In this document: positions 1 through 64,000 of the stretch, one piece after another
How positions within the stretch are numbered: the stretch's first letter is position 1
Layout of the letters: each line of letters starts with the position of its first letter
From: Spirochaetota bacterium
GTDB taxonomy: Bacteria; Spirochaetota; Spirochaetia; CADAEX01
Direction: 5' to 3'
Assembly (NCBI GenBank): GCA_009786125.1
Contig: WQTU01000139.1
Coordinates: forward strand, 72,483-136,482
DNA length: 64,000 nt
Notes under the pieces: model-generated
Seen by the model: the letters and a program-made list of their open reading frames with translations, nothing else
What the model was told of the DNA's origin: nothing
The model's database searches: none
Translations under genes and position numbers: made by a program

Positions 1-354
1 ATAAAGATGACCAAACCAGTATTTTACATATTCATCGTCGTCATCTGCAGCAACAAAAACAGCATCTATTTTGTGCTCTTTCATAAATTCGTCAACCCTT
101 ACAGGATCAAGAGCATGAGGACCATAATCTCTGTCAACAACAACAGCATCATCAACATAACGGCAAGCTTTTACTATTTCAATCCGCTCTTTCTGGCTAA
201 AAATCGGTTTTCTTTTTTCTTTTTTAGCAAGCTCATCGGAGTCTACGGTAACAACAACTTCTTTAAACATTTCTTTTGCTCTTTTTAAGAGCCGCACATG
301 TCCGACATGAAAAAGATCAAATACTCCATTTACCGCACATCTGTTATAATTCAA
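1..354 (-). CDS. Nucleotidyltransferase (cytidylyltransferase/TagD-like), 3' end cut by window edge
   Basis: Reverse-strand reading gives NRCAVNGVFDLFHVGHVRLLKRAKEMFKEVVVTVDSDELAKKEKRKPIFSQKERIEIVKACRYVDDAVVVDRDYG...; G-x-FDLFHxGH nucleotidyltransferase motif. No in-frame ATG; TTG at 354 preceded by GAGG at about 8 nt spacing. Not in the ORF track. Confidence 0.72.
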   Translation of the reverse strand, partial: MNYNRCAVNGVFDLFHVGHVRLLKRAKEMFKEVVVTVDSDELAKKEKRKPIFSQKERIEIVKACRYVDDAVVVDRDYGPHALDPVRVDEFMKEHKIDAVFVAADDDDEYVKYWFGHLY

Positions 355-422
355 TTTTGTTTCCTCACTTCCGGTAGCTTTGTTTACACCCGCTGGCTCA
401 TGCTCTAAATTTTATACTGAGT

Positions 423-1751
423 TCAAGGCAACACCGGACTTCGCCGACCCCTGCCTACAGCAAAGTATATAAAATCTGCTTTTTCAACTAACTCTTTATT
501 GTATATATTTCTAAGATCAATAAATATATTTCCCCGCATTGCTTTCTTTAGCCTTTTCAAGTCAATTGCCCTATACTGGTTCCATTCTGTTATAACAACA
601 ACAGCATCTGCGTCTTTGCATGTTTCATAAAGATCATCAAAATACTCAACTGAATCGGGAAGCAGTTTTTTTGCTTCTTTAATCCCCTGCGGGTCTGTCG
701 CGCGTATAACGGCATTGCCGTTTATAAGAGCAGGAATAATCGTAAGAGAGGGAGCTTCCCGCATATCATCTGTTTCCGGCTTAAAAGTTAGCCCAAGAAA
801 AGCAATTGTTTTATTGCCTTCACTGCCGCCGAATGCTTCCCTTATTTTACTAACCATAAGAGATTTTTGTGAATCATTAACATTTATGACTCCTTCGAGA
901 ATTCTGGCAGTCATTCCATTATCGTGAAAAATTTTAACAAGTGCGCTTACATCTTTTGGAAAACAGGAGCCGCCATACCCGGGACCTGCATGGAGAAATT
1001 TGGGACCAATTCTTTTATCGAGACCCATTCCTTTGGAAACATCCTTAACATCTGCGCCTACTTTTTCGCAAAGATTTGCTATCTCATTTATAAATGAAAT
1101 TTTAGTGGCAAGAAAACCATTGGAAGCGTATTTTATTAGTTCGGCTGTTTCAAGCCCTGTTATTACAATTGGCGTTTCAATTAAATAAAGAGGTCTATAA
1201 AGCTCTCTAAGCATTTCTTTTGCCTTCTCGCTTTCAACGCCTATAACAACACGATCAGGCCGCATAAAATCGTTAATCGCAGCGCCTTCGCGTAAAAATT
1301 CAGGATTTGATGCGACATCAAAATCTGCAGAAGAGTTTTCTGCCCTTATTAGCTTTTCAACGCTTCTTGCTGTTCCTACAGGAACAGTGCTCTTGTCAAC
1401 AATTATAGTATATCCTTTTAAATGCTGTGCAATTTCTTTTGCTGCTTCATAGACATAAGTTAAATCTGCATAGCCATCCCCGCGCCGGGAAGGAGTTCCT
1501 ACTGCAATAAAAACAATATCTGCTTCTTCAACATAAGGTGCGTAGTCAAGAGAAAAATTAAGGCGACCTTCTTTTACATTCTTTTTAACAAGATCTTCAA
1601 GACCTGGTTCGTATATGGGCATAATGCCTTTTTCCAGAGATTCAATTCTTTCGATACTCTTGTCAATACAAGTTACACTCCATCCAAATTCAGCAAAGCA
1701 TGTTCCGGAGACCAAGCCCACATAGCCTGTTCCAATAATTGCTATTTTCAT
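423..1751 (-). CDS. ugd: UDP-glucose 6-dehydrogenase
   Basis: N-terminal MKIAIIGTGYVGLVSGTCFAEFGWSVTCID; GPGYGGSCFPKDV catalytic Cys motif; FLGLTFKPETDDMREAPS. Confidence 0.95.
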   Translation of the reverse strand: MKIAIIGTGYVGLVSGTCFAEFGWSVTCIDKSIERIESLEKGIMPIYEPGLEDLVKKNVKEGRLNFSLDYAPYVEEADIVFIAVGTPSRRGDGYADLTYVYEAAKEIAQHLKGYTIIVDKSTVPVGTARSVEKLIRAENSSADFDVASNPEFLREGAAINDFMRPDRVVIGVESEKAKEMLRELYRPLYLIETPIVITGLETAELIKYASNGFLATKISFINEIANLCEKVGADVKDVSKGMGLDKRIGPKFLHAGPGYGGSCFPKDVSALVKIFHDNGMTARILEGVINVNDSQKSLMVSKIREAFGGSEGNKTIAFLGLTFKPETDDMREAPSLTIIPALINGNAVIRATDPQGIKEAKKLLPDSVEYFDDLYETCKDADAVVVITEWNQYRAIDLKRLKKAMRGNIFIDLRNIYNKELVEKADFIYFAVGRGRRSPVLP

Positions 1752-1792
1752 CTATTATTATACTCCTATACTCCCCGTGTGTTTTATACAAA

Positions 1793-2824
1793 TCACAGTC
1801 GCGACTCTGTTACTTTAGGTTTTAATATTTTATATCCTGACATTTTTACGTCAAGTAAAATTCTTTTTCTGGTACGGTCAAGCAAAACATACCGCTTGAA
1901 GAATAGCTTAAACTTAGCTATTGTCCTTTCAATTTTTTCGCGCAATGCTCCCCTGTAATTTGAGTGTTTATAAATAAATTCTTTTGTCGGGGGTCCTTCG
2001 TTTTTTATTACAAACTTATCTGCGAAGCAATAAAAAGATTTTACATCGCTAACATCTTTAAATTCGATTTTAGGATTCTTTTTCTGAAAATGAATATACA
2101 TAAACTCTTTAACGCAAACTTTCTCATCTGCAACATAAGCCATATATGCTTTCCCATTTTCCCAGAAAAAAATCTGATGCTTATGGCTGCACACGCTATT
2201 ATCTACCAGCATAATTTTTTTGTGCCATCGGCTTAAATCTGCAAAACTGTCAGGCTTATGGTAATATTTAAAGTTATTTTTTAATATGATTTGTATCTTT
2301 CCTGTTGTTTCACTAAAATTACAATTTCTACTGGTTGAAAATGCTTTTTTATACCCGTAAAGACTTCCATCCATTTTAAAAAAATTGTTTACTCTGCCGT
2401 TATTCTTATGCAAAGAAAAATGCCCAAGCAATTCAATAAAATCATAGTTATCCAATATATCATTTTGTATAAAATTTCTGATGCTCCCAAACACCTGATC
2501 AATATCGCAGTACCCCCAAAAATCATATTGAGTTATGTGTTTTTGAAATATCAGTCCATATGCAAGTTTATAATCGCACAATTTATACGGTCTTGTTATA
2601 TTTATGGGAAAATCAAAATTTGTTTGAATTTCTTTAATTAATTTTTCGAAACTCCAATTTAGAACTTTAACATTTTCCGGGTATTTATTTTTGTACTGAA
2701 TATCTGTTACAAGCAAAAAATCAACATCAGGATTATAAGATACTGATAATAACCAAGCATGAAGATACTCGGGAAAAGTTCCATAGTAGGGTATTATAAG
2801 TATTATTTTATGCTGATTTTTCAC
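1793..2824 (-). CDS. DUF6625-like putative glycosyltransferase
   Basis: IILIIPYYGTFPEYLHAWLLSVSYNPDVDFLLVTDI and YKLCDYKLAYGLIFQKHITQYDFWGYCDIDQVFG (GT-A-like DxD region). Confidence 0.65.
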   Translation of the reverse strand: MKNQHKIILIIPYYGTFPEYLHAWLLSVSYNPDVDFLLVTDIQYKNKYPENVKVLNWSFEKLIKEIQTNFDFPINITRPYKLCDYKLAYGLIFQKHITQYDFWGYCDIDQVFGSIRNFIQNDILDNYDFIELLGHFSLHKNNGRVNNFFKMDGSLYGYKKAFSTSRNCNFSETTGKIQIILKNNFKYYHKPDSFADLSRWHKKIMLVDNSVCSHKHQIFFWENGKAYMAYVADEKVCVKEFMYIHFQKKNPKIEFKDVSDVKSFYCFADKFVIKNEGPPTKEFIYKHSNYRGALREKIERTIAKFKLFFKRYVLLDRTRKRILLDVKMSGYKILKPKVTESRL

Positions 2825-2888
2825 TTTGATTTTACCTTAAGATATTAAACCATAATTATTGCATTTTACCAATACTCTGCCAGCCATA

Positions 2889-2918
2889 TTGCTAGACCTT
2901 GATAAATTTTGATATAAT
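2889..2918 (+). promoter_or_regulatory. Possible sigma70-type promoter for the plus-strand ABC ATPase
   Basis: TTGCTA (2889-2894), 18-bp spacer, TATAAT (2913-2918), followed by GAGGAGG and ATG at 2934. The predicted 5' UTR would be very short, so this is uncertain. Confidence 0.3.
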
Positions 2919-2933
2919 CTCTGAGGAGGCACA

Positions 2934-3638
2934 ATGGCAATCGTTTCTTTAGAAAATGTCAAAAAAATCTATCCATTAGGAAAAACAGAAGTAGCAGCTA
3001 TCAATGGAGTTTCCTTTGAAATTGAAAAAGGCGATTTTATCTCAATAGTTGGTCCATCGGGCTCCGGAAAATCTACAATTTTAAATCTGATTGGATGTAT
3101 CGATATTCCAACAAAAGGCATTGTAAAAATCAACGGCGTTGAAACAGAAAATTTATCTGATAAAAAAATAACAGAGCTTAGGCATTCGACAATTGGGTTT
3201 ATTTTTCAATCTTTTAATCTTCTTCCTGTCTTAAATGTATATGAAAATATTGAGTTCCCTCTGTTAATAGGCAAGAAAAAAATAACAAAAAGCGAAAAAG
3301 CTGCGCAGGTTGAGTATATAGATTATTTAATATCAGCTGTAGGGCTTTTAAAATGGAAAAAACATAAGCCCAATGAATTGTCCGGAGGGCAAAGGCAGCG
3401 TGTTGCAATTGCCCGCGCGCTTGTAACAAAGCCGCAAATAGTGCTTGCAGATGAGCCAACAGCCAATCTCGACAGCAAAACAGGCGAAGAAATAATAGAA
3501 CTTATGAAGCGCATAAACAGCGAATTAAATACCACTTTTATTTTTTCAACCCATGATCAAAATATATTTTCTATTGCAGATCATATAATAAAACTTAAAG
3601 ACGGCGTTATTGTCGAAAATTTCAGGCAAAAAGCATAA
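2934..3638 (+). CDS. ABC transporter ATP-binding protein, LolD/MacB type
   Basis: Walker A GPSGSGKST, signature LSGGQRQRVAIARAL, Walker B IVLADEP, H-loop FSTHD; SD GAGGAGG. Confidence 0.93.
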   Translation: MAIVSLENVKKIYPLGKTEVAAINGVSFEIEKGDFISIVGPSGSGKSTILNLIGCIDIPTKGIVKINGVETENLSDKKITELRHSTIGFIFQSFNLLPVLNVYENIEFPLLIGKKKITKSEKAAQVEYIDYLISAVGLLKWKKHKPNELSGGQRQRVAIARALVTKPQIVLADEPTANLDSKTGEEIIELMKRINSELNTTFIFSTHDQNIFSIADHIIKLKDGVIVENFRQKA

Positions 3639-3651
3639 AATGCACTACTGC

Positions 3652-4902
3652 TTAAAAAGAATAAGTTAGTCCAATCGAAAAGAGAAAAGAAATTCCCCGA
3701 TTATCGGGCAGATGATAACGAATATCCTGTCTATCATCTTCATCTCTTTCCTCAAGAATCCATCTTCTCTCATCATCTCCGTAAAGTATAGGTACGCCAA
3801 AGTTTACCCTTATATGTCTCCAGGGAGAAAAAGTGATTGCAGGAAAAACTCTTCCTGTATTGTCAGCAAATGCATGCCTCCATTCAACACCGGCATCAAC
3901 AGGGCTGGAAAATATATTTCTATATCCTATCACAAGACCTATATTATGACCTCTATTTCCTTCAATCTGACCGTTAAAAAAATATTCGCCGTATATCATC
4001 AGTCTTTGCCATTCCCGGAAAAAGCCTGATACTGTCTTAAAATCAAGATTTTTGTTATTATCATAAAGAAAAACAAAGTCCGCAAAAATATCTGTTCTAA
4101 AAATTACTGTTTTAATTGAAGAAAGGGTTCTTAAGCCATCATGACGCTGAAACCTGCCCCCAAGCGCCAGATGAACATTACCAAAAACTCTTTCGATAAG
4201 CGCTGCGCCTACTAAATCTGATTGAGTAAACTCAGCGTCAGGTCCGGGCACATAAATTTCATGCCCATTTGCAAGAGAAACCAACGTAAGACCATCCAGA
4301 ACAGTCGGTAAGCTGGCTCGAAAAGCCAAACCATTTTCGCTGTGAGCCATTAAATTTCCGGGTGTAAAAAGACGACCATTACCCCATGTCATTGGAAATT
4401 GCCCTAGCCTGAAAATAATCCTATCGCGCCATATATAATCAGCATAAAGTTCGTCTATTTTAACTTCTGACCAATTCGGCTCTCCTTCATCATAGTTAAC
4501 TTCGGTGTAAATACTTCCTGCCAAACTAAAAATCGGGCTTGGTCTTGCAGTAAAAGAGAGCCTTGCTTCGGCAACTGCTCCTGCTCTGGCATCAAACCCT
4601 TCGGATAAATTATTATGCTGCGGCCATCCGCGCCAACCCGCAGAACCGGCGGCTAACGAAGAAAATCTTTTTCTTATTATAACTTGGTCACTTTCTTCAA
4701 ACTGTCTTCGGTGATCTATATCTATTTCAATGACAACAGTATCTTCTGGAGGATCGTAAAACAAATCGAAAAGAAAATCCGTATCCCCTACCTCGGCAAA
4801 AACAGGCGAGAATCCAAGAAGCAAGACAAAAAGAATAAAAGGTATGCTGCCGCAACCTTTTGTTAACTTCCTTGTTTGTTTACGTGCAAGCGGAGCTTGC
4901 AC
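3652..4902 (-). CDS. Putative outer-membrane beta-barrel protein with signal peptide
   Basis: Hydrophobic N-terminus IPFILFVLLLGFSPVFA; amphipathic strand pattern; C-terminus ...SFLFSIGLTYSF ending in an aromatic residue. Start is GTG inside a hairpin. Confidence 0.6.
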   Translation of the reverse strand: MQAPLARKQTRKLTKGCGSIPFILFVLLLGFSPVFAEVGDTDFLFDLFYDPPEDTVVIEIDIDHRRQFEESDQVIIRKRFSSLAAGSAGWRGWPQHNNLSEGFDARAGAVAEARLSFTARPSPIFSLAGSIYTEVNYDEGEPNWSEVKIDELYADYIWRDRIIFRLGQFPMTWGNGRLFTPGNLMAHSENGLAFRASLPTVLDGLTLVSLANGHEIYVPGPDAEFTQSDLVGAALIERVFGNVHLALGGRFQRHDGLRTLSSIKTVIFRTDIFADFVFLYDNNKNLDFKTVSGFFREWQRLMIYGEYFFNGQIEGNRGHNIGLVIGYRNIFSSPVDAGVEWRHAFADNTGRVFPAITFSPWRHIRVNFGVPILYGDDERRWILEERDEDDRQDIRYHLPDNRGISFLFSIGLTYSF

Positions 4903-4908
4903 GTAAAC
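4878..4908. repeat. Perfect inverted repeat, 14-bp arms, 3-nt loop
   Basis: GTTTACGTGCAAGC-GGA-GCTTGCACGTAAAC; overlaps the GTG start (4902-4900) of the downstream barrel gene. Confidence 0.9.
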
Positions 4909-4970
4909 CGCGCTTCGTCGGCTAATAAAAAAACTGTTTTTCTTCTCTTGTTGTTGAAATATTTTTGCTT

Positions 4971-5777
4971 TCAGTTTCTTGCCCTTTCAAGAAATTCCTT
5001 AGTGAAAAGAATATCCGGCTGCGGCCGCAGCGATGGCTGTGTTATTGTTATTTCTGTTCGTTCAAAAACTCTTCTGCCTGCAATATCCCGAAAAACAAGA
5101 TGGTCAATTATAGTAATACTGGGCGGAAAAGTTCCGTCCGCTCTTGCACTGCTGCCTGGAAGCCAACTGTTTCCTACTTGCTGATAACTGGGAATTGCTG
5201 TTGTTCTCAAAAGCTGCCCGGAAAGACTAAAATCCTTTCTTTTTCTTACAAGATTGTTTTCACATATCCAAAGACGCACTTTTGGAAAAGATACTCTGTC
5301 ATGCCGCGCCCGAAGATCCAGAACCGTGCAATTAAATCTGCCGAGCATTTCTCTTCTTACAGAAACAACATTGTAATCTTCATAATAACTTGATTTATAA
5401 AAATCTGAATTGCGCGCACTGGAATTTTGGAAACGCTCTCTGGCGCTTGTAAGAGTATAGCCGCCGCTTACCGGATCAAAAAGCCATAAGTTATCTCCGC
5501 TTCTAAAATATCCCTTTCCTCTGTCTCTAAGGGGTTCCAATATTAAAATAGTAAACTGATCTCTTCTGTCGCGTCTGAATACTGTGGCAACAGTAGTTGA
5601 AACAGACCCTCCTGGATCCACTCTTCTGATTGTATACTCCGCAGAAAGATCATGATCATTAAAACTAAGCAGAGTATCTACTTTTCTTAAAAGATTTCTA
5701 TATTCTTCAAAAGATTGCCCGTAAGCCGACAAAGTAAATAATAAAAACCCTACAACACAAATATATTTAACAAACAT
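4971..5777 (-). CDS. Outer membrane lipoprotein-sorting (LolA-like) protein
   Basis: Start set at internal ATG 5777 (MFVKYICVVGFLLFTLSAYGQS signal peptide) which overlaps the upstream stop as TGATG; repeated beta-strand segments such as RYFRSGDNLWLFDPVSGG... fit the LolA-like sorting-protein family. Confidence 0.7.
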   Translation of the reverse strand: MFVKYICVVGFLLFTLSAYGQSFEEYRNLLRKVDTLLSFNDHDLSAEYTIRRVDPGGSVSTTVATVFRRDRRDQFTILILEPLRDRGKGYFRSGDNLWLFDPVSGGYTLTSARERFQNSSARNSDFYKSSYYEDYNVVSVRREMLGRFNCTVLDLRARHDRVSFPKVRLWICENNLVRKRKDFSLSGQLLRTTAIPSYQQVGNSWLPGSSARADGTFPPSITIIDHLVFRDIAGRRVFERTEITITQPSLRPQPDILFTKEFLERARN

Positions 5778-7066
5778 CAAGTCCCCTTTCCTAAAGCCTG
5801 AACAGGCGGTAAATTTGACGCTTTTGCAGCAGGACCCCATGCAGCAAGCACAACCGCAAAAAGCATAAAAATAGTATTAAAAAATACTACTTTTGGATCT
5901 ATAAAAAAATTAAGCCTTCCGCTCTCGGTAAATAATCCGGCAGCAGAAAAAGCGCTTAAATCTACAAGACTAACAATAATGCTAAGAGTTATAACCCCTA
6001 ATACAAATCCGCCTAAAGAAGCAATAATGGCAAGAGCTGCTGCCTCTGTCAAAAAAAGAAACTTAACCTGTTTTTTTTGCATTCCCATTGCTCTCATGGT
6101 GCCTATTTCTCTGGTTCGCTCATAAACAAGAACTCTGTATGTATTTAAAATACCTATCATAACAATAATAACAAAAACAACTAGGAAAAAATATATTCCT
6201 GCAAGAAAAGCATTAAGAATATTTCTTATTTCTGCAAGCTGTGCATCAATAGGAACAACCGCTATGGTTTCTACTTCAGCGCCCGAGTTTCTTGCATCAC
6301 GAAAACCAGACTCATTATAAATTCTTGGAAAAACAGGAAAGCTTTTCTCCAGGGTTAGTCTAATTCTTTCGGCAAGCCTTTCTGTGTTAACCCCCGCATT
6401 TACATATAACGCTATGTCTGTAACAAAACCAGGATTATTAATAAGTTTATTCAAATCTTCAATTCTCATGTATGATGCATATCCAAAAATGCTTGTTTCA
6501 TCAAAAATACCGCGGATAATTTTTGTTGCAGTATTGATCTGCTGACCTATTGTTATATAAAATATTACATCATCCCCTACTCTGGCACCAATAATTTCAG
6601 CCGCAGTCCTGCTTATTAAAATTCCTCCGTTACCGCTTTCGCCAAGCATTGAGTCATAGCTTCCTTCGACAAAGGACAGATTTTTGAATATTTCTCTTTC
6701 TGCCTCAAAATCTATTCCAATAGCTCTTCTTTGTATTATAGAATTACCGGCAAAAAATATTCTGGCTTCCCTTCCCCAATAAACACTTCTCTTTGTTATT
6801 GCTCTTAACGGGAACCTTGCTTCTTTTAGTTTTTCGATTATTTCATCTGCATTGCTTATTCCAAAATCCCTTCCTGTAAAACTAACTAAAGCTATATGCC
6901 CTGAAAAATAACGCGCTGCCTTTGTTCTAATTGTTTCAAGAGCGCCAAAAGCCAAACCAGATAATATTGTAATCAAACTAAATCCCAAAAGTATTGCAAT
7001 AGCCATAAGAGCATATCTTTTTCGCCTCAAAAAGAGATTTCGCAAAGCAAGATATATTATTGTCAT
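5777..7066 (-). CDS. ABC transporter permease, FtsX/LolCE/MacB type
   Basis: N-terminal TM, large periplasmic domain, C-terminal GILNTYRVLVYERTREIGTMRAMGMQKKQVKFLFLTEAAALAIIASLGGFVLG FtsX core. Confidence 0.9.
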   Translation of the reverse strand: MTIIYLALRNLFLRRKRYALMAIAILLGFSLITILSGLAFGALETIRTKAARYFSGHIALVSFTGRDFGISNADEIIEKLKEARFPLRAITKRSVYWGREARIFFAGNSIIQRRAIGIDFEAEREIFKNLSFVEGSYDSMLGESGNGGILISRTAAEIIGARVGDDVIFYITIGQQINTATKIIRGIFDETSIFGYASYMRIEDLNKLINNPGFVTDIALYVNAGVNTERLAERIRLTLEKSFPVFPRIYNESGFRDARNSGAEVETIAVVPIDAQLAEIRNILNAFLAGIYFFLVVFVIIVMIGILNTYRVLVYERTREIGTMRAMGMQKKQVKFLFLTEAAALAIIASLGGFVLGVITLSIIVSLVDLSAFSAAGLFTESGRLNFFIDPKVVFFNTIFMLFAVVLAAWGPAAKASNLPPVQALGKGT

Positions 7067-7072
7067 AAAAAG

Positions 7073-8527
7073 CTACTCTTTTCCCATAACAGATACTGGA
7101 TTAATATGCATGGCAACAGATACTGGATAAATCCATGCCAAAGAAGCAATAACAAAGGCCATAATAATATTAATAAATACACCAAATAATGTTATGGTCG
7201 GCTCTATTACATTTCCTCCAAATAAATTAATAAACAAATCATTTTTAATAACGATGCCTTTCGCAGATACAATAAGACAAATTATTATCCCAAGTACAAC
7301 ACCCAAAAAAGAGGCTATTACAGTAAGTAACATTGACTCTGTTATAAACAGTTTTCTTATAAAAGCTTTTCCTGCTCCTATACCGCGCATTGTTCCTATC
7401 TCCGCGCTTCTTTCAAGCACAGATATAACCAGAGCATTCATAATCACAAGAATTGCCCCTATCATAATAAATACCATTCCTGCATAAAACAGATACTGGA
7501 GTGCAAACACAGTCTGCGCGCTTAATCCTGCTGCCTGCCGCCAATTTAATATTCTTACATCCCAGCCTTGGTCCCGAGCCTCTCTTCTCAGAGAATTTAA
7601 CAGCGCTCTCTGACTTCCGTCAGTACGAAAAAGCACAAAACTCCATGCCGCAGCATTAGGCATGACAACTGTTCTTCCCTCGTCTGTAATCTCTGATAAC
7701 AATTTCTCAATGCTTTCAAGAGTAAAACCACCTTCTTCTTGTGCAGTTACATCTTCGCCAAATAAAAAAAGATCACTGATATCAAAAAAATCATCGCTGC
7801 TTTGTTCGGGTTTTCCGTTGCTGATTAAAACATCCCCCATCGTGTAATTTGCAATACGTCTTACAGAATCCGGATCTGTCAAAACAATACGGTCTAGTAC
7901 CTGCGTAGTTCCAACATAACTATGTATTCCAGCCAAAAAACCTCTTACAATTCTAAAAGAACCATCAGAAAACATACTTAATTGAAGATCATCGCCTATT
8001 TCAAGCGAGCGATCTATTCTCTCTTCAATCATGGAAGCAATTCTTCTGTTAAGAAATACTCCGCCATTTCTCAGAGAAGATATATCGCCTTTTTCTATAA
8101 TAATTTCAGAACATACAGAAAAATAGGTATTATAATCAACACCAAAAAGAACAGCCGGTGTTCGCCTCCCGTCTACCTCTACAAATGCAACAGCAGATAC
8201 GATTGGGGTCCATTCTGATACATGTTCAATAGAAGAAAAAACATCTACCATAGAAGAATAGCCGGGAATAGCCGGAATAGTTTCAAACCTGCTTACAATG
8301 GGAATTTCGTTTCCAAACAAGCCATGAATAATTCCGATATTTGCACCTATAACAGCATCTCCGGTTAGGCTTCTTACAAAAGAACTTTCGAGTCCTCTGT
8401 TAGTGCTTTCGAAAACAGCATTTACAAAAAACAGTATTGCTGATCCCAGCATAATTAACATTCCCAAAAGCAGGGTTTTTCGTGTATGCCTTAATAGATT
8501 TCTGATTGCCAGTTTAAAAATCAACAT
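7073..8527 (-). CDS. ABC transporter permease, FtsX/LolCE/MacB type
   Basis: VISVLERSAEIGTMRGIGAGKAFIRKLFITESMLLTVIASFLGVVLG FtsX core; same topology as the neighbouring permease. Confidence 0.9.
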   Translation of the reverse strand: MLIFKLAIRNLLRHTRKTLLLGMLIMLGSAILFFVNAVFESTNRGLESSFVRSLTGDAVIGANIGIIHGLFGNEIPIVSRFETIPAIPGYSSMVDVFSSIEHVSEWTPIVSAVAFVEVDGRRTPAVLFGVDYNTYFSVCSEIIIEKGDISSLRNGGVFLNRRIASMIEERIDRSLEIGDDLQLSMFSDGSFRIVRGFLAGIHSYVGTTQVLDRIVLTDPDSVRRIANYTMGDVLISNGKPEQSSDDFFDISDLFLFGEDVTAQEEGGFTLESIEKLLSEITDEGRTVVMPNAAAWSFVLFRTDGSQRALLNSLRREARDQGWDVRILNWRQAAGLSAQTVFALQYLFYAGMVFIMIGAILVIMNALVISVLERSAEIGTMRGIGAGKAFIRKLFITESMLLTVIASFLGVVLGIIICLIVSAKGIVIKNDLFINLFGGNVIEPTITLFGVFINIIMAFVIASLAWIYPVSVAMHINPVSVMGKE

Positions 8528-8582
8528 GGAGTAAATATATAATATTTTTATTATTTTTAGTAGAGTATGTTTTGTTTTTTTC

Positions 8583-9662
8583 CTAAATACTGCGATATAG
8601 TTCTGTATACTCTTTAATCATATTTTCAATAGAATATTTTTCTGATTGTTTTTGTGCAGCCGCTGCAATCCATTTTATATTGTTCCGCACAAAATCAATA
8701 CTTTGTTTAATTTCAAACGCCCACTTTTCGGGGGTTTCAATTTCTTTTACTAATTTTACAGCCGGATTATCTTGCCCCAGCACTTCTTTTAAGCCGTCAA
8801 CCTCGGAAGCAATTATAAATATTCCGGTAGACATTCCCTCTACTGCAACCAGCCCAAAACCTTCCCAAAGAGACGGAATAAGCTGAATATCTGCTTCGTG
8901 TAAGCGTCTTTCTATTTGATCCGATCTCCCGGGCAAATAAACTTTTTTCTCCAAGCCATTTTCTTTTATTAATTTTTCTAAAACTCCTCGCTCTGCCCCT
9001 TCTCCTACAATCGTATACGATTCAATTTCGTCTTTAATAAAAGATATTGCTTTTATTGAAGTTTTAAAATTTTTCTTTTTTGTTAAGGTTCCTATGGAAA
9101 TAATTTTGGGTTTTGCAAAGCCGCAGCGCTCTTTGGGTGTGTATAACTTTGCTCCATTATTAACAACTACCAGCCTGCTGTGGAGTTTTTTACTAAGCCA
9201 TTTTTCCAACGAAAGCTCGACCCCTTTGCTTATACAGCATATTTTTTTATATCTGCTGTAAAAAAAATGTTCGATATATTTAAAGCATGGTATGGATCTG
9301 CGCTTATTGGATGTATTGTGCTCGGTAAAAAGCAAGGTCACATTTTTTAAGAACAATACAGCGATTGGAGTATAAAAAAGAGGATATGTTAAATGTACAT
9401 GTATAATTATTTTTTGATATGTTTTTAATCTTGCTTTGATAAATTTACGCAGCCTGAATATCGTTAGCGGATTCCTATCTCCTGTCAAAAGAGAGCTTTC
9501 ATTGCTATGCAGCTTTATATTTAAATGAGAGAACTTGTTAAAGTAAACAACTTCCGAATCAAAGCCGTCTAGCTTTATTCTTTGCCCCAGCTCTCTGACC
9601 AAAACTTCTGCTCCCCCGCAAACCGGAGAAGATATGACTTGCAAGATTAATTTTTTTTGCAT
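8583..9662 (-). CDS. Glycosyltransferase family 4
   Basis: VISSPVCGGAEVLVRELGQRI; SIGTLTKKKNFKTSIKA; LIPSLWEGFGLVAVEGMSTG (E-x7-E). Confidence 0.9.
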   Translation of the reverse strand: MQKKLILQVISSPVCGGAEVLVRELGQRIKLDGFDSEVVYFNKFSHLNIKLHSNESSLLTGDRNPLTIFRLRKFIKARLKTYQKIIIHVHLTYPLFYTPIAVLFLKNVTLLFTEHNTSNKRRSIPCFKYIEHFFYSRYKKICCISKGVELSLEKWLSKKLHSRLVVVNNGAKLYTPKERCGFAKPKIISIGTLTKKKNFKTSIKAISFIKDEIESYTIVGEGAERGVLEKLIKENGLEKKVYLPGRSDQIERRLHEADIQLIPSLWEGFGLVAVEGMSTGIFIIASEVDGLKEVLGQDNPAVKLVKEIETPEKWAFEIKQSIDFVRNNIKWIAAAAQKQSEKYSIENMIKEYTELYRSI

Positions 9663-9719
9663 TAAGACCTGTCAATTTTTGAGTGAATTTGATTCATATT
9701 TTTTCCAAGCCTGTACACT

Positions 9720-12404
9720 CTATTCTTCAATAGATACCATGCTCCAGTTTGCCGGGTCAAAGATATTGGTGTGTACATGCATCCAATGATTAGGGTTAAT
9801 ATTAAATAAATATTCCGAATGTCGTCTCAAATTCGCTAATCTTGATGTTGTAATGATTACCCCATCTTCCTTGTCAGCTTCGAGCAATCTTCCTGTCCAT
9901 GGATTTATCGGGTTTTCAACAATGTTCTCAAGCGCTATAAGCGGTACATCGGCATGAGTCATAAATGAATCATTAACAGATAAAGGGCCGCGTGAATCAA
10001 AGTCCTTTACCATAAGGAGCGCTGTAACAGCCTCAAGATATTCTCTATTTGACAAAACAACATCCGCATTTTCAGGAAATAAGCGGCCACCGTTGTAGCC
10101 GTGATCCGAAACAATAATAATTCTTGTATTATCATACACCTCGTTTTCTTTTAGAAAGTCAAACCATTTTCCCAGCAGTAAAAGAGCAGCAATATTAGCA
10201 TGATAGCTGGCTTCGTTGGCAAATCGACCGCTTCCTCTATATGTTATTCTGTTTGCCGGAGTATAATCAGGAGCCTGCAAAAAGAAAGGACTATGAGTTA
10301 AATTACTTACTACCATTGTATAGGAATCAAACCTTTCTTCGCTTATCTTCGTAACATAAGGTAAAATCGCTAAAGCTATATAAAATCTTATATCAGGCTG
10401 CACGTTTTTCACCCACCATCCTGCACCATCATAAATAAGATTTCTGATTGGCAGCGGTGCAAATTTAAATATGGAAAACCTAATTAAGCGGGATTCTAGG
10501 GTTCTAGCTACATTTTCTGCCTTAGTAAAATTTTCATTATTCGATAGCCACAGATCGTCATATTTTCTCTCAATGCTTGTTATATTTAGTTTATGCGAGT
10601 TATTAAAAGTACTTGTGTCTACACCTTCTATACGAAAATGCGGATTAACCAGCGTTACATTAAATTCATGATCAAGAAAAATTCTGGGCAACAAGAAACT
10701 CGCTTCGATTTGTTTGTCTCTTAGCGAAACATCTTTTCTGCGCTGCATTTCAAGCGGTGTATATTCATACCCGCCAAGTAAAGCAGGCATCCCAAAAATA
10801 GTGAATGGTCCGAAAGCAACACTATTTTTATACCATGTAAAACCACTAAAAGAATAATGCAAGTGTGGTTTTTCATCAAAAATATAAGGAACAAATCCGC
10901 TTACTGCTCTATCAAGCACTAAAACCAAAACATTTCTCCCTGTTTTTGAAAATCGAAAAACCGGCTCATCTATTCCTCCGCTCCTTTTCTCTGTTTTCGC
11001 AAATTGCACTTGAAATGATTTAGATTCCCGATATACTTTAGCAACATTTATTGCGCCTAATAACACACATGCACAAACCGCAACTGTTAAGACAGATACC
11101 ATTATTTTTCTAAACCGCTGAATAAGTAATGGTATAAAAATAGCGATAATTGTTATAACGAGCAAGTTCAATAAAATCAATACTTTGCCCGAACTAACGC
11201 CATCAGAAAAGTAAAACGACAATGTCAAATGACCGTAGTTCCCGGAAAAAACAAAGGTGTTAACCAAGGCAATAACTGCAAACACAGCCATTGCTTTTGC
11301 CATTTTTGTGCTTTTAGATAACATCCAATAAATACAAAGCGGCGCTACAAAGAAAATCCCAAGAGATGACAATGCCGTATTAAGCATAAAAGAAAAAGGG
11401 CTTCCAAAAGTTTCAATAAATCCAAGAGTAAATGATGAAATTAATGAAGAAGGAATTACCACTCCCGCAAGTAAAAATAAAATAGCTGTTGACAATAAAA
11501 ATATGCCAGTCTCTTTGGCAGGCTCTTTATTATAGCTTGCGCATAACTGAGCGAAAAGACGTGTACGAAGTATTAATCCTTTAACTTTTTTAATAATCAG
11601 CGGGCACAAGAACAAGAAAAAAGGAATACATGTAAGAACAAGAGCAAGATTAATGCGTATTCCTATCCAGCCCCTGTGAAAAAACAACAAGAAAATATTT
11701 AAAAGCAAAACAAAAACCGAAACCAAAATCGGTATTAGCTGCTTTGAAAATTTTGTTTTTTGAATAAAATTCTTCGCAAGCGAAAATAAATTATTGCATA
11801 TCCAATAAAGTACCATGCCAGATGGAGAGTTATAGAGCAAAGCTAGAAATATTACGGCAATACCGTATACTTGAATCTTATCTCCGCGAGGAAACCCCTT
11901 AGTATATATTGCTCCAGAAACAACATTGATAAGTACCATCAAAATAGGAAGAAGATTTATACCCCAAAGAAACCTATCCGGAGCACTTAAGTCATTTATA
12001 AACAAAAAAGGTTGCCCGGTTAATAATTCTAGATTGCTTAGAAAATGCCAGGCAGCTATAAAAAATGGGATTTGGATAAATAGACTAAAGCTGTTACACA
12101 GGGCATGTATAGGATGATAATTATGCTGCCGGTATAAAGCCGACAGCATCATATATTGTTTATCGCCTTTAAAAACAGCTTTTATATTGTCCTTCATTCC
12201 CTTCATTTGCTTTTGTTTTTCTCGCTCTGCCCGCTGCTGTTTTTCAGCCAGCAGATAAAGCGGCAGAAGAATAAAACTTATTGCAACACTTACGCCGATA
12301 ATCGAAAATCCATGATTTCTAAAAATACGAAAAAAAAGTACATAGCATGCTTCTATTATTTGCTCGACGGGGAATATTATCAGACTGTAGAGAAAATTAA
12401 GCAT
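9720..12404 (-). CDS. YidC/Oxa1-domain protein fused to a sulfatase/phosphotransferase-like (alkaline-phosphatase fold) ectodomain
   Basis: N-term NHGFSIIGVSVAISFILLPLYLLAEKQQRAEREKQKQMKGMKDNIKAVFKGDKQYMMLSALYRQHNYHP...LFIQIPFFIAAWHFLSN...GQPFLFINDLSAPDRF aligns by eye to the YidC core; polytopic middle; C-term NVLVLVLDRAVS, GPFTIFGMPALLGG, NTRIIIVSDHGYNGG, HVHTNIFDPANWSM. Confidence 0.85.
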   Translation of the reverse strand: MLNFLYSLIIFPVEQIIEACYVLFFRIFRNHGFSIIGVSVAISFILLPLYLLAEKQQRAEREKQKQMKGMKDNIKAVFKGDKQYMMLSALYRQHNYHPIHALCNSFSLFIQIPFFIAAWHFLSNLELLTGQPFLFINDLSAPDRFLWGINLLPILMVLINVVSGAIYTKGFPRGDKIQVYGIAVIFLALLYNSPSGMVLYWICNNLFSLAKNFIQKTKFSKQLIPILVSVFVLLLNIFLLFFHRGWIGIRINLALVLTCIPFFLFLCPLIIKKVKGLILRTRLFAQLCASYNKEPAKETGIFLLSTAILFLLAGVVIPSSLISSFTLGFIETFGSPFSFMLNTALSSLGIFFVAPLCIYWMLSKSTKMAKAMAVFAVIALVNTFVFSGNYGHLTLSFYFSDGVSSGKVLILLNLLVITIIAIFIPLLIQRFRKIMVSVLTVAVCACVLLGAINVAKVYRESKSFQVQFAKTEKRSGGIDEPVFRFSKTGRNVLVLVLDRAVSGFVPYIFDEKPHLHYSFSGFTWYKNSVAFGPFTIFGMPALLGGYEYTPLEMQRRKDVSLRDKQIEASFLLPRIFLDHEFNVTLVNPHFRIEGVDTSTFNNSHKLNITSIERKYDDLWLSNNENFTKAENVARTLESRLIRFSIFKFAPLPIRNLIYDGAGWWVKNVQPDIRFYIALAILPYVTKISEERFDSYTMVVSNLTHSPFFLQAPDYTPANRITYRGSGRFANEASYHANIAALLLLGKWFDFLKENEVYDNTRIIIVSDHGYNGGRLFPENADVVLSNREYLEAVTALLMVKDFDSRGPLSVNDSFMTHADVPLIALENIVENPINPWTGRLLEADKEDGVIITTSRLANLRRHSEYLFNINPNHWMHVHTNIFDPANWSMVSIEE

Positions 12405-12427
12405 AAAAAATCCCTTGGAAAAAGCTC

Positions 12428-15115
12428 TTAATATTCAACATTTACCATACTCCAATTAGCAGGATCAAAAATATTGGTGTGGACATGCATCCATTCATCT
12501 GATCCAATATTAAGGCGATTACCGCGCTGGTGCCTTGGATTCCAAGTAATTGAACCGCTGACAAAAACGCCGCCACATTTCTGCTTAATAAGTTCTTTGC
12601 CTGTAAACGGATTTATCAAATCCTGAATAAGTCCTTCTGTTAATAGATGCGGAACATCCGCATTTGTCATAAAAGTATTATCTGTTCTTAAATCAAAGTC
12701 ATCATAAAAGTCTTTTAGCATCAATAATACATTATAATCTTCTAGAGGCATTCCATTAGGCAGGACAATATTGCCAGAAAATCGGCTGTTGGCGCCGCGA
12801 CCTCCATGGTCAGATACAATAATAATCCTGGTGTTATCATAAACACCGTTTTCTTTCAAAAAATCAAACCACCTTGCAAGCAATATAAAAGACGCTATAT
12901 TAACATGGTAATGCTTTTCATGAGCAAATGGACCTGCTCCTTTATTGGTAATAGTATTTACCGGGATATAATATGGCGCTTCAAAAAAAGCCGGAGAATG
13001 CGGCAGTTTGTTAATAAACATAACAGCGCTATTTATATTTTCATCTGTTATTTCAGTAATATAAGGAAGAACATAAAGGGCGGCAAAATTATTTATTGTG
13101 GCATGAGAATAATTCGCAGAATCCAGAAGTGTATCAAACCCTGAAAGAAATCTGCCTCTATCATATATTAATTTATGCAATATTAAAGGAGAAACTCTAA
13201 AGAAGGAAAAACGTATTAGTTTATCATAAAGTATTCTATAATAGTCTTTGAAATTAAAATCCCTATTGCGGCTCAGATAATAACTAGTAAAACGCTCAAG
13301 ATTCCTTCCGGCCCTTATATTATCAAACCTATTATAAAGCGAAAAATCCATCCATTGCTGATTATATACAGCTACCTTAAAACCAGCTTCTGCCATAATT
13401 CTAGGTAAAACCTGATATGATTCAAGAAATTTATCCACCCAGAACTCATCAGTGCGTTTTTGTATTTCAAGCGGAGTATAATAATAACCGCCAAAAATAC
13501 CCGGCATCCCCTGAATAGTAGATGGACCATGTGTTACTGTATTTGGAAAAAATGTAAACCCCTTAAAAGAATTACGTAATTCCGGTTTTTCTTCAAAGAT
13601 ATAAGGTACATAGAAGGACACAGCGCTGTCCAGAACAATGAGCAAAACATTTTTTCCAGTCCTGCTAAATGTATATTCTTTCCCAAGTGTAAAAGAAGAT
13701 CCTCTCTCTTTATCTTGAGACCCTTGTATAGCCTGGTATTCAATTTTGATATTAACAATATTTACTACTCCTAAACATAACAAAGCAATAACCACAATAC
13801 TTTGTATGGACAACAACACCTTTTTTCTCTTCCACATCAAAAGCAGTAACATTGCTACACAGACAATTAGCATAGCAATAATATTTATTATCTTCTGGTT
13901 GCTGGGGCTCTCTCTAAAATTAAGAAAATGCAAGTCTGGCGTCATAGCGCCATAGTTTCCGATAAATACGAATGCATTTATCAAAAATACCCCTAAAGTG
14001 AATGTTAAAATAATTGCTAACAATATTTTTGCCCGTCTATCAAATAAAAAATAAATACAAAGTAACCAAAGTAAAATACCAAGTGACTGGGTAAGAATTA
14101 TGCCTATATAAGGAAGTGGAGAGGAAAACGGCTGCAAAAATGAAAATTGCTCAACATTGGAAGCTATGAGACCCGAAGGGATTACAAGCCCGATTAACAA
14201 AAACAGACCCATTAAAGATAAAAAGAAGGTCTTTCCTGGCAACTCAAGCGCTGTATTTTTTATATCTATTTTTCTTTTTATAATTCTCCAGATTTTTTTC
14301 CAAACAGGTATCAGTAAAAACATTGCAAGAAACACAATAACAAAAAAAAGTTCTAAAAGAGGCCTATCTATTGAGTCTCTGCGGAAAAACATTTGCCAAA
14401 CAACCAAGCTTACACCAAACAGCAAAATCAATACACTTATTATTTGTTTTGCATTTTTTGTTTTTAACAATATATTTTTAATCAAATTGTAGATGTTATT
14501 GCACGTCCAGTACAATACCAAAGCAGCAGGAGAATTATAAAGTAAAATAAAGAAAATTATTGATATGCTATAAACTTGTACTTTGTCTTTTATTGCTAAA
14601 CCATTTGTATATATTGCTCCCGAAATAACATTTATAAGTATCATTAAAATTGGAAGGAGATTTATACCCCCCCATAAAAACCCGTCAGGAGCGCTTAAAT
14701 CATTGATAAACCAAAAAGCAGTTCCATTCAGTCTTCCCAAATTACTTAGAAAATGCCAAGCAGCAATAAAAAATGGAATTTGAATAAATAGCTCAAGACT
14801 GCTTCGCAGGGCATATACAGGATGATAATTATTCTGCCGATACAAAGTTGACAACATCATAAACCGTTTATCGCCCTTAAAAACAGCTTTTATGTTGTCC
14901 CGCATCCCCTTCATTTGTTTCTGCTTTTCACGCTCTGCCTGCTGTTGTTTTTCTGCCATAAGTGAAAGCGGTAGGATAAGAGTACTTACTATTATACTTA
15001 TAGCAATAATGGAAAAGCCGTGGTTTCGCAAAATATGAAAAACAAAAACATGAGAAAGTTGTATTATTTGTTCAACTGGAAATATAACAAGAGTATAAAG
15101 AAAAGTAAGCATCAA
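12428..15115 (-). CDS. YidC/Oxa1-sulfatase-like fusion, paralog of the adjacent gene
   Basis: Same architecture: NHGFSIIAISIIVSTLILPLSLMAEKQQQ..., FIQIPFFIAAWHFLSNLGRLNGTAFWFINDLSAPDGF; NVLLIVLDSAVS, GPSTIQGMPGIFGGYYYTP, NTRIIIVSDHGGRG, WMHVHTNIFDPANWSMVNVEY. Confidence 0.85.
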   Translation of the reverse strand: MMLTFLYTLVIFPVEQIIQLSHVFVFHILRNHGFSIIAISIIVSTLILPLSLMAEKQQQAEREKQKQMKGMRDNIKAVFKGDKRFMMLSTLYRQNNYHPVYALRSSLELFIQIPFFIAAWHFLSNLGRLNGTAFWFINDLSAPDGFLWGGINLLPILMILINVISGAIYTNGLAIKDKVQVYSISIIFFILLYNSPAALVLYWTCNNIYNLIKNILLKTKNAKQIISVLILLFGVSLVVWQMFFRRDSIDRPLLELFFVIVFLAMFLLIPVWKKIWRIIKRKIDIKNTALELPGKTFFLSLMGLFLLIGLVIPSGLIASNVEQFSFLQPFSSPLPYIGIILTQSLGILLWLLCIYFLFDRRAKILLAIILTFTLGVFLINAFVFIGNYGAMTPDLHFLNFRESPSNQKIINIIAMLIVCVAMLLLLMWKRKKVLLSIQSIVVIALLCLGVVNIVNIKIEYQAIQGSQDKERGSSFTLGKEYTFSRTGKNVLLIVLDSAVSFYVPYIFEEKPELRNSFKGFTFFPNTVTHGPSTIQGMPGIFGGYYYTPLEIQKRTDEFWVDKFLESYQVLPRIMAEAGFKVAVYNQQWMDFSLYNRFDNIRAGRNLERFTSYYLSRNRDFNFKDYYRILYDKLIRFSFFRVSPLILHKLIYDRGRFLSGFDTLLDSANYSHATINNFAALYVLPYITEITDENINSAVMFINKLPHSPAFFEAPYYIPVNTITNKGAGPFAHEKHYHVNIASFILLARWFDFLKENGVYDNTRIIIVSDHGGRGANSRFSGNIVLPNGMPLEDYNVLLMLKDFYDDFDLRTDNTFMTNADVPHLLTEGLIQDLINPFTGKELIKQKCGGVFVSGSITWNPRHQRGNRLNIGSDEWMHVHTNIFDPANWSMVNVEY

Positions 15116-15846
15116 AAATCCCTTATATAAAATTTTTCATATACATCAATATCATTTTGGTTATCACATTCAAACCACTGTTCTGTTGTTTCGATTGTCT
15201 CAATATAGTTTCCTAAAGTTATCAGATGTTGTAAAAGAGTTGTCATATCCAGTTTTTCAACAGACTTAGGCATAGGTAACTTAATGGCTTGCTCTATTTT
15301 TTTCCATCCTGATGGCTCAAATTTTAACAGCCCCATATATTGACCCTGAACCTCTTCTTTAACAGATGGCTTTTTACCTATCTCAAAAAGTCTCTTATTC
15401 TGCATCTTGAATGTTTCCAAATCGTTCAACGGGTCATCAAAACGTTTGCTCCACAAATCCCAAAACCCGGTATAGTATGTTATGGAAAACTCCTGGTCTG
15501 ATTGCATTAGTTTTTTTACTGCTGCCGGAGAGAAAACAATATCTGAATAACTTATTACACAAGGCTCGCGATGCAGCCACTCCGCTGCTTTGGTAAGAGA
15601 AACAAACATATTTGTTGTTTCCCATTCCGCATTGTGGAAATAATGCACACCATGCGCCTGAATAGCTTCACTTTTGTAGCCGGTAACAATGCCTATGTCG
15701 CCAAGAGCAAAACCTGCTTTCTGCAAACTTTCGAGGCAGTGGTCCAAAAGTGTTTTGCCCCATAGTTTCATCATGCACTTGGGAAGGTTTGCGGTTCCTT
15801 CCTTCATTCTGCTGCCTCTGCCAGCAGCAAGTATTATCGCTTTCAT
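15112..15846 (-). CDS. NTP transferase, candidate CTP:phosphoglutamine cytidylyltransferase (Cj1416-like)
   Basis: MKAIILAAGRGSRMKEGTANLPKCMMKLWGKTLLDHCLESL pyrophosphorylase motif; function inferred from synteny with the two upstream genes. Overlaps the next gene by 4 nt. Confidence 0.75.
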   Translation of the reverse strand: MKAIILAAGRGSRMKEGTANLPKCMMKLWGKTLLDHCLESLQKAGFALGDIGIVTGYKSEAIQAHGVHYFHNAEWETTNMFVSLTKAAEWLHREPCVISYSDIVFSPAAVKKLMQSDQEFSITYYTGFWDLWSKRFDDPLNDLETFKMQNKRLFEIGKKPSVKEEVQGQYMGLLKFEPSGWKKIEQAIKLPMPKSVEKLDMTTLLQHLITLGNYIETIETTEQWFECDNQNDIDVYEKFYIRDF

Positions 15847-16454
15847 TAAGATTCTCCCTGTACTCCAGCGGCAAACAAGCCGCGAACAAGCTCAATATCT
15901 TCCATCGCAAAGGGCGCTTCCCGCTCCGGATGCCACATTATCCCTGCTATGGGCAGCTCTCTGTGCTTAATATATTCAACTTCGCCATCTGCGGAGATGG
16001 CAAGCACCAGCAAGTCTTCGGGTATTACATCCGGCGCAAAGTTGTGATAGCTGTTAACGTTGCGTTTTATATCCAGATTATGCCGTATAGCCACATGCCC
16101 TTCAATTTTGCGCAAGGTCCCACCAAAATAGAGGGCAATGGATTGAGTACCCCGACACACACCCAGTAACGGCACATTTTTCTTTATGGCATACGAAATC
16201 AAAAACTCGTCGATGGTATCGCGTTCCGGGGCAGAGCCTCCGTAAGCCTCAGGAGTGTTACCTCCGCTTAGCAGAATACCATCCGGCTGCATGGACTCAA
16301 GCATTTTCGCAAGCATGGGTTCATGATTAAAAACAGGCATTCCAATGCAGCCGGCCTCCCACAAAAACTCTGCCCACCTTTGGTCAAGAGCATCCCGGCG
16401 CTCCTGATAGCTGGTAATCACATCTACTCGCTGGCTTATAAGTACGCGTTTCAT
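15846..16454 (-). CDS. Class I glutamine amidotransferase / gamma-glutamyl hydrolase, candidate gamma-glutamyl-CDP-amidate hydrolase (Cj1417-like)
   Basis: ILLSGGNTPEAYGG, PLLGVCRGTQSIALYFGG (nucleophile Cys), IMWHPERE (His/Glu). Confidence 0.78.
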   Translation of the reverse strand: MKRVLISQRVDVITSYQERRDALDQRWAEFLWEAGCIGMPVFNHEPMLAKMLESMQPDGILLSGGNTPEAYGGSAPERDTIDEFLISYAIKKNVPLLGVCRGTQSIALYFGGTLRKIEGHVAIRHNLDIKRNVNSYHNFAPDVIPEDLLVLAISADGEVEYIKHRELPIAGIMWHPEREAPFAMEDIELVRGLFAAGVQGES

Positions 16455-18778
16455 TTAAGAACTTCTATTTTTCTGTTCGCGCAGTCTATCCGCAGCCTTT
16501 TAGCAGAGGATAGTCTGTCGAAAACCTTTTCGCCTACGCCGATTGCAGCAGGAATGCCCAGCTCCCCTGCCCTTATAGCCATATGCGAATTCGCGCCGCC
16601 ATATGCAGTAATAAAACCAAGTATCTTGCAGGAAAAAATCCAGTCGAAACCAGGGTCAGCTGCTCTTATTAGCAATATTTTCCCCGAAATATTATCCCTG
16701 CAAAGCCCTTCTGCACAAACTTCGCCAGCAGTCTCGCCAAGTGTAATATAATTAGGTATGCTAGTCGGCATATGAAAAGCATAAATGTCATCGGGATTCA
16801 GGATCACCGGCGGCATGGTTAAACTCAGTGTTTCCGCATAACGTCTTTTTCCTTCTGTAATGGAATCAGCAAGCGCGGTTTTCATGTCCGAGGAGGAAGA
16901 ATAGAGCTTGTCTATCAAAAAATAATCAAGGTATGCCATATCTTCGCGGCTAAATCCATATGATTCGCCTAACTTTGCCAGCAATTCCAATACATGAGAA
17001 AGGCTTTTGGTAAATACAAATTTGGAATATTCTCTTCCTTCAATACCTGCTTTTAGAAATTTAAAAAGAGCCAATACATCGCCCTGCAGTCCCTGGTTTT
17101 TCATTTCGCTTTGAATCGCAGCATATTGCTCCAGAGAAAGCATAAAAGGTTCCCGCTCCTGGTCTGGCATATCAATATTTTGCCCGCCAAGATACATTTC
17201 CGGCGCCATGTCGTAGCGCTTGGAAGTAATATCGTAAGTTCCGGGGCGCAAGTGTCCGTATTTGCGAAGAAAAGCAGCCTGCGAAAGTTCCTGCCAGTCC
17301 GCAGACATCTCGGAGCTTATGGTTTTAAGACTTCCCATATAATTTTGGTAATCCCGCTCCGACAAAATACCAATAGCAACAAGCGACTTTAAAAGCTGCA
17401 CTGCTATAAATCCTGCCCGGGCAAGCCCTGCAAATGGCAGGGTTCCGTAGCGCGTACAGTCCGCCATTAACCAATATATTTTGGATATATCATCCATATC
17501 ACTGGAAATAATTATTTCCCGCCTCTTGTCCAAAATATCTATTTTTTCGGTGTCAATAATCCACAAACCAGTACTTACATTTATTATATTGTTTGTTAGA
17601 CCGCACAACGAATTTCGCAAAGTATCGATATCCGCCTGAGTAAAGCCATGTGCAGATAAAATCTTGAGCCGCTGAGGCAAATCAAAAGTGTTGCAAGAAA
17701 AAACAATCTCGAACTCCACTTTGTCGTGCTTGTCCGGGTCGCTCGCAAGACTATCCAGATAATAATTTGCAAGTTTTTCGCTTAGCTTGTCATCTATATC
17801 TTTTGGGATAAACGAATTAAAACTAATCCTGACATCGATGTAGGGCAGCCCGCAAAATTCAACCATAAGCGGAAAGCTGCGAAGGTTTTTATAGCCGTAT
17901 TCATTGCGCTGATACGCCCATGTACCATCAGTTATAAGCCTGCGGTATAATGATGAAGCCAGCGGCTTGGGGCGGATGCCAATCATCTCTGCCGGGTTCC
18001 AGTCAGGCATAACGCCGTAAATAGCCCGGCTTCCCTGAGCATAAGGATGCTTTCCCATGCCTATGCTTATAAAGCTGTGGGCGCGCGCCAAAGCTTCGCC
18101 CTGCTTTTCAATACCCGCAATCTCTTGCTTCAAAACCAACGGGCGCGCCTGTAAAATATATAAAGTGCCGTCTTGTGTAAATGCAAATTCAATATCAATA
18201 TTATTTTTACCAAAGAGCTGCATCAATTCCCCGGCAGCCTCTGCAAGAGAGTCCAGGCGGCTGTCCCCACAGCGTTTCCCGTGGAATATATAACAGGTAG
18301 ACGAGTCTGCCATTTGTCCGGAAGTTATAGACTCCGAAGAGCCGCTGCTGCTGTCATAGTTAATAACGAAATAATTCCCGCCTGTGTTGGGGTCTACAGT
18401 AAACAACACCCCGGACATAGCAATATTTTGCAGCATGGGTTGCACTAAAATCTGATTCCCCGGGTTGTTATCTTTATAAGAACCACACACTTTTTTTGCC
18501 GCATCTATTACGTCGGCAGGAGCAACATTCAAGATCGAAAGAAAATGCCCTGCAAGAGACTCATTTTCACTATCTTCATTAAGAGCAGAAGAGCGCACAA
18601 TCAACGCACCGGAATTTCCGATCGCGCCAGACAACTCTGCGAACACGCGCTCTTTTATTGCGTTTGGGTTAGCAAGCAGCTCGCCTGTTGTAAATGTAAC
18701 TTGCGGCAGTATTTTGCTTTTTGTAACACAAGAGGCCATCGCATTTAAAGTATTTGCTTTGGTCGAAAATTTAAGCAT
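16451..18778 (-). CDS. PEP-synthase/PPDK-like ATP-grasp with phosphohistidine domain, candidate L-glutamine kinase (Cj1418-like)
   Basis: ALIVRSSALNEDSENESLAGHFLSILNV (PPDK_N); VLFTVDPNTGGNYFVINYDSSSGSSESITSG; C-term TAYGGANSHMAIRAGELGIPAAIG mobile His domain. Confidence 0.8.
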   Translation of the reverse strand: MLKFSTKANTLNAMASCVTKSKILPQVTFTTGELLANPNAIKERVFAELSGAIGNSGALIVRSSALNEDSENESLAGHFLSILNVAPADVIDAAKKVCGSYKDNNPGNQILVQPMLQNIAMSGVLFTVDPNTGGNYFVINYDSSSGSSESITSGQMADSSTCYIFHGKRCGDSRLDSLAEAAGELMQLFGKNNIDIEFAFTQDGTLYILQARPLVLKQEIAGIEKQGEALARAHSFISIGMGKHPYAQGSRAIYGVMPDWNPAEMIGIRPKPLASSLYRRLITDGTWAYQRNEYGYKNLRSFPLMVEFCGLPYIDVRISFNSFIPKDIDDKLSEKLANYYLDSLASDPDKHDKVEFEIVFSCNTFDLPQRLKILSAHGFTQADIDTLRNSLCGLTNNIINVSTGLWIIDTEKIDILDKRREIIISSDMDDISKIYWLMADCTRYGTLPFAGLARAGFIAVQLLKSLVAIGILSERDYQNYMGSLKTISSEMSADWQELSQAAFLRKYGHLRPGTYDITSKRYDMAPEMYLGGQNIDMPDQEREPFMLSLEQYAAIQSEMKNQGLQGDVLALFKFLKAGIEGREYSKFVFTKSLSHVLELLAKLGESYGFSREDMAYLDYFLIDKLYSSSSDMKTALADSITEGKRRYAETLSLTMPPVILNPDDIYAFHMPTSIPNYITLGETAGEVCAEGLCRDNISGKILLIRAADPGFDWIFSCKILGFITAYGGANSHMAIRAGELGIPAAIGVGEKVFDRLSSAKRLRIDCANRKIEVLK

Positions 18779-20021
18779 TTTGCACCGTCAATCCTTCCAC
18801 TGTCTCGATCATAAAATTAGCCACCCGCTTTCCTGCTTCGCCAGGATATTGCCATGCCTGTGTCTTGACTTCTTTTATGGCTGATTCCATAGCGTTACTT
18901 TCAGAAACCTTTGAGATCTGGCTCGGCAAGTCATTCAACAAATCCGGCTTTAACTCTATACCGGTTTTTTTCAAGTTGCGAAAAGTCCATATTTCTTCCT
19001 GATCCTCATAAATCTGAAACGCATCACGAGATCGCCAGTCAAGTTTTTCAGATACATAAAAAACCGGCTTATTTCGTAAAAACATATAATCCAATATTAT
19101 GCCTGAAAAATCAGAAATCATAACATCTGCCTTTTTAAGTGAATATATATTATCACGTTCAAAGTCCCACTCCAAATTCGCATTGCTGGCATAACGCGAA
19201 GAAAGGCGGTCTATTATCTCTTTTTCGACAAGCAATGATTGCGGATGAGGTCTCACGATAATCCGCCACCCTGTTGCCACTAATGGGTCCAGCAGTTTCT
19301 CCCCAAATCTGGAAAGCAAAGCAACTTCGCTCCAGGATGGCGAAACCAGAACTGTAAAAATGCTATTTTCTTCTGCGGGAATCTGTTCAATTTTTTTAAC
19401 AAATTCATCCAAATAAGAGCAGCCTACGGTAACAATTTGTTTTTCCGGCAAATTGCGCACTTTCTCAAGTTTTCGAATGTGTTCTTCCTGATAATCCCGC
19501 CCATTTACCAAAAGCGAATCAAAATAATCCATGCCAAATAATTCACATTGTGCAAATTCCGAAGGAGTATGAAAAAGGTGGCTGTAATGTTTAACCATTT
19601 TAGAGCGCTTCCACTGATACACATCAAGCCCCGGCGTCGTTGCAAGAACAAAATCAGCAGAAAGAAAATTGAGCCTCGCAAAAGCTTTGTTGCCCCCGCC
19701 CAGGCACTCAGCCTTTACATGCTTAAACCCGGCATCAAAAACAGGGTCGTCTTTGGATGCGGTTAAATAGAGAAGGTCTATTCCTCGGCTTTCAAATTCT
19801 TCCACAACAGGCTTAAAGAGCGTCCAATAACGCTTGTCTTCTGCATAAATAACAAACTTGTTTTTTGATCCGTGTTTTGCCCTGCCGCCTGTAAAAAAGG
19901 ATTTTATCTTTATATACATAGCCTGAAATGTAAAATAAACCGCGGCTGCTATGCCAATAAGTATGGAAAAAATAGCGCTCCCTGTTCCGGGATCAATGTA
20001 AAGAAAAGGTAAAGATATCAT
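18771..20021 (-). CDS. CDP-glycerol glycerophosphotransferase family (TagB/TagF-like)
   Basis: N-terminal TM LPFLYIDPGTGSAIFSILIGIAAAVYF; VVRPHPQSL-like IIVRPHPQS; SLKKADVMISDFSGIILDYMFLRNKPVFYV. Confidence 0.78.
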   Translation of the reverse strand: MISLPFLYIDPGTGSAIFSILIGIAAAVYFTFQAMYIKIKSFFTGGRAKHGSKNKFVIYAEDKRYWTLFKPVVEEFESRGIDLLYLTASKDDPVFDAGFKHVKAECLGGGNKAFARLNFLSADFVLATTPGLDVYQWKRSKMVKHYSHLFHTPSEFAQCELFGMDYFDSLLVNGRDYQEEHIRKLEKVRNLPEKQIVTVGCSYLDEFVKKIEQIPAEENSIFTVLVSPSWSEVALLSRFGEKLLDPLVATGWRIIVRPHPQSLLVEKEIIDRLSSRYASNANLEWDFERDNIYSLKKADVMISDFSGIILDYMFLRNKPVFYVSEKLDWRSRDAFQIYEDQEEIWTFRNLKKTGIELKPDLLNDLPSQISKVSESNAMESAIKEVKTQAWQYPGEAGKRVANFMIETVEGLTVQNA

Positions 20022-20119
20022 ATAAAACGTATTATCTCCTGTATAAGTAAACTAAATATTTAAAAAATTATCAACGCGTAGGACACAAAAACTCTAATAT
20101 TCTACTTCTGCCCGAAAGC

Positions 20120-21526
20120 CTAAAACCCAAATTTTAATAGGTCTAAAAATCCCAAAATGATATGATTAACTCTGTCTGAAGGCCGTATTGCTGCAACAGG
20201 TCCAAGAAATAGCATCGTAGCACACGCAACTATTATATACCACTTATTTCTATTAATAACAGGAGCCATCTTGGCAACTACAGTTAGTACAGTATTGTTT
20301 TTTACATAGATCAAATAGAAAATCAACATAAACTGGATCAGGATAATCATTATCATCCATCTGCCAAAATCAAAAAACATGAAAAAAACCGGAATATGAT
20401 AAACAAAAAGTAAAACAGGAAGAGTGAAAAATAATTTCATATATCGTTTTTGTTCAACGCGAAAGCAACATATCCAGAAGTATGCAAACAATACAATTAA
20501 AGGCAAGTTAATAAGCACACTTATTGTTCCCGAGAATTTCAAGAAACCCCAACCTGCCATCAAACCTCGCCAATCTGATAAATGATCTCCAAATCCTGCG
20601 AAGAATATCATGTGTATAAATTCGTATGCATAGTTAAGATCTGTTTTTGTTTTTATATATTCTACAAAAGCAGCAGCATCCGGAAACATAAAAGTCTGTT
20701 TGGCAAACAAAAGGTACGAAATAAAGCTTGAGACAACAACGACAAAACTAACAAAAAACAGGGCGATATATGATTTTTTTTCAGGTAACTTGTAAAATAA
20801 CAATATAAAAATAAATGGGATATAAAAAAACACCAGAATAAGATGTATTGATATGGTAAACAAGGCAAAAACCGGAATAAGCCACTTTAAGTATTGGTTA
20901 TCAATAATTGCTACCAAAATCAACATAAAAAGCAATGCGTATATTTCAGACCTGCCAAAATTATTTGGAGTAAAATATGCAGCAGGAGAAGCAAAACATG
21001 TTAGCAACAGCAAGGATAAAAACAACACAAAAGGTTTTATATTGTCTTTATTGCTTTTAATAAAATAGCCTAGGTAGACAGAAATCAAAAATATCATAAG
21101 TATCAAAGAGCAGAAAATAAAGTGCCATACAAAGTATCTTGAAATAAACTCCCCGTTTGAGAGAAAATCTACTACAGTTCCTAAAAAACCCCTTGATGAA
21201 ACTCCATAACGATATGACAAAAGAAAAGTACTTGCAGTAAGAGAGCACAAATTATCGATTTTAGGCGCCAGTGCAAGTAGTTGTATAAAAAGAAAGGAAA
21301 ATATACCAACTTCATATTTGTTTATACTATTCTTATACAGGATTACTAAATACATTATGCAAGCTGTAAATATATAAAGAGCAGGTATTTTGATTAAATT
21401 TGTGCGAAAGAAAACAAGGCAAAATAAATCGCAAAAAACCAAAAAAAATAAAACAACCATTAGTCGAAAACGAGTTTTATTAGAATAAAGAGTTTTATCT
21501 TCGTTACTTACTGCTTTAAGCATCAT
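20120..21526 (-). CDS. Polytopic membrane protein (candidate GT-C/Gtr-type glycosyltransferase), paralog A
   Basis: ~12 hydrophobic segments; near-identical long stretches to the adjacent ORF (e.g. SFLLSYRYGVSSRGFLGTVVDFLSNGEFIS). Confidence 0.7.
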   Translation of the reverse strand: MMLKAVSNEDKTLYSNKTRFRLMVVLFFLVFCDLFCLVFFRTNLIKIPALYIFTACIMYLVILYKNSINKYEVGIFSFLFIQLLALAPKIDNLCSLTASTFLLSYRYGVSSRGFLGTVVDFLSNGEFISRYFVWHFIFCSLILMIFLISVYLGYFIKSNKDNIKPFVLFLSLLLLTCFASPAAYFTPNNFGRSEIYALLFMLILVAIIDNQYLKWLIPVFALFTISIHLILVFFYIPFIFILLFYKLPEKKSYIALFFVSFVVVVSSFISYLLFAKQTFMFPDAAAFVEYIKTKTDLNYAYEFIHMIFFAGFGDHLSDWRGLMAGWGFLKFSGTISVLINLPLIVLFAYFWICCFRVEQKRYMKLFFTLPVLLFVYHIPVFFMFFDFGRWMIMIILIQFMLIFYLIYVKNNTVLTVVAKMAPVINRNKWYIIVACATMLFLGPVAAIRPSDRVNHIILGFLDLLKFGF

Positions 21527-21548
21527 ATTTTTCTCTGATAATTAAAAT

Positions 21549-22940
21549 TTAAAAAACAAACTTTAACAAGTCTAAAAAACCTTCTGCGATATGCATAATC
21601 CTGTGAGAAGGCCCTTTTATTAGAACAGGTCCAAGAAATAGCATTATGGCACATGCAACTATTATATACCACCAGTTTTTATTAATAATAGGAACCATTC
21701 TACCTGCTACAATTAATACTGTATTGTTCTTTACATAGATTAAATAAAAAATCAACACAAACTGAATCAAGATAATCATTACCATCCATCTGGCAAAATC
21801 ATAAAATAGGAAAAAAACCGGTATATGATAAATAAAAAGTAAAACAGGAAGAACAAAAAAGATTTTCATGTATCGCTGCTTTTCTTGTAAAAAACAACTT
21901 ATCCAAAAGTATGCAAACAATACAATTAAAGGCAAGTTAATAAGCACACTTAGATTTCCTTTAAACATCAAAGACACTCTGTCCTTCCAGCCAAGCAAAT
22001 GTTCATGAAACTCTGCAAAAAATATCATATGTATATCGAATAGCAAAAACTCAATATCTGTTTTTGTTTTTAAATACTCCAGAAAAGCAACAGCATCCGG
22101 AAACACAAAAGTCTGCTTGGCAAACAAGAGGTACAAAATAAAGCTTGAGACAACAACCACAAAGCTAACAAAAAACAGGGCTATATATGATTTTTTTTCG
22201 GGCAACTTGTAAAACAGCAAGATAAAAATAAAAGGGATATAAAAAAATACCAAAATAAGATGTGTTGATATTGTAAACAAAGCAAGAAGCGGTATAAACC
22301 ACTTAAGGTATTGGTTGTCAATAACTGCTACTAAAAGCAGCATATAAATCAATGCATACATCTCAGATCTGCCGAAATTTTGCGCGGTAAGATATGTCGA
22401 AGGAGAAGCAAAACATGTTAGCAGCAACAAGGATAAAAATAACACAAAAGGTTTTATATCATCTTTGCTATTTTTGATAAGATAGCCCAAGTAAACAGAA
22501 ATCAAAAAAATTAGAAACACAGTTGAGCAAAAAATAAAGTGCCACACAAAATATTTTGAGATAAACTCCCCGTTTGAGAGAAAATCTACTACAGTTCCTA
22601 AAAAACCCCTTGATGAAACTCCATAACGATATGATAAAAGAAAAGAATTTGCAACAAGTGAATTCAAATTATCGAATTTCGGCGCCATTGCAAGCAGTTG
22701 TACAAAAAGAAAAGAAAATATACCAACTTCATATTTGTTTATACTGTTTTTATACAGAATTATTAAATACATTATGCAGGCTGTAAAAATATAAAGAGCA
22801 GGTATTTTAATTAAATTTGTACGAAAGAAAACAAGGCAAAATAAATCGCATAAAACTAGAAAAAACAAAACTGCCATTAGTCGAAAACGAGTCTTGCCAG
22901 AGTAAAGAGTTTTATCTTCGGTGCTTACTGCTTCAAGCAT
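21549..22940 (-). CDS. Polytopic membrane protein (candidate GT-C/Gtr-type glycosyltransferase), paralog B
   Basis: Start reassigned to ATG 22940 (MLEAVSTEDKT), overlapping the upstream stop as TAATG; strongly similar to paralog A. Confidence 0.7.
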   Translation of the reverse strand: MLEAVSTEDKTLYSGKTRFRLMAVLFFLVLCDLFCLVFFRTNLIKIPALYIFTACIMYLIILYKNSINKYEVGIFSFLFVQLLAMAPKFDNLNSLVANSFLLSYRYGVSSRGFLGTVVDFLSNGEFISKYFVWHFIFCSTVFLIFLISVYLGYLIKNSKDDIKPFVLFLSLLLLTCFASPSTYLTAQNFGRSEMYALIYMLLLVAVIDNQYLKWFIPLLALFTISTHLILVFFYIPFIFILLFYKLPEKKSYIALFFVSFVVVVSSFILYLLFAKQTFVFPDAVAFLEYLKTKTDIEFLLFDIHMIFFAEFHEHLLGWKDRVSLMFKGNLSVLINLPLIVLFAYFWISCFLQEKQRYMKIFFVLPVLLFIYHIPVFFLFYDFARWMVMIILIQFVLIFYLIYVKNNTVLIVAGRMVPIINKNWWYIIVACAIMLFLGPVLIKGPSHRIMHIAEGFLDLLKFVF

Positions 22941-24043
22941 TATACTCTCCTGAATACATACCATTTTGCCATAATAAAGTTAACTGTCATTCCTGCTGCA
23001 ATACCGCCTGCCTGGGCAATTACTTTATAAGGAAACTCAAAATTAGACAATAGTGCTTTCAAGACAAGAAGATTTACTGCTAGCCCGAGAAGTGAAATTG
23101 CAATAAATTCAATCCACTTTTTGGGAGATAATGTTTTTTCTGCTGTATCGCGCTTAAACGACCACTTGTGATTGATAATATAGTTTTGAGTAACAGCAAT
23201 CAAAAAACAAATAGTGCTAATTTGAATCACTGGCAGCCCGAAAATATCGACACAGAAAAAGAAAATGATCAGATTAGTTAATGTTCCAAGCCCGCCGGTT
23301 ACAGCAAATTTGATAAATTGATCAACACCAGTATCACGACCTACGCTGCGTTTTATTCTCCAAACATTAATAAACGCTTCCAGAAAAATATTTTTCGACA
23401 TTTTTGAAGCCCCTAGTGTTCTATCTGTAAACAGGATAGGAACTTCCTTAACAGAGCAACCTGCAGCCCAGGCTCTGTACTTTAATTCAATTTGAAAAGA
23501 ATAACCCTTTGAAATAATGTTTTCCAGACCAATTTTTTCCAGCGCCCTTCTCGTCAACATATTAAAACCGCCGGTCAAATCTTTAATGGGGCAGCCAAAA
23601 ATCATGCGGGAATATAGCGATCCGCCTTTTGAGACTATGTTTCTAAGCATTGTCCACCCCTCAACACCACCGCCTTTTATGTTTCTGGAACCAATAACAA
23701 CATCATGCGTGTTAAGTTCCGAAAGCATTTTAGGAATGTATTTGGGATTATGGGAAAAATCTGCATCCATTTCAAGAAAAGCTTCATAATGGCGGGACAA
23801 ACCCCATTCAAATGCAGCAAGATATGCAGCTGCCAAGCCTTCTTTTTTTGGACGATTTAAGATATGTAGTCTGCCAGAATAAGAAGAAATAAGCTGTTCT
23901 ACTATTTTTGCAGTTCCATCAGGAGAATTATCATCCGCTACAAGAATTTCGACTTCTTGAGGAACAACATCAAAAGTAGCTTTTAAAATAGCTTCTATAT
24001 TTTCTGCTTCATTATAAGTGGGGATGGCAATTAAAAGTTTCAT
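22940..24043 (-). CDS. Polyprenyl-phosphate glycosyltransferase (DPM1-like GT2) fused to C-terminal GtrA domain
   Basis: LLIAIPTYNEAENIEAILKATFDVVPQEVEILVADDNSPDGT; LEMDADFSHNPKYIPKM; C-term QFIKFAVTGGLGTLTNLIIFFFCVDIFG...ITQNYIINHKWSF GtrA-like. Confidence 0.9.
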   Translation of the reverse strand: MKLLIAIPTYNEAENIEAILKATFDVVPQEVEILVADDNSPDGTAKIVEQLISSYSGRLHILNRPKKEGLAAAYLAAFEWGLSRHYEAFLEMDADFSHNPKYIPKMLSELNTHDVVIGSRNIKGGGVEGWTMLRNIVSKGGSLYSRMIFGCPIKDLTGGFNMLTRRALEKIGLENIISKGYSFQIELKYRAWAAGCSVKEVPILFTDRTLGASKMSKNIFLEAFINVWRIKRSVGRDTGVDQFIKFAVTGGLGTLTNLIIFFFCVDIFGLPVIQISTICFLIAVTQNYIINHKWSFKRDTAEKTLSPKKWIEFIAISLLGLAVNLLVLKALLSNFEFPYKVIAQAGGIAAGMTVNFIMAKWYVFRRV

Positions 24044-24068
24044 CTATCGTTATTTCTCCTTATTTTAC

Positions 24069-25139
24069 TTACTTGGTCTTTTCTGTCAACAATTCATCAA
24101 ATAAATTAAACCACATCTTACCTACAAACTCCGGCTTAAATCTATCAATATCGCTTTGCGCTGCGGTTCCAAATTGCTTTCTTAAATTCAGATTTTCAAC
24201 AAGCTTTAAAATAGCTTCTGCTAACGCTTTAACATTTCCATTTTCTACTAATATCCCATCAATTCCATTGCGAATAATATCCGCAGGTCCTTCGGGGCAA
24301 TCAAATGAAACTGTTGGCACGCCGCAGGACTTTGCTTCAAGCAAAACTAATCCGAAACTTTCACGCCTCGAACTCACTACGCAAATACCTGCCTGACAAT
24401 ATTCTTCTTCCATTTTATCTGTTCGGGGTAAAATTTTTACTATATTTTCCAACCCATAATTTATTATTTGTTTTTGGAGCTTATCTTGTTCTCTTCCGGC
24501 TCCAATAATTCTAACCTGCCAATCTAAACATTTTTCCTTTATTAATGAAATCGCCTCTATAAGTCGCTCAAAGCCCTTTTCAAAAGAAAGCCGTCCAACA
24601 GACACTATTATTTTGTTTTCTGTTGTTGTTCTTTTTTCAGGAACAAAAGACAAGCTGTTTGCTATAACAACTGCTCTTTTATGCCAGGAATAATTTTTCA
24701 AATCACCGGAAGCAAGCACAACCACTGCATCTAGCCGCGGATAAAACAAGCGCCTTCTTATTCTTGTAAAAAAACTAAGCCCGTAATAAATTGTATGCTC
24801 TGCTGCAATTTTTATGCAATTTTTTCCTAAAAACAGCATGGGAAAATTATTCGCAGCAAGTGTTCCGATAACAATATCTTCGTTTTTACAATTTTTTCTT
24901 ATAGAAGAAAAATATTGTACTAATCTTTTTATTTTATTCTTTGAACAGCAATTTCCATGCAATATTTTAATTTTTTCAGTAGTTTTATAAGCAGGATTTC
25001 CATGAGAAGTTTTTACACTCAATACAGAAACTTCATATTTGTTTGAATCTGCCAGGATGTTTGCTAAATTTGTTACAGCGCGCTCAGTCCCTGCGGGAAA
25101 TGTTATATCCGGTACTATTATTGTTATTTTTTTTAGCAC
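24069..25139 (-). CDS. Glycosyltransferase family 4
   Basis: GTG start; FPAGTERAVTNLANILA; SVGRLSFEKGFERLIEA; VVSSRRESFGLVLLEAKSCGVPTVSFDCPEGP. Confidence 0.9.
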   Translation of the reverse strand: MLKKITIIVPDITFPAGTERAVTNLANILADSNKYEVSVLSVKTSHGNPAYKTTEKIKILHGNCCSKNKIKRLVQYFSSIRKNCKNEDIVIGTLAANNFPMLFLGKNCIKIAAEHTIYYGLSFFTRIRRRLFYPRLDAVVVLASGDLKNYSWHKRAVVIANSLSFVPEKRTTTENKIIVSVGRLSFEKGFERLIEAISLIKEKCLDWQVRIIGAGREQDKLQKQIINYGLENIVKILPRTDKMEEEYCQAGICVVSSRRESFGLVLLEAKSCGVPTVSFDCPEGPADIIRNGIDGILVENGNVKALAEAILKLVENLNLRKQFGTAAQSDIDRFKPEFVGKMWFNLFDELLTEKTK

Positions 25140-25140
25140 G

Positions 25141-26511
25141 TTATTCTGCCAACATTTTTTTAACTCTTTGCCCTTCCTCAGTCAAGCAATATTTTTGCAA
25201 GCGGCTGTTGGGCTTGCCAGGAATAGTCATTTCAATTAAACTAAGTTTTAATGCGGGCTGAATATAGTTCTGTCTGAAATTTTCTCTGTCACTTAGCTTT
25301 AGATATGCCTGTATTTCTGCCCTATCCCTTTCTCCATCCAGCATTTTTAACAACTCACGGACTTGCGGGGTGACTTGCGGGGTGACTTGCGGGGTGACTT
25401 GCGGGGTGACTTGCTGATTTTTCTCAAAATACTCAACACTAAAAATCATTGGATCCTCTGTAATACCAAGAGAGAGATGCGGATAATCTTTTAACCAATC
25501 TCTAATCCGAATAAAACCTGTTCCATATTTTTCAATATCACCCATTAAGTAAAAAACTTCAGTTAGCAATTTATTTCTATGTCTTGCTTTATAAACATTT
25601 TCTCTCAGATCATTAATCGTTAGCCCATTAAGCAATCGCCCTGGATTGGAAATTTCTATGCGGTCATCAAAAATCTTAATAATTACGTCTGTCGGATTTG
25701 AATAGTCTTTATGAACAATAGCATTAAGCAGCGACTCTCGTATTGCCTGTAATGGAAATTGCCATATTTCTTTTCGTTTAAGTTCTCCTGTAAATTCATA
25801 TCCCAACCTAATATTTCTTTTAACAAAAATCATTGCTTCTTCTACTGCTAAGACCAAAGGGCTTCGAATTAAAAGATCATCAATAATCGTCTCTCTGGTC
25901 TTAAATCTACCAATGTGAATTCCTGTAAAATGCGTTCCAAAAAGAAGCTGCGCTGCACGGGTTAACTTTTCATTTACAACTAATCCGAGTTTTAAAAAAT
26001 CGTCTTTAATATTACTGCCCAAAAGAAGTCTTCCGGATTCAAGCAAGCGTTTCGAAAAGAGAGATATTGCCCTGTCATCTAATTCCTCAAACTTGGTTTC
26101 TACGGGAAAAGAGTCAAAAGAATAACTCAAGCTGATAAGCCTCAATTCAGTAATTTCATCAATAGACAAAATATGGTTTGAATTTTGCTTTCTTATAAAA
26201 TACTTGTTTTTATAAGACACTGGCTTTACTGGAAATTCGCTTACATTTATTTCTACAACAGTTTTGCTATCAATTTCAATAACATTAAAATCCGGAAAAA
26301 TTGCAGGCTGAGTACTTTGTTTGATTTCATTGATCCAACTTTGAATGCTTTCATTAGCAAGCTGTATGCCAACAACTTCTTTTTTATTATTAATACCAAG
26401 ATAAATCTTGCCGCCCCTGGAATTGGAAAAAGCGATAATAGTTTCAATAACTTCTTTGTTGAACGAAGACTTAAATTCTATTGTGTCAGATTCTTTTTCA
26501 GGTATTCGCAT
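25141..26511 (-). CDS. AlbA_2 / HATPase_c_4 putative DNA-binding regulator with VTPQ repeat linker and C-terminal HTH
   Basis: ESDTIEFKSSFNKEVIETIIAFSNSRGGKIYLGINNKKEVVGI; LNAIVHKDYSNPTDVIIKIFDDRIEISNPGRL; VTPQVTPQVTPQVTPQV. Confidence 0.88.
   Translation of the reverse strand: MRIPEKESDTIEFKSSFNKEVIETIIAFSNSRGGKIYLGINNKKEVVGIQLANESIQSWINEIKQSTQPAIFPDFNVIEIDSKTVVEINVSEFPVKPVSYKNKYFIRKQNSNHILSIDEITELRLISLSYSFDSFPVETKFEELDDRAISLFSKRLLESGRLLLGSNIKDDFLKLGLVVNEKLTRAAQLLFGTHFTGIHIGRFKTRETIIDDLLIRSPLVLAVEEAMIFVKRNIRLGYEFTGELKRKEIWQFPLQAIRESLLNAIVHKDYSNPTDVIIKIFDDRIEISNPGRLLNGLTINDLRENVYKARHRNKLLTEVFYLMGDIEKYGTGFIRIRDWLKDYPHLSLGITEDPMIFSVEYFEKNQQVTPQVTPQVTPQVTPQVRELLKMLDGERDRAEIQAYLKLSDRENFRQNYIQPALKLSLIEMTIPGKPNSRLQKYCLTEEGQRVKKMLAE
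25361..25414. repeat. 12-bp tandem repeat, 4 perfect units plus partial (acttgcggggtg)n, in frame
   Basis: Read directly; encodes VTPQ units on the minus strand. Confidence 0.97.
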
Positions 26512-26549
26512 CGGTTTTATTATATTTTCTTTAACACTATTTCATCAAA

Positions 26550-27557
26550 TTAATCTCGGGCAGATTTAATAAATCGCTTTTTTACAGCAAGATACATTTT
26601 TTGTAATCTTCTGGCATTAGCAGCACCAAAAAGCATTATTGCTATGTACTTTTTTTTGCTTGTATATTTGGGCAATGTTTTCAATTTTTCACGAAATTTT
26701 TTATAAACATCTTGATACAGATTTTTATCTTGATGCTTAATCTCTGGTGATATATAAATTCCCTCATAACACAATTCTGCTGCTTTTTTTAACATAAAAC
26801 CACGACCTTCTTTTGTATAAGTTTTTTCGTCTTTCGACCACTCAATTAAGTCATCCACAATTTCAAGCAAACTAAGCACTCTTTTGGGCGAAATTTTTGC
26901 CATAGTCGAGCCTTCTCTGCCTACCCTGTAAGCATAAAACGGCGAATGATTTACTGCTATTTTTTGCTGTGTTGTAAATAAAACCCGTGGAACCCAATGG
27001 TCATCTTCGTGCAGAATTCCTTTCTTGAAAAACAATTTATTTTTTATTAAATATTCCCTGTTGGTAACAAACCAACACAGGGCAAGACAGCACTCTGACT
27101 TTTCAAAACCTCTTACAATTTCTTTGGGTAAACCAAAAACAATTTTTTTATTGTATTTTTTAATTTTTTTTATTTTCCCGTTATCGGTAAACCTAAACCA
27201 ATTTACATTTACAATAACATCGGTTTTATATTCTTGAATAACATCAAATAAATTTTGAAGAGTATTATTATCTGCGAACTTGTCATCGCTGTCCAGCAAA
27301 ACAACATATCCCCCGGTCGCCTGCAAAATTCCTGTATTTCGTGCATCGCTCGGACCGCTGTTTTCCTTGTGAATAACTTTAATTCTTTTATCTTTTTTTG
27401 CATATTCATCGCAAATCGCAGGGCAGTTGTCCGGAGAACCATCATCTACCAAAACACATTCATAATCTGCAAACGTTTGCGACAAAACACTTTGAATACA
27501 CTCATTTAAATATTTTTCAGTATTGTAAACAGGAGTTATGATTGAAAAGAACGGCAT
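26550..27557 (-). CDS. Glycosyltransferase family 2
   Basis: FFSIITPVYNTEKYLNECIQSVLSQTFADYECVLVDDGSPDNCPAICDEYAKKDKRIKVIHKENSGPSDARNTGI. Confidence 0.95.
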   Translation of the reverse strand: MPFFSIITPVYNTEKYLNECIQSVLSQTFADYECVLVDDGSPDNCPAICDEYAKKDKRIKVIHKENSGPSDARNTGILQATGGYVVLLDSDDKFADNNTLQNLFDVIQEYKTDVIVNVNWFRFTDNGKIKKIKKYNKKIVFGLPKEIVRGFEKSECCLALCWFVTNREYLIKNKLFFKKGILHEDDHWVPRVLFTTQQKIAVNHSPFYAYRVGREGSTMAKISPKRVLSLLEIVDDLIEWSKDEKTYTKEGRGFMLKKAAELCYEGIYISPEIKHQDKNLYQDVYKKFREKLKTLPKYTSKKKYIAIMLFGAANARRLQKMYLAVKKRFIKSARD

Positions 27558-27577
27558 TGCTCATTTCCTTTATCAGA

Positions 27578-28351
27578 TCAGCTTTTAAATATTTTTTTTA
27601 TTTTTCTCTTTATTCTTGCCAATAACTTCCATTTCTTATCCCTTTTTGCCCATATAGGATATTCTTTTAATGATTCCCAATCTAAAGAGTATTGCTCGTC
27701 ATGCGAAATACACGGTACTTTATTTAATTTTGCCAATATTGACCACACACTCTGGTCATGCCGATGTTTTTGGAATTCAGGAAAATTGTCACTTTTTGAA
27801 GCGGAGTCATCGACAAGTGAAAAGTCATCATAAAATACTTTCAAATATTTATTTATTATTTCAATACTTTGAGGACATTTTTTTATGAACATTACAGTTC
27901 CAACAATTTGGCTGGGAAAAATATCTTCTCGTGTTCTAACATTAAAATAATCAAATAAATCGCCCTTTGTCCATTGCTTTTCTGTAAACCAAGGCATATC
28001 AAAGGCGAGTAATCCTGTTTCAGATTGGCTAACTAGTTCAAAATATTCACGTAATCTTTTTGTGCCATTTTTATTTAAATGGCATCCTATATCGGTATAT
28101 TGCAGCAAATCGTTTTCATCCATTTTCGATAAAGTTTGTAAAATTATTTGCGGCTTCCACACCCAGTAACCGAATCCTCGCAAATTAAATTTGTCCTTAA
28201 AATGATTGTAAAAATCTTCATTCAAATCATCTTCGGTATATAAATAAACACCATCATACACATTCATTTGTTTTGCCTGTTTAGCAAATCTTTCTAGAGA
28301 AGCTTTTAATCTTTTATCTGCAAATCCACAAAGATATTTTTTCCCAACCAC
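27578..28351 (-). CDS. Putative capsular-type glycosyltransferase
   Basis: RGFGYWVWKPQIILQTLSKMDENDLLQYTDIGCHLN; family not firmly identified. Confidence 0.55.
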   Translation of the reverse strand: MVGKKYLCGFADKRLKASLERFAKQAKQMNVYDGVYLYTEDDLNEDFYNHFKDKFNLRGFGYWVWKPQIILQTLSKMDENDLLQYTDIGCHLNKNGTKRLREYFELVSQSETGLLAFDMPWFTEKQWTKGDLFDYFNVRTREDIFPSQIVGTVMFIKKCPQSIEIINKYLKVFYDDFSLVDDSASKSDNFPEFQKHRHDQSVWSILAKLNKVPCISHDEQYSLDWESLKEYPIWAKRDKKWKLLARIKRKIKKIFKS

Positions 28352-28352
28352 A

Positions 28353-30200
28353 TCATTCCTCTTGCATATATTTGTTTCTGATATTTTTCATGGATTCGCT
28401 TACCGTATGCTTTAACTTATCTTTATATAACTGTAACAGCATAAAAATTTTATCAACTGCTGTGTCGCAAAAAAAAGACTTACTGATAAAAGATTTATAT
28501 TTTTTTTCATCTAAATAGAGTGTCTTGATTTCATTTAAAAGAGAATTATTATTTGAATTATCCAAAGCGTCATACCAGAGAATTATATCAGGATTTATAA
28601 TACCCGGCTCAGGATCTTTACTCCATCCATTATAAATTGGAATACAGCCAGAGTATAAAGATTGGAATAATTTTTCCGTAACATATCCCGGGCTTATTGA
28701 GTTTTCCGGGCAAATATTAAATTTGAACTGCTGTAAATAAACAGATTTATCGTTTCTATATAGCTTATGCAAAGTATTATCGTTATGCAATAATCTTCCT
28801 GGGCAATTAACATAGGCTATTTTGGAGACATCATTATAGATTTTTGCCTTAATTCCGGATTTGTCGTGACTCGCAACAAGAGCGCAAAACTTTGATTTTT
28901 CATATGGTTTTTTAAACGCATCCAATATTTTTTTTATTTCATCTTTTGTATTGTTTGGAGAAAAATAGTAAAGCAACCATAGTGGGAAACGAATATAATT
29001 ATCTGCTTTGATGTAATCAAATCCAATGGATAGCGATACATTTTCTACACAATTTCCTTTATATTCTGCATTTGGATATACATTGGTATTTTCGCCGCTA
29101 AAAAACACTTTACATGCTGTTTTTGATTTTTGCAATTTTTTCTTTTTTCCAAAAACCGAAAAAAATTGAATATGAGGCTTATAATACTTTACTGTTTTAT
29201 ATGAAATTCGATTAGCAGAAAAAGCTTCGGAGACAGGCATTAAGAAAAAATCATGCGGAATATCGCCAAAGTTGGTAAACCTTATACGAATTGATTTATC
29301 AAAACAAGAGGAGATAGCTTCTCTCAAAAAAGAAACAGGTTTATTAATTGTAGCAAATGATTTCTTTATTTTTGACGCGAGCTTGGCACATATTATCATA
29401 ATCGTGAGCGCTTTGGGAAATATGTGCTTATATGCTTTTAATATAAATGTTAGTGATTTTGTATTGCCATATTTTTCAGCAATTGTTCCATAAGCCGATC
29501 TGCGGTAACCCTGATATTCTAATATAGTATCCGATAAATCTTTGAAAACATTCTGAAAGAAAGATATATTCTCCATTTTCTGTTCAACAGAATGCTGTGA
29601 TCCTAATCCATCAATATCAAACACAGAAATATTTGTTTTAATATAAGTAAAAGTACTTTTGTGCTCCCATAATTCTTTTACAAAAAATTCCCAATCAGAA
29701 GCCAGGCGCAAGTTTTCATTATAAAAACCATGTTCTAAAAATAGTTTTCTTTTGATTAATGAATTTTGATGACTTATTGGATGATACAATAAATAATTAA
29801 TGCCCATTTGTTTTGGAAATTTAAAAACTGAACCATCGGAATCAACCCTGTCGCTGTAGTAAATATCAGCAGGAATATAATTTTCTATTTCAATAAAAAC
29901 ATCGTGCAATGTAGTTGAAGAAATTAACCAATCGCCGCTATTTAGAAATACACAATATTCTCCCCGCGCTTTGCGTATACCCTTATTCATTGCATTATAA
30001 ATTCCCGTATCAGGTTCGCTTACCCAATATGTAATTTTTTCTGCATATTGTCTAATAACATCTACACTGCCGTCAGTAGAACCGCCATCAATAACAATAT
30101 ACTCAAAATCCGTGAATGTTTGAGAGACTACACTTTCGATGGTTTTACGTAAGCCTTGGGAATTGTTGAGGTTGATTGTTATTATTGATAGTTTAGGCAT
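28353..30200 (-). CDS. Bifunctional GT2 plus GT10 (fucosyltransferase-like) fusion
   Basis: N-term LSIITINLNNSQGLRKTIESVVSQTFTDFEYIVIDGGSTDGS; C-term QFKFNICPENSISPGYVTEKLFQSLYSGCIPIYNG (GT10 motif). Confidence 0.88.
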   Translation of the reverse strand: MPKLSIITINLNNSQGLRKTIESVVSQTFTDFEYIVIDGGSTDGSVDVIRQYAEKITYWVSEPDTGIYNAMNKGIRKARGEYCVFLNSGDWLISSTTLHDVFIEIENYIPADIYYSDRVDSDGSVFKFPKQMGINYLLYHPISHQNSLIKRKLFLEHGFYNENLRLASDWEFFVKELWEHKSTFTYIKTNISVFDIDGLGSQHSVEQKMENISFFQNVFKDLSDTILEYQGYRRSAYGTIAEKYGNTKSLTFILKAYKHIFPKALTIMIICAKLASKIKKSFATINKPVSFLREAISSCFDKSIRIRFTNFGDIPHDFFLMPVSEAFSANRISYKTVKYYKPHIQFFSVFGKKKKLQKSKTACKVFFSGENTNVYPNAEYKGNCVENVSLSIGFDYIKADNYIRFPLWLLYYFSPNNTKDEIKKILDAFKKPYEKSKFCALVASHDKSGIKAKIYNDVSKIAYVNCPGRLLHNDNTLHKLYRNDKSVYLQQFKFNICPENSISPGYVTEKLFQSLYSGCIPIYNGWSKDPEPGIINPDIILWYDALDNSNNNSLLNEIKTLYLDEKKYKSFISKSFFCDTAVDKIFMLLQLYKDKLKHTVSESMKNIRNKYMQEE

Positions 30201-30259
30201 TGTAAATATTCCTATAAAGTTGTATCTTATTTTTTACCTGCACCGAAATATCCCCATTA

Positions 30260-30385
30260 TCATCTGGAATTATATGTAAGATTTTTATTTAACAGAGTCT
30301 CTCTTTCAATACGCCATTTCCCCGGCAGAAAACTTAATTTTACATCTTGGTTTTCCGGCGGCTTTCTATAATTTACGTATTTGTT
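30260..30385 (-). pseudogene. Short unidentified coding remnant between GT genes
   Basis: Open reading NKYVNYRKPPENQDVKLSFLPGKWRIERETLLNKNLTYNSR followed by stop, no start codon; protein-like composition only. Confidence 0.3.
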
Positions 30386-31513
30386 TCATAATGCTTTTTT
30401 ATATACTTCTATTGTTTCTTGATAACACTTTTCCCAGGAGAAAATTTTTATTCGTTTTTTTCCTTTAATAATTAACTCATTTTGGAGAGTTGGAGAACAA
30501 ATTACTCGTTCAATTTGAGTGCGCATATCATCAATACTATATGGATTAAAATATAATGCCGCATCACCGCCAACTTCAGGCAGAGAGCTGGTGTTAGACA
30601 GAACAGCAGGGCAATTTGTAGCAAATGCTTCAAGTACAGGAATGCCAAATCCTTCATATAGCGATGGAAAAACAAAGGCAGATGCTTTTGAATACAATTT
30701 AATTAATTCATTATCTAAAGCGGCGTATTTACTAATTGTTCTATCAGCAATACCTAAGCTATTGAGCAACTCCATTTCATCGTCAGAAAAAAGCGCACCA
30801 GTACAAATCAAATGCATATCATATTTTTTAAGTAAGGGAGCCACTGCTCGAGAAAAAGTATCAAAGTTTTTATATCCCCACCTTGCACCAGTAAACAAAA
30901 TGTAATTCTCTTTTTTACTGATATATTCAATTTCTGGAAAAGAAGAAGCAAGATAAACAACATTTATTTTTTCCTGTACTTCTGGGAAAAACTTGATTAA
31001 GTCATTTTTTGTATGATCAGAAATAGTTATAATTTGGTCAGCAGCTAAAATTAATTTTGCTTTATGTGGAATAGTGTGTTTATCAGAATGGAAAAAATTC
31101 TGGAGGCACTCATGAATCATATCATATACTGTTAATACAAATGGCTTCCCTTTCAGATGCTTTAAAAAATATGGATCATAATATGTTGGATGAAAAACCG
31201 TATAATCATTTCTTCTTCTGACATGCGCATTTGATAAATCTTTATTAGACTTTTTATTAAACAAATAATTATAGCAATTAATCAGTCGCCCTTTTCCTTT
31301 AAAATTAAATTTTGTCAAAAATTTTTTTTTCTTATATTCAGCTCTTGGAAGTAAATTATATTGCTTGAAACACTCTTCTCTTAGGTAAACATTGTCGGTA
31401 TACCGCAAAGATAATTTTGCATCTAAGTTACGCTTGAGGAGTTCGGAAAAATAACGGGATATACCACCTATATTTTGAATTTCAAATACTTGGTGATCAT
31501 AAAGAATTTTCAT
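30386..31513 (-). CDS. Glycosyltransferase family 4
   Basis: FEIQNIGGISRYFSELLKR; ILFTGARWGYKNFDTFSRAV; FVFPSLYEGFGIPVLEAFATNCPAVLSNTSSLPEVGGDAAL. Confidence 0.93.
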   Translation of the reverse strand: MKILYDHQVFEIQNIGGISRYFSELLKRNLDAKLSLRYTDNVYLREECFKQYNLLPRAEYKKKKFLTKFNFKGKGRLINCYNYLFNKKSNKDLSNAHVRRRNDYTVFHPTYYDPYFLKHLKGKPFVLTVYDMIHECLQNFFHSDKHTIPHKAKLILAADQIITISDHTKNDLIKFFPEVQEKINVVYLASSFPEIEYISKKENYILFTGARWGYKNFDTFSRAVAPLLKKYDMHLICTGALFSDDEMELLNSLGIADRTISKYAALDNELIKLYSKASAFVFPSLYEGFGIPVLEAFATNCPAVLSNTSSLPEVGGDAALYFNPYSIDDMRTQIERVICSPTLQNELIIKGKKRIKIFSWEKCYQETIEVYKKAL

Positions 31514-32477
31514 TTTTTTCTAATCCATATTTCCAATGAGCAATTATATCATGTAAGCTATCGGCAAGCGAGATTTTCGGCTGCCAACCAATTTCTTTTA
31601 CAATTTTTGTATTATCTCCAATTATGATATTATTATCATTTGGGCGTATTTTAGCTTCATCTGTTTCAATTTCAATTTTTATGCTTAATAAGTCAGAGAT
31701 TATATCAATAATTTCTTTAAGACTTCTTCCTGTTCCGGAACAAATATTATATGCTTCACCAGAAACACCTCTTTGCAGTAACATATAGTATGCCTTGACA
31801 ACATCACGAACATCAACAAAATCACGAATTATCGAAACATTTCCTGTAATTAATCTAACACGATCAGATTGCTCTGCCATGAGTATTTGCTTTATAAATG
31901 AAGGTATTACAAATATATCTGACTGCCTAGGACCAATATGATTAAATGAACGTGTAAGAATTATATCTACATTATATGACGAAACATAACACTGTGACAA
32001 CATTTCCTGAGAAACTCTTGCAATAGCATATGGACTAAGCGGCTTCAGAGGAGCAGATTCTTTAATAGGAATGTTGTCGAGGGAAACATTACCATATTCT
32101 TCTGATGATCCAATGGATAATAAACGGCACATAATATTATTCTTGCGGAGAATTTCGACTAAATTTAAGAAAATATTGGTGTTATTAATAAAAGATGTAA
32201 TTGGCTCAATCCAGCTCTTTGCCACGCTACTTAAAGATGCTAGATGTATAATATAAGTTGGCTGAAAAGAAACAATGATTGTTTCCAGGCTTGAATAATC
32301 TAATAGATTATTTTTAGTAAAATGTAATTGTATATTAGAAAACGTGTTGACTTTATAATTCGGCAAATTTATATCTATGCCAAGAACAACACAATCTTCT
32401 TTAATAGAATTTAAATATTCAAGAAAATAATATGCAACAAATCCAGAAACACCAGTGATTAAATATTTTTTTGTCAT
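31497..32477 (-). CDS. NAD-dependent epimerase/dehydratase, RMD-like (GDP-6-deoxy-D-lyxo-4-hexulose reductase candidate)
   Basis: LITGVSGFVAYYFLEYL; SPYAIARVSQEM; RSFNHIGPRQSDIFVIPSFIKQI; IRDFVDVRDVVKAYYMLLQRGVSGEAYNICSG. Confidence 0.78.
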   Translation of the reverse strand: MTKKYLITGVSGFVAYYFLEYLNSIKEDCVVLGIDINLPNYKVNTFSNIQLHFTKNNLLDYSSLETIIVSFQPTYIIHLASLSSVAKSWIEPITSFINNTNIFLNLVEILRKNNIMCRLLSIGSSEEYGNVSLDNIPIKESAPLKPLSPYAIARVSQEMLSQCYVSSYNVDIILTRSFNHIGPRQSDIFVIPSFIKQILMAEQSDRVRLITGNVSIIRDFVDVRDVVKAYYMLLQRGVSGEAYNICSGTGRSLKEIIDIISDLLSIKIEIETDEAKIRPNDNNIIIGDNTKIVKEIGWQPKISLADSLHDIIAHWKYGLEKNENSL

Positions 32478-32503
32478 TTTACTTTTACTTCTTATTTGAA
32501 TAT

Positions 32504-33451
32504 TTATTTGCTCTTCTTATTCATAATCATTGATTTTGCAAATAAAAAGTCCTTTTCAATCAGCGAAATTCTCTCTTTGCTATTTTCATGTTTGAAAAAG
32601 CATCTATGCAAACGGCGTAAAGCACGTTGCAACCATGTTGGTTTGTTATTATCAAAAACAGAAATATTTATATTTTTGTCTGTTAGCAGATGGAGATTAC
32701 TATTTAAATGAAATATATTTAATCCAAATTTTTTTGCAAGAATTTTTAATGTTAATGCTGTGTAAAACGCAATATGTTGCCCTGCCTCTGGCGCAAAATA
32801 CCACCAGTCGCTTGTAGAAGCTAGTTTTATATCTGGTTGTAATTCTGTAGAAAAAAGAATCGTGTTCGAATACTTCAACATATTTTCGACTTCACGCAAA
32901 GGTTCGGACAAATGTTCAAAAACCTCAAAACAGGTTAACATTTCAAATGGATATCCCCATCCCCCTTCGTATTCTTTTATTTCTCTTTCAATATCATTTG
33001 CATCAAAATATTGTGCAAAAATATTTTTGCAGTATTTATCATATCTATAAAAATCATAGCCTTTATCCCTCATCAATCTGACAAATAAACCATAGCCACC
33101 ACCATAATCCAAAAATTTACCATCAGGGTTTGTTATTTTATTCAATATAGGGGGCAATAGATTGCCATAAATTATGTTTCTCTGTACATAACCAACATCA
33201 ATACTTGTAATAGCATCACCATATGCTTCTTCAAGCCAATATGGCTCTTCTGTATGCAAAAAACCACAATAGTTGCACTTGAAGTATCTTACATTATACT
33301 TATTCAACACTAAGCCATCAAAAACAAATTCTATACTTGCGTCGCAGATTTTGCAGTGTTTTGAAATAGCATTATTTGACATATTGTTTTTCTTACTCAT
33401 TGAACATATGTGTTTTGTTGTGAACAAACATAATTTCAAAACAAATGCCAC
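32504..33451 (-). CDS. Class I SAM-dependent methyltransferase
   Basis: CKICDASIEFVFDGLVLNKYNVRYFKCNYCGFLHTEEPYWLEEAY Cys-rich N-term; FLDYGGGYGLFVRLMRDKGYDFYRYDKY. Start uncertain. Confidence 0.8.
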   Translation of the reverse strand: MAFVLKLCLFTTKHICSMSKKNNMSNNAISKHCKICDASIEFVFDGLVLNKYNVRYFKCNYCGFLHTEEPYWLEEAYGDAITSIDVGYVQRNIIYGNLLPPILNKITNPDGKFLDYGGGYGLFVRLMRDKGYDFYRYDKYCKNIFAQYFDANDIEREIKEYEGGWGYPFEMLTCFEVFEHLSEPLREVENMLKYSNTILFSTELQPDIKLASTSDWWYFAPEAGQHIAFYTALTLKILAKKFGLNIFHLNSNLHLLTDKNINISVFDNNKPTWLQRALRRLHRCFFKHENSKERISLIEKDFLFAKSMIMNKKSK

Positions 33452-33466
33452 AAGGCATACTCTTCA

Positions 33467-34402
33467 TCATTTCTTCAATAAAATTTTTTTTAACACCTGT
33501 TTTATCTTAGTTTTGTAATACAATATTTTCGTTATACCTATAACTTTCCTATTTATTTCATTTACTATATGAGTATTAACAATTATTTTATCAGGGTGGG
33601 TTATTTTTGTTATTTCAAATCTTTGTTTATTGTTAAGAGTTAGATCATTTGTAATTGTATGTGTTGCATCCGGACCAAAACCAATATTGGTAATTAAATT
33701 CTCTGCAGGATTAATACATAATCCGTTATTGTTGAAAATACTATATGTCCACTGATAATCCCAAGTATCTATTTCGTGTTTTTCCATTTTTTTAAATATG
33801 TTTAACCAATAATCTCTATCTGCATTTCTATTAAAAATTTTGTTGATTTTTTTTGTTTGTATAAAAACTTCCAGATCAGTAATATCAAAATTATAATGCT
33901 TCCATGCTCGCTTCCATGTTGCCCAGCCCCAGCAATGTTGATTTCGCGCAAAATAATAGCTATACGGTGTTTTTGTAGATGTTAATGGGTTATACCCAGT
34001 AATGTGATAAATCTGTGTATCATTTTTGTATTTTCCCAATAGTTCTTTACAATAAGGAAAAAAGCTCTGACTAGGTAAACAATCGTCTTCCAATATAATA
34101 CCCATTTCTTCATTTTCAAAAAACCAGGTAATCGCGTTCGAAACAGCTTTTCCGCACCCTAAATTTTTTTCCAGGAATAATGTTATTAGTTCACAATTCC
34201 AATCAATAGAGTTAAGAACATAATCTCTAACCGCTTCGACCTTTTTCTTTTCGCCTTCTCTATTATCACGCGGACCATCGGATGCTACATATAGCTTTTT
34301 CGGAGCAGCTTTGCGAATTTCTTCAAAAACCTGTTTTGTAGTATCAAGGCGGTTAAAAACGAGAAAAAGTATTGGAATATCAAAGTTATACACATCTTTC
34401 AT
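33467..34402 (-). CDS. GT-A type glycosyltransferase
   Basis: PILFLVFNRLDTTKQVFEEIRKAAPKKLYVASDGPR; IILEDDCLPSQSFFPYCKELL; HCWGWATWKRAW. Confidence 0.8.
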   Translation of the reverse strand: MKDVYNFDIPILFLVFNRLDTTKQVFEEIRKAAPKKLYVASDGPRDNREGEKKKVEAVRDYVLNSIDWNCELITLFLEKNLGCGKAVSNAITWFFENEEMGIILEDDCLPSQSFFPYCKELLGKYKNDTQIYHITGYNPLTSTKTPYSYYFARNQHCWGWATWKRAWKHYNFDITDLEVFIQTKKINKIFNRNADRDYWLNIFKKMEKHEIDTWDYQWTYSIFNNNGLCINPAENLITNIGFGPDATHTITNDLTLNNKQRFEITKITHPDKIIVNTHIVNEINRKVIGITKILYYKTKIKQVLKKILLKK

Positions 34403-34677
34403 GTTAGTACCTTTTGGGCTTCACCTATTTATATATTTATCTTGGCGAGTACATTTTGCTTTCATGTACATTAATTAGCAAGTCTTTAAGAAAATTTCCG
34501 TGTTATAAAATTTCAAAATTTTGCGTATTTCTATTATGCGTTATGTTTTTTGATTCGCCAACTTCCAGTTTTTTGTATGTTCGAAAACTCTTTTGAGCTA
34601 TTTTAGAAATCGTTTTTAAAACTGTTGATACTATTTTATATCTTATCAATTTTAGTTTATCAGAAAAATTATGAGCA

Positions 34678-36150
34678 TTATTCACCGGCTTGTCCTTTCT
34701 TCTTAATCTTCCAGAACCCTCTTGTTTTACCTTCCCGTTCAATGAATCCCTTCTTTTTTAACGCGTCCAAGTGTTTTTGTATTGCAGACTCATTTACATT
34801 CATTTGCTCAGCCAACATTTTACGGCTAATAGACGGATTTTCTTTTATTATGTTTAAAGTTTCCATTTGTTTATTGGTCAAACCACCTATTTGACCACCT
34901 ATTTGACCACCTATTTGACCACCTATTTGACCACCTATAGTTTCTTGAGCTTCTCGCCTTATCACTACCTGGAAACCATGTTTCGAAATAAATTCAGGCT
35001 TTCCAAGTCCCTTTGCTATACATTGTTTGGTCATTTCTTCTGTTCCGGTTCCCATTCGTTCGATAGTGCCTTGTAAGTACATTGCTTCTGCAATCAATGG
35101 ATTGGCCGGCATTGAACGATGTGCTGTGTATAATTGCTCTATAGTTAGTTCGCTTGGAAAATTTCCGGGATTTGAAACCTCAAATCTGTCGGCAAATAAC
35201 ATCACCTGTACACTGCCGTTACTCGTGTAGTCGCGATGCGCAACAGCATTGACAATTGCTTCGGTAACTACTTGTTTAGGAATTTCGTACTCTACTTCAA
35301 CGTTTATATTCTTACTGCGGTCGCCAACATAGAGGTTTATTTTCGACAGCACAAAATCAACAGCTCGCTCAATCATATGAAAAACATCGCCCTTATAAAC
35401 CTGATACGATGGTATTGGTTTTACCTTATCCATTCCGTGAAAATGGGCACAACGCACTTCGGAAGTAATAAAAAATTGCTGCGGTTTTTTTCCGAATAAT
35501 AAAATGGCAGCATTGGTAATTTTATCGCCTTTAATTAAATTTAAATGAGTCAATACATTTATTATATTGCTTGATTTGTTAAAAGGGAAATTTCGTTTTT
35601 CTTGTGCAATTTCGACAAAATTATGAACTTTTTCTTCATCAATATCGTCAAGCGTAGCATCTCTGTTTAGTGTTGCATCGAATGGCGCTGTGCGAATATA
35701 TTCATTTTCAATTAAATAATTCACAAGCGAGGCATAGACAGCTATTTTTAGCTGTTCTTGTGTATCAAAACCTCTGCGAACAATCACGTTTTCGGCTTTT
35801 TTTACCAACAGTGATTCTTTTGCTTCTCGCTGCTTTGCTCGTTTTACATAAACAAAACGAATCTTGTTTTTTTCGCTTGCATAATCAAATTCCTTTTCAG
35901 TTGGTGAAATACCTGATTTATCTCCAAAGCCATATTTTTCGCCAAAAATTCCTAAATATATGTCGCTTTGTTCAAGTTCATTCAAAAAAACATTTGACGG
36001 TAAATGATTTGCAGCAGGTACATTTTCAAAAATAAACGGCTCAAAAAATTTCCCCAATAAAATATCAGAAGTCAAATAGTCAAAGAGCATTTGCCGTTCT
36101 ACTGCAAATTCAGATTGTACACTGCTTATAAAAACTCGCTTTTTTTTCAT
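34678..36150 (-). CDS. DUF4062 / HATPase_c_4 / winged-HTH putative regulator with IGGQ repeat linker
   Basis: MKKKRVFISSVQSEFAVERQMLFDYL (DUF4062); EAIVNAVAHRDYTSNGSVQVMLFADRFEVSNPGNFP; IGGQIGGQIGGQIGGQIGG; LNIIKENPSISRKMLAEQMNVNESAIQKHLDALKKKGFIEREG. Confidence 0.85.
   Translation of the reverse strand: MKKKRVFISSVQSEFAVERQMLFDYLTSDILLGKFFEPFIFENVPAANHLPSNVFLNELEQSDIYLGIFGEKYGFGDKSGISPTEKEFDYASEKNKIRFVYVKRAKQREAKESLLVKKAENVIVRRGFDTQEQLKIAVYASLVNYLIENEYIRTAPFDATLNRDATLDDIDEEKVHNFVEIAQEKRNFPFNKSSNIINVLTHLNLIKGDKITNAAILLFGKKPQQFFITSEVRCAHFHGMDKVKPIPSYQVYKGDVFHMIERAVDFVLSKINLYVGDRSKNINVEVEYEIPKQVVTEAIVNAVAHRDYTSNGSVQVMLFADRFEVSNPGNFPSELTIEQLYTAHRSMPANPLIAEAMYLQGTIERMGTGTEEMTKQCIAKGLGKPEFISKHGFQVVIRREAQETIGGQIGGQIGGQIGGQIGGLTNKQMETLNIIKENPSISRKMLAEQMNVNESAIQKHLDALKKKGFIEREGKTRGFWKIKKKGQAGE
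34882..34938. repeat. 12-bp tandem repeat, 4 units plus partial (accacctatttg)n, in frame
   Basis: Read directly; encodes IGGQ units on the minus strand. Confidence 0.97.
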
Positions 36151-36155
36151 AATAA

Positions 36156-37094
36156 TTAAATTCTAATTGTTTGTTGAAAATAATTAATCGTTTTCTCAAG
36201 CCCTTCTTCAAGCGGTATATGCGGATCCCAATTTAATTTATTTTGCGCAAGTTCTATATCCGGTTTTCTTTGTCTGGGGTCATCCTGTGGTAACGGGAAG
36301 TATTTAATTGCAGATTTAGATTGCGTTAGCTTTAAAACTTTTTGCGCAAGTTCGTTCATTGTAAATTCCCCTGGGTTACCAAGGTTTACAGGACCGGTAA
36401 ATCCTTTTTCTGTATCCATCATTTTTATTAATCCATCAACAAGATCATCAACATAACAAAAAGATCTTGTCTGGTTCCCATCTCCGTAAATTGTTATATC
36501 TTCTCCCTTAAGAGCCTGCACTATAAAATTACTTACAACCCGTCCATCGTTCGGATGCATATTTGGTCCATAGGTGTTAAATATTCTTACAACTTTTATA
36601 TCTACGTTATGTTGCCTGTAATAATCAAAAAAAAGTGTTTCAGCGCATCTTTTTCCTTCATCATAACAACTTCTGACTCCAATTGGATTAACCCTTCCCC
36701 AATAATCCTCTTTCTGCGGATGTACTTCCGGGTCTCCATATACTTCCGATGTAGAGGCTTGCAGGATTCTCGCCTTTGTTCTTTTTGCAAGACCAAGCAT
36801 ATTGATTGCCCCATGAACAGATGTTTTTGTAGTCTGTACCGGGTCAAACTGGTAATGAATTGGACTTGCAGGACAAGCAAGGTTATATATTTGATCAACT
36901 TCTATATAAAGGGGGAAAGTTACATCATGCCGCAGAAGTTCAAAAAAAGGATTTCCAATAAAGCGACTTATGTTTTTCTTAGTACCTGTAAAATAATTAT
37001 CAAGACATATAACATCGTTACCTTCATTTAATAGCCTTTCGCACAGATGGGAGCCAATAAATCCTGCGCCACCTGTTACAAGTATTTTTTTCAA
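36156..37094 (-). CDS. UDP-glucuronate decarboxylase (UDP-xylose synthase)-like SDR
   Basis: [98 protein letters not shown]. Confidence 0.88.
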
Positions 37095-37225
37095 TGTATT
37101 GCTCCCTTAACTTAGAGTCTATTTCTTTTCTCCCACAAACACGTTATTCGTTTGCCAAAAGGTTTTCTCGAAAATTTTTTTCACAACAGTTTTACAATGT
37201 TTCAAACAAGATCTTCTTTTTGAAT

Positions 37226-39214
37226 TTATACCACATTATTTAATTTGTAAAATATTGTTTTTAAATTAATAATTGATTCAGAACTAATTTTCTGTGATAA
37301 TTTTAATAATTCTTTTTGCATAAGTTTATATTCGGATTGTGACATTTTAATCGCTTTTTCTAAAGCCTGACCAAATTCATTATTATTGCTATAAACAATA
37401 CTATTATTATTGGCAAAACCAGGCTTGGTAATAAATTTTTCAGCAATAATAATTGGTTTTAAAAAGCCATAACAAAGCTGAAAGGAACCGCTTGTTCTTT
37501 TTTCAAGATATCCATTGTGTTCTTCATTGTCAGGATCAAGCAAGGCGAGGAAAAAATCTGCTTGTTCTAAATGACTATACATTTTTGGAAAACTACAACG
37601 CCCTAATAAATTGAAATAACTTTTAAAAACATTTTTTATCATGGCTTCCCCTCTTCCAATAACCGTTATTTTAAAATTTGTTATATTCAGGTTAATTAAA
37701 TAATCACAAGCTCTGTTAAGCAATTCATAATTTCTCCTGTCTTTTTCTAAATTTCCTACAATAATAAAGTGAATTATTTTTTCATTTTTTGGTGTTATTT
37801 TAATTGACCCATAATAATGAGGATTTACTACTACTGGTTTATATTTGCCACCCAGGGGCGCAAGTGAAATAAAAGAATATTGCGTAATATAATTACTCAA
37901 ATCATCCTGTTCATGTACAACAAAAATTAATCTGCTTTTTATAGTATTTAAATTTGGGTAAAATTCAGGAAAAGTTTGAAAGTTTTTTCTGGTTGCAATA
38001 TTTTGATAATATAAATGCCAAGATGTTACACATATATGAGTGTATTTATTTAATTTTTTTGAAAATTGTAATTTCTTAATACTCTCTCTATCAATTTTAA
38101 AATGCTTTACATTTTTATGCTTATATTTGCAAAAAACTTTTTCTTTACTCATTTCTGGAATCATCAAGGTATCTACATTAAAACCTGAATCTAGCAAATA
38201 TTTTGTATAACCAGGCATCACTTCTGTGTGGCATGGATTTAGTTCCATAAGTAAAACTGTATTTGGTTTAACTCTATGAGTTATAAACAGAAATAAGCAA
38301 TATGGATTCGATATTTTATTCGTTATTTTTTTAAAAAACCATTTAATCTTATGGTTTATATATTGGGATATAGAAAAATCTCTTGTATGAAGCTTATCAT
38401 AAATACTATAAAATAATTTGTAAGCACGTATTAATAGAGCCGGTTTATAAATATTATCCTTAACCCAACCGTTTTGCATAACTATCCCAAGGTAACCTTT
38501 ATCAATTAGATCTTGAATATCAATTCGGCGTCTAGAGTTTTGATAAATTCGTTCAGTATGAAATTCAGCAAAAAAGCCATCGACAGGTATTATTTCAAAT
38601 GGTTTCAAAAAAAACAAAAACTCACCATACCAATTATACTCTGACGGGGCTAAATTAATTAAATCATTAAAATTCATTTTTTTGGAAAGTAAGTAATTTT
38701 CAAATTTTCCAAGAACAACGGACGACAATACTATTGGCATTCTTATCCACAAGTAATTCTTACCTTCTCTGGAAAAAAAATTTTTTTGTTTAATTACACT
38801 TAGGAAAGAATCTTTATCTCTACAGACACTTACAGGAGTATATGGGGTATTTAAGTCATACAGAAAGTCCGAAATAAAAAAATTTTGAATGAAATAACAA
38901 TCTGAATCAATACTGATATAAAAATCACAAATACCTAATTTAAAAAAACTTAATTTTACTATTTGTTGTGAGTACCAATTCTGTATATAATCATTATCTA
39001 TTCCTAGAACATTTTCGTCAGTAACAAAAATTAAATCATAAGATTCTGCTCCGGTACATAACCTTTTTTTGAATAAAAAAGTATCTTTCTGGGGGCATGA
39101 TATATAAAATGGAATTTTGTCGCAATTGAATTTATCAATAGACTTTTTTAAAATACAAAGTCTCTCTAAATCTCCTGAATATGATTTACAAAATAATACA
39201 ATTTTACTTTTAAT
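37226..39214 (-). CDS. DUF6492-like domain fused to a GT4/GT-B-like domain; ORF-track entry (38752) lacks the N-terminus, probable ATT start
   Basis: In-frame, stop-free extension upstream of 38752 reads KSKIVLFCKSYSGDLERLCILKKSIDKFNCDKIPFYISCPQKDTFLFKKRLCTGAESYDLIFVTDENVLG...YISIDSDCYF. No ATG/GTG/TTG in the extension; ATT at 39214 follows GAGGT with 6-nt spacing. Confidence 0.7.
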   Translation of the reverse strand: MKSKIVLFCKSYSGDLERLCILKKSIDKFNCDKIPFYISCPQKDTFLFKKRLCTGAESYDLIFVTDENVLGIDNDYIQNWYSQQIVKLSFFKLGICDFYISIDSDCYFIQNFFISDFLYDLNTPYTPVSVCRDKDSFLSVIKQKNFFSREGKNYLWIRMPIVLSSVVLGKFENYLLSKKMNFNDLINLAPSEYNWYGEFLFFLKPFEIIPVDGFFAEFHTERIYQNSRRRIDIQDLIDKGYLGIVMQNGWVKDNIYKPALLIRAYKLFYSIYDKLHTRDFSISQYINHKIKWFFKKITNKISNPYCLFLFITHRVKPNTVLLMELNPCHTEVMPGYTKYLLDSGFNVDTLMIPEMSKEKVFCKYKHKNVKHFKIDRESIKKLQFSKKLNKYTHICVTSWHLYYQNIATRKNFQTFPEFYPNLNTIKSRLIFVVHEQDDLSNYITQYSFISLAPLGGKYKPVVVNPHYYGSIKITPKNEKIIHFIIVGNLEKDRRNYELLNRACDYLINLNITNFKITVIGRGEAMIKNVFKSYFNLLGRCSFPKMYSHLEQADFFLALLDPDNEEHNGYLEKRTSGSFQLCYGFLKPIIIAEKFITKPGFANNNSIVYSNNNEFGQALEKAIKMSQSEYKLMQKELLKLSQKISSESIINLKTIFYKLNNVV

Positions 39215-39218
39215 TTTT

Positions 39219-40091
39219 TTACCTCAAAACATGTTTATTCTTTGAAGAAAACATTTTGATTATTTTTTTCAATTTTATATTAATTTTTTGCATAAATGAT
39301 TCACTAGTAGGCAAAAAACCACTATTCTTAAAGAATACCTTGTCTGGATCATATGCCTTTGTTATGTCTTTATGAAACAAAGAGTAAGCATATTTCCATA
39401 GTTCACGGCCTTCTTTATGACAAATATCTATATTTTTTATTGAATCTTGCTCAGAGTGAATCCGTGAAGCTAATAATAATTCATCTATATAGAAAAATAA
39501 ATAATCATTAAAAATAAGTTTGAACCATAAAAAATAATCTTGTGTAGTTCTTAAGTTTGAATCAAAGAAATCTACCGAATAAAAAACTTCTCTTGGGATT
39601 AATAAAGAACACCCATGTAATTCGCAAACATATAAAATTTTTAAACTATCTAGTTTACTTAACGTTGTTGACTTGAATGTCTTTACTTTAGAGTTAATTT
39701 CATTGTTAAATAAGTTTATTTCTTTTACATTGCAATAAGGAATTATTTTCTCTCGATCATTAATTTTTCCCAATTCTTCAATCTGTCTTGAAACTTTATT
39801 CGGAAAATAATAATCATCATGTGACAGCCAGGAAATATATTCACCTCTAGCGTTTCGTATAGCCATGTTTAAAGCAGTGGCAACACCGCCGTTTTCTTTT
39901 GAAAAATACCTTATTTTATCACCATAGCTTTTTATTATTTCTTCAGTATTATCTGTTGAGCCATCATTTACGACAACAACTTCGATATTGTCGTAATCCT
40001 GTCCGAGAGCGCTTTCTATTGCGCATTGTAAATAATTTGAGCCATTATAAACAGGGATTACAATTGATACCAGCGGATGAAAATTACTCAT
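39219..40091 (-). CDS. Glycosyltransferase family 2
   Basis: [88 protein letters not shown]. Confidence 0.95.
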   Translation of the reverse strand: MSNFHPLVSIVIPVYNGSNYLQCAIESALGQDYDNIEVVVVNDGSTDNTEEIIKSYGDKIRYFSKENGGVATALNMAIRNARGEYISWLSHDDYYFPNKVSRQIEELGKINDREKIIPYCNVKEINLFNNEINSKVKTFKSTTLSKLDSLKILYVCELHGCSLLIPREVFYSVDFFDSNLRTTQDYFLWFKLIFNDYLFFYIDELLLASRIHSEQDSIKNIDICHKEGRELWKYAYSLFHKDITKAYDPDKVFFKNSGFLPTSESFMQKINIKLKKIIKMFSSKNKHVLR

Positions 40092-40115
40092 ATTCTTTTC
40101 ACTAATTACTCTCTT

Positions 40116-40225
40116 AATAATAAAAAGTAGCGTTAATACTTTTATTTTTTTCTTCCAGCCACAGTTCCGTCTTTTTACAAAATTCTTCCCATGAATATTC
40201 AGCTATAGCTTTTTCTTGTTTTTTT
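40116..40225 (-). pseudogene. C-terminal remnant of a GT4
   Basis: Reads KIKKQEKAIAEYSWEEFCKKTELWLEEKNKSINATFYY then stop; no upstream body. Confidence 0.55.
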
Positions 40226-40925
40226 ATTTTAGGTGCCGAAAGTATTTTTTTATACCTTTTTTAACTTTTCTTAAGACACCAAACAAAAACCCATTTGCCC
40301 ATGATGATTTTCTTAAATAAATCATTTTTAATTTTTCCCATTCATCAACCATATTTTTAGGATATCGTTTAGCAAGACTCATTTCATTTTCTATTCTTAC
40401 CCAACAATACCCTGTATACCATGCGATTCGAGTTTTAGGCAAAGCAGAAGCTCTTAAAGTATATTCAGCATCCAGTCGAAAAAAAGCAGGATTTAAAAGT
40501 CCTAAATATGCTAAAGATGATTTTCTTATCATTAGTCCCAAATCACAAAAAGTAAAAGGCGTTCTGTCGGTTTTCCATTTATTAAAAGCGTCCAATTAAG
40601 TCAACTTCAGGATGTTCCAGCATGAAGTTTTTACACTTCCTTATTCCTTCATAAAAAAATATATCATCATTTATTATCTTTAATAATTTCCCTTCTGCCA
40701 TCAGCAAAGCTTTATTGCATCCATGTGCCTGAGCAAAATCTTATTCAGAAAGATATTTATGAATGCGTTTTTTTTCAAATAACTCATTTAAATACTATTT
40801 TGTTCCATCAGTGCTATTAGAGTCAACAACAAGAATTTCTTCATCCGATTGAACTTCTTGCAATAATCTTTCAATTACATAAGGCAAATATTTTATATTA
40901 TTTCGAGTGTAATAATATAACTTAA
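40224..40925 (-). pseudogene. Degraded GT2 glycosyltransferase
   Basis: RNNIKYLPYVIERLLQEVQSDEEILVVDSNSTDGTK*YLNELFEKKRIHKYLSE*DFAQAHGCNKALLMAEGKLLKIINDDIFF...LIGR then frame change into DAFNKWKTDRTPFTFCDLGLMIRKSSLAYLGLLNPAFFRLDAEYTLRA; two in-frame stops plus a frameshift. Confidence 0.8.
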
Positions 40926-40994
40926 GTTAATTATTTTCATGCCACCAGCAATTTTTTTAAAAACAAATAAACTTCTTTTATAATTTTGCTTTGA

Positions 40995-41143
40995 CTATTT
41001 TATTATTTTTTTATACAATTTAATATATCTCTTTACTATTACATCATAATCAAATTCGCGAATAATCTAAATTCATGTATTTCTTCCAAATATTTATCGG
41101 AATTATAACAAGGCGTAACTATTGATATTTTGGGGTAAATCAT
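40995..41143 (-). pseudogene. Chimeric remnant: GT2 N-terminus abutting a GT4-like C-terminus
   Basis: MIYPKISIVTPCYNSDKYLEE then, after a frame shift, REFDYDVIVKRYIKLYKKIIK*. Confidence 0.6.
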
Positions 41144-42376
41144 TTACTTTCCACCTGCAAAAATAGTCAACTTTAATTCTGTATCGTCAAGCAATTCATA
41201 CACAGGCTTTTTACCGGAAACGGAAATACTTTCTGAATATATAATCGGCACACCATCACCTCGCTTGTCCATAATAAACTTTCGATAAGTATCTACCGTA
41301 TCAAAATTCATTGGCGTGCGGGCAAGTAAAGAGCTAATCAACTCGTTCCGCGAATATTGTCGAAGCGGCAAACTTTCTAAAGTCATTGTGTTTGGAATCG
41401 CTCCTGGCGAATAAATTTCCAACCTATCCGAAAAAATATGCAATCTTATTTTTGAGCCGTAAATAGAGTAATCCCGATGCGCAACGGCATTTACAAGCGC
41501 TTCAAAAACCGCACTCAAAGAATACTGCGGAAATTCCGTTCGCGCAGGATCTTTAATTCCGGAAACTCGCATATTTCGTTTTACGAATTTACAAGCATCT
41601 TTTATTTGTATATCAAGAGGACCGGTAATATCTTGCATATCTAACTGTTCGGAATTATTATTGTCGCCAAGATAACAAACCGCTTGAATAAAAGCATTTG
41701 GAATAAAATTTTCGGGCGAGTCAGAGCACAATAATATTCCACTAATTGTCGGGTGAATTTCACCATTTTCACTATAATCTGCAAGCTTCAACTTTGTTAA
41801 AAACTCATTATTATCTTCGGGAGAAAGTGTAGTACGAAAACGTTCCCATAGCTTCTTATCCAAATCAAATAATTGTGTACTCATAACAATTTGTTCATCA
41901 AAACGAATCAGTCTATTTTGAGACCTTTGCTGAAAAAGACGAGCTAAAACTTCCGGCTTCATTTCTCGTTTGGAACTTCCAATTCGAGTAAAATAACCGT
42001 TACTGCTTTTGTGAACAAAAATGCTTTGGGGAATATCTATTTTTATTATGTTCTTGTCTTTGTCATTTTCATCGGTAATGGAAATTTTTCGTACAATACA
42101 TTCTAAAGGCGGGTTTATTAAATCGGTAACAATATCACGCAACCACTTTTCTGTCAGGTCCAATTTATCAATTGGAATACCGATTATCTCACGCGTTTTA
42201 TCATCAACACCTATAATGAATACGCCTCCTTTTGTGTTAGCCATTGCCGCCAATTCATCTGACATAGAATTGCGATATGGAACCAACCCACCTGCGAACT
42301 CAAGATTTTTCAGCTCAAACAAACTGTCTTCTCCAAGTTTTATTTGGTTCAAAATTTTTTCTACGGTTTCAAACAA
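41144..42376 (-). CDS. AlbA_2 / HATPase_c_4 putative DNA-binding regulator (no repeat linker, short C-terminus)
   Basis: EDSLFELKNLEFAGG...DELAAMANTKGGVFIIGVDDKTREIIGI; EALVNAVAHRDYSIYGSKIRLHIFSDRLEIYSPGAIPN; TTG start with GAAGGAG SD. Confidence 0.88.
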   Translation of the reverse strand: MFETVEKILNQIKLGEDSLFELKNLEFAGGLVPYRNSMSDELAAMANTKGGVFIIGVDDKTREIIGIPIDKLDLTEKWLRDIVTDLINPPLECIVRKISITDENDKDKNIIKIDIPQSIFVHKSSNGYFTRIGSSKREMKPEVLARLFQQRSQNRLIRFDEQIVMSTQLFDLDKKLWERFRTTLSPEDNNEFLTKLKLADYSENGEIHPTISGILLCSDSPENFIPNAFIQAVCYLGDNNNSEQLDMQDITGPLDIQIKDACKFVKRNMRVSGIKDPARTEFPQYSLSAVFEALVNAVAHRDYSIYGSKIRLHIFSDRLEIYSPGAIPNTMTLESLPLRQYSRNELISSLLARTPMNFDTVDTYRKFIMDKRGDGVPIIYSESISVSGKKPVYELLDDTELKLTIFAGGK

Positions 42377-42430
42377 AGAGTTTTCTCCTTCAATTAGATT
42401 GTTTATTACATTTGTAAATTGAACTGCGGA

Positions 42431-42607
42431 TTATATGAAAGAGCAATTTTTTTCAGTTTCGCCGTTATCTGTTGAGCCGTCGTTTACGACAATAACTTCT
42501 ATATTTTCATAGTCTTGCCCCAGAGCACTGTCTATTGCGCATTGTAAATAATTTGAACCATTGTAAACAGGGATCACAATTGATACCAAAGGATAAAAAT
42601 TATTCAT
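42431..42607 (-). pseudogene. Truncated GT2 N-terminus, partial duplicate of the gene at 39219-40091
   Basis: [58 protein letters not shown]; closely similar to the 39219-40091 N-terminus. Confidence 0.85.
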
Positions 42608-43436
42608 ATTCTTTAATCTCCGTTATTAGCGCTTCAATTGTGGGAATAGTGTTATAGCCAGCTAATTTCCAAAGCTGTTTGCTCCTAGATACATTAAGCG
42701 TATTTAGAGTCCTGTTAATGCTTTCTTCTGCATTGATTTCTTTTATATTTATATCTTCTCTTGAAAATACTTTAGCAAATATTTTTAGCATATTTGCTTT
42801 ATTCATTTCATTGGCAGGAATTATATGTTGCAAGTCATAAAACCAGGCATCATTTTCAATAATACTTTTACATATTTTTGCAAATGCAAAAGTTGTTACT
42901 CCGTTCCAAAAATGATTTTTTAAGCCATTCACTGTGGCATTTTGTGGCTGGTTCCTAAACCATTCCAACAACGAAAGTTTGTTCTCTTTTTCGATACCGA
43001 TAATAGAACAGCGAAGATTCAAAAAATTTTCAGTAGAAACTTCGCCAAGACTTTTTGTTTTTCCATATACATCAAGGGCATTATGTTTATCTTTTTCACA
43101 GTAATTACCTTCAATTCCGTCATATACACAATCTGTAGCTATTTGTATCACCCTTGCCCCGCATTGTGAAAGTTTGTGCGGAAACAAAGCATTGATCTGG
43201 ATTGCCCGCTCAACTTCAAAAGGATTATCATCACGAATATAGGGCTTTATTATTCCAATGCAATTTATAATATAATCACAATCTCCAACAACACTCTTTA
43301 TCTCATTGACCTGAGCTGTTTGAGCATCCAGCATTTTTCTATTAATACCGATTACATTAAATTTACTCTGGTTGAAAATTTTGAATACTGCACTGCCAAG
43401 CATACCTTCTATGCCAAGAATCGCTATCTTTTTCAT
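42600..43436 (-). CDS. RmlD-like SDR reductase (candidate WbvR/FnlB-type step)
   Basis: [69 protein letters not shown]. Confidence 0.8.
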
Positions 43437-44452
43437 TGCTTATCTCCAATATCTCTTTTTATTACATCAAGCTTCAATAACAACTCTTTCATTTCCGATA
43501 CAGTTAAGCGATGTGTATTGTGTGAATGATAATCATTTATTGTCTCAATTATTTCTTTTCCATTAGCAAAATATTTTTCGTAATTTAAATCTCGATCATC
43601 ACAGGGAATGCGGAAATAATTACCCATATCAATGGCTTTTGCCATCTCTTCTCGTGTAACCAAAGATTCATAAAGTTTCTCGCCATGTCGTGTTCCAATA
43701 ATTCGGAATTTCGCTTTTACAGAGTATAATTCCTTTAATGCTTCAAATAGTGTTTCCAAAGTAGCAGCAGGAGCTTTCTGAATGAACAAATCCCCATTTT
43801 GACCATGTTCAAAAGTATATAATACCAAGTCTACTGCATTATCAAGAGTCATCATAAATCGAGTCATATTAGGGTCAGTAATAGTTATTTCTTTGTTTGC
43901 TTTTATCTGCTCTATCCATAAAGAAATTACCGATCCCCTGCTTGCCATAACATTACCATATCGTGTAGCGCAAATTACAGTAGAAGCATCATGCCCCAAT
44001 GCACGTCCTTTTGCAATAGCAATTTTTTCCATCATTGCTTTTGATATTCCCATAGCATTTATAGGGTAACAGGCCTTGTCAGTGCTAAGAACTATTACTT
44101 TTTTCACATTATATTCGACTGCTGATTCTATTACGTTATTGGCTCCGACAATATTAGTCTGAACCGCTTGCATTGGAAAAAATTCGCAAGAAGGAACTTG
44201 TTTCAAAGCAGCGGCATGGAAAACATAATCAACACCTATCATTGCGTTATCAACAGACTGCCTGTCCCTGACATCGCCAATATAAAATTTTACCTTATCA
44301 GAATTCAATTCATGCCGCATATCATCTTGTTTTTTCTCATCCCGGCTGAAAATTCTGATTTCTTTTATATCTGAATTCAAAAACCGATCAAGAACAGCAT
44401 GACCAAAAGAACCTGTTCCGCCGGTTATTAAAAGAGTTTTATTTTTGAACAT
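43433..44452 (-). CDS. UDP-GlcNAc 4,6-dehydratase/epimerase, CapE/FnlA/WbjB type
   Basis: TLLITGGTGSFGHAVLDRFL; IRIFSRDEKKQDDMRHEL; FHAAALKQVPSCEFFPMQAVQTNIVGANNVIESA. Confidence 0.9.
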   Translation of the reverse strand: MFKNKTLLITGGTGSFGHAVLDRFLNSDIKEIRIFSRDEKKQDDMRHELNSDKVKFYIGDVRDRQSVDNAMIGVDYVFHAAALKQVPSCEFFPMQAVQTNIVGANNVIESAVEYNVKKVIVLSTDKACYPINAMGISKAMMEKIAIAKGRALGHDASTVICATRYGNVMASRGSVISLWIEQIKANKEITITDPNMTRFMMTLDNAVDLVLYTFEHGQNGDLFIQKAPAATLETLFEALKELYSVKAKFRIIGTRHGEKLYESLVTREEMAKAIDMGNYFRIPCDDRDLNYEKYFANGKEIIETINDYHSHNTHRLTVSEMKELLLKLDVIKRDIGDKQ

Positions 44453-45780
44453 AATTTCCTTTTGATAAGTCTAAAAATTTGCTTTATAGGATTTGTCATT
44501 GTTTTTTTTGATACAATTGATATATTTTGGTAATCATTATTGTACTTGCATAATTGAGAAACAACTAAATTCATATTTTCTTTTTCGTTAACAGCAAGAG
44601 ATAAATGATGTTTTTCTATAGTTTCTTTATAAATACACAGAAGATTTGTAAAGAAAACTTCTTGCCGGTAAGTATTTTGAACAAATTCATGGCTTTTTTT
44701 TCCTCGCTTTTTTACCTCATCCATATTATTCAATAAACGCTGTAATTCCTGTGTGAAAATTGTGGCATTGTGCTCTACTGCAAAACCACAGTCAGGGTGG
44801 TTGGTTGTATATTCTAATGCTGTATTTTTCGTAGTCAACACCATTTTTCCACAAGACATCGCTTCAATAGCCATTAATCCAAATGCTTCCTGTTTTGATG
44901 GCATAAGAAAAATATCAGATGCTTGATATAACTGTGAAAGAAAATTATCATCAGTAGTCCATTCATATTCTTTAATTATAAATTTATTTTTCAGTTCATT
45001 TAAAAGCCCTGTCTCTCCAACGGTTATCAAAGTAATTTTTTTTTCTGTTTGAATATTATCAAGAGCATATTTTATAATATCCATACCTTTAAAAATATTA
45101 TTTTGGCTTCTGAACATTAATGTAATTGTGTCATCTTTTATACCAAGTTTTTTTTTTGCAATTTTAATATCTGCTGGTTTAAAAACATTTTGGTCAACCC
45201 CAAAAGGCAGTTTATAGATATTTTTTTCCTTCCATATTGGTGATTGCTTAATCAAATTAAATAACCAGCCAGAAGCCACAATAGCAGATATGAATGCATT
45301 TTTTATTGCAAATTCTTTTATAAAAAACTTCAAAGCTGTATCATCATATTTTACTGCTAAAGGAATATCAAGGTATTCACAATCCACACAATGTATTTTC
45401 CACTTTTTGCAACTAAAGTGATGAATACAGTGTCCGCTTAAAAAAAAAGGATCGTGCAAAGTAATTACTGTTGGTTTTAATCTGGTTATTACTGGGAGAT
45501 AGTTTATATCAAATGGGGTATTGTGTATTAAATGTAAATGAATAATGTCTGCCTCAAGAAACAACTTGTTTTTTATTATAGCAATTGTAAAATTATCTAT
45601 TTTTGAGTCAACACGTTGTACAAAATCAGCATTGGACAATTTATGCTCTACTAACATAGAAGACTCAATATTATAGTTCTTTAACATATCATGGTAATCA
45701 TAACCATTGAATCTTTTTGAAATTAGATCATTATCACCAATGAATAATACCTTCACCTTATTTTCTCCATACAAATTCAT
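44428..45780 (-). CDS. Glycosyltransferase family 4
   Basis: DIIHLHLIHNTPFDINYLPVITRLKPTVITLHDPFFLSGHCIHHFSCKKW; IFLMPSKQEAFGLMAIEAMSCGK. Confidence 0.92.
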   Translation of the reverse strand: MNLYGENKVKVLFIGDNDLISKRFNGYDYHDMLKNYNIESSMLVEHKLSNADFVQRVDSKIDNFTIAIIKNKLFLEADIIHLHLIHNTPFDINYLPVITRLKPTVITLHDPFFLSGHCIHHFSCKKWKIHCVDCEYLDIPLAVKYDDTALKFFIKEFAIKNAFISAIVASGWLFNLIKQSPIWKEKNIYKLPFGVDQNVFKPADIKIAKKKLGIKDDTITLMFRSQNNIFKGMDIIKYALDNIQTEKKITLITVGETGLLNELKNKFIIKEYEWTTDDNFLSQLYQASDIFLMPSKQEAFGLMAIEAMSCGKMVLTTKNTALEYTTNHPDCGFAVEHNATIFTQELQRLLNNMDEVKKRGKKSHEFVQNTYRQEVFFTNLLCIYKETIEKHHLSLAVNEKENMNLVVSQLCKYNNDYQNISIVSKKTMTNPIKQIFRLIKRKLCSKIKLF

Positions 45781-46882
45781 TTATATAATCAATGTAACTT
45801 AAAACTAGGCGAACAATTTTTTTCGATACGTTATCGACTTCATAGTCAGCTATTATGTTAAACAATTCTTTATTTTTAAACTGTGAAGTAACAACCTCAA
45901 CGGCTTTTAAAACTCTATCTTTTTGATAACCCGCCATAATCAGTGTTGCTTCATCGTTTCCTTCCGGTCTTTCATGTACATTTCTGGTGGTTATTGCAGG
46001 GAAGCCCAAAAGAGAGCTTTCTTCTGTAATAGTTCCACTGTCTGACAATACGCAGAAAGCATTTTTTTGCAAACAAATATAATCAATAAAGCCAAATGGT
46101 TTTGAAAAGATAATTTTGTCGCTTACTGTAATATCATTATTGTTTTCAAGGCGGTTTTTGGTCCGTGGATGCAGAGAAAATATTATTGGATAATTGTATT
46201 TTTCTGCAAGCGCATTAAGAGATTCTATAAGGTTTTTCAGGTTTTCTGGTTTATCAACAACTTCCTCGCGGTGCGAACTTACAACAAAATAATTTTTCTT
46301 TGATAATTTTAAATTATCTAATATTTTAGAATTATCAATACGGGGCATATATTTATTTAATAGCTCCTTCATGGAAGACCCGGTTTTTATTATTGTCTCC
46401 GGTCTTATCCCTTCGCGCTCCAAATATCTTCTTGAATGTTCGGTTAAAACCAAATTAATATCCGCTAAGTGATCTACGATTTTGCGATTAATCTCTTCGG
46501 GAACACGTTGATCGAAACAACGATTACCTGCCTCCATATGAAATATGGGAATTTTTCGCCGTTTTGCGGAAATTATTGACAAGCAAGAATTAGTATCGCC
46601 GTATAATAAAACAGCATTTGGTTTTTCTTTTTCCATGATTTCATCGGATTTAGCAATAACATTTGCTATTGTTTTTGCAGCATTTTCCGCACCCGCAGCC
46701 AGAAAATAGTCTGGCTTGCGAAGTTCAAGGTCATTAAAAAAAACTTCATTCAGCTCGTAATCATAATTCTGTCCTGTATGAACAATAATATGGTTTGTAT
46801 ATTTGTCCAGTTCTTTTATAGTTAATGCTAACTTAATTATTTCTGGTCGTGTGCCAACAATTGTCATTACTTTCATATTCAC
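45758..46882 (-). CDS. UDP-N-acetylhexosamine 2-epimerase, WecB/CapG/FnlC type
   Basis: KVMTIVGTRPEIIKLALTIKEL; HTGQNYDYELNEVFFNDL; HMEAGNRCFDQRVPEEINRKIVDHLADINLVLTEHSRRYL. Confidence 0.93.
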   Translation of the reverse strand: MNMKVMTIVGTRPEIIKLALTIKELDKYTNHIIVHTGQNYDYELNEVFFNDLELRKPDYFLAAGAENAAKTIANVIAKSDEIMEKEKPNAVLLYGDTNSCLSIISAKRRKIPIFHMEAGNRCFDQRVPEEINRKIVDHLADINLVLTEHSRRYLEREGIRPETIIKTGSSMKELLNKYMPRIDNSKILDNLKLSKKNYFVVSSHREEVVDKPENLKNLIESLNALAEKYNYPIIFSLHPRTKNRLENNNDITVSDKIIFSKPFGFIDYICLQKNAFCVLSDSGTITEESSLLGFPAITTRNVHERPEGNDEATLIMAGYQKDRVLKAVEVVTSQFKNKELFNIIADYEVDNVSKKIVRLVLSYIDYINEFVWRK

Positions 46883-48882
46883 ACAAGCCTTTTTAATAAT
46901 TCTTCTGGGGCTATCTTTCCAACATCTGTTTTTAAATAGTTTTCATAAATTATATCGTTTGCGCTTTTATTAATATTTACTCTGTTAAAATTGTCAATAA
47001 TTGCAGGTATACGTTCTTCATAAAATTCTTTTGTACATTTTTTTACAATATCTTTAATATCATCCTTAGCGGAAAATTGTATAATTCCGTCTATATTAAA
47101 TAACTTGTCTATTTTAGAAGCACCCAAATATACAGGAATTGTCATTGCAGCAAAACAGTTAGTAATTTTTTCAGTAAACCCATATGATGTTATTTCATTT
47201 TCTACTACAATCGAAAATCTGTAATCCTTGAAAGGCTCTGAAATATCACAATATTTTCCGCCGTCAAAAGTTCCATAAGTATCAGCTATTTTTTGTGTTT
47301 TACATTGCATTGCTATAGCATTTCTAAAACGATGTAATGGGACAAAATTTTTCCCAGAAGCAATCATAGAAATATTTTTTGTTTTGTTTTTGCAGTTTTC
47401 AATAGATAGACTGGTTTTTGATATTTTAGCCCCGCTTGAATCTTCCATCATATAAGAAAAACCATACCAGGGTCTAATATAATATGGAACATAGCGTGAA
47501 TTTGGAATGCTCTCCAATATTTTATCAGAATATGTGAAAATTAGATTAAAGTCATTCTCTAATCCTTTGTTTTTAGAAAATATTTTATAGTCATCTGGAA
47601 CAATTACTTCTGCCTCAACAAGCATTCCAAATTTTTTGACAGGAGCCCCCATAGTTTCAAGCATAGAATTGTGTGTATAAAAGTGAGTATCTAAACCAAA
47701 ATTATATCTATCCCAGTTAAAATATCTTGAATCAGAATATACAAGGTGAGATCCATGAGAATCACGGATAAAATATAATTCTATTTTTTCTCCTTCTTTA
47801 TTAAACATTTCTGGGTAAATATTACTCAGCATTATATGCTTATTATAATGGGGATAATAGTATTTACCATAAATTTTATGTCTGTCAAAATATGCTGGAG
47901 TAGGAATCAGTATTCTTTTCAAAGTATTTTTAATTTTTCTAAATATTTTATTTTTTCCATCTTTTATTTTCCTATGTAAGCTATAAAAATATACTAAACA
48001 AAATATCTTAATTTTAAAGATAAATTCTAATTTTCTTTTTATAAAAATTTTATTTCGTATTTGATTATATGCATATTTTATATTTGGTTGTTTTTGTAAA
48101 ACATCTATAGTGAAATTATTTACATATCTTATCCATGCAAAAATAGTTTGTTTTGGATAATTGTTTTTAATTAATAAATCATAAACTGGTATTTTTAAAA
48201 GCGGGACCATGGATAAATTGTTTTTACTATCTTGTGTATCATGGTAGCGATAATTATAAAGAGCCTCGTTTATGTAGTAAAACTCATATGGCAATTGGTT
48301 AAGCTCAAGCCATAAAAAAGTATCGCAAGATTTTCCAACTTCGGGCTTAAAGCAAATGTTATAGGTCCTAATCACTGACATACGAAACATAACCGTAGGA
48401 CATACAATGTAATTAATTTCATTAATATAAAAATTTATATATTCATTTTTTCGTGTTATAAAATCCATTTCATTTACAGGAGTTTTTAATGCTTTAAAAC
48501 ATGATATAGTATCATTCCCATCAATAATGTTTATATTTGTTGATACAATAGAAATATTTTTATTTGCTTCAAGTATCGCTATTTCTTTTTCAGCCATTGT
48601 CGGAAGCATAATATCATCGTCGTGAACAATTAATAAATATTCTGTTTGACACTGTTCAAATATTAAATTAAACATATTTGGTGAATTTGTTTCTTCTCTG
48701 TGATAAGAAAAGCGTTTGTCTTCGAGATATGGTTTAATAATTTCAGATGTGTTATCTGTTGAACCATTATCGTAAATAATCGCAAAAAATTTATTATATG
48801 TTTGATACTGAACAGAATCTAACATTTTTTTTAAATAGTGCGATCGATTGTATGTTAAAATAGCGATTGTTAGAAGATTCAT
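46879..48882 (-). CDS. Bifunctional GT2 plus GT10 (fucosyltransferase-like) fusion
   Basis: N-term LTIAILTYNRSHYLKKMLDSVQYQTYNKFFAIIYDNGSTDNT; C-term DYRFSIVVENEITSYGFTEKITNCFAAMTIPVYLGA. Confidence 0.85.
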   Translation of the reverse strand: MNLLTIAILTYNRSHYLKKMLDSVQYQTYNKFFAIIYDNGSTDNTSEIIKPYLEDKRFSYHREETNSPNMFNLIFEQCQTEYLLIVHDDDIMLPTMAEKEIAILEANKNISIVSTNINIIDGNDTISCFKALKTPVNEMDFITRKNEYINFYINEINYIVCPTVMFRMSVIRTYNICFKPEVGKSCDTFLWLELNQLPYEFYYINEALYNYRYHDTQDSKNNLSMVPLLKIPVYDLLIKNNYPKQTIFAWIRYVNNFTIDVLQKQPNIKYAYNQIRNKIFIKRKLEFIFKIKIFCLVYFYSLHRKIKDGKNKIFRKIKNTLKRILIPTPAYFDRHKIYGKYYYPHYNKHIMLSNIYPEMFNKEGEKIELYFIRDSHGSHLVYSDSRYFNWDRYNFGLDTHFYTHNSMLETMGAPVKKFGMLVEAEVIVPDDYKIFSKNKGLENDFNLIFTYSDKILESIPNSRYVPYYIRPWYGFSYMMEDSSGAKISKTSLSIENCKNKTKNISMIASGKNFVPLHRFRNAIAMQCKTQKIADTYGTFDGGKYCDISEPFKDYRFSIVVENEITSYGFTEKITNCFAAMTIPVYLGASKIDKLFNIDGIIQFSAKDDIKDIVKKCTKEFYEERIPAIIDNFNRVNINKSANDIIYENYLKTDVGKIAPEELLKRLV

Positions 48883-48914
48883 ATATTCATTGTCTTTTTA
48901 CAATTGTTAATAAT

Positions 48915-49811
48915 TTATTTTTCAATTATTTTTCTTATCCCTTCTTCAAATGAAATCTCAGGTTTCCAGCCGGTATCAGCAGTCAATTCAGAAATATCAG
49001 CACAAAGATACATGGGCTGATGCGGATAATACTCTTTCTTGCCAAACTGCAGTGAGATATCCGGCGCAACAATATCCCTAATCAATTCCAGATATTCCGA
49101 CAATTTTTTTTCTTTTCCTGATCCTAATGGATATGTTTTTCCGCTAAAACCTTTTTCTCCAACAGCAAGTAACGCACGGGCAGCGTCATCACAGTACAAG
49201 TAATCCCAAATTTGCTCGCATTTAGTAAATTCAGGCGAACGCCCTGCTTGTAATTCGTTAATCGTATACATTATTAATGTATGATTGCCATCCTTTGGAC
49301 CAAATATGCTTAAAATCCTTACCCAATTAAACTGCATACCAAGTTGCGCACAAAGCAGGCGGCTTAATTTACCAGCCGCATATTTTGTTATACCGTATGC
49401 ACTTTCTGGATTCACCGGCATTTCTGCTTTAAGTGGCTCTGAAATAATACCGCATTCAGCTTGTGATCCTATGCCTATAAATTTTTTACATCCAAGACGC
49501 TTGGCAAGCCGGACAGCATCCAAAGTATATTGTATGTTAATTACCTGTGCACTTGCACAATTCCGAGAAACGCCGAAAGTTTCTCCCCATGCGAAATGAT
49601 AAAAAACATCATAAGTGCCTGAAATTTCAAGATGATTATATTCTGATAAATCCGCATAAATGATTTTTAATCGTTTCGATTGAGGAAGATTACCCAGCCG
49701 AGCTGTCTTTTTTCTTACTACACAGAGGACTTCCATCTCCTGCTCTAACACATATCTTGCCAGGGTAGAGCCTATCATACCCGTTGCACCTGTAATAACA
49801 ATCGTTTTCAT
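48915..49811 (-). CDS. NAD-dependent epimerase/reductase SDR (candidate YerF-like step)
   Basis: TIVITGATGMIGSTLARYVLEQEMEVLCVVRK; AYGITKYAAGKLSRLL; position next to the TPP enzyme. Confidence 0.8.
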   Translation of the reverse strand: MKTIVITGATGMIGSTLARYVLEQEMEVLCVVRKKTARLGNLPQSKRLKIIYADLSEYNHLEISGTYDVFYHFAWGETFGVSRNCASAQVINIQYTLDAVRLAKRLGCKKFIGIGSQAECGIISEPLKAEMPVNPESAYGITKYAAGKLSRLLCAQLGMQFNWVRILSIFGPKDGNHTLIMYTINELQAGRSPEFTKCEQIWDYLYCDDAARALLAVGEKGFSGKTYPLGSGKEKKLSEYLELIRDIVAPDISLQFGKKEYYPHQPMYLCADISELTADTGWKPEISFEEGIRKIIEK

Positions 49812-51553
49812 TTATTATACTTACTTAATTCTGTTATTTTTTTTATTTCATCATCATTCAAGTATGGCAGCATATTATATAAAGGCTGATCAAATTCTAA
49901 TTTTGGTACAACGGTTGTCAGCTTCTTTAGCGATATCTCAACAATCTTACCAACAGAATTATCGGGCAGTTTTTGACTAACAACGTCATCAATACGCACA
50001 TAGTCCAGGCGGCACGCTTTGGCTATGTATTCTATATCAGGAACCTCATACCCGCCTTCTTTAACCGTACCTGCCATGTTTGAATCAAAATACAAAGTTT
50101 GAAATTGCGTAATCATTCCAAGAGAATAATTATTCAACACAAAAATGCTTATCCTTAATTTGTATTGAGAGATGAGCAAAAGAGCCTGCAATGCCATATG
50201 AAAACCACCATCGCCCATAATACATACAATTTGTTTTTCCGGCGAAGCAAATGAAGCGCCTATCGCTGCATGTAACGCATACCCCATTGGGGCTAATCCA
50301 CCGCCTGTAAAGAAAAGCTGCTCTGATTTCAGTTGTAAAACTTGTGCAGACCACATTTGGTTTTGACCTATATCAACAGTAAATATTGTATTGTCATCAG
50401 CAGTTGACATTATTTTTTCAAGAGCAAGATATGGTTCATTCTCGTTAAGAAAACGTTCAATATCTTTTTTTTGAGAATACTTTTTTTTAATAGCCGAAGA
50501 AAAAGACAGCCAATCATTATCACCAAATAAAAATGTTGTTTTATTTGATTCCCATACTTCAATAAAGTCTCCGATGTCGGCATTCAAAGCAAGTTTGTTT
50601 TTAATTGAGTCTTCTTGTAATTCCTCAGTATCGATATCAACATGTATAAAAAACATTCGTCTAAAAGCGTCAATATTTCTATTTCCTGTTTGTCTCAGAT
50701 CAAGTCTTGAACCCAAAACAAGAATGACATCTGCATTGGAAAATATAATATTTGCACATCGATTACCATAACTTCCTATCATGCCGACAAAATTATTTTT
50801 TGTTTCATCAACACTGCCTTTTCCCATGAGAGAAACGACGTAGGGCAAATTTGTAGTAACTAGAAAATCATTAACTTTATCAGTGGTTTTGCTTGCTAAT
50901 ATACCGCCACCACATAAAACAAGCGGTCGCTTTGCATTTTGCAGCAATGTAAAAGCCTGTTTTGCTGCAGAGATATCCAAGTTAGGTTTAACGCATGAAC
51001 AATCATATGAAGGGATATTGGAAATTTGTATCTCACTGCGTTGAATATTCATGGGAATATCCAGTAATACAGGACCTTTTCGACCTGTCGTTGCTATATG
51101 TACAGCTTTCGCAAGCTCATATTTTATATTGTTTGGATCATCTATCATTACTGCATATTTTGTAACTGGCTTAACTATGGAAACAATATTTGTTTCCTGA
51201 AATCCTAATTGCCTGATTTTTTTATTGTATTTATATTCATTGGTATTGACCTGGCCAGTAATATAGATTACAGGGACAGAATCAAAATAAGCATTTGCGA
51301 TTCCAGTTACCATATTGGTAGCGCCAGGACCGCTTGTAGAAATAGCTACTCCAAATTTTCCTGATGCTCTAGCGTAACCTTCAGCTGCAATAGCAGAGGT
51401 TTGCTCATGATAACATTGAATAAATTGTACATTCTTGTTCTTACTTATTGAATCTACAAGATGAGTTATCATTCCACCCTGATAACCAAATATATATTCG
51501 ATATGATGCGATGCAAAAAAAGATACTATATAGTCACTTACCTTCATATTCAT
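49808..51553 (-). CDS. Acetolactate-synthase-like TPP enzyme (candidate YerE, yersiniose pathway)
   Basis: IEYIFGYQGGMITHLVDSI; CYHEQTSAIAAEGYARASGKFGVAISTSGPGATNMVTGIANAYFDSVPVIYITGQV; IVCIMGDGGFHMALQALLLISQYKL TPP motif. Confidence 0.85.
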   Translation of the reverse strand: MNMKVSDYIVSFFASHHIEYIFGYQGGMITHLVDSISKNKNVQFIQCYHEQTSAIAAEGYARASGKFGVAISTSGPGATNMVTGIANAYFDSVPVIYITGQVNTNEYKYNKKIRQLGFQETNIVSIVKPVTKYAVMIDDPNNIKYELAKAVHIATTGRKGPVLLDIPMNIQRSEIQISNIPSYDCSCVKPNLDISAAKQAFTLLQNAKRPLVLCGGGILASKTTDKVNDFLVTTNLPYVVSLMGKGSVDETKNNFVGMIGSYGNRCANIIFSNADVILVLGSRLDLRQTGNRNIDAFRRMFFIHVDIDTEELQEDSIKNKLALNADIGDFIEVWESNKTTFLFGDNDWLSFSSAIKKKYSQKKDIERFLNENEPYLALEKIMSTADDNTIFTVDIGQNQMWSAQVLQLKSEQLFFTGGGLAPMGYALHAAIGASFASPEKQIVCIMGDGGFHMALQALLLISQYKLRISIFVLNNYSLGMITQFQTLYFDSNMAGTVKEGGYEVPDIEYIAKACRLDYVRIDDVVSQKLPDNSVGKIVEISLKKLTTVVPKLEFDQPLYNMLPYLNDDEIKKITELSKYNK

Positions 51554-52888
51554 TTATTGCAAAAACCCTCTTATCATTTCAATCATTTTATCAAGCATTT
51601 CTGTAGTCATGCCGGGATACACACCAATCCAGAAGGTATCACTCATAATGCGATCCGTTGTTTCCAATGTCCCAACAACACGATATCCAGTGCCTGCTTT
51701 TCGCAGTTCATTAAAACATGGTTGTTTTATTAAATTTCCGGCAAAAAGCATCCTCGTCTGGATATTCTTGTTTTCAAGATGCCGGACAAGTTTATTACGA
51801 TCAACACCTTTTTTGCATGTAATTAAAAAACCAAACCAGCTTGGATCTGAATGCGGCGCTGCTTCGGGTAAAACTAATTTATCTTGTAAATCCTTCAGTC
51901 CACTATATAGGCGCTGCCAGTTAGATTTACGCTTTTCTATAAAAGAAGGAAACTTTTCTAGTTGCGCGCACCCTATAGCAGCTTGCATATCCGTGGCTTT
52001 CAAATTATATCCAAAATGGCTGTAAACATATTTATGATCATATCCAAATGGCAGCTCACCGCACTGCTGACTAAACCGCTGCCCGCAGAGATTATCCTTG
52101 CCCGAAGGGCAAACACAGTCTCTTCCCCAGTCTCGTAACGATAACATTATCTTATGAAGCAAAGGATCTGAGGTATACACTGCTCCGCCTTCGCCCATAG
52201 TCATATGGTGGGGCGGGTAAAAACTAGAAGTTCCGATATCTCCAATAGTTCCAGTATATTTTATAATGCCATCTATAGCATAGATCGAACCTAAAGCATC
52301 GCAGTTGTCCTCTATAAGCCATAGATTATGGTTAGAACAAAAAGCCTTTATTGTATGTAGGTCAAAAGGATTGCCCAATGTATGTGCCAGCATTATAGCC
52401 TTTGTTTTTTGGGATAAGGCTTTTTCCAGTTGTGAAACATCAATATTGTATTGGGGGATGGTAACATCTACAAATACCGGTACTGCCCCGAATTGCAAAA
52501 TAGGTGTAACGGTAGTAGGAAAACCAGCAGCAACAGTTATTACTTCATCGCCTCGTTTTATAGCCCGTTCGCCCAACAAAGGAGATGTGAGTGCCATAAA
52601 AGCAATAAGGTTTGCAGAGGAGCCAGAGTTAACCAGTGCGCAGAAAGGTATTTGAAGATAATCAGCAAGCTTTTTTTCAAATTGCTCGGCATAACGCCCG
52701 GAAGTAAGCCAGAACTCCAGAGAACTGTCAATTAAGTTTACTATTTCATTTTCGTCAAAAACTCTGGTCGCATAAGTTATGCGATCCCCATCTTTGTACT
52801 GTGGTTGCTGCATGAATGTCTTGCAATATTCTTTCACACTGTTAAGGATATGCTGTGCAGCTTGTTCTTTGGTCATAGATTCAAACAT
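51554..52888 (-). CDS. rfbH: CDP-4-keto-6-deoxy-D-glucose 3-dehydrase (DegT/DnrJ family, RfbH/DdhC)
   Basis: RITYATRVFDENEIVNLIDSSLEFWLTSGRYAEQFEKKLADYLQIPFCALVNSGSSANLIAFMAL; YSHFGYNLKATDMQAAIGCAQLEKFPSFIEKRKSNW; start moved to ATG 52888 (GGAG SD); ORF track start is 52924. Confidence 0.92.
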   Translation of the reverse strand: MFESMTKEQAAQHILNSVKEYCKTFMQQPQYKDGDRITYATRVFDENEIVNLIDSSLEFWLTSGRYAEQFEKKLADYLQIPFCALVNSGSSANLIAFMALTSPLLGERAIKRGDEVITVAAGFPTTVTPILQFGAVPVFVDVTIPQYNIDVSQLEKALSQKTKAIMLAHTLGNPFDLHTIKAFCSNHNLWLIEDNCDALGSIYAIDGIIKYTGTIGDIGTSSFYPPHHMTMGEGGAVYTSDPLLHKIMLSLRDWGRDCVCPSGKDNLCGQRFSQQCGELPFGYDHKYVYSHFGYNLKATDMQAAIGCAQLEKFPSFIEKRKSNWQRLYSGLKDLQDKLVLPEAAPHSDPSWFGFLITCKKGVDRNKLVRHLENKNIQTRMLFAGNLIKQPCFNELRKAGTGYRVVGTLETTDRIMSDTFWIGVYPGMTTEMLDKMIEMIRGFLQ

Positions 52889-53942
52889 ATTGTTCTCCAA
52901 AATACTCGTGTATCTGCCGTTCAACGCAAGTTAATCTTTCATTATCTGTATTGACTTTAGCAAATTCCACGGTTTTTTCAACTGCTGTCTTAATACCCCA
53001 GCGAGGTTTCCATCCCAAGACTACTTTTGATTTTGAGCAATCCAGCTTCAAGAAATTAGCCTCGTGAGGACCACTGTCTCCCTGAACGCGCCATATTGCA
53101 TCATGCCCCCAGGCAGTGCAGAACAACTCAGCAAGCATCCCAGTTGTAACGCAGCCTTCATCATCAGGACCAAAATTATATGCACCTGCAAGGGGTTTAT
53201 TGTTATATTGTTTTTCTGCAAGAAGCAAGTACCCCGAAATACACTCCAATACATGTTGATACGGGCGTGTAGAATGCGGGTTGCGTACAACAATTTCCTT
53301 TTCTTCGCTTGCTGCCCGAATACAGTCAGGAATAATTCTGTCCGCGGCATAATCCCCGCCGCCTATAACATTGCCAGAACGAGCAGTAGATATAGCAGGA
53401 GAGTTTTTATCCGAAAAAAAGGCATTTTTGTAGCTATACGTTACCAGCTCACTGCAAGACTTGCTGTTTGAATAGGGATCAAATCCGCAAAGATTTTCGT
53501 TTTCCCGATATCCCCAATGCCACTCTTTATTTTCATACACTTTATCGGTAGTAATATTCACAAATGATTTTACTGATTGAGTAAGCCGAGTCGCCTCAAG
53601 GATATTTATAGTTCCCATAACATTTGTTTCATAGGTAAGAACAGGTTCGCGATAAGAACAACGCACCAGCGGCTGCGCAGCCATATGAAAAATGATTTCT
53701 GGCTTAGCTTCTCGCACAGACTTAATCAAAATATCTCTATTGCGAATATCTCCGACAATAGAACGGATTTTTTTTTCTATTCCTGTTTGCTCAAAAAGAG
53801 ATGGATTCGTTGGTGGCTCAAGTGCATAACCTGTTATATCAGCCCCGGCGTTAATCAAAATATGACACAGCCAAGCTCCCTTAAAACCTGTATGTCCGGT
53901 TAGAAAAACTTTTTTCTCTTTAAAAAAAGAAATGTCTATCAT
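52881..53942 (-). CDS. rfbG: CDP-glucose 4,6-dehydratase
   Basis: KKVFLTGHTGFKGAWLCHILINAGADITGYALEPPTNPSLFEQTG; AARSGNVIGGGDYAADRIIPDCIRA-like TARSGNVIGGGDYAADRIIPDCIRA. Confidence 0.95.
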   Translation of the reverse strand: MIDISFFKEKKVFLTGHTGFKGAWLCHILINAGADITGYALEPPTNPSLFEQTGIEKKIRSIVGDIRNRDILIKSVREAKPEIIFHMAAQPLVRCSYREPVLTYETNVMGTINILEATRLTQSVKSFVNITTDKVYENKEWHWGYRENENLCGFDPYSNSKSCSELVTYSYKNAFFSDKNSPAISTARSGNVIGGGDYAADRIIPDCIRAASEEKEIVVRNPHSTRPYQHVLECISGYLLLAEKQYNNKPLAGAYNFGPDDEGCVTTGMLAELFCTAWGHDAIWRVQGDSGPHEANFLKLDCSKSKVVLGWKPRWGIKTAVEKTVEFAKVNTDNERLTCVERQIHEYFGEQYV

Positions 53943-53943
53943 T

Positions 53944-54723
53944 TTATTTTAACCATAATGCCCAGGGAGCTTTTCCTTTTGTCCACAGATTGGTTAATTC
54001 ATTTTTATCATGTAAAGTATCCATTGCCTTCCAAAAACCCGAATGCTTATACGCATTTAATTGCCCATCTTCAGCTAATTGCTCCATTGGCTTCCGCTCC
54101 AAAATTGTTGTTTCGCCTTCTGCTAGATAATCAAAAACTTGTGGTTCCATTATAAAAAAGCCACCATTGATCCAATTATCATCACCAATTGGTTTCTCCC
54201 TAAAAGAAGTAATACTTCCGTTTTCTGTTATCGAAATAGCACCAAATTTCCCAGTTGGCTGAACCGCGGTAAGTGTTGCAATTTTTTGCTTTTTCACATG
54301 ATAATCCAACAATGCTGGAACATTTACATCGCTTACTCCATCTCCATAGGTAAGCATGAATCGCTCGTTCCCCAAAAAACCTTTCGCCTTCAAAAGTCTG
54401 CCTCCAGTCATGGTATCCTGTCCGGTGTAGAGCATGGTAACTTTCCATGGTTCGCTTCTTATATTATGAAGCTCAACTGTATTATCTGTCATATCAATAG
54501 TGATATCTGAATATCGTGTGTAATAATTTATAAAATAATCCTTAATAACATGGGACTTATAGCCGGTAAGAACCACAAATTCGTTAAAACCCCAATAGGA
54601 GTATGTCTTCATGATATGCCAAAGAATCGGACGACCGCCAATTTCTACCATGGGCTTGGGGAGTAAATTTGTCTCTTCGGAAAGGCGAGTTCCATAACCG
54701 CCTGCTAAAATTGCTATTTTCAT
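53944..54723 (-). CDS. rfbF: Glucose-1-phosphate cytidylyltransferase
   Basis: KIAILAGGYGTRLSEETNLLPKPMVEIGGRPILWHIMKTYSYWGFNEFVVLTGYKS. Confidence 0.96.
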   Translation of the reverse strand: MKIAILAGGYGTRLSEETNLLPKPMVEIGGRPILWHIMKTYSYWGFNEFVVLTGYKSHVIKDYFINYYTRYSDITIDMTDNTVELHNIRSEPWKVTMLYTGQDTMTGGRLLKAKGFLGNERFMLTYGDGVSDVNVPALLDYHVKKQKIATLTAVQPTGKFGAISITENGSITSFREKPIGDDNWINGGFFIMEPQVFDYLAEGETTILERKPMEQLAEDGQLNAYKHSGFWKAMDTLHDKNELTNLWTKGKAPWALWLK

Positions 54724-55511
54724 AAATAAATATAATAATTAGAGCTAAAACTATTTGGCACAAACATTGTATCTAATCCCAATTTTAAATATACTTTATA
54801 TCCTCGTTCTTTCATGAAATTTTCTAGTGTATTACCCCCATCATTGTCTTCTACTGTTATTAGACCAAAGCTAAAATAATCAAAATCTATAGTTTTTAAA
54901 ATAGGTATTTCGGCGCCCTCTGCATCTAAAGATAGAAAGTCTATATGTTTTCTATCTGGATAATTTTTCATTAAATCTGAAAACGTTAAAGTTTTAACAA
55001 ATATTTTTTCAATTTTACCCTTTTCATAAGTTATATGATTCTTGTGTGCATCAGTCATTTGGCTGCTCAAAACACTAAGCATATCTGCTCCTATAACACG
55101 ATCAAATTCTAAATTTTTTTCACTTATATCAAAAATAGCTACATTATAACAATCACAATGGCGATTTGCTCTTAGTTTATTAAATATATCCGGTAAAGGC
55201 TCTACGCAAATACCTTGCCAGCCGAGTTTTTCAAAAATCAAAGTGTTATTAATTGTTTTACCATCGTTGGCACCGACATCAACGAAGAACCCTTCTTTTT
55301 TGCCACCAAAGAACATATATGCAATCATATCTTGATTGACCTGTCCATAAAAATCTACGCCTGTAGTCATTTTTATGGCTTGTTTTAAAAGTGTTTTTAT
55401 TATTAGATTTTGATGTTCAAGGGTTTGGAGTTGACGTTCAAGGATTTGAAATCGGTTATCAGTCTGCTTGAAAAAAAGTCTTTTTATAATTTTTTTTATC
55501 ATATTTTTCAT
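54720..55511 (-). CDS. FkbM family methyltransferase
   Basis: NQDMIAYMFFGGKKEGFFVDVGANDGKTINNTLIFEKLGWQGICVEPLPDIFNKL; IDFLSLDAEGAEIPILKTIDF. Confidence 0.9.
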   Translation of the reverse strand: MKNMIKKIIKRLFFKQTDNRFQILERQLQTLEHQNLIIKTLLKQAIKMTTGVDFYGQVNQDMIAYMFFGGKKEGFFVDVGANDGKTINNTLIFEKLGWQGICVEPLPDIFNKLRANRHCDCYNVAIFDISEKNLEFDRVIGADMLSVLSSQMTDAHKNHITYEKGKIEKIFVKTLTFSDLMKNYPDRKHIDFLSLDAEGAEIPILKTIDFDYFSFGLITVEDNDGGNTLENFMKERGYKVYLKLGLDTMFVPNSFSSNYYIYL

Positions 55512-55590
55512 TTTTTTAGGTTTCCAAAGGATTATTTTGGGGCTTTAGAACAGATTCCCATTTATCATCATAATAATTTTTCACATGCAG

Positions 55591-56868
55591 TCAATTAGTA
55601 TACCAATCAAGTTTGGGAGCAATAGGGGTTTTATAATGAGCTGAGAGGTTCATTGTTGTATTTGAAACAACACTTACCCTTAATGCAATTGTATACGTGG
55701 TGGAATCAATAATATTTCTTTCATTATTTATACCAACTGCTAATGAAATATTGTACTCTTGTTTATTCAGAAGATTTTTTGGAATTATGCAATAAAGAGT
55801 ATTTAAACCTATTGCTGGCCGATAGTTATTGTTATACTCTCGCGGGCTTGATATAAATAAATAAGCACCGTCAATAGTGGAAAATACATAATATAATTCA
55901 AAATTAGGTGACTTTTCTTTTATTTCAAATGCCAACTTAAGCTTATAATTTTTATCTGCACAAATAGGTGTTGTTATTTCAGCTCCATCTTCTTCTTGTA
56001 ATTCTAGGCTTATTGGAGTAAAGCTTGGGTCATTGTATTCTCCAGTGTTTACCCACCTTAATGTTTTAATCTTTGCAGAAAAATCAACTAAATAATCAGT
56101 TACTAGTTTATCAACATTATTTGACATTTCTTTTATTTTCCCTCTTTCCAATACAATTCCACAATTACACAAACTCTTCACAGATACCATATTATGGCTC
56201 ACAAATATTATCGTTCGCCCTTCGCCTGTACTCAACCCTTTCATCTTGCCAAGTGCTTTATTCTGAAACTCTGCGTCTCCCACAGCAAGAACTTCGTCTG
56301 CTATTAAAATATCTGTCTCAAGATGCGCTGCAACTGCAAAGCCGAGGCGTACCGTCATACCGCTGGAATAGCGTTTTACAGGGGTGTCTAAATGTTTTTC
56401 TATTCCTGCAAAGTCAACAATTTCATCCAGCTTTCTGCTTACTTCGTGGCGGTTCATTCCAAGAATTGCGCCATTAAGATAAATATTTTCCCTGCCTGTA
56501 AGTTCTGGATGGAAGCCTGTTCCAACTTCCAAAAGAGAGCCTACGCGGCCTTTTATTTTTGCAATACCTTTTGTTGGGCTTGTTATTCGCGAAAGAATTT
56601 TTAAAAGCGTGGATTTACCAGCTCCATTTTTTCCTATTATACCTACGCGCTCTCCTGCTTTTATTTCCATAGAAATATCAATAAGCGCAAGAAAGCTCTC
56701 TTTTTCTGCTTTTTCTGTATGCTGCGCAGATATAAGGGAATTGGGATCTTCTTTTCCTCTTATTCTTGCCCACCAGGATTGTAAGTCCCTGTAAAGAGTG
56801 CCATGGCTTATTACGCCAAGTTTATATTCTTTATAAAGATTTTCTATTTTTATTACTGTTTGTGACAT
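55591..56868 (-). CDS. wzt: Polysaccharide ABC transporter ATP-binding protein with C-terminal carbohydrate-binding-type domain
   Basis: GIIGKNGAGKSTLLKILSRITSPTKG; YSSGMTVRLGFAVAAHLETDILIADEVLAVGDAEFQNKALGKM; beta-rich C-terminal extension. Confidence 0.92.
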   Translation of the reverse strand: MSQTVIKIENLYKEYKLGVISHGTLYRDLQSWWARIRGKEDPNSLISAQHTEKAEKESFLALIDISMEIKAGERVGIIGKNGAGKSTLLKILSRITSPTKGIAKIKGRVGSLLEVGTGFHPELTGRENIYLNGAILGMNRHEVSRKLDEIVDFAGIEKHLDTPVKRYSSGMTVRLGFAVAAHLETDILIADEVLAVGDAEFQNKALGKMKGLSTGEGRTIIFVSHNMVSVKSLCNCGIVLERGKIKEMSNNVDKLVTDYLVDFSAKIKTLRWVNTGEYNDPSFTPISLELQEEDGAEITTPICADKNYKLKLAFEIKEKSPNFELYYVFSTIDGAYLFISSPREYNNNYRPAIGLNTLYCIIPKNLLNKQEYNISLAVGINNERNIIDSTTYTIALRVSVVSNTTMNLSAHYKTPIAPKLDWYTN

Positions 56869-56881
56869 TTTATTCTCTTTT
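56848..56881. repeat. 34-bp perfect direct repeat, copy 1 (contains the real wzt start)
   Basis: TTTTATTACTGTTTGTGACATTTTATTCTCTTTT, identical to 58543-58576. Confidence 0.97.
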
Positions 56882-56916
56882 TATAATTATTTTGCTTGCC
56901 GATACTTATGGCCAAA

Positions 56917-58494
56917 CTACGCTCCAACAACGGTAATAAGTTTTCCGTTATAATTTTTCGGTTGTATATAGATTTTTTCATCCCATGATTTTTTAGTGTC
57001 CCTGTCAAATACAACAAGCCATCCTTCATCGGCTCCGCATTTTTCCATGTATTCAAAAGTTTGGACTATACCGTCTGTAATGGTTTTTTCATTTCGCAAG
57101 ATTTTGATTTCGATGGGGTATTTTTGTCCGTCATAGACAATACACAAATCCGCTCGTTTGCTGCCTAAAGCCATTTCGCGAGTAATTTGTCCGCCGCCGT
57201 TCATTACTCTTTGCAAAAACGCCTGCAAGACAAGGTGCGGAGCAGCTTCGGCATATTGAAAAATCTTTTCCTCATAACGATTTATCCAGATTTCGCTGTT
57301 TTCCCGCCAGAAAGCTTGGAAATCTCGCAACAGAAAACCCATGTCCATTTTCCCGGCTTTTAAATAACGCGGTACGGTGTAGTTTACTAAACTTAATTCT
57401 ATTGATTCCTGCGGTTCTTCGCTTAAAAATCTAACAATTATCTCCGCATATATAGGATTTGCCGGTATGGTTGGCTCACCTTTTTCACCCTTAATTAGTC
57501 CTAAATCTTTTACATATAAATAATCGTCCGAAGTCCTGGCTTCGCTTTCCTCTCCCAAAATAAGCGGCTCTATAACTTTACGAACTCTTGGCTCTTTTAG
57601 CCTTTCAAGCAAACTGTCAAAGTGAGTCGGTCTTGTAAGAATTAAATTTTGGATAGCAGCTTCTGCCATCTCCTTTGTGACAGATATTGAATAATCATTT
57701 TTAAGTATTTCTTCTGTAATCTCCCTAGCAATGGCATTTACAAGCCAGGGTTGTCCGCAAGTCTGTTCGAAGATATACTCTATTGCCTCAGGCTTAAAAA
57801 TCTGTTTTGTGTCTATAGCATGCATAAAGTAAAGATTTTTTATATCAGTATGAGCAAAGGCAGGCAATGTTATTGATTTTGTAACAATATTAAATGGGCT
57901 TGAGCTGCCTAATGTATAGCTGTCCGGACGAACCTGCGCTTTGTAGTCTCTGATATTTCTCATTCCAGCCAAAGCAATGCTGTGAACAAATGGAATATTT
58001 CCCCTGGAAACAAATCCATCCCGCAATTGCCGCAAAAAAGTTATTAAAGTTCCGTTTGAAAGGCAGTCCGCTTCATCAAAAAAAATAACCAGTGGTTTAT
58101 CTAGCTGCCGACAGTACCTTGTAAGTGCAGACTTTAATACGCCTGAGGTATGGCTATAATCAGCATCTTTTGCAAACCCATCCGGCAAACCTTGTATTTC
58201 TATACAAGATTTTATTGTTTTAACTATTTCCGGGATTCCCTTTTCCGGATCGTTAAACTCATGTACTGCTTCCAGCGAACAATACAGAGCATAATATTTT
58301 TTATGAGCATTTAAATAATTTGTAAATTCCCAAAGCAATGTCGTTTTTCCGCTTTGTCTTGATGAATGTATAACAAAATAATGTTCTTTCTCTATAAGAT
58401 TGAGTATTTCTTCGCCCCCTCTTTCTGCAGCATCAATCATGTAATGTTTTCTGGGATAGCAGGGACCAGCAATATTAAAATAACGTTTATTCAA
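56917..58494 (-). CDS. AAA-family ATPase with C-terminal PD-(D/E)XK nuclease-like domain
   Basis: IHSSRQSGKTTLLWEF (Walker A), LVIFFDEADCL (Walker B); C-term GSKRADLCIVYDGQKYPIEIKI. TTG start with GGAG SD. Confidence 0.82.
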   Translation of the reverse strand: MNKRYFNIAGPCYPRKHYMIDAAERGGEEILNLIEKEHYFVIHSSRQSGKTTLLWEFTNYLNAHKKYYALYCSLEAVHEFNDPEKGIPEIVKTIKSCIEIQGLPDGFAKDADYSHTSGVLKSALTRYCRQLDKPLVIFFDEADCLSNGTLITFLRQLRDGFVSRGNIPFVHSIALAGMRNIRDYKAQVRPDSYTLGSSSPFNIVTKSITLPAFAHTDIKNLYFMHAIDTKQIFKPEAIEYIFEQTCGQPWLVNAIAREITEEILKNDYSISVTKEMAEAAIQNLILTRPTHFDSLLERLKEPRVRKVIEPLILGEESEARTSDDYLYVKDLGLIKGEKGEPTIPANPIYAEIIVRFLSEEPQESIELSLVNYTVPRYLKAGKMDMGFLLRDFQAFWRENSEIWINRYEEKIFQYAEAAPHLVLQAFLQRVMNGGGQITREMALGSKRADLCIVYDGQKYPIEIKILRNEKTITDGIVQTFEYMEKCGADEGWLVVFDRDTKKSWDEKIYIQPKNYNGKLITVVGA

Positions 58495-58542
58495 ATCTAT
58501 CTCCGCTTTATTTTCTTTTCATAAATTTATGCCTAAATCAAA

Positions 58543-58576
58543 TTTTATTACTGTTTGTGACATTTTATTCTCTTTT
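58543..58576. repeat. 34-bp perfect direct repeat, copy 2 (decoy wzt start MSQTVIKFDLGINL*)
   Basis: TTTTATTACTGTTTGTGACATTTTATTCTCTTTT, identical to 56848-56881; offset 1695 bp. Confidence 0.97.
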
Positions 58577-60098
58577 ATGTATTTTTAATTTTCCAGTACC
58601 CGCTTCTATCTGAGCCTACTCGCTTAATTAAACCTTTTAGTTTAAGTTTGGATAGATTAACTCTTACATTATCTGATGTAATACCAACAATATCAGATAG
58701 CTCTTCTGAAGTAATATGCTGGTTTTTTCCTATCTCTTCAATAATTTTTCTCTGGTTTTTAGACAGTTTTTCTGTGTTGTTTTTTGTGTTGTTTTTTGTG
58801 TTGTTTTCTGTGTTGTTTTTTGTGTTGTTTTTTGTGTTGTTTTCTGTGTTGTTTTTTGTGTTGTTTTCTGTGTTGTTTTCTGTGTTGTTTTCTGTGTTGT
58901 TTTCTGTCCCCTTTTCAATTTCACTTACCTTTATTTCATTTTCTCTCTGCAAAGTAACTTGATTGTCTTTATTAACATCAACAACTTTTTCGTTATATAA
59001 AATTACTTGAAACCCATTTGATATTTCATTAAAATCCGGTTCTTTTATACCATACTCTTTGCAAATTTTACGAACTCGCATAATGCCGGAGCCATAGCGT
59101 TCTATCATGCCAACTTCTTTAAAAGCCTTAGCTATTAGTTTATTGCGGGTTTTTGAAGTGTAGTTTCCGGAAAGTAAGTCTTGTATGGTTATCCCGTCAT
59201 ACAGTTTTCCGGGATTATAAAATTCAATTCTGTTGTCAAAAATTTTTACTATGCCTGCCGAACTCTCTCTATAATCGCGATGAACAACCATATTAATAAC
59301 AATTTCGCGAATAGCATCCAACGGATAATCAAACCGCTCTGTGCGCTGCGGCTCGCCGGTAATTATATATTCCAGCATCAAGTGTTTTTTAATAAAAGCA
59401 ATAATTTCTTCTACTTCTTTGAATAAATCTGTATTAAGAGAAATGCTATCAATAATTGTTATGTCGCTTTTAAAACGTCCAACTTGTACATCACTAATAG
59501 TGCAATAATCTTTTGCAAACAAAAGATATGCGCCAAAGGTAACTTTGCCATCTCGTAAAATTTCCATCTTATTTAGAATTTCTGTATCAGATAATTCAAG
59601 TTGCTGAATGCCGTCGTTTTGTTTAATTTTGTTAGTAAATTTTGCTATTTTTTCTTTACACAAATTTTTTTCTGAATGGTTTGGGTCTAAATAAAAATCC
59701 CAACTTGAATTTATGGTTTTTAAATACTCATTGGCTATTTCGTCTATACTAAGCAAATGATTTGATGCATTAATGCGTTTGTAATATTTCCCTTGCATAG
59801 AAACTGGTTTTATTGGATATTCAGGAATAGATAAAACAATAACTTTTTTACTCTCAATATCTATAATTTCTGCATCCGGAATAATTGACGGCGATGTTTT
59901 GCCTTTGGTCTCATTAATAAATTGTGAAATAGTTTCTTTGCCGAGAGATATGCCAATTACATTTGAATTATCTGCAACACCTATATAAACAGAGCCTCCT
60001 TTAGCATTAGTAAAAGCAACCAGTGTTTCAATTACGCTATTGTTAAGCGTTAGCTTAAACTCTGTCTTGTCAGATTCTTTGTTTGGTATTAACACCAA
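58575..60098 (-). CDS. AlbA_2 / HATPase_c_4 / winged-HTH putative regulator with NNT(E/K) repeat linker
   Basis: NKESDKTEFKLTLNNSVIETLVAFTNAKGGSVYIGVADNSNVIGI; EIVINMVVHRDYRESSAGIVKIFDNRIEFYNPGKL; NNT(E/K) x11; KIIEEIGKNQHITSEELSDIVGITSDNVRVNLSKLKLKGLIKRVG. Confidence 0.88.
   Translation of the reverse strand: MVLIPNKESDKTEFKLTLNNSVIETLVAFTNAKGGSVYIGVADNSNVIGISLGKETISQFINETKGKTSPSIIPDAEIIDIESKKVIVLSIPEYPIKPVSMQGKYYKRINASNHLLSIDEIANEYLKTINSSWDFYLDPNHSEKNLCKEKIAKFTNKIKQNDGIQQLELSDTEILNKMEILRDGKVTFGAYLLFAKDYCTISDVQVGRFKSDITIIDSISLNTDLFKEVEEIIAFIKKHLMLEYIITGEPQRTERFDYPLDAIREIVINMVVHRDYRESSAGIVKIFDNRIEFYNPGKLYDGITIQDLLSGNYTSKTRNKLIAKAFKEVGMIERYGSGIMRVRKICKEYGIKEPDFNEISNGFQVILYNEKVVDVNKDNQVTLQRENEIKVSEIEKGTENNTENNTENNTENNTKNNTENNTKNNTKNNTENNTKNNTKNNTEKLSKNQRKIIEEIGKNQHITSEELSDIVGITSDNVRVNLSKLKLKGLIKRVGSDRSGYWKIKNT
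58773..58904. repeat. 12-bp tandem repeat, 11 units (tgtgttgtttt[c/t])n, in frame
   Basis: Units counted directly; the single variable base switches Glu/Lys codons. Confidence 0.97.
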
Positions 60099-60102
60099 AG
60101 CC

Positions 60103-60954
60103 TCAGACTGTATCCATAAATGTTTTCTCTGTTTTGTTAAACATTATTATTCCGGAGAACAAAACAGTAAATGTAATTCCAACACTTATTAGTATATGAT
60201 TTAGATTCACTTCCCCTGCGCCTAAATATGCATACCTGAATATTTCAATTACCGGAGCCACTGGATTTAACAGCATGAATATTCTGTATTGTTCCGGAAT
60301 AAGCGATAACGGAAATATTACAGGAGTTGCATACATCCAGAGCTGCACAAAAAACGGAAGTACAAAATTGAAGTCTCTGTACTTTGTTGTAACAGACGAA
60401 ATCCATACGCCAAAACCCAAACTAATCAGCGCCATATAAATTAAAAGAAGTGGTGTAAAAACAACTAACCAATTAAACGTTGGCGTATAACCTTTAAATA
60501 CAAATATACAATACATAACAATAAATACCATATACTGAATAGCATATCTTATCATGCTGGATATAATATTTGATATTGGAACCGCAAGCCTGGGAAAATA
60601 TACCTTGCCAAAAATACCGGCATTGCCTGTAAAAGTACCCCCTGTTTTTGAAAGGCAGTCTGCAAAATATGTCCAATTAATAATTCCTGCTGTATAAAAT
60701 AACAGCATGGGAATCCCGTCGGTAGGTATTTGCGCAATAGTGCCAAATATAAGCGCAAACATGCCTCCTGTAAAAAGCGGCTGAATAATAAACCACAAGG
60801 GTCCCAAAATTGTCTGCTTATAGAATGTTACAAAATCCCTTTTTATAAACATTCTTATAAGATCTCTGTATTTCCATATATCACCAAGATTAAGAGATAA
60901 GAGATTATTTCTTGGCTTTATTATTAGCGTCCAGTCTTTATCGTTGTTATCCAC
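60103..60954 (-). CDS. wzm: Polysaccharide ABC transporter permease
   Basis: WKYRDLIRMFIKRDFVTFYKQTILGPLWFIIQPLFTGGMFALIFG; FVLPFFVQLWMYATPVIFPLSLIPEQYRIFMLLNPVAPVIEIFRYA. Confidence 0.95.
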   Translation of the reverse strand: MDNNDKDWTLIIKPRNNLLSLNLGDIWKYRDLIRMFIKRDFVTFYKQTILGPLWFIIQPLFTGGMFALIFGTIAQIPTDGIPMLLFYTAGIINWTYFADCLSKTGGTFTGNAGIFGKVYFPRLAVPISNIISSMIRYAIQYMVFIVMYCIFVFKGYTPTFNWLVVFTPLLLIYMALISLGFGVWISSVTTKYRDFNFVLPFFVQLWMYATPVIFPLSLIPEQYRIFMLLNPVAPVIEIFRYAYLGAGEVNLNHILISVGITFTVLFSGIIMFNKTEKTFMDTV

Positions 60955-60958
60955 TTAT

Positions 60959-62056
60959 TTAATCCTTTATTTTATTAAAAACTTTGGTTATCCCATCCCT
61001 AAGCGATACTTGCTCTTTCCATCCGAGCGAATGAAGCCTTGAAACATCCATAAGCTTCCTCGGAGTTCCATCCGGTTTTGAAGAATCAAAAACCAAAGCG
61101 CCTGTATAGCCGGTTATATTTTTAATCATTTCTGCCAATTCTTTTATTGTAATATCCCTGCCTGTACCTATATTGATAATTTCTCCGATCTCTTTGGCTC
61201 CATATTTTTCCATAAGAAAAAAACAGGCATCTGCAAGGTCGTCCGAAAAAAGAAACTCCCTGTACGGCGTGCCCGTACCCCAGATAACAACTTTATCTTT
61301 ATAAACAAGGTGTTTTTCAAGCTTGCTTATAATTTCTGCCTCACTTGCCTTTGCCTGCGACACGGATGTCGCGCGCGGCGCTGCGACACGGATGTCGCCA
61401 TTAGCGCCGCGATCATCTGTCTTTCCATAAAAATCAAGATTCTTTCTTATTCGTTCAAAATCATTTTCCATCAATAATTTCCCAAGATATATCCGCCTTA
61501 AAAGAGCAGGCAGAACATGAGAATTTTCAAAATCAAAATTATCATCAGGTCCAAAAAGATTTGTAGGCATTACAGAAATAAAATTTGTTCCGTATTGTTC
61601 GTTATAGTATCTGCACAGTTTTATTGCAGCAATTTTTGCTATTGCGTATGGCTCGTTAGTTGATTCAAGAACTCCTGTTAAAAGACAATCTTCCTTCATG
61701 GGCTGCGCTGCATTTCTTGGATATATGCACGAGGAACCCAGGTTTAAAAGCTTTTTTACGCCATATTTCCAGGAAGCATTAATTACATTGGCTGCTATCA
61801 TTATATTCTGATATATAAATTCCGCTTTGTATGTGTTGTTCGCATGTATGCCGCCTACTTTTGCAGCAGCAAGAAAAACATATTCCGGCTTCTCTTTTTC
61901 AAAGAACTCTTCCACCTGGGCTTGCTGGGTCAAATCCAGTTCCCTAAAAGTTCTTGTAATAATATTGCTGCAGCCTGCTTTTACAAGACGCCTTACAAGA
62001 GCAGACCCAACAAGCCCGTCGTGTCCCGCTACATATATTTTACTGTTCTTATCCAT
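60959..62056 (-). CDS. fcl: GDP-L-fucose synthase
   Basis: [67 protein letters not shown]; contains a GC-rich palindromic in-frame insertion. Confidence 0.95.
61357..61411. repeat. Nested palindromic element inside fcl
   Basis: GCGACACGGATGTCGC twice (61357-61372, 61383-61398); second copy flanked by inverted arms CGCGGCGCT (61374-61382) / AGCGCCGCG (61403-61411). Confidence 0.93.
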
Positions 62057-62103
62057 AGATACCGCCCAACTTCTGCCTGCCTATGCGTTGTTCGCTCCAA
62101 AGC

Positions 62104-63192
62104 CTACTCATTAAAATCAAAAAGCTTAAACCCTTCTTCCTTAAGTACAGAGTCTTTTTTCGCTTCCAGAACATCGCTCTTAACCATATCTTTAACAAGA
62201 TCCAAAAGAGTATGTTTGTGCTTCCAGCCAAGTTTTTCTCTTGCCTTGGTTGGGTCTCCCAAAAGAAATTCTACTTCTGTAGGTCTAAAATATCTTGGAT
62301 CTATTTCAACAATTACTTCGTTTGTTTGTTTGCAAATTCCTTTTTCATCTACCCCGCTGCCCTGCCATTCCAGCTCTATACCCACTTCTTTGAAAGCAAA
62401 TTCAACAAATTCCCGCACCGTATGTGTTTCGCCTGTCGCAACCACAAAATCTTCCGGGGTTTTCTGCTGCAGCATAAGCCACATGGCAACCACATAATCC
62501 TTTGCGTGTCCCCAGTCTCTTTTCGAATCAATGTTCCCAAGATAAAGTTTTTTCTGCAAACCCAAAGATATGCGCGCCGCTGCTCTTGTTATTTTTCTTG
62601 TTACAAATGTTTCTCCGCGGATAGGGCTCTCGTGATTAAAAAGTATTCCGTTACACGCAAAAATACCATACGCTTCCCTGTAGTTAACAGTTATCCAGTA
62701 GCTGTAAAGTTTTGCCGCAGCATATGGGCTTCTCGGATAAAACGGCGTTGTTTCCCTTTGCGGAATCTCCTGCACAAGCCCGTAAAGTTCCGATGTAGAT
62801 GCCTGATAAAATTTCGTCTTTTTCTCAAGCCCAAGAATACGTATTGCCTCCAGCAGCCTCAAAGTACCAAGCCCGTCTGCATTTGCAGTATACTCCGGAG
62901 TTTCAAACGAAACCTTTACGTGCGATTGCGCTGCAAGATTGTATATTTCATCAGGCTGAACATCCTGCACAATTCTTATAAGATTTGTAGAATCTGTCAT
63001 ATCTCCGTAATGGAGTATAAAATTAATATCTTTTTCGTGCCGATCTTTGTAAAGATGATCTATCCTGTGAGTATTAAACAAAGAACTTCGTCTTTTTATT
63101 CCATGAACTTCGTAATTTTTCGACAAAAGAAGTTCGGCAAGATATGCGCCATCCTGCCCCGTAATTCCCGTTATAAGCGCTTTTTTCTTCAT
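62104..63192 (-). CDS. gmd: GDP-mannose 4,6-dehydratase
   Basis: [88 protein letters not shown]. Confidence 0.97.
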
Positions 63193-63204
63193 TTCTCTCC
63201 CTTT

Positions 63205-63876
63205 CTATTTTGTAACTATATTTTTAAGATAGTAATTGTTTTTTTCGTTAGCCGCCTGGAATGTATTTCTGTCAACAGACTCGCTGTAAATAACAAAAAT
63301 CCCGAATCGCGAAGCATCCGCACCCGGAGCTTCCCCGCTGCCATACTGCATCTGATTTTTAAGCGACACATGCTCCACAATAAAATCTATATCGCTTTTT
63401 CCTGCAAGAAAAATTTTTTCAAACCCGCTCTTTTTAGCATCTTTTACAATCTCCTCAATCGCCTCTTTATAAATAACAACATTTCGGATTGTACGCTTAA
63501 AAAATTTATAACTTCTGGCAGATATCTCTTCAATTCCCTGAGGAGAAACCGCATAAGCAATATTTCGATTATTCACTTTTTTTATCGTTATCAACCCTTT
63601 TTCAACCAGCCGCTTGAGCATTGTATTTGTCATGCCGAGCGAAAGTCCTGCGATTTTCGCAAGATCCCTCTGCTTTATTGAGTCTTTACTTTTGTGGATT
63701 TTCTCAAGAATTGATAATTCTTTTTCGCTGCAATTCATTTTCGATTTTTTATACTGATGATTTGAAAAGCTTTGTGTGTTTTTGTGCGAAAGCCCTTGTC
63801 TTCCCGCCTTTGTGCGGCAAAAAGCCAAATCTCGTGCTGTTGTTTCAAAAAGATACACCTCTGCCATTAGAAGCAC
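63205..63876 (-). CDS. Winged-helix (MarR-like) transcriptional regulator
   Basis: MNCSEKELSILEKIHKSKDSIKQRDLAKIAGLSLGMTNTMLKRLVEKGLITIKKVNNRNIAYAVSPQGIEEI. Internal ATG at 63738 is the more natural start. Confidence 0.8.
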   Translation of the reverse strand: MLLMAEVYLFETTARDLAFCRTKAGRQGLSHKNTQSFSNHQYKKSKMNCSEKELSILEKIHKSKDSIKQRDLAKIAGLSLGMTNTMLKRLVEKGLITIKKVNNRNIAYAVSPQGIEEISARSYKFFKRTIRNVVIYKEAIEEIVKDAKKSGFEKIFLAGKSDIDFIVEHVSLKNQMQYGSGEAPGADASRFGIFVIYSESVDRNTFQAANEKNNYYLKNIVTK

Positions 63877-63935
63877 AAAGAGTCAATTTTTTTTCGAAAC
63901 AACAGCCGCTGCCGAAACACGCTGACTGTTCACAT

Positions 63936-63952
63936 TGTTCAAACATCGAACA
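63936..63952. promoter_or_regulatory. Possible operator dyad upstream of the regulator
   Basis: TGTTC-AAACATC-GAACA inverted repeat in the AT-rich region upstream of the leftward transcription unit; short arms, low specificity. Confidence 0.25.
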
Positions 63953-64000
63953 TTATAACAAAATCTGTTTCTTTTTCAATAGTTTTTATCAATAAATTCA

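Follow-up and report, generated by a model that had tools for sequence, protein, structure and literature searches.

What does a YidC/Oxa1 domain do at the head of a sulfatase-type membrane enzyme, and why are two such proteins encoded beside genes for the synthesis of phosphoramidate? The question is raised by two adjacent genes on the minus strand of the window, a 64,000-nucleotide stretch of contig WQTU01000139.1 from a member of the Spirochaetota; among named organisms, its genome is nearest to Treponema and Spirochaetia as far as relatives were found. Copy b of the YidC-sulfatase fusion lies at 9720-12404 and encodes 894 aa; copy a lies at 12428-15112 and also encodes 894 aa if it starts at the ATG at 15112, or 895 aa if the alternative TTG at 15115 is used, and residue numbers of copy a are given here with this TTG as residue 1. 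The initial annotation had described two adjacent ORFs of about 895 aa at 9720-15115, each running from a YidC/Oxa1 start through a polytopic middle to an end of the alkaline-phosphatase (AP) superfamily, and the ORFs are indeed there, with an architecture borne out by PF02096, PF00884 and a structural model. In copy a the YidC/Oxa1-like domain spans residues 1-220 (14456-15115, minus strand), seven hydrophobic helices, namely two linkers and an EptA/PbgA-like five-helix set, span residues 221-480 (13676-14455, minus strand), and an extracytoplasmic domain of AP/sulfatase fold spans residues 481-895 (12428-13675, minus strand). PF02096 matches both copies (3.1e-25 and 5.5e-25) and covers residues 33-217 of copy a; PF00884 (Sulfatase) begins at residue 488 and is found at 9e-11 in the upstream copy (a) and weakly, at 0.008, in the downstream copy (b). 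In a pairwise comparison the two copies are 46% identical end to end; the YidC domains share 71% of their residues, the middle membrane parts 28% and the ectodomains 46%. Both copies contain the motifs LVLD, SDHG and GP(F/S)TI(F/Q)GMP and the tail HVHTNIFDPANWSMV.

The NCBIfam matches of both fusions are YidC models, so annotation pipelines are likely to label them "membrane protein insertase YidC", a label that would hide their enzyme half. A mis-assembly or a read-through joining unrelated genes would be one account of such proteins, but a full-length profile finds the fusion in 85 of 344 Spirochaetota genomes, belonging to 25 genera and including single-contig genomes. It also occurs in other classes: the profile matches 9 of the 291 genomes in a class represented by a Clostridia genome, and 3 of the 185 in the one that contains a Duodenibacillus genome. 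This recurrence refutes an artefact, whose probability we regard as negligible, and bears out the earlier judgement that an assembly error was unlikely. Both halves come from known families, and as far as the open-access papers searched show, the combination, the absence of the groove charge throughout the clade and the near-constant pairing with a TagF-like protein (both discussed below) are apparently undescribed. The open-access literature yielded no relevant report of YidC combined with a sulfatase, phosphonate or glycerophosphotransferase (subscription journals lay outside the search), and the literature searched held nothing useful on an LTA-like glycolipid of Treponema.

Copy a belongs to an operon in which TagF-like gene, kinase, hydrolase, nucleotidyltransferase and fusion follow each other in this order, all on the minus strand. 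These encode a TagF-like GT-B protein (18771-20021) with an N-terminal membrane helix and a YIDPGTGS motif, a Cj1418-like L-glutamine kinase (16451-18778; NF004508, 911 bits against a cut-off of 501), a putative Cj1417-like gamma-glutamyl-CDP-amidate hydrolase of glutamine-amidotransferase fold (15846-16454), for which NF045546 is the best NCBIfam match at 120 bits against a cut-off of 250, and a Cj1416-like nucleotidyltransferase (15112-15846; PF12804). Every junction overlaps, by 1 or 4, 1, 4 and 8 nt counted backwards from the fusion. The junction between fusion and nucleotidyltransferase reads TGATG, and the 4-nt overlap at 15112-15115 reported earlier holds if the TTG start is used and shrinks to 1 nt with the ATG start. 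A promoter scan was at background and a terminator scan slightly above it, and neither was informative. The adjacent Cj1416-, Cj1417- and Cj1418-like genes resemble the O-methyl phosphoramidate pathway of C. jejuni (Cj1415-1418, with the transferases Cj1421 and Cj1422), but differ from it in two respects: the transfer step is apparently given to proteins other than Cj1421/Cj1422, and the genome contains no credible Cj1415-like kinase, only a partial APS_kinase match (47 residues, 1.8e-4), so phosphoramidate here would be made without the 3'-phosphorylation step.

The initial annotation had coupled the fusions to the phosphoramidate genes. Locally this is correct, because the genes form one overlapping operon, but it does not hold as a rule. 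Of 344 Spirochaetota genomes, 85 have the fusion but 3 the glutamine kinase, which also occurs in 1 of 291 genomes of the Clostridia class, where its locus (L087) lacks the module; the kinase is absent from every other fusion locus examined. Of four kinase loci identified, two have contexts without the module, so the proposed co-occurrence fails as a special link, and with frequencies of 3/344 and 1/291 a general association of the fusion with Cj1416-1418-like genes was rejected.

The constant partner of the fusion is instead the TagF-like gene at 18771-20021, which had been overlooked. Among 44 fusion loci with flanks, a TagF-like gene lies within the stretch examined in 37, always on the same strand; in 31 it directly adjoins the fusion, in both orders and frequently with a 4-nt overlap. 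L020 adds one more locus with the two genes side by side. In a sample of 164 genomes, all 29 that carry a TagF-like gene also carry the fusion (Fisher p 2e-31, assuming that the sample corresponds to the first 164 genomes of the set and ignoring shared ancestry), and the one fusion genome among the 164 that lacks a TagF-like gene is a draft of about 450 contigs. Several Brachyspira-like fusion loci have no TagF-like gene nearby. The model of the TagF-like protein (pLDDT 78.4) consists of an N-terminal helix and a GT-B fold, to which TagF (3l7i) aligns with Z 20.5 over 349 residues and TarL (8va1) with Z 19.7, and the CDP-site motifs RPHPQS and SD-SG are invariant in these proteins, the RPHP and SD-SG elements being shared with TagF/TarL. 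The window protein scores 21.4 with PF04464, just below the gathering cut-off of 22.1, which its homologues in L014 and L020 exceed. It differs from TagF/TarL in its single N-terminal helix with YIDPGTGS and in being the near-fixed partner of a YidC-fold protein.

Other fusion loci offer other donors. PEP mutase/phosphonopyruvate decarboxylase (Ppd) sets are present in L003, L021, L040, L041, L042, L047, L048, L051, L052, L092 and L093, where an AEP transaminase-cytidylyltransferase or an alcohol dehydrogenase is added, not every set being complete; PEP mutase occurs in 8 of 40 spirochaete stretches against at most 0.35 expected, even on the assumption that every genome has a PEP mutase. Nucleotidyltransferase-aminotransferase fusions, which at a guess from their homology to FrbH- and CobD-type proteins might make CDP-ethanolamine, lie near the module in L003, L025, L026, L053 and L094, a LicC-LicA-type protein in L046, and TagD-like proteins in L014, L015, L028 and L035. 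In many fusion loci the stretch examined contains no gene recognisable as a donor gene. Where PEP mutase, Ppd, AEP transaminase and PntC-like fusions accompany the module, the locus recalls the PntC phosphonate tailoring described in PMC6697681, a paper that does not settle what follows CMP-AEP and whose text makes no mention of YidC or sulfatase proteins. As the donor genes vary and the glutamine kinase is rare, the phosphoramidate genes are one supply among several that can replace each other, and the general link of the fusion is to its TagF-like partner and to variable genes for CTP-activated head-groups.

The same variety could be taken to mean that the fusions are general envelope glycerol-phosphate or phosphoethanolamine transferases into whose operon the phosphoramidate genes were inserted without relation to them. 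That other loci have genes for phosphonate, or of choline or TagD type, or none at all, and that only 3 of 344 genomes carry the kinase, agree with this account. It leaves aside, however, the chain from TagF-like gene to fusion that overlaps at each junction in the window, and an independent locus (L054) in which Cj1418-, Cj1417- and Cj1416-like genes lie directly downstream of a YidC::TagF fusion; on balance we consider an unrelated insertion somewhat unlikely. That phosphoramidate is the group moved by the window system has, in our estimate, about an even chance.

The enzyme half was examined for what its active site and fold can tell. In copy a the site is formed by Asp496 (13628-13630), Thr533 (13517-13519), His706 (12998-13000) and Asp769-His770 (12806-12811), all on the minus strand; in copy b the catalytic Thr535 lies at approximately 10800-10802, with Asp498 and Asp767-His768 as other active-site residues. 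D496, T533, H706, D769 and H770 are 100% conserved in an alignment of 64 full-length relatives, in which N489, N761 and K801 are likewise invariant; the motifs are therefore not due to chance, and the metal-site motifs LVLD/SDHG and the candidate nucleophile loop proposed at the outset are indeed present. The five catalytic residues are kept in the separate sulfatase proteins of the split locus L014 and of L018, and the Thr and the DHG motif in the sulfatase-type proteins of L051 and L052. The nucleophile of LtaS is Thr300, to which, with its ligands, the site of the fusions is probably equivalent, judging from motif and fold. The two enzymes share a membrane part, an ectodomain of AP fold, a Thr nucleophile and D/H metal ligands; the first metal ligand is Glu in LtaS and Asp in the fusion, and the fusion differs from LtaS/LtaP also by its N-terminal YidC domain, two linker helices and near-constant TagF-like partner, and by nearby donor genes that suggest CTP-activated head-groups.

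An AlphaFold2 model of copy a (mean pLDDT 75.5, from 13 sequences) places the YidC helices first, then more membrane helices and then the AP-type domain, in which Thr533 begins a helix. Hydropathy averaged over the 64 relatives gives seven hydrophobic peaks within residues 221-460 and, given the usual YidC orientation and the positive-inside pattern, the ectodomain is predicted to lie outside. The first three Foldseek matches to this model are full-length MCR-1, PbgA and EptA, in that order, with LtaP and LtaS lower. VIA-align 2 aligns LtaP with Z 20.0 (304 residues, 4.2 A), gives Z 19-20 for LtaP, LtaS, EptC and PbgA alike, and aligns PbgA from residue 283, spanning membrane helices and ectodomain. 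The likeness to EptA, MCR-1, EptC and PbgA (YejM) thus extends across membrane part and ectodomain, whereas the YidC module is found in the fusion only; PbgA is not known to be a phosphoethanolamine transferase. The fusion protein is best read, from this model, as a YidC domain ahead of a complete EptA/LtaS-type enzyme, and the suggestion of Thr chemistry of the LtaS/EptA/OpgB kind gains support from the conserved residues and from these Foldseek relatives.

Many plain sulfatases reach the same Z as LtaP, so the fold alone cannot tell a transferase from a hydrolase, and an intact AP-superfamily site could hydrolyse instead of transfer. The ectodomain might then be a phosphodiesterase or a hydrolase of phosphonate or phosphate esters, acting to trim or recycle phospho-groups at the surface, with their attachment to cytosolic glycan precursors left to the TagF-like protein alone. 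In the PDB the ectodomain profile finds its best sequence match in a phosphonate monoester hydrolase, which speaks for this possibility, as does the established ability of TagF and TarL to act directly on lipid-linked acceptors. A hydrolase, on the other hand, would have no obvious need for a YidC domain and an EptA/PbgA-like membrane domain. Moreover, the nucleophile is Thr, as in LtaS, EptA and OpgB, and not a Cys or Ser converted to formylglycine, as it is in sulfatases and phosphonate monoester hydrolases, and the tandem amplification of the fusion, which reaches 4-5 copies, is better matched by multiple acceptors. We therefore consider a hydrolytic role unlikely, and prefer a transferase.

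The YidC half departs from the housekeeping protein at one position in particular. The residue of the groove that is K or R in YidC corresponds to Ser44 in copy a (14984-14986, minus strand) and Ser43 in copy b, five residues ahead of an invariant Pro; the initial annotation had misplaced it at AEKQQ, which lies about 10 residues downstream within the C1 loop, but was right that the positive charge is absent. The groove residue is S, N or T in all 64 fusions, whereas it is K (23) or R (6) in the 29 housekeeping YidCs aligned, and stand-alone YidC-like proteins carry N or T. The fusions separate from the housekeeping YidCs as a clade with support 0.999. Likeness to YidC/Oxa1/SpoIIIJ is evident from PF02096 (E 3e-25) and from E. 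coli YidC 6al2, which Foldseek superposes at 3.9 A over 204 columns; the differences are the groove substitution, the separate clade and additional residues in the C1 loop. A separate housekeeping YidC is encoded in each of 30 genomes checked (best E-values 4e-48 to 2e-64), by which the idea that the fusion is the sole YidC of the cell was rejected.

It had been argued from the groove that the fusion may not be an insertase. That it is not the housekeeping YidC stands, but the loss of the Arg is weaker evidence than had been assumed: in E. coli YidC neutral residues at 366 are tolerated when 517 is aromatic or hydrophilic (PMC8920935), and since the Arg is dispensable there, loss of the groove charge is not decisive against insertase activity. 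The YidC domain could thus be a working insertase or chaperone dedicated to its own polytopic enzyme or to the TagF-like partner and take no part in handling lipids, and the retained fold, the cytosolic C1 hairpin and a YW motif at 202-203, invariant in the 64 relatives, would all suit such a function. We nevertheless hold it to be improbable: all 30 genomes have a housekeeping YidC, the charge is gone from the stand-alone versions as well as from every fusion, and these stand-alone proteins remain beside a TagF-like gene. LtaS and EptA relatives are not known to need a dedicated insertase. A precedent for lipid handling by the YidC fold is purified E. coli YidC, which scrambles lipids in vitro (PMC10491306).

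Taken with the operon, these features lead us to read the fusions as polytopic phospho-group transferases with a Thr nucleophile, akin to LtaS, EptA and OpgB, each with an N-terminal YidC-fold module that is not an insertase, the TagF-like partner being a cytoplasmic, membrane-anchored enzyme; that such a Thr-dependent transferase and the TagF-like protein act together on CTP-activated phospho head-groups has, in our estimate, a probability of roughly 0.6. In the first step of such a scheme a CTP-activated head-group would be made in the cytosol, here, by homology, cytidine diphosphoramidate produced by the glutamine kinase, the cytidylyltransferase and the gamma-glutamyl-CDP-amidate hydrolase. 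The TagF-like protein, as its GT-B/TagF homology and the operon structure suggest, would then transfer the phospho head-group from CDP/CMP to a lipid of the inner leaflet, and the YidC fold, lacking its usual groove charge, may hand the loaded lipid to the outer face (compare PMC10491306). Finally the Thr of the ectodomain, whose conserved active site and fold point this way, would form a phospho-Thr intermediate and pass the group to a surface glycan made by neighbouring glycosyltransferases; tandem copies would differ in their acceptor. The full lipid relay of TagF-like loader, YidC-fold passer and Thr transferase is put forward tentatively, at somewhat less than even odds. Equally tentative is its wider form, in which an envelope-decorating machine of three parts has taken over the YidC/Oxa1 fold to pass the lipid or donor and accepts interchangeable CTP-activated head-groups, with phosphoramidate, phosphonates, phosphocholine, phosphoethanolamine and glycerol phosphate as candidates. 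If this were true, the machine would be a candidate for the transfer step after CMP-phosphonate formation, left open in PMC6697681, and for the missing last step of some phosphoramidate tailoring also; P-N, P-C and phosphocholine decorations would share a single conserved machine that is common in spirochaetes, and the universal YidC fold would have a dedicated non-insertase job.

The modules are also found apart and in another combination. In L014, which belongs to the same genus as the window genome, and in L051 the YidC-like, TagF-like and sulfatase-fold proteins are encoded by three separate nearby genes, and in L052 YidC-like and TagF-like genes are followed by a homologue of the L051 sulfatase that has no Pfam match itself. 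The YidC::TagF fusion of L054 is a single protein of 692 aa in which a TagF-like domain is joined to a YidC domain whose groove residue is Lys. These split versions and the YidC::TagF fusion support a machine of three modules; YidC::TagF as a recurrent type was rejected, with one only in 344 genomes. Tandem paralogues within a genome have YidC domains more similar than the between-genome mean for their ectodomain divergence in 20 of 22 pairs, which are not independent (median +7 points). This fits a shared partner on the donor side and acceptors that may vary, and gene conversion could yield the same pattern; in one such pair the YidC domains are 94% identical and the ectodomains 51%.

The YidC-sulfatase fusion is also found in tandem in other genomes. 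A single Spirochaetia contig (locus L002, 7224-19597) carries five successive copies, four of which are full length, while the fifth is interrupted by the contig end. At L047, a fusion locus with PEP mutase-type donor genes nearby, two adjoining copies (7111-9927 and 9939-12797) are 94% identical in their YidC domains vs 51% in their ectodomains, and this contrast between the sequences suggests gene conversion or module swapping.

In L056 (6521-10848), a further glutamine kinase locus from a spirochaete, no YidC-sulfatase fusion was found near the kinase gene, which is accompanied by a candidate Cj1415-like kinase, recognized by eye, and a methyltransferase-like gene. The L087 glutamine kinase (2834-5614; 926 aa) bears a cytidylyltransferase-like (TagD-like) domain at its N-terminus.

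Within the window, the gene run of the YidC-sulfatase/TagF-like module also includes a tandem pair of polytopic proteins of ~470 aa (20120-21526 and 21549-22964, both on the minus strand), 81-88% identical in blocks of DNA and with no convincing match in Pfam or NCBIfam. Dispersed across the glycan gene region are four minus-strand genes (25141-26511, 34678-36150, 41144-42376 and 58575-60098) whose products, judged by eye, look like ATP-binding regulators of the AlbA_2/Schlafen type; some of these candidates end C-terminally in the repeated motifs VTPQ, IGGQ and NNTE.

Follow-up and report, generated by a model that had tools for sequence, protein, structure and literature searches.

Bonds between phosphorus and nitrogen on bacterial surfaces are treated in the open literature consulted as a peculiarity of Campylobacter, and a 2022 review termed the kinase of the pathway "C. 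jejuni-specific" (PMC9561416). The operon described here, from a gut spirochaete, encodes the same three families that are found in the C. jejuni O-methyl phosphoramidate (MeOPN) pathway (Cj1415-Cj1422), namely glutamine kinase, phosphoglutamine cytidylyltransferase and gamma-glutamyl-CDP-amidate hydrolase, but it lacks the Cj1415-type CDP-amidate 3'-kinase and the usual linked methyltransferase, and it has a TagF-like transferase and YidC-sulfatase proteins. Two other systems are comparable in part. For CD0242/CD0244 of C. difficile it has been proposed that phosphothreonine is made and then transferred from CDP-threonine by a TagF-like enzyme (PMC10714395). The Type A flagellin glycan genes to which these belong (cd0241-cd0244) resemble the present set in combining a LicC-like cytidylyltransferase with a TagF-like transferase for a non-alditol phospho-group carried on a CDP donor (PMC10714395), although their group is phosphothreonine, their acceptor is flagellin, and the published model includes neither a glutamine kinase nor a C26 hydrolase. 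In the spirochaete Treponema denticola, the MobA/LicC-type cytidylyltransferase PntC activates a phospho-group for surface attachment (PMC6697681); its chemistry is C-P rather than the P-N chemistry predicted here, and no Ppm is present in our host genome. We estimate a probability of roughly 0.6 that the operon decorates a glycan or glycolipid at the spirochaete surface with phosphoramidate (P-NH2), with CDP-amidate, the P-N precursor familiar from the Campylobacter capsule, as the donor, transfer by the TagF-like enzyme, a relay by the YidC-sulfatase proteins, and donor-supply genes that are exchangeable.

The operon lies within a stretch of 64,000 nucleotides (the window). Genes for the TagF-like protein, the kinase, a class I amidotransferase, a cytidylyltransferase and a YidC-sulfatase fusion run head to tail with overlaps on the minus strand from 20021 to 12428 (Table 1), successive overlaps being 8, 4 and 1 bases for the first four genes, while the ATG of the fusion gene lies inside the cytidylyltransferase stop codon (TGATG). 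Open reading frame coordinates bear out both the tightly overlapping trio, in the order kinase, amidotransferase, cytidylyltransferase, and the CDP-glycerol glycerophosphotransferase-like gene overlapping the kinase gene upstream, as given in an earlier sequence-only reading of this DNA. That reading, which had assembled the trio and the TagF-like gene into a phosphoramidate gene set, overlooked that the same operon extends past the cytidylyltransferase into two successive fusions of a YidC/Oxa1 domain with a sulfatase-type domain.

Table 1. Genes of the operon and its surroundings, with window coordinates.
Feature	Coordinates	Strand	Size and basis
TagF-like transferase of GT-B type (Glyphos_transf); membrane segment YIDPGTGS at the N-terminus	18771..20021	-	416 aa; PF04464, AF2 fold, invariant motifs; proposed phosphoramidate transferase
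Glutamine kinase-like protein, ATP-grasp and phosphohistidine His732	16451..18778	-	775 aa; NF004508, PPDK_N and PEP-utilizers
Class I amidotransferase (C100, H175, E177) resembling gamma-glutamyl-CDP-amidate hydrolase	15846..16454	-	202 aa; Peptidase_C26, NF045546 best match
Phosphoglutamine cytidylyltransferase-like, MobA/LicC/PntC type	15112..15846	-	244 aa; NTP_transf_3, PDB matches, kinase linkage
YidC/Oxa1 plus alkaline-phosphatase-superfamily domain (sulfatase/LtaS/EptA type), copy 1	12428..15112	-	PF02096, PF00884
YidC/Oxa1 plus sulfatase-type domain, copy 2	9720..12404	-	47% identical to copy 1; sulfatase domain 16 bits, below cutoff
GT4 glycosyltransferase, end of gene run	8583..9662	-	PF00534; 57-bp gap; membership of the unit uncertain
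Two FtsX-type permease genes	5777..8527	-	Markers of the locus shared with the sister species; outside the pathway

Pfam searches identify PPDK_N and PEP-utilizers (phosphohistidine) domains in the kinase, with no match to PEP-utilizers_C, the PEP/pyruvate barrel. The protein scores 911 bits against NF004508 (cutoff 501), an uncharacterised NCBI family, and at most 73 bits against PEP synthase models. Because of this difference in score and the missing barrel, we place it in a family of its own, apart from PEP synthases, and on its domain content we reject identity as a PEP synthase or PPDK. The loop bearing His732 is intact and every residue conserved across 89 homologues is kept. The amidotransferase, a Peptidase_C26/GATase protein in Pfam, retains Cys100, His175 and Glu177, and its best NCBIfam model is the gamma-glutamyl-CDP-amidate hydrolase NF045546 at 119.6 bits, which is below the 250-bit cutoff; four relatives, including two from loci with the full pathway, likewise reach 91-113 bits, all under 250. 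The cytidylyltransferase (NTP_transf_3) retains its nucleotidyltransferase loop, and its PDB matches are LicC (1jyk, the best) and PntC (6pd1); this LicC/MobA-type gene shares its operon with the kinase. Synthesis of CDP-amidate by the trio, as first suggested by the sequence-only reading, is well supported by these family assignments, although not proven, the correspondence with Cj1416-1418 being indirect. Nor are the nearest relatives PEP synthases, PPDKs and choline cytidylyltransferases, the kinase belonging to a separate family and the hydrolase model fitting the amidotransferase best. It is very improbable that the kinase is instead a divergent PEP synthase/PPDK-like enzyme or another dikinase, with its two partners serving phosphocholine-type or sugar metabolism: the shared PPDK_N and phosphohistidine domains and the LicC match would fit such a scheme, whereas the absent barrel, the family scores, and the linkage of the trio over phyla, in most cases together with a methyltransferase gene and one for an APS-kinase-like protein as in the Campylobacter pathway, argue against it.

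That linkage comes from a survey of species genomes, in which the kinase loci number at least 583 and are spread over many phyla; 89 loci were examined. The hydrolase gene is linked to the kinase gene in 85 of the 89 and the cytidylyltransferase gene in 84, and no Campylobacter locus is among the 80 kinase loci kept from the survey. Occurrence "outside the Campylobacter capsule context", as the sequence-only reading put it, is therefore the rule. Judged by gene content, the capacity for P-N surface decoration is common in bacteria; 64 of the 89 loci also carry a Cj1415-like 3'-kinase of the APS-kinase family (APSK) and a methyltransferase, a full MeOPN-type precursor set. Several kinase loci lie beside flagellin genes. 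In our host, by comparison, no APS-kinase-type gene is found near the cassette or anywhere in the 99% complete genome, where the sole APS-kinase match scores 22 bits and has the sequence character of Ffh, the SRP GTPase. Homologues of the cassette-linked methyltransferases are likewise missing from the 64-kb window. The full MeOPN pathway is ruled out for this genome by the lack of an APS kinase, and because a linked methyltransferase is also missing from the operon, plain phosphoramidate rather than O-methyl phosphoramidate is the expected product. The operon would add a simpler branch that bypasses the 3'-kinase.

The TagF-like protein scores 21.4 bits against Glyphos_transf (PF04464), just under the gathering cutoff of 22.1, and a homologue (L132) exceeds it at 33.8. 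A profile search of PDB sequences with the TagF-like alignment found nothing; fold comparison alone gave a match. In that comparison the AF2 model (pLDDT 75.6) has TagF (3l7j) as its top match among 350,542 chains (E 2e-10, TM about 0.5), and TarL is also within the ten best. His151, Arg257-Pro-His259 and Asp304-x-Ser306 are invariant motifs, with His151, His259, Asp304 and Ser306 unchanged in 10 spirochaete homologues, and their equivalence to the catalytic His and Asp-x-Ser residues of TagF is assigned by motif. The protein therefore resembles the wall teichoic acid enzymes TagF and TarL in its GT-B fold, its conserved His and Asp-x-Ser motifs and its expected CDP-type donor, but it is only about 14% identical to TagF in the structural match, has an N-terminal membrane motif and is predicted to use CDP-amidate. 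A glycerophosphoramidate decoration, raised earlier on the strength of this gene, is without support; the likelier cargo of the enzyme is the phosphoramidate group alone.

Copy 1 of the YidC-sulfatase proteins matches PF02096 and PF00884. Asp496, Thr533, His706 and Asp769-His770 are near-invariant and match the D ... T ... H ... DH metal/nucleophile pattern, the roles of these residues being our assignment from general knowledge of the alkaline-phosphatase superfamily. Like LtaS and EptA, these proteins keep the catalytic pattern of that superfamily, and they also belong to the YidC family; here, however, the two parts are fused, and the arginine of the hydrophilic groove of YidC insertases is replaced by Ser or Asn (Ser in copy 1), or by Lys in YidC-TagF fusions, whereas the canonical YidC of the same genome retains it. 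If the present reading is true, YidC domains have been repurposed.

Independent linkage of tagF to the same kinase is seen in a Spirochaetia locus (L032), two Oscillospiraceae loci (L037 and L039) and a fourth (L024), and weaker Glyphos-like families are present in other loci. The whole block recurs in L032, ordered YidC-sulfatase, tagF, kinase, hydrolase, cytidylyltransferase; a YidC-TagF fusion lies directly upstream of the kinase gene in L037 and L039, the former also having a stand-alone sulfatase protein. TagF-like homologues are, moreover, widespread without the trio, so the enzyme encoded here may use a different donor, and the TagF-like/YidC-sulfatase pair is found in spirochaete relatives that lack the kinase. 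At the syntenic locus of a sister species (L136), where the FtsX-type permease genes share 73-75% identity and their arrangement is preserved, a TagD-type cytidylyltransferase gene takes the place of the trio beside the pair; its product scores below the curated glycerol-3-phosphate cutoff. Elsewhere (L134), the pair lies near Ppm/Ppd and adjoins a cytidylyltransferase-aminotransferase, the association with phosphonate genes having been seen in a single genome (G055). A 289-aa gene beside tagF in relatives (L132) was considered as a phosphonate transaminase, but the match is weak (34.6 bits versus 360.8) and those genomes lack Ppm, and it was excluded from the phosphonate evidence. Such kinase-free pairs could mean that, although the trio makes CDP-amidate, it merely landed beside an older pathway for glycerophosphate or another phosphopolymer, of which the TagF-like and YidC-sulfatase genes are part, and that a different transferase of the cluster uses CDP-amidate; many glycosyltransferases and other candidates are indeed encoded within the window. 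We consider this rather unlikely given that the genes overlap, that GC3 is raised in tagF as it is in the trio (38-50% for these four genes versus 25-33% in neighbouring genes), that tagF and the kinase gene are linked independently elsewhere, and that the window holds no sulfotransferase-type candidate. Across the survey, sulfotransferase-like genes associate with APSK (34 of 71 APSK loci versus 3 of 18 APSK-less loci, p 0.018; p 0.07 for loci with full flanks). A rule pairing APSK loci with sulfotransferase-like genes and APSK-less loci with TagF-like genes held only by half, Glyphos-like genes being present in both classes (p 0.26-0.29).

Our preferred reading of phosphoramidate transfer by the operon's own enzymes can be set out in steps, for which we infer the catalysis, the donor of the TagF-like enzyme and the roles of the YidC-sulfatase proteins from sequence and structural models. 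The kinase would convert ATP and L-glutamine to N-phosphoglutamine, the cytidylyltransferase would couple this with CTP to give gamma-glutamyl-CDP-amidate, and the C26 enzyme would strip glutamate to leave CDP-amidate, itself the likely direct donor because neither a 3'-kinase nor a linked methyltransferase is present. The TagF-like enzyme would then pass the phosphoramidyl group to the acceptor with release of CMP, as TagF does with CDP-glycerol. The YidC-like parts of the two fusions probably present the product or carry it over the inner membrane, and the Thr-nucleophile phosphotransferase part probably relays it on the periplasmic side. By analogy with the TagF-like transfer of CDP-linked phospho-amino acids proposed in C. 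difficile (PMC10714395), whole phosphoglutamine (gamma-glutamyl phosphoramidate) might instead be moved from gamma-glutamyl-CDP-amidate, leaving the C26 enzyme a role in another process or in subsequent trimming, but this is improbable; the C26 gene's near-constant presence in kinase loci and its overlap with its neighbours here fit hydrolysis ahead of transfer. With CDP-amidate transfer as the working model, NF004508 gains a candidate function, the operon supplies candidate transferases of known fold, and both the route of phosphoramidate transfer and the spread of P-N glycans become testable.

The pair would be a general phospho-headgroup machine with swappable donor-supply genes, to which the glutamine-kinase cassette was, apparently, added by lateral acquisition. 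More tentatively, and with rather less than even confidence, we propose that one membrane-linked machine, in which the TagF-like enzyme acts together with a YidC-derived domain whose insertase arginine has been lost and with a phosphotransferase domain in the periplasm, operates in spirochaetes and some Oscillospiraceae, decorating surface polymers with phosphoramidate, phosphonate or glycerophosphate according to the CDP-donor cassette; its unmethylated, 3'-kinase-free branch would be a second P-N route beside that of a PAPS-like 3'-kinase and a sulfotransferase-fold enzyme. A phage origin was rejected, the sole match in a phage collection (MT837632.1) having no phage genes among its ORFs and carrying, as judged by eye, trxB-, prs-, dnaC- and murC-like genes. 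That just 5 of 299 genomes of the class have the cassette, and that its composition is foreign, might suggest an acquired island that is silent or non-functional, but this is hardly credible for genes with coupled starts and with neither stops nor frameshifts in their reading frames. The trio has also kept each residue shared by at least 95-98% of 84-89 homologues, which speaks equally against a non-functional island and means that the operon is not a chance assembly.

The four genes described in the sequence-only reading are present, each overlapping the next. Domain searches show a kinase with PPDK_N and phosphohistidine domains and no PEP/pyruvate barrel, an amidotransferase (Peptidase_C26/GATase), a cytidylyltransferase (NTP_transf_3), and a TagF-like gene whose Pfam match falls slightly under threshold. 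The kinase scores 911 bits against NF004508 (cutoff 501), a model named just "hypothetical protein", and at most 73 bits against PEP synthase models. NF045546 (gamma-glutamyl-CDP-amidate hydrolase) is the best model for the amidotransferase at 119.6 bits, below its 250-bit cutoff, which looks narrow because four relatives tested, two of them from full-pathway loci (L076 and L093), score 91-113 bits. PDB matches of the cytidylyltransferase are LicC and PntC, and the trio retains every residue conserved across 84-89 homologues. From these families and their linkage we infer orthology to Cj1416-1418 of Campylobacter jejuni. The earlier proposal that the trio makes CDP-amidate is well supported, with a probability of about 0.85. 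The Cj1415-1418 reaction scheme is reportedly set out in papers by Raushel; a review also covers it.

That review is PMC6429109. The glutamine kinase was termed C. jejuni-specific by another review, from 2022 (PMC9561416), and the genes had earlier been mapped within Campylobacter (PMC3907429). A scan of species genomes gave at least 583 kinase relatives among the 598 candidates listed. We examined 89 loci (the best 80 plus plasmid, phage-collection and window loci), a set skewed toward the closest kinase relatives of the window, and found the hydrolase in 85, the cytidylyltransferase in 84, a Cj1415-like APS-kinase-family gene in 71 and a common methyltransferase family in 66, with all four in 64. 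Among long-flank loci, the methyltransferase accompanies 44 of 48 APS-kinase-bearing loci versus none of 10 without that gene (Fisher p 2e-8, uncorrected for phylogeny). The window belongs to the class lacking both, and no APS-kinase gene is present in its genome (99% complete).

An unannotated family (36 members, including one at L061) occurs in 32 of the 89 loci and has a predicted sulfotransferase fold (pLDDT 82.7), its best PDB matches being sulfotransferases of the PAP type at E 7e-6. In one member the Pfam Sulfotransfer_3 threshold is passed. Sulfotransferase-like genes are found in 34/71 APS-kinase-bearing versus 3/18 APS-kinase-less loci (p 0.018). Because 3'-phospho-CDP-amidate resembles PAPS, these proteins are candidate transferases for 3'-phospho-CDP-(methyl)phosphoramidate in the former loci. 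Such a route would account for the need of an APS-kinase-less locus, like the window, for a different, TagF-like transferase.

The best PDB match of the TagF-like model (pLDDT 75.6) is TagF (E 2e-10, TM 0.5), and TarL-CDP-ribitol ranks among the first ten; other GT-B proteins score nearly as well, so that the fold supports, without proving, a CDP donor. In C. difficile, a TagF-like CDP-threonine transferase has been proposed alongside a LicC-like cytidylyltransferase (PMC10714395). The window's TagF-like enzyme is somewhat favored to be a phosphoramidate transferase. The cytidylyltransferase stop is overlapped by the ATG of a YidC/Oxa1-sulfatase-type fusion, and a second copy follows in the same run. 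These proteins keep D496, T533, H706 and D769-H770; the groove arginine of the genome's canonical YidC is replaced by Ser or Asn in them, and by Lys in YidC-TagF fusions. The YidC domain of the sulfatase-type fusions appears to be a repurposed YidC.

TagF-like genes occur in 12 of 60 relatives' genomes, counting the window's own; in kinase-less relatives a YidC-sulfatase or YidC gene nearly always adjoins. In the sister species (G001), neighboring permease/ABC genes are 61-91% identical in conserved order, followed by genes for a sulfatase-type protein, a TagD-type cytidylyltransferase, a TagF-like protein (35%) and YidC. In G055, the TagF/YidC-sulfatase pair adjoins a gene that joins a LicC-like cytidylyltransferase to an aminotransferase; genes for phosphonopyruvate decarboxylase and PEP mutase lie at a distance of ~7-8 kb and share its strand. 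In Oscillospiraceae loci L037 and L039, a YidC-TagF fusion lies directly upstream of the kinase, preceded in L037 by a separate sulfatase-type protein. Gene fusion, adjacency and the same-locus swap suggest that these parts cooperate and that donor-supply genes are exchangeable, although a transfer machine with exchangeable donors is a tentative reading. The openly available literature searched yielded no description of the TagF/YidC-sulfatase link or of the trio outside Campylobacter.

RpoB, which shares 72% identity with a Treponema genome, 70% with one from Spirochaetia and no more than 58% with others, identifies the host as a spirochaete. Among 60 near-relative genomes only the window's own carries the kinase, as do 5 of 299 in the class; its kinase groups with those of a Defluviitaleaceae MAG (L031) and Spirochaetia L032 (support 98) within a mostly Bacillota clade. 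Together with GC3 (TagF-like 39%, kinase 44%, hydrolase 50%, cytidylyltransferase 38%; surrounding genes 25-33%), this indicates lateral acquisition.

Coordinates of individual features
Location	Feature	Remark
Window 9720-15112, and homologues	YidC domain of sulfatase-type fusions	lacks conserved insertase arginine (Ser/Asn)
Window 20120-22964	tandem pair of membrane-protein paralogues (468 aa, 471 aa)	no Pfam match for the first
Window 25141-26511, 34678-36150, 41144-42376, 58575-60098	four Schlafen AlbA_2 or DUF4062 + HATPase_c_4 proteins	scattered in glycan cluster
L029:652-3687	kinase and C26 hydrolase naturally fused, 1011 aa	contig filed as "Bacteriophage sp." yet bears bacterial housekeeping-like genes
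L044:12537-13034 (Treponema sp.)	short membrane protein; its YLDPST motif resembles the N-terminus of the TagF-like protein	~0.8 kb after kinase-hydrolase-cytidylyltransferase set; kinase start looks frame-broken
L061:6050-7372	member of the family with predicted sulfotransferase fold	35 relatives
L132:10781-11650, and sister-genus counterparts	289-aa protein of no known family beside tagF	permease-flanking position; weak aminotransferase resemblance

The L024 and L025 kinases are extended at the N-terminus by a fused segment of ~230 aa, apparently a degenerate nucleotidyltransferase domain. On Agrobacterium vitis plasmid pRvVAT039a (L027), the trio precedes genes for a LysE exporter and for a CDP-alcohol phosphatidyltransferase, in a neighborhood with amino-acid genes but no glycan genes; its product may be a secreted small molecule or lipid. 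Flagellin or hook-protein genes lie within ~8 kb of the cassette in L031, L050, L062, L078, L083, L087, L091, L103 and L105, and also in Pseudomonas loci L047, L064, L066 and L067, a proximity suggesting that flagellin glycans of several groups carry phosphoramidate.
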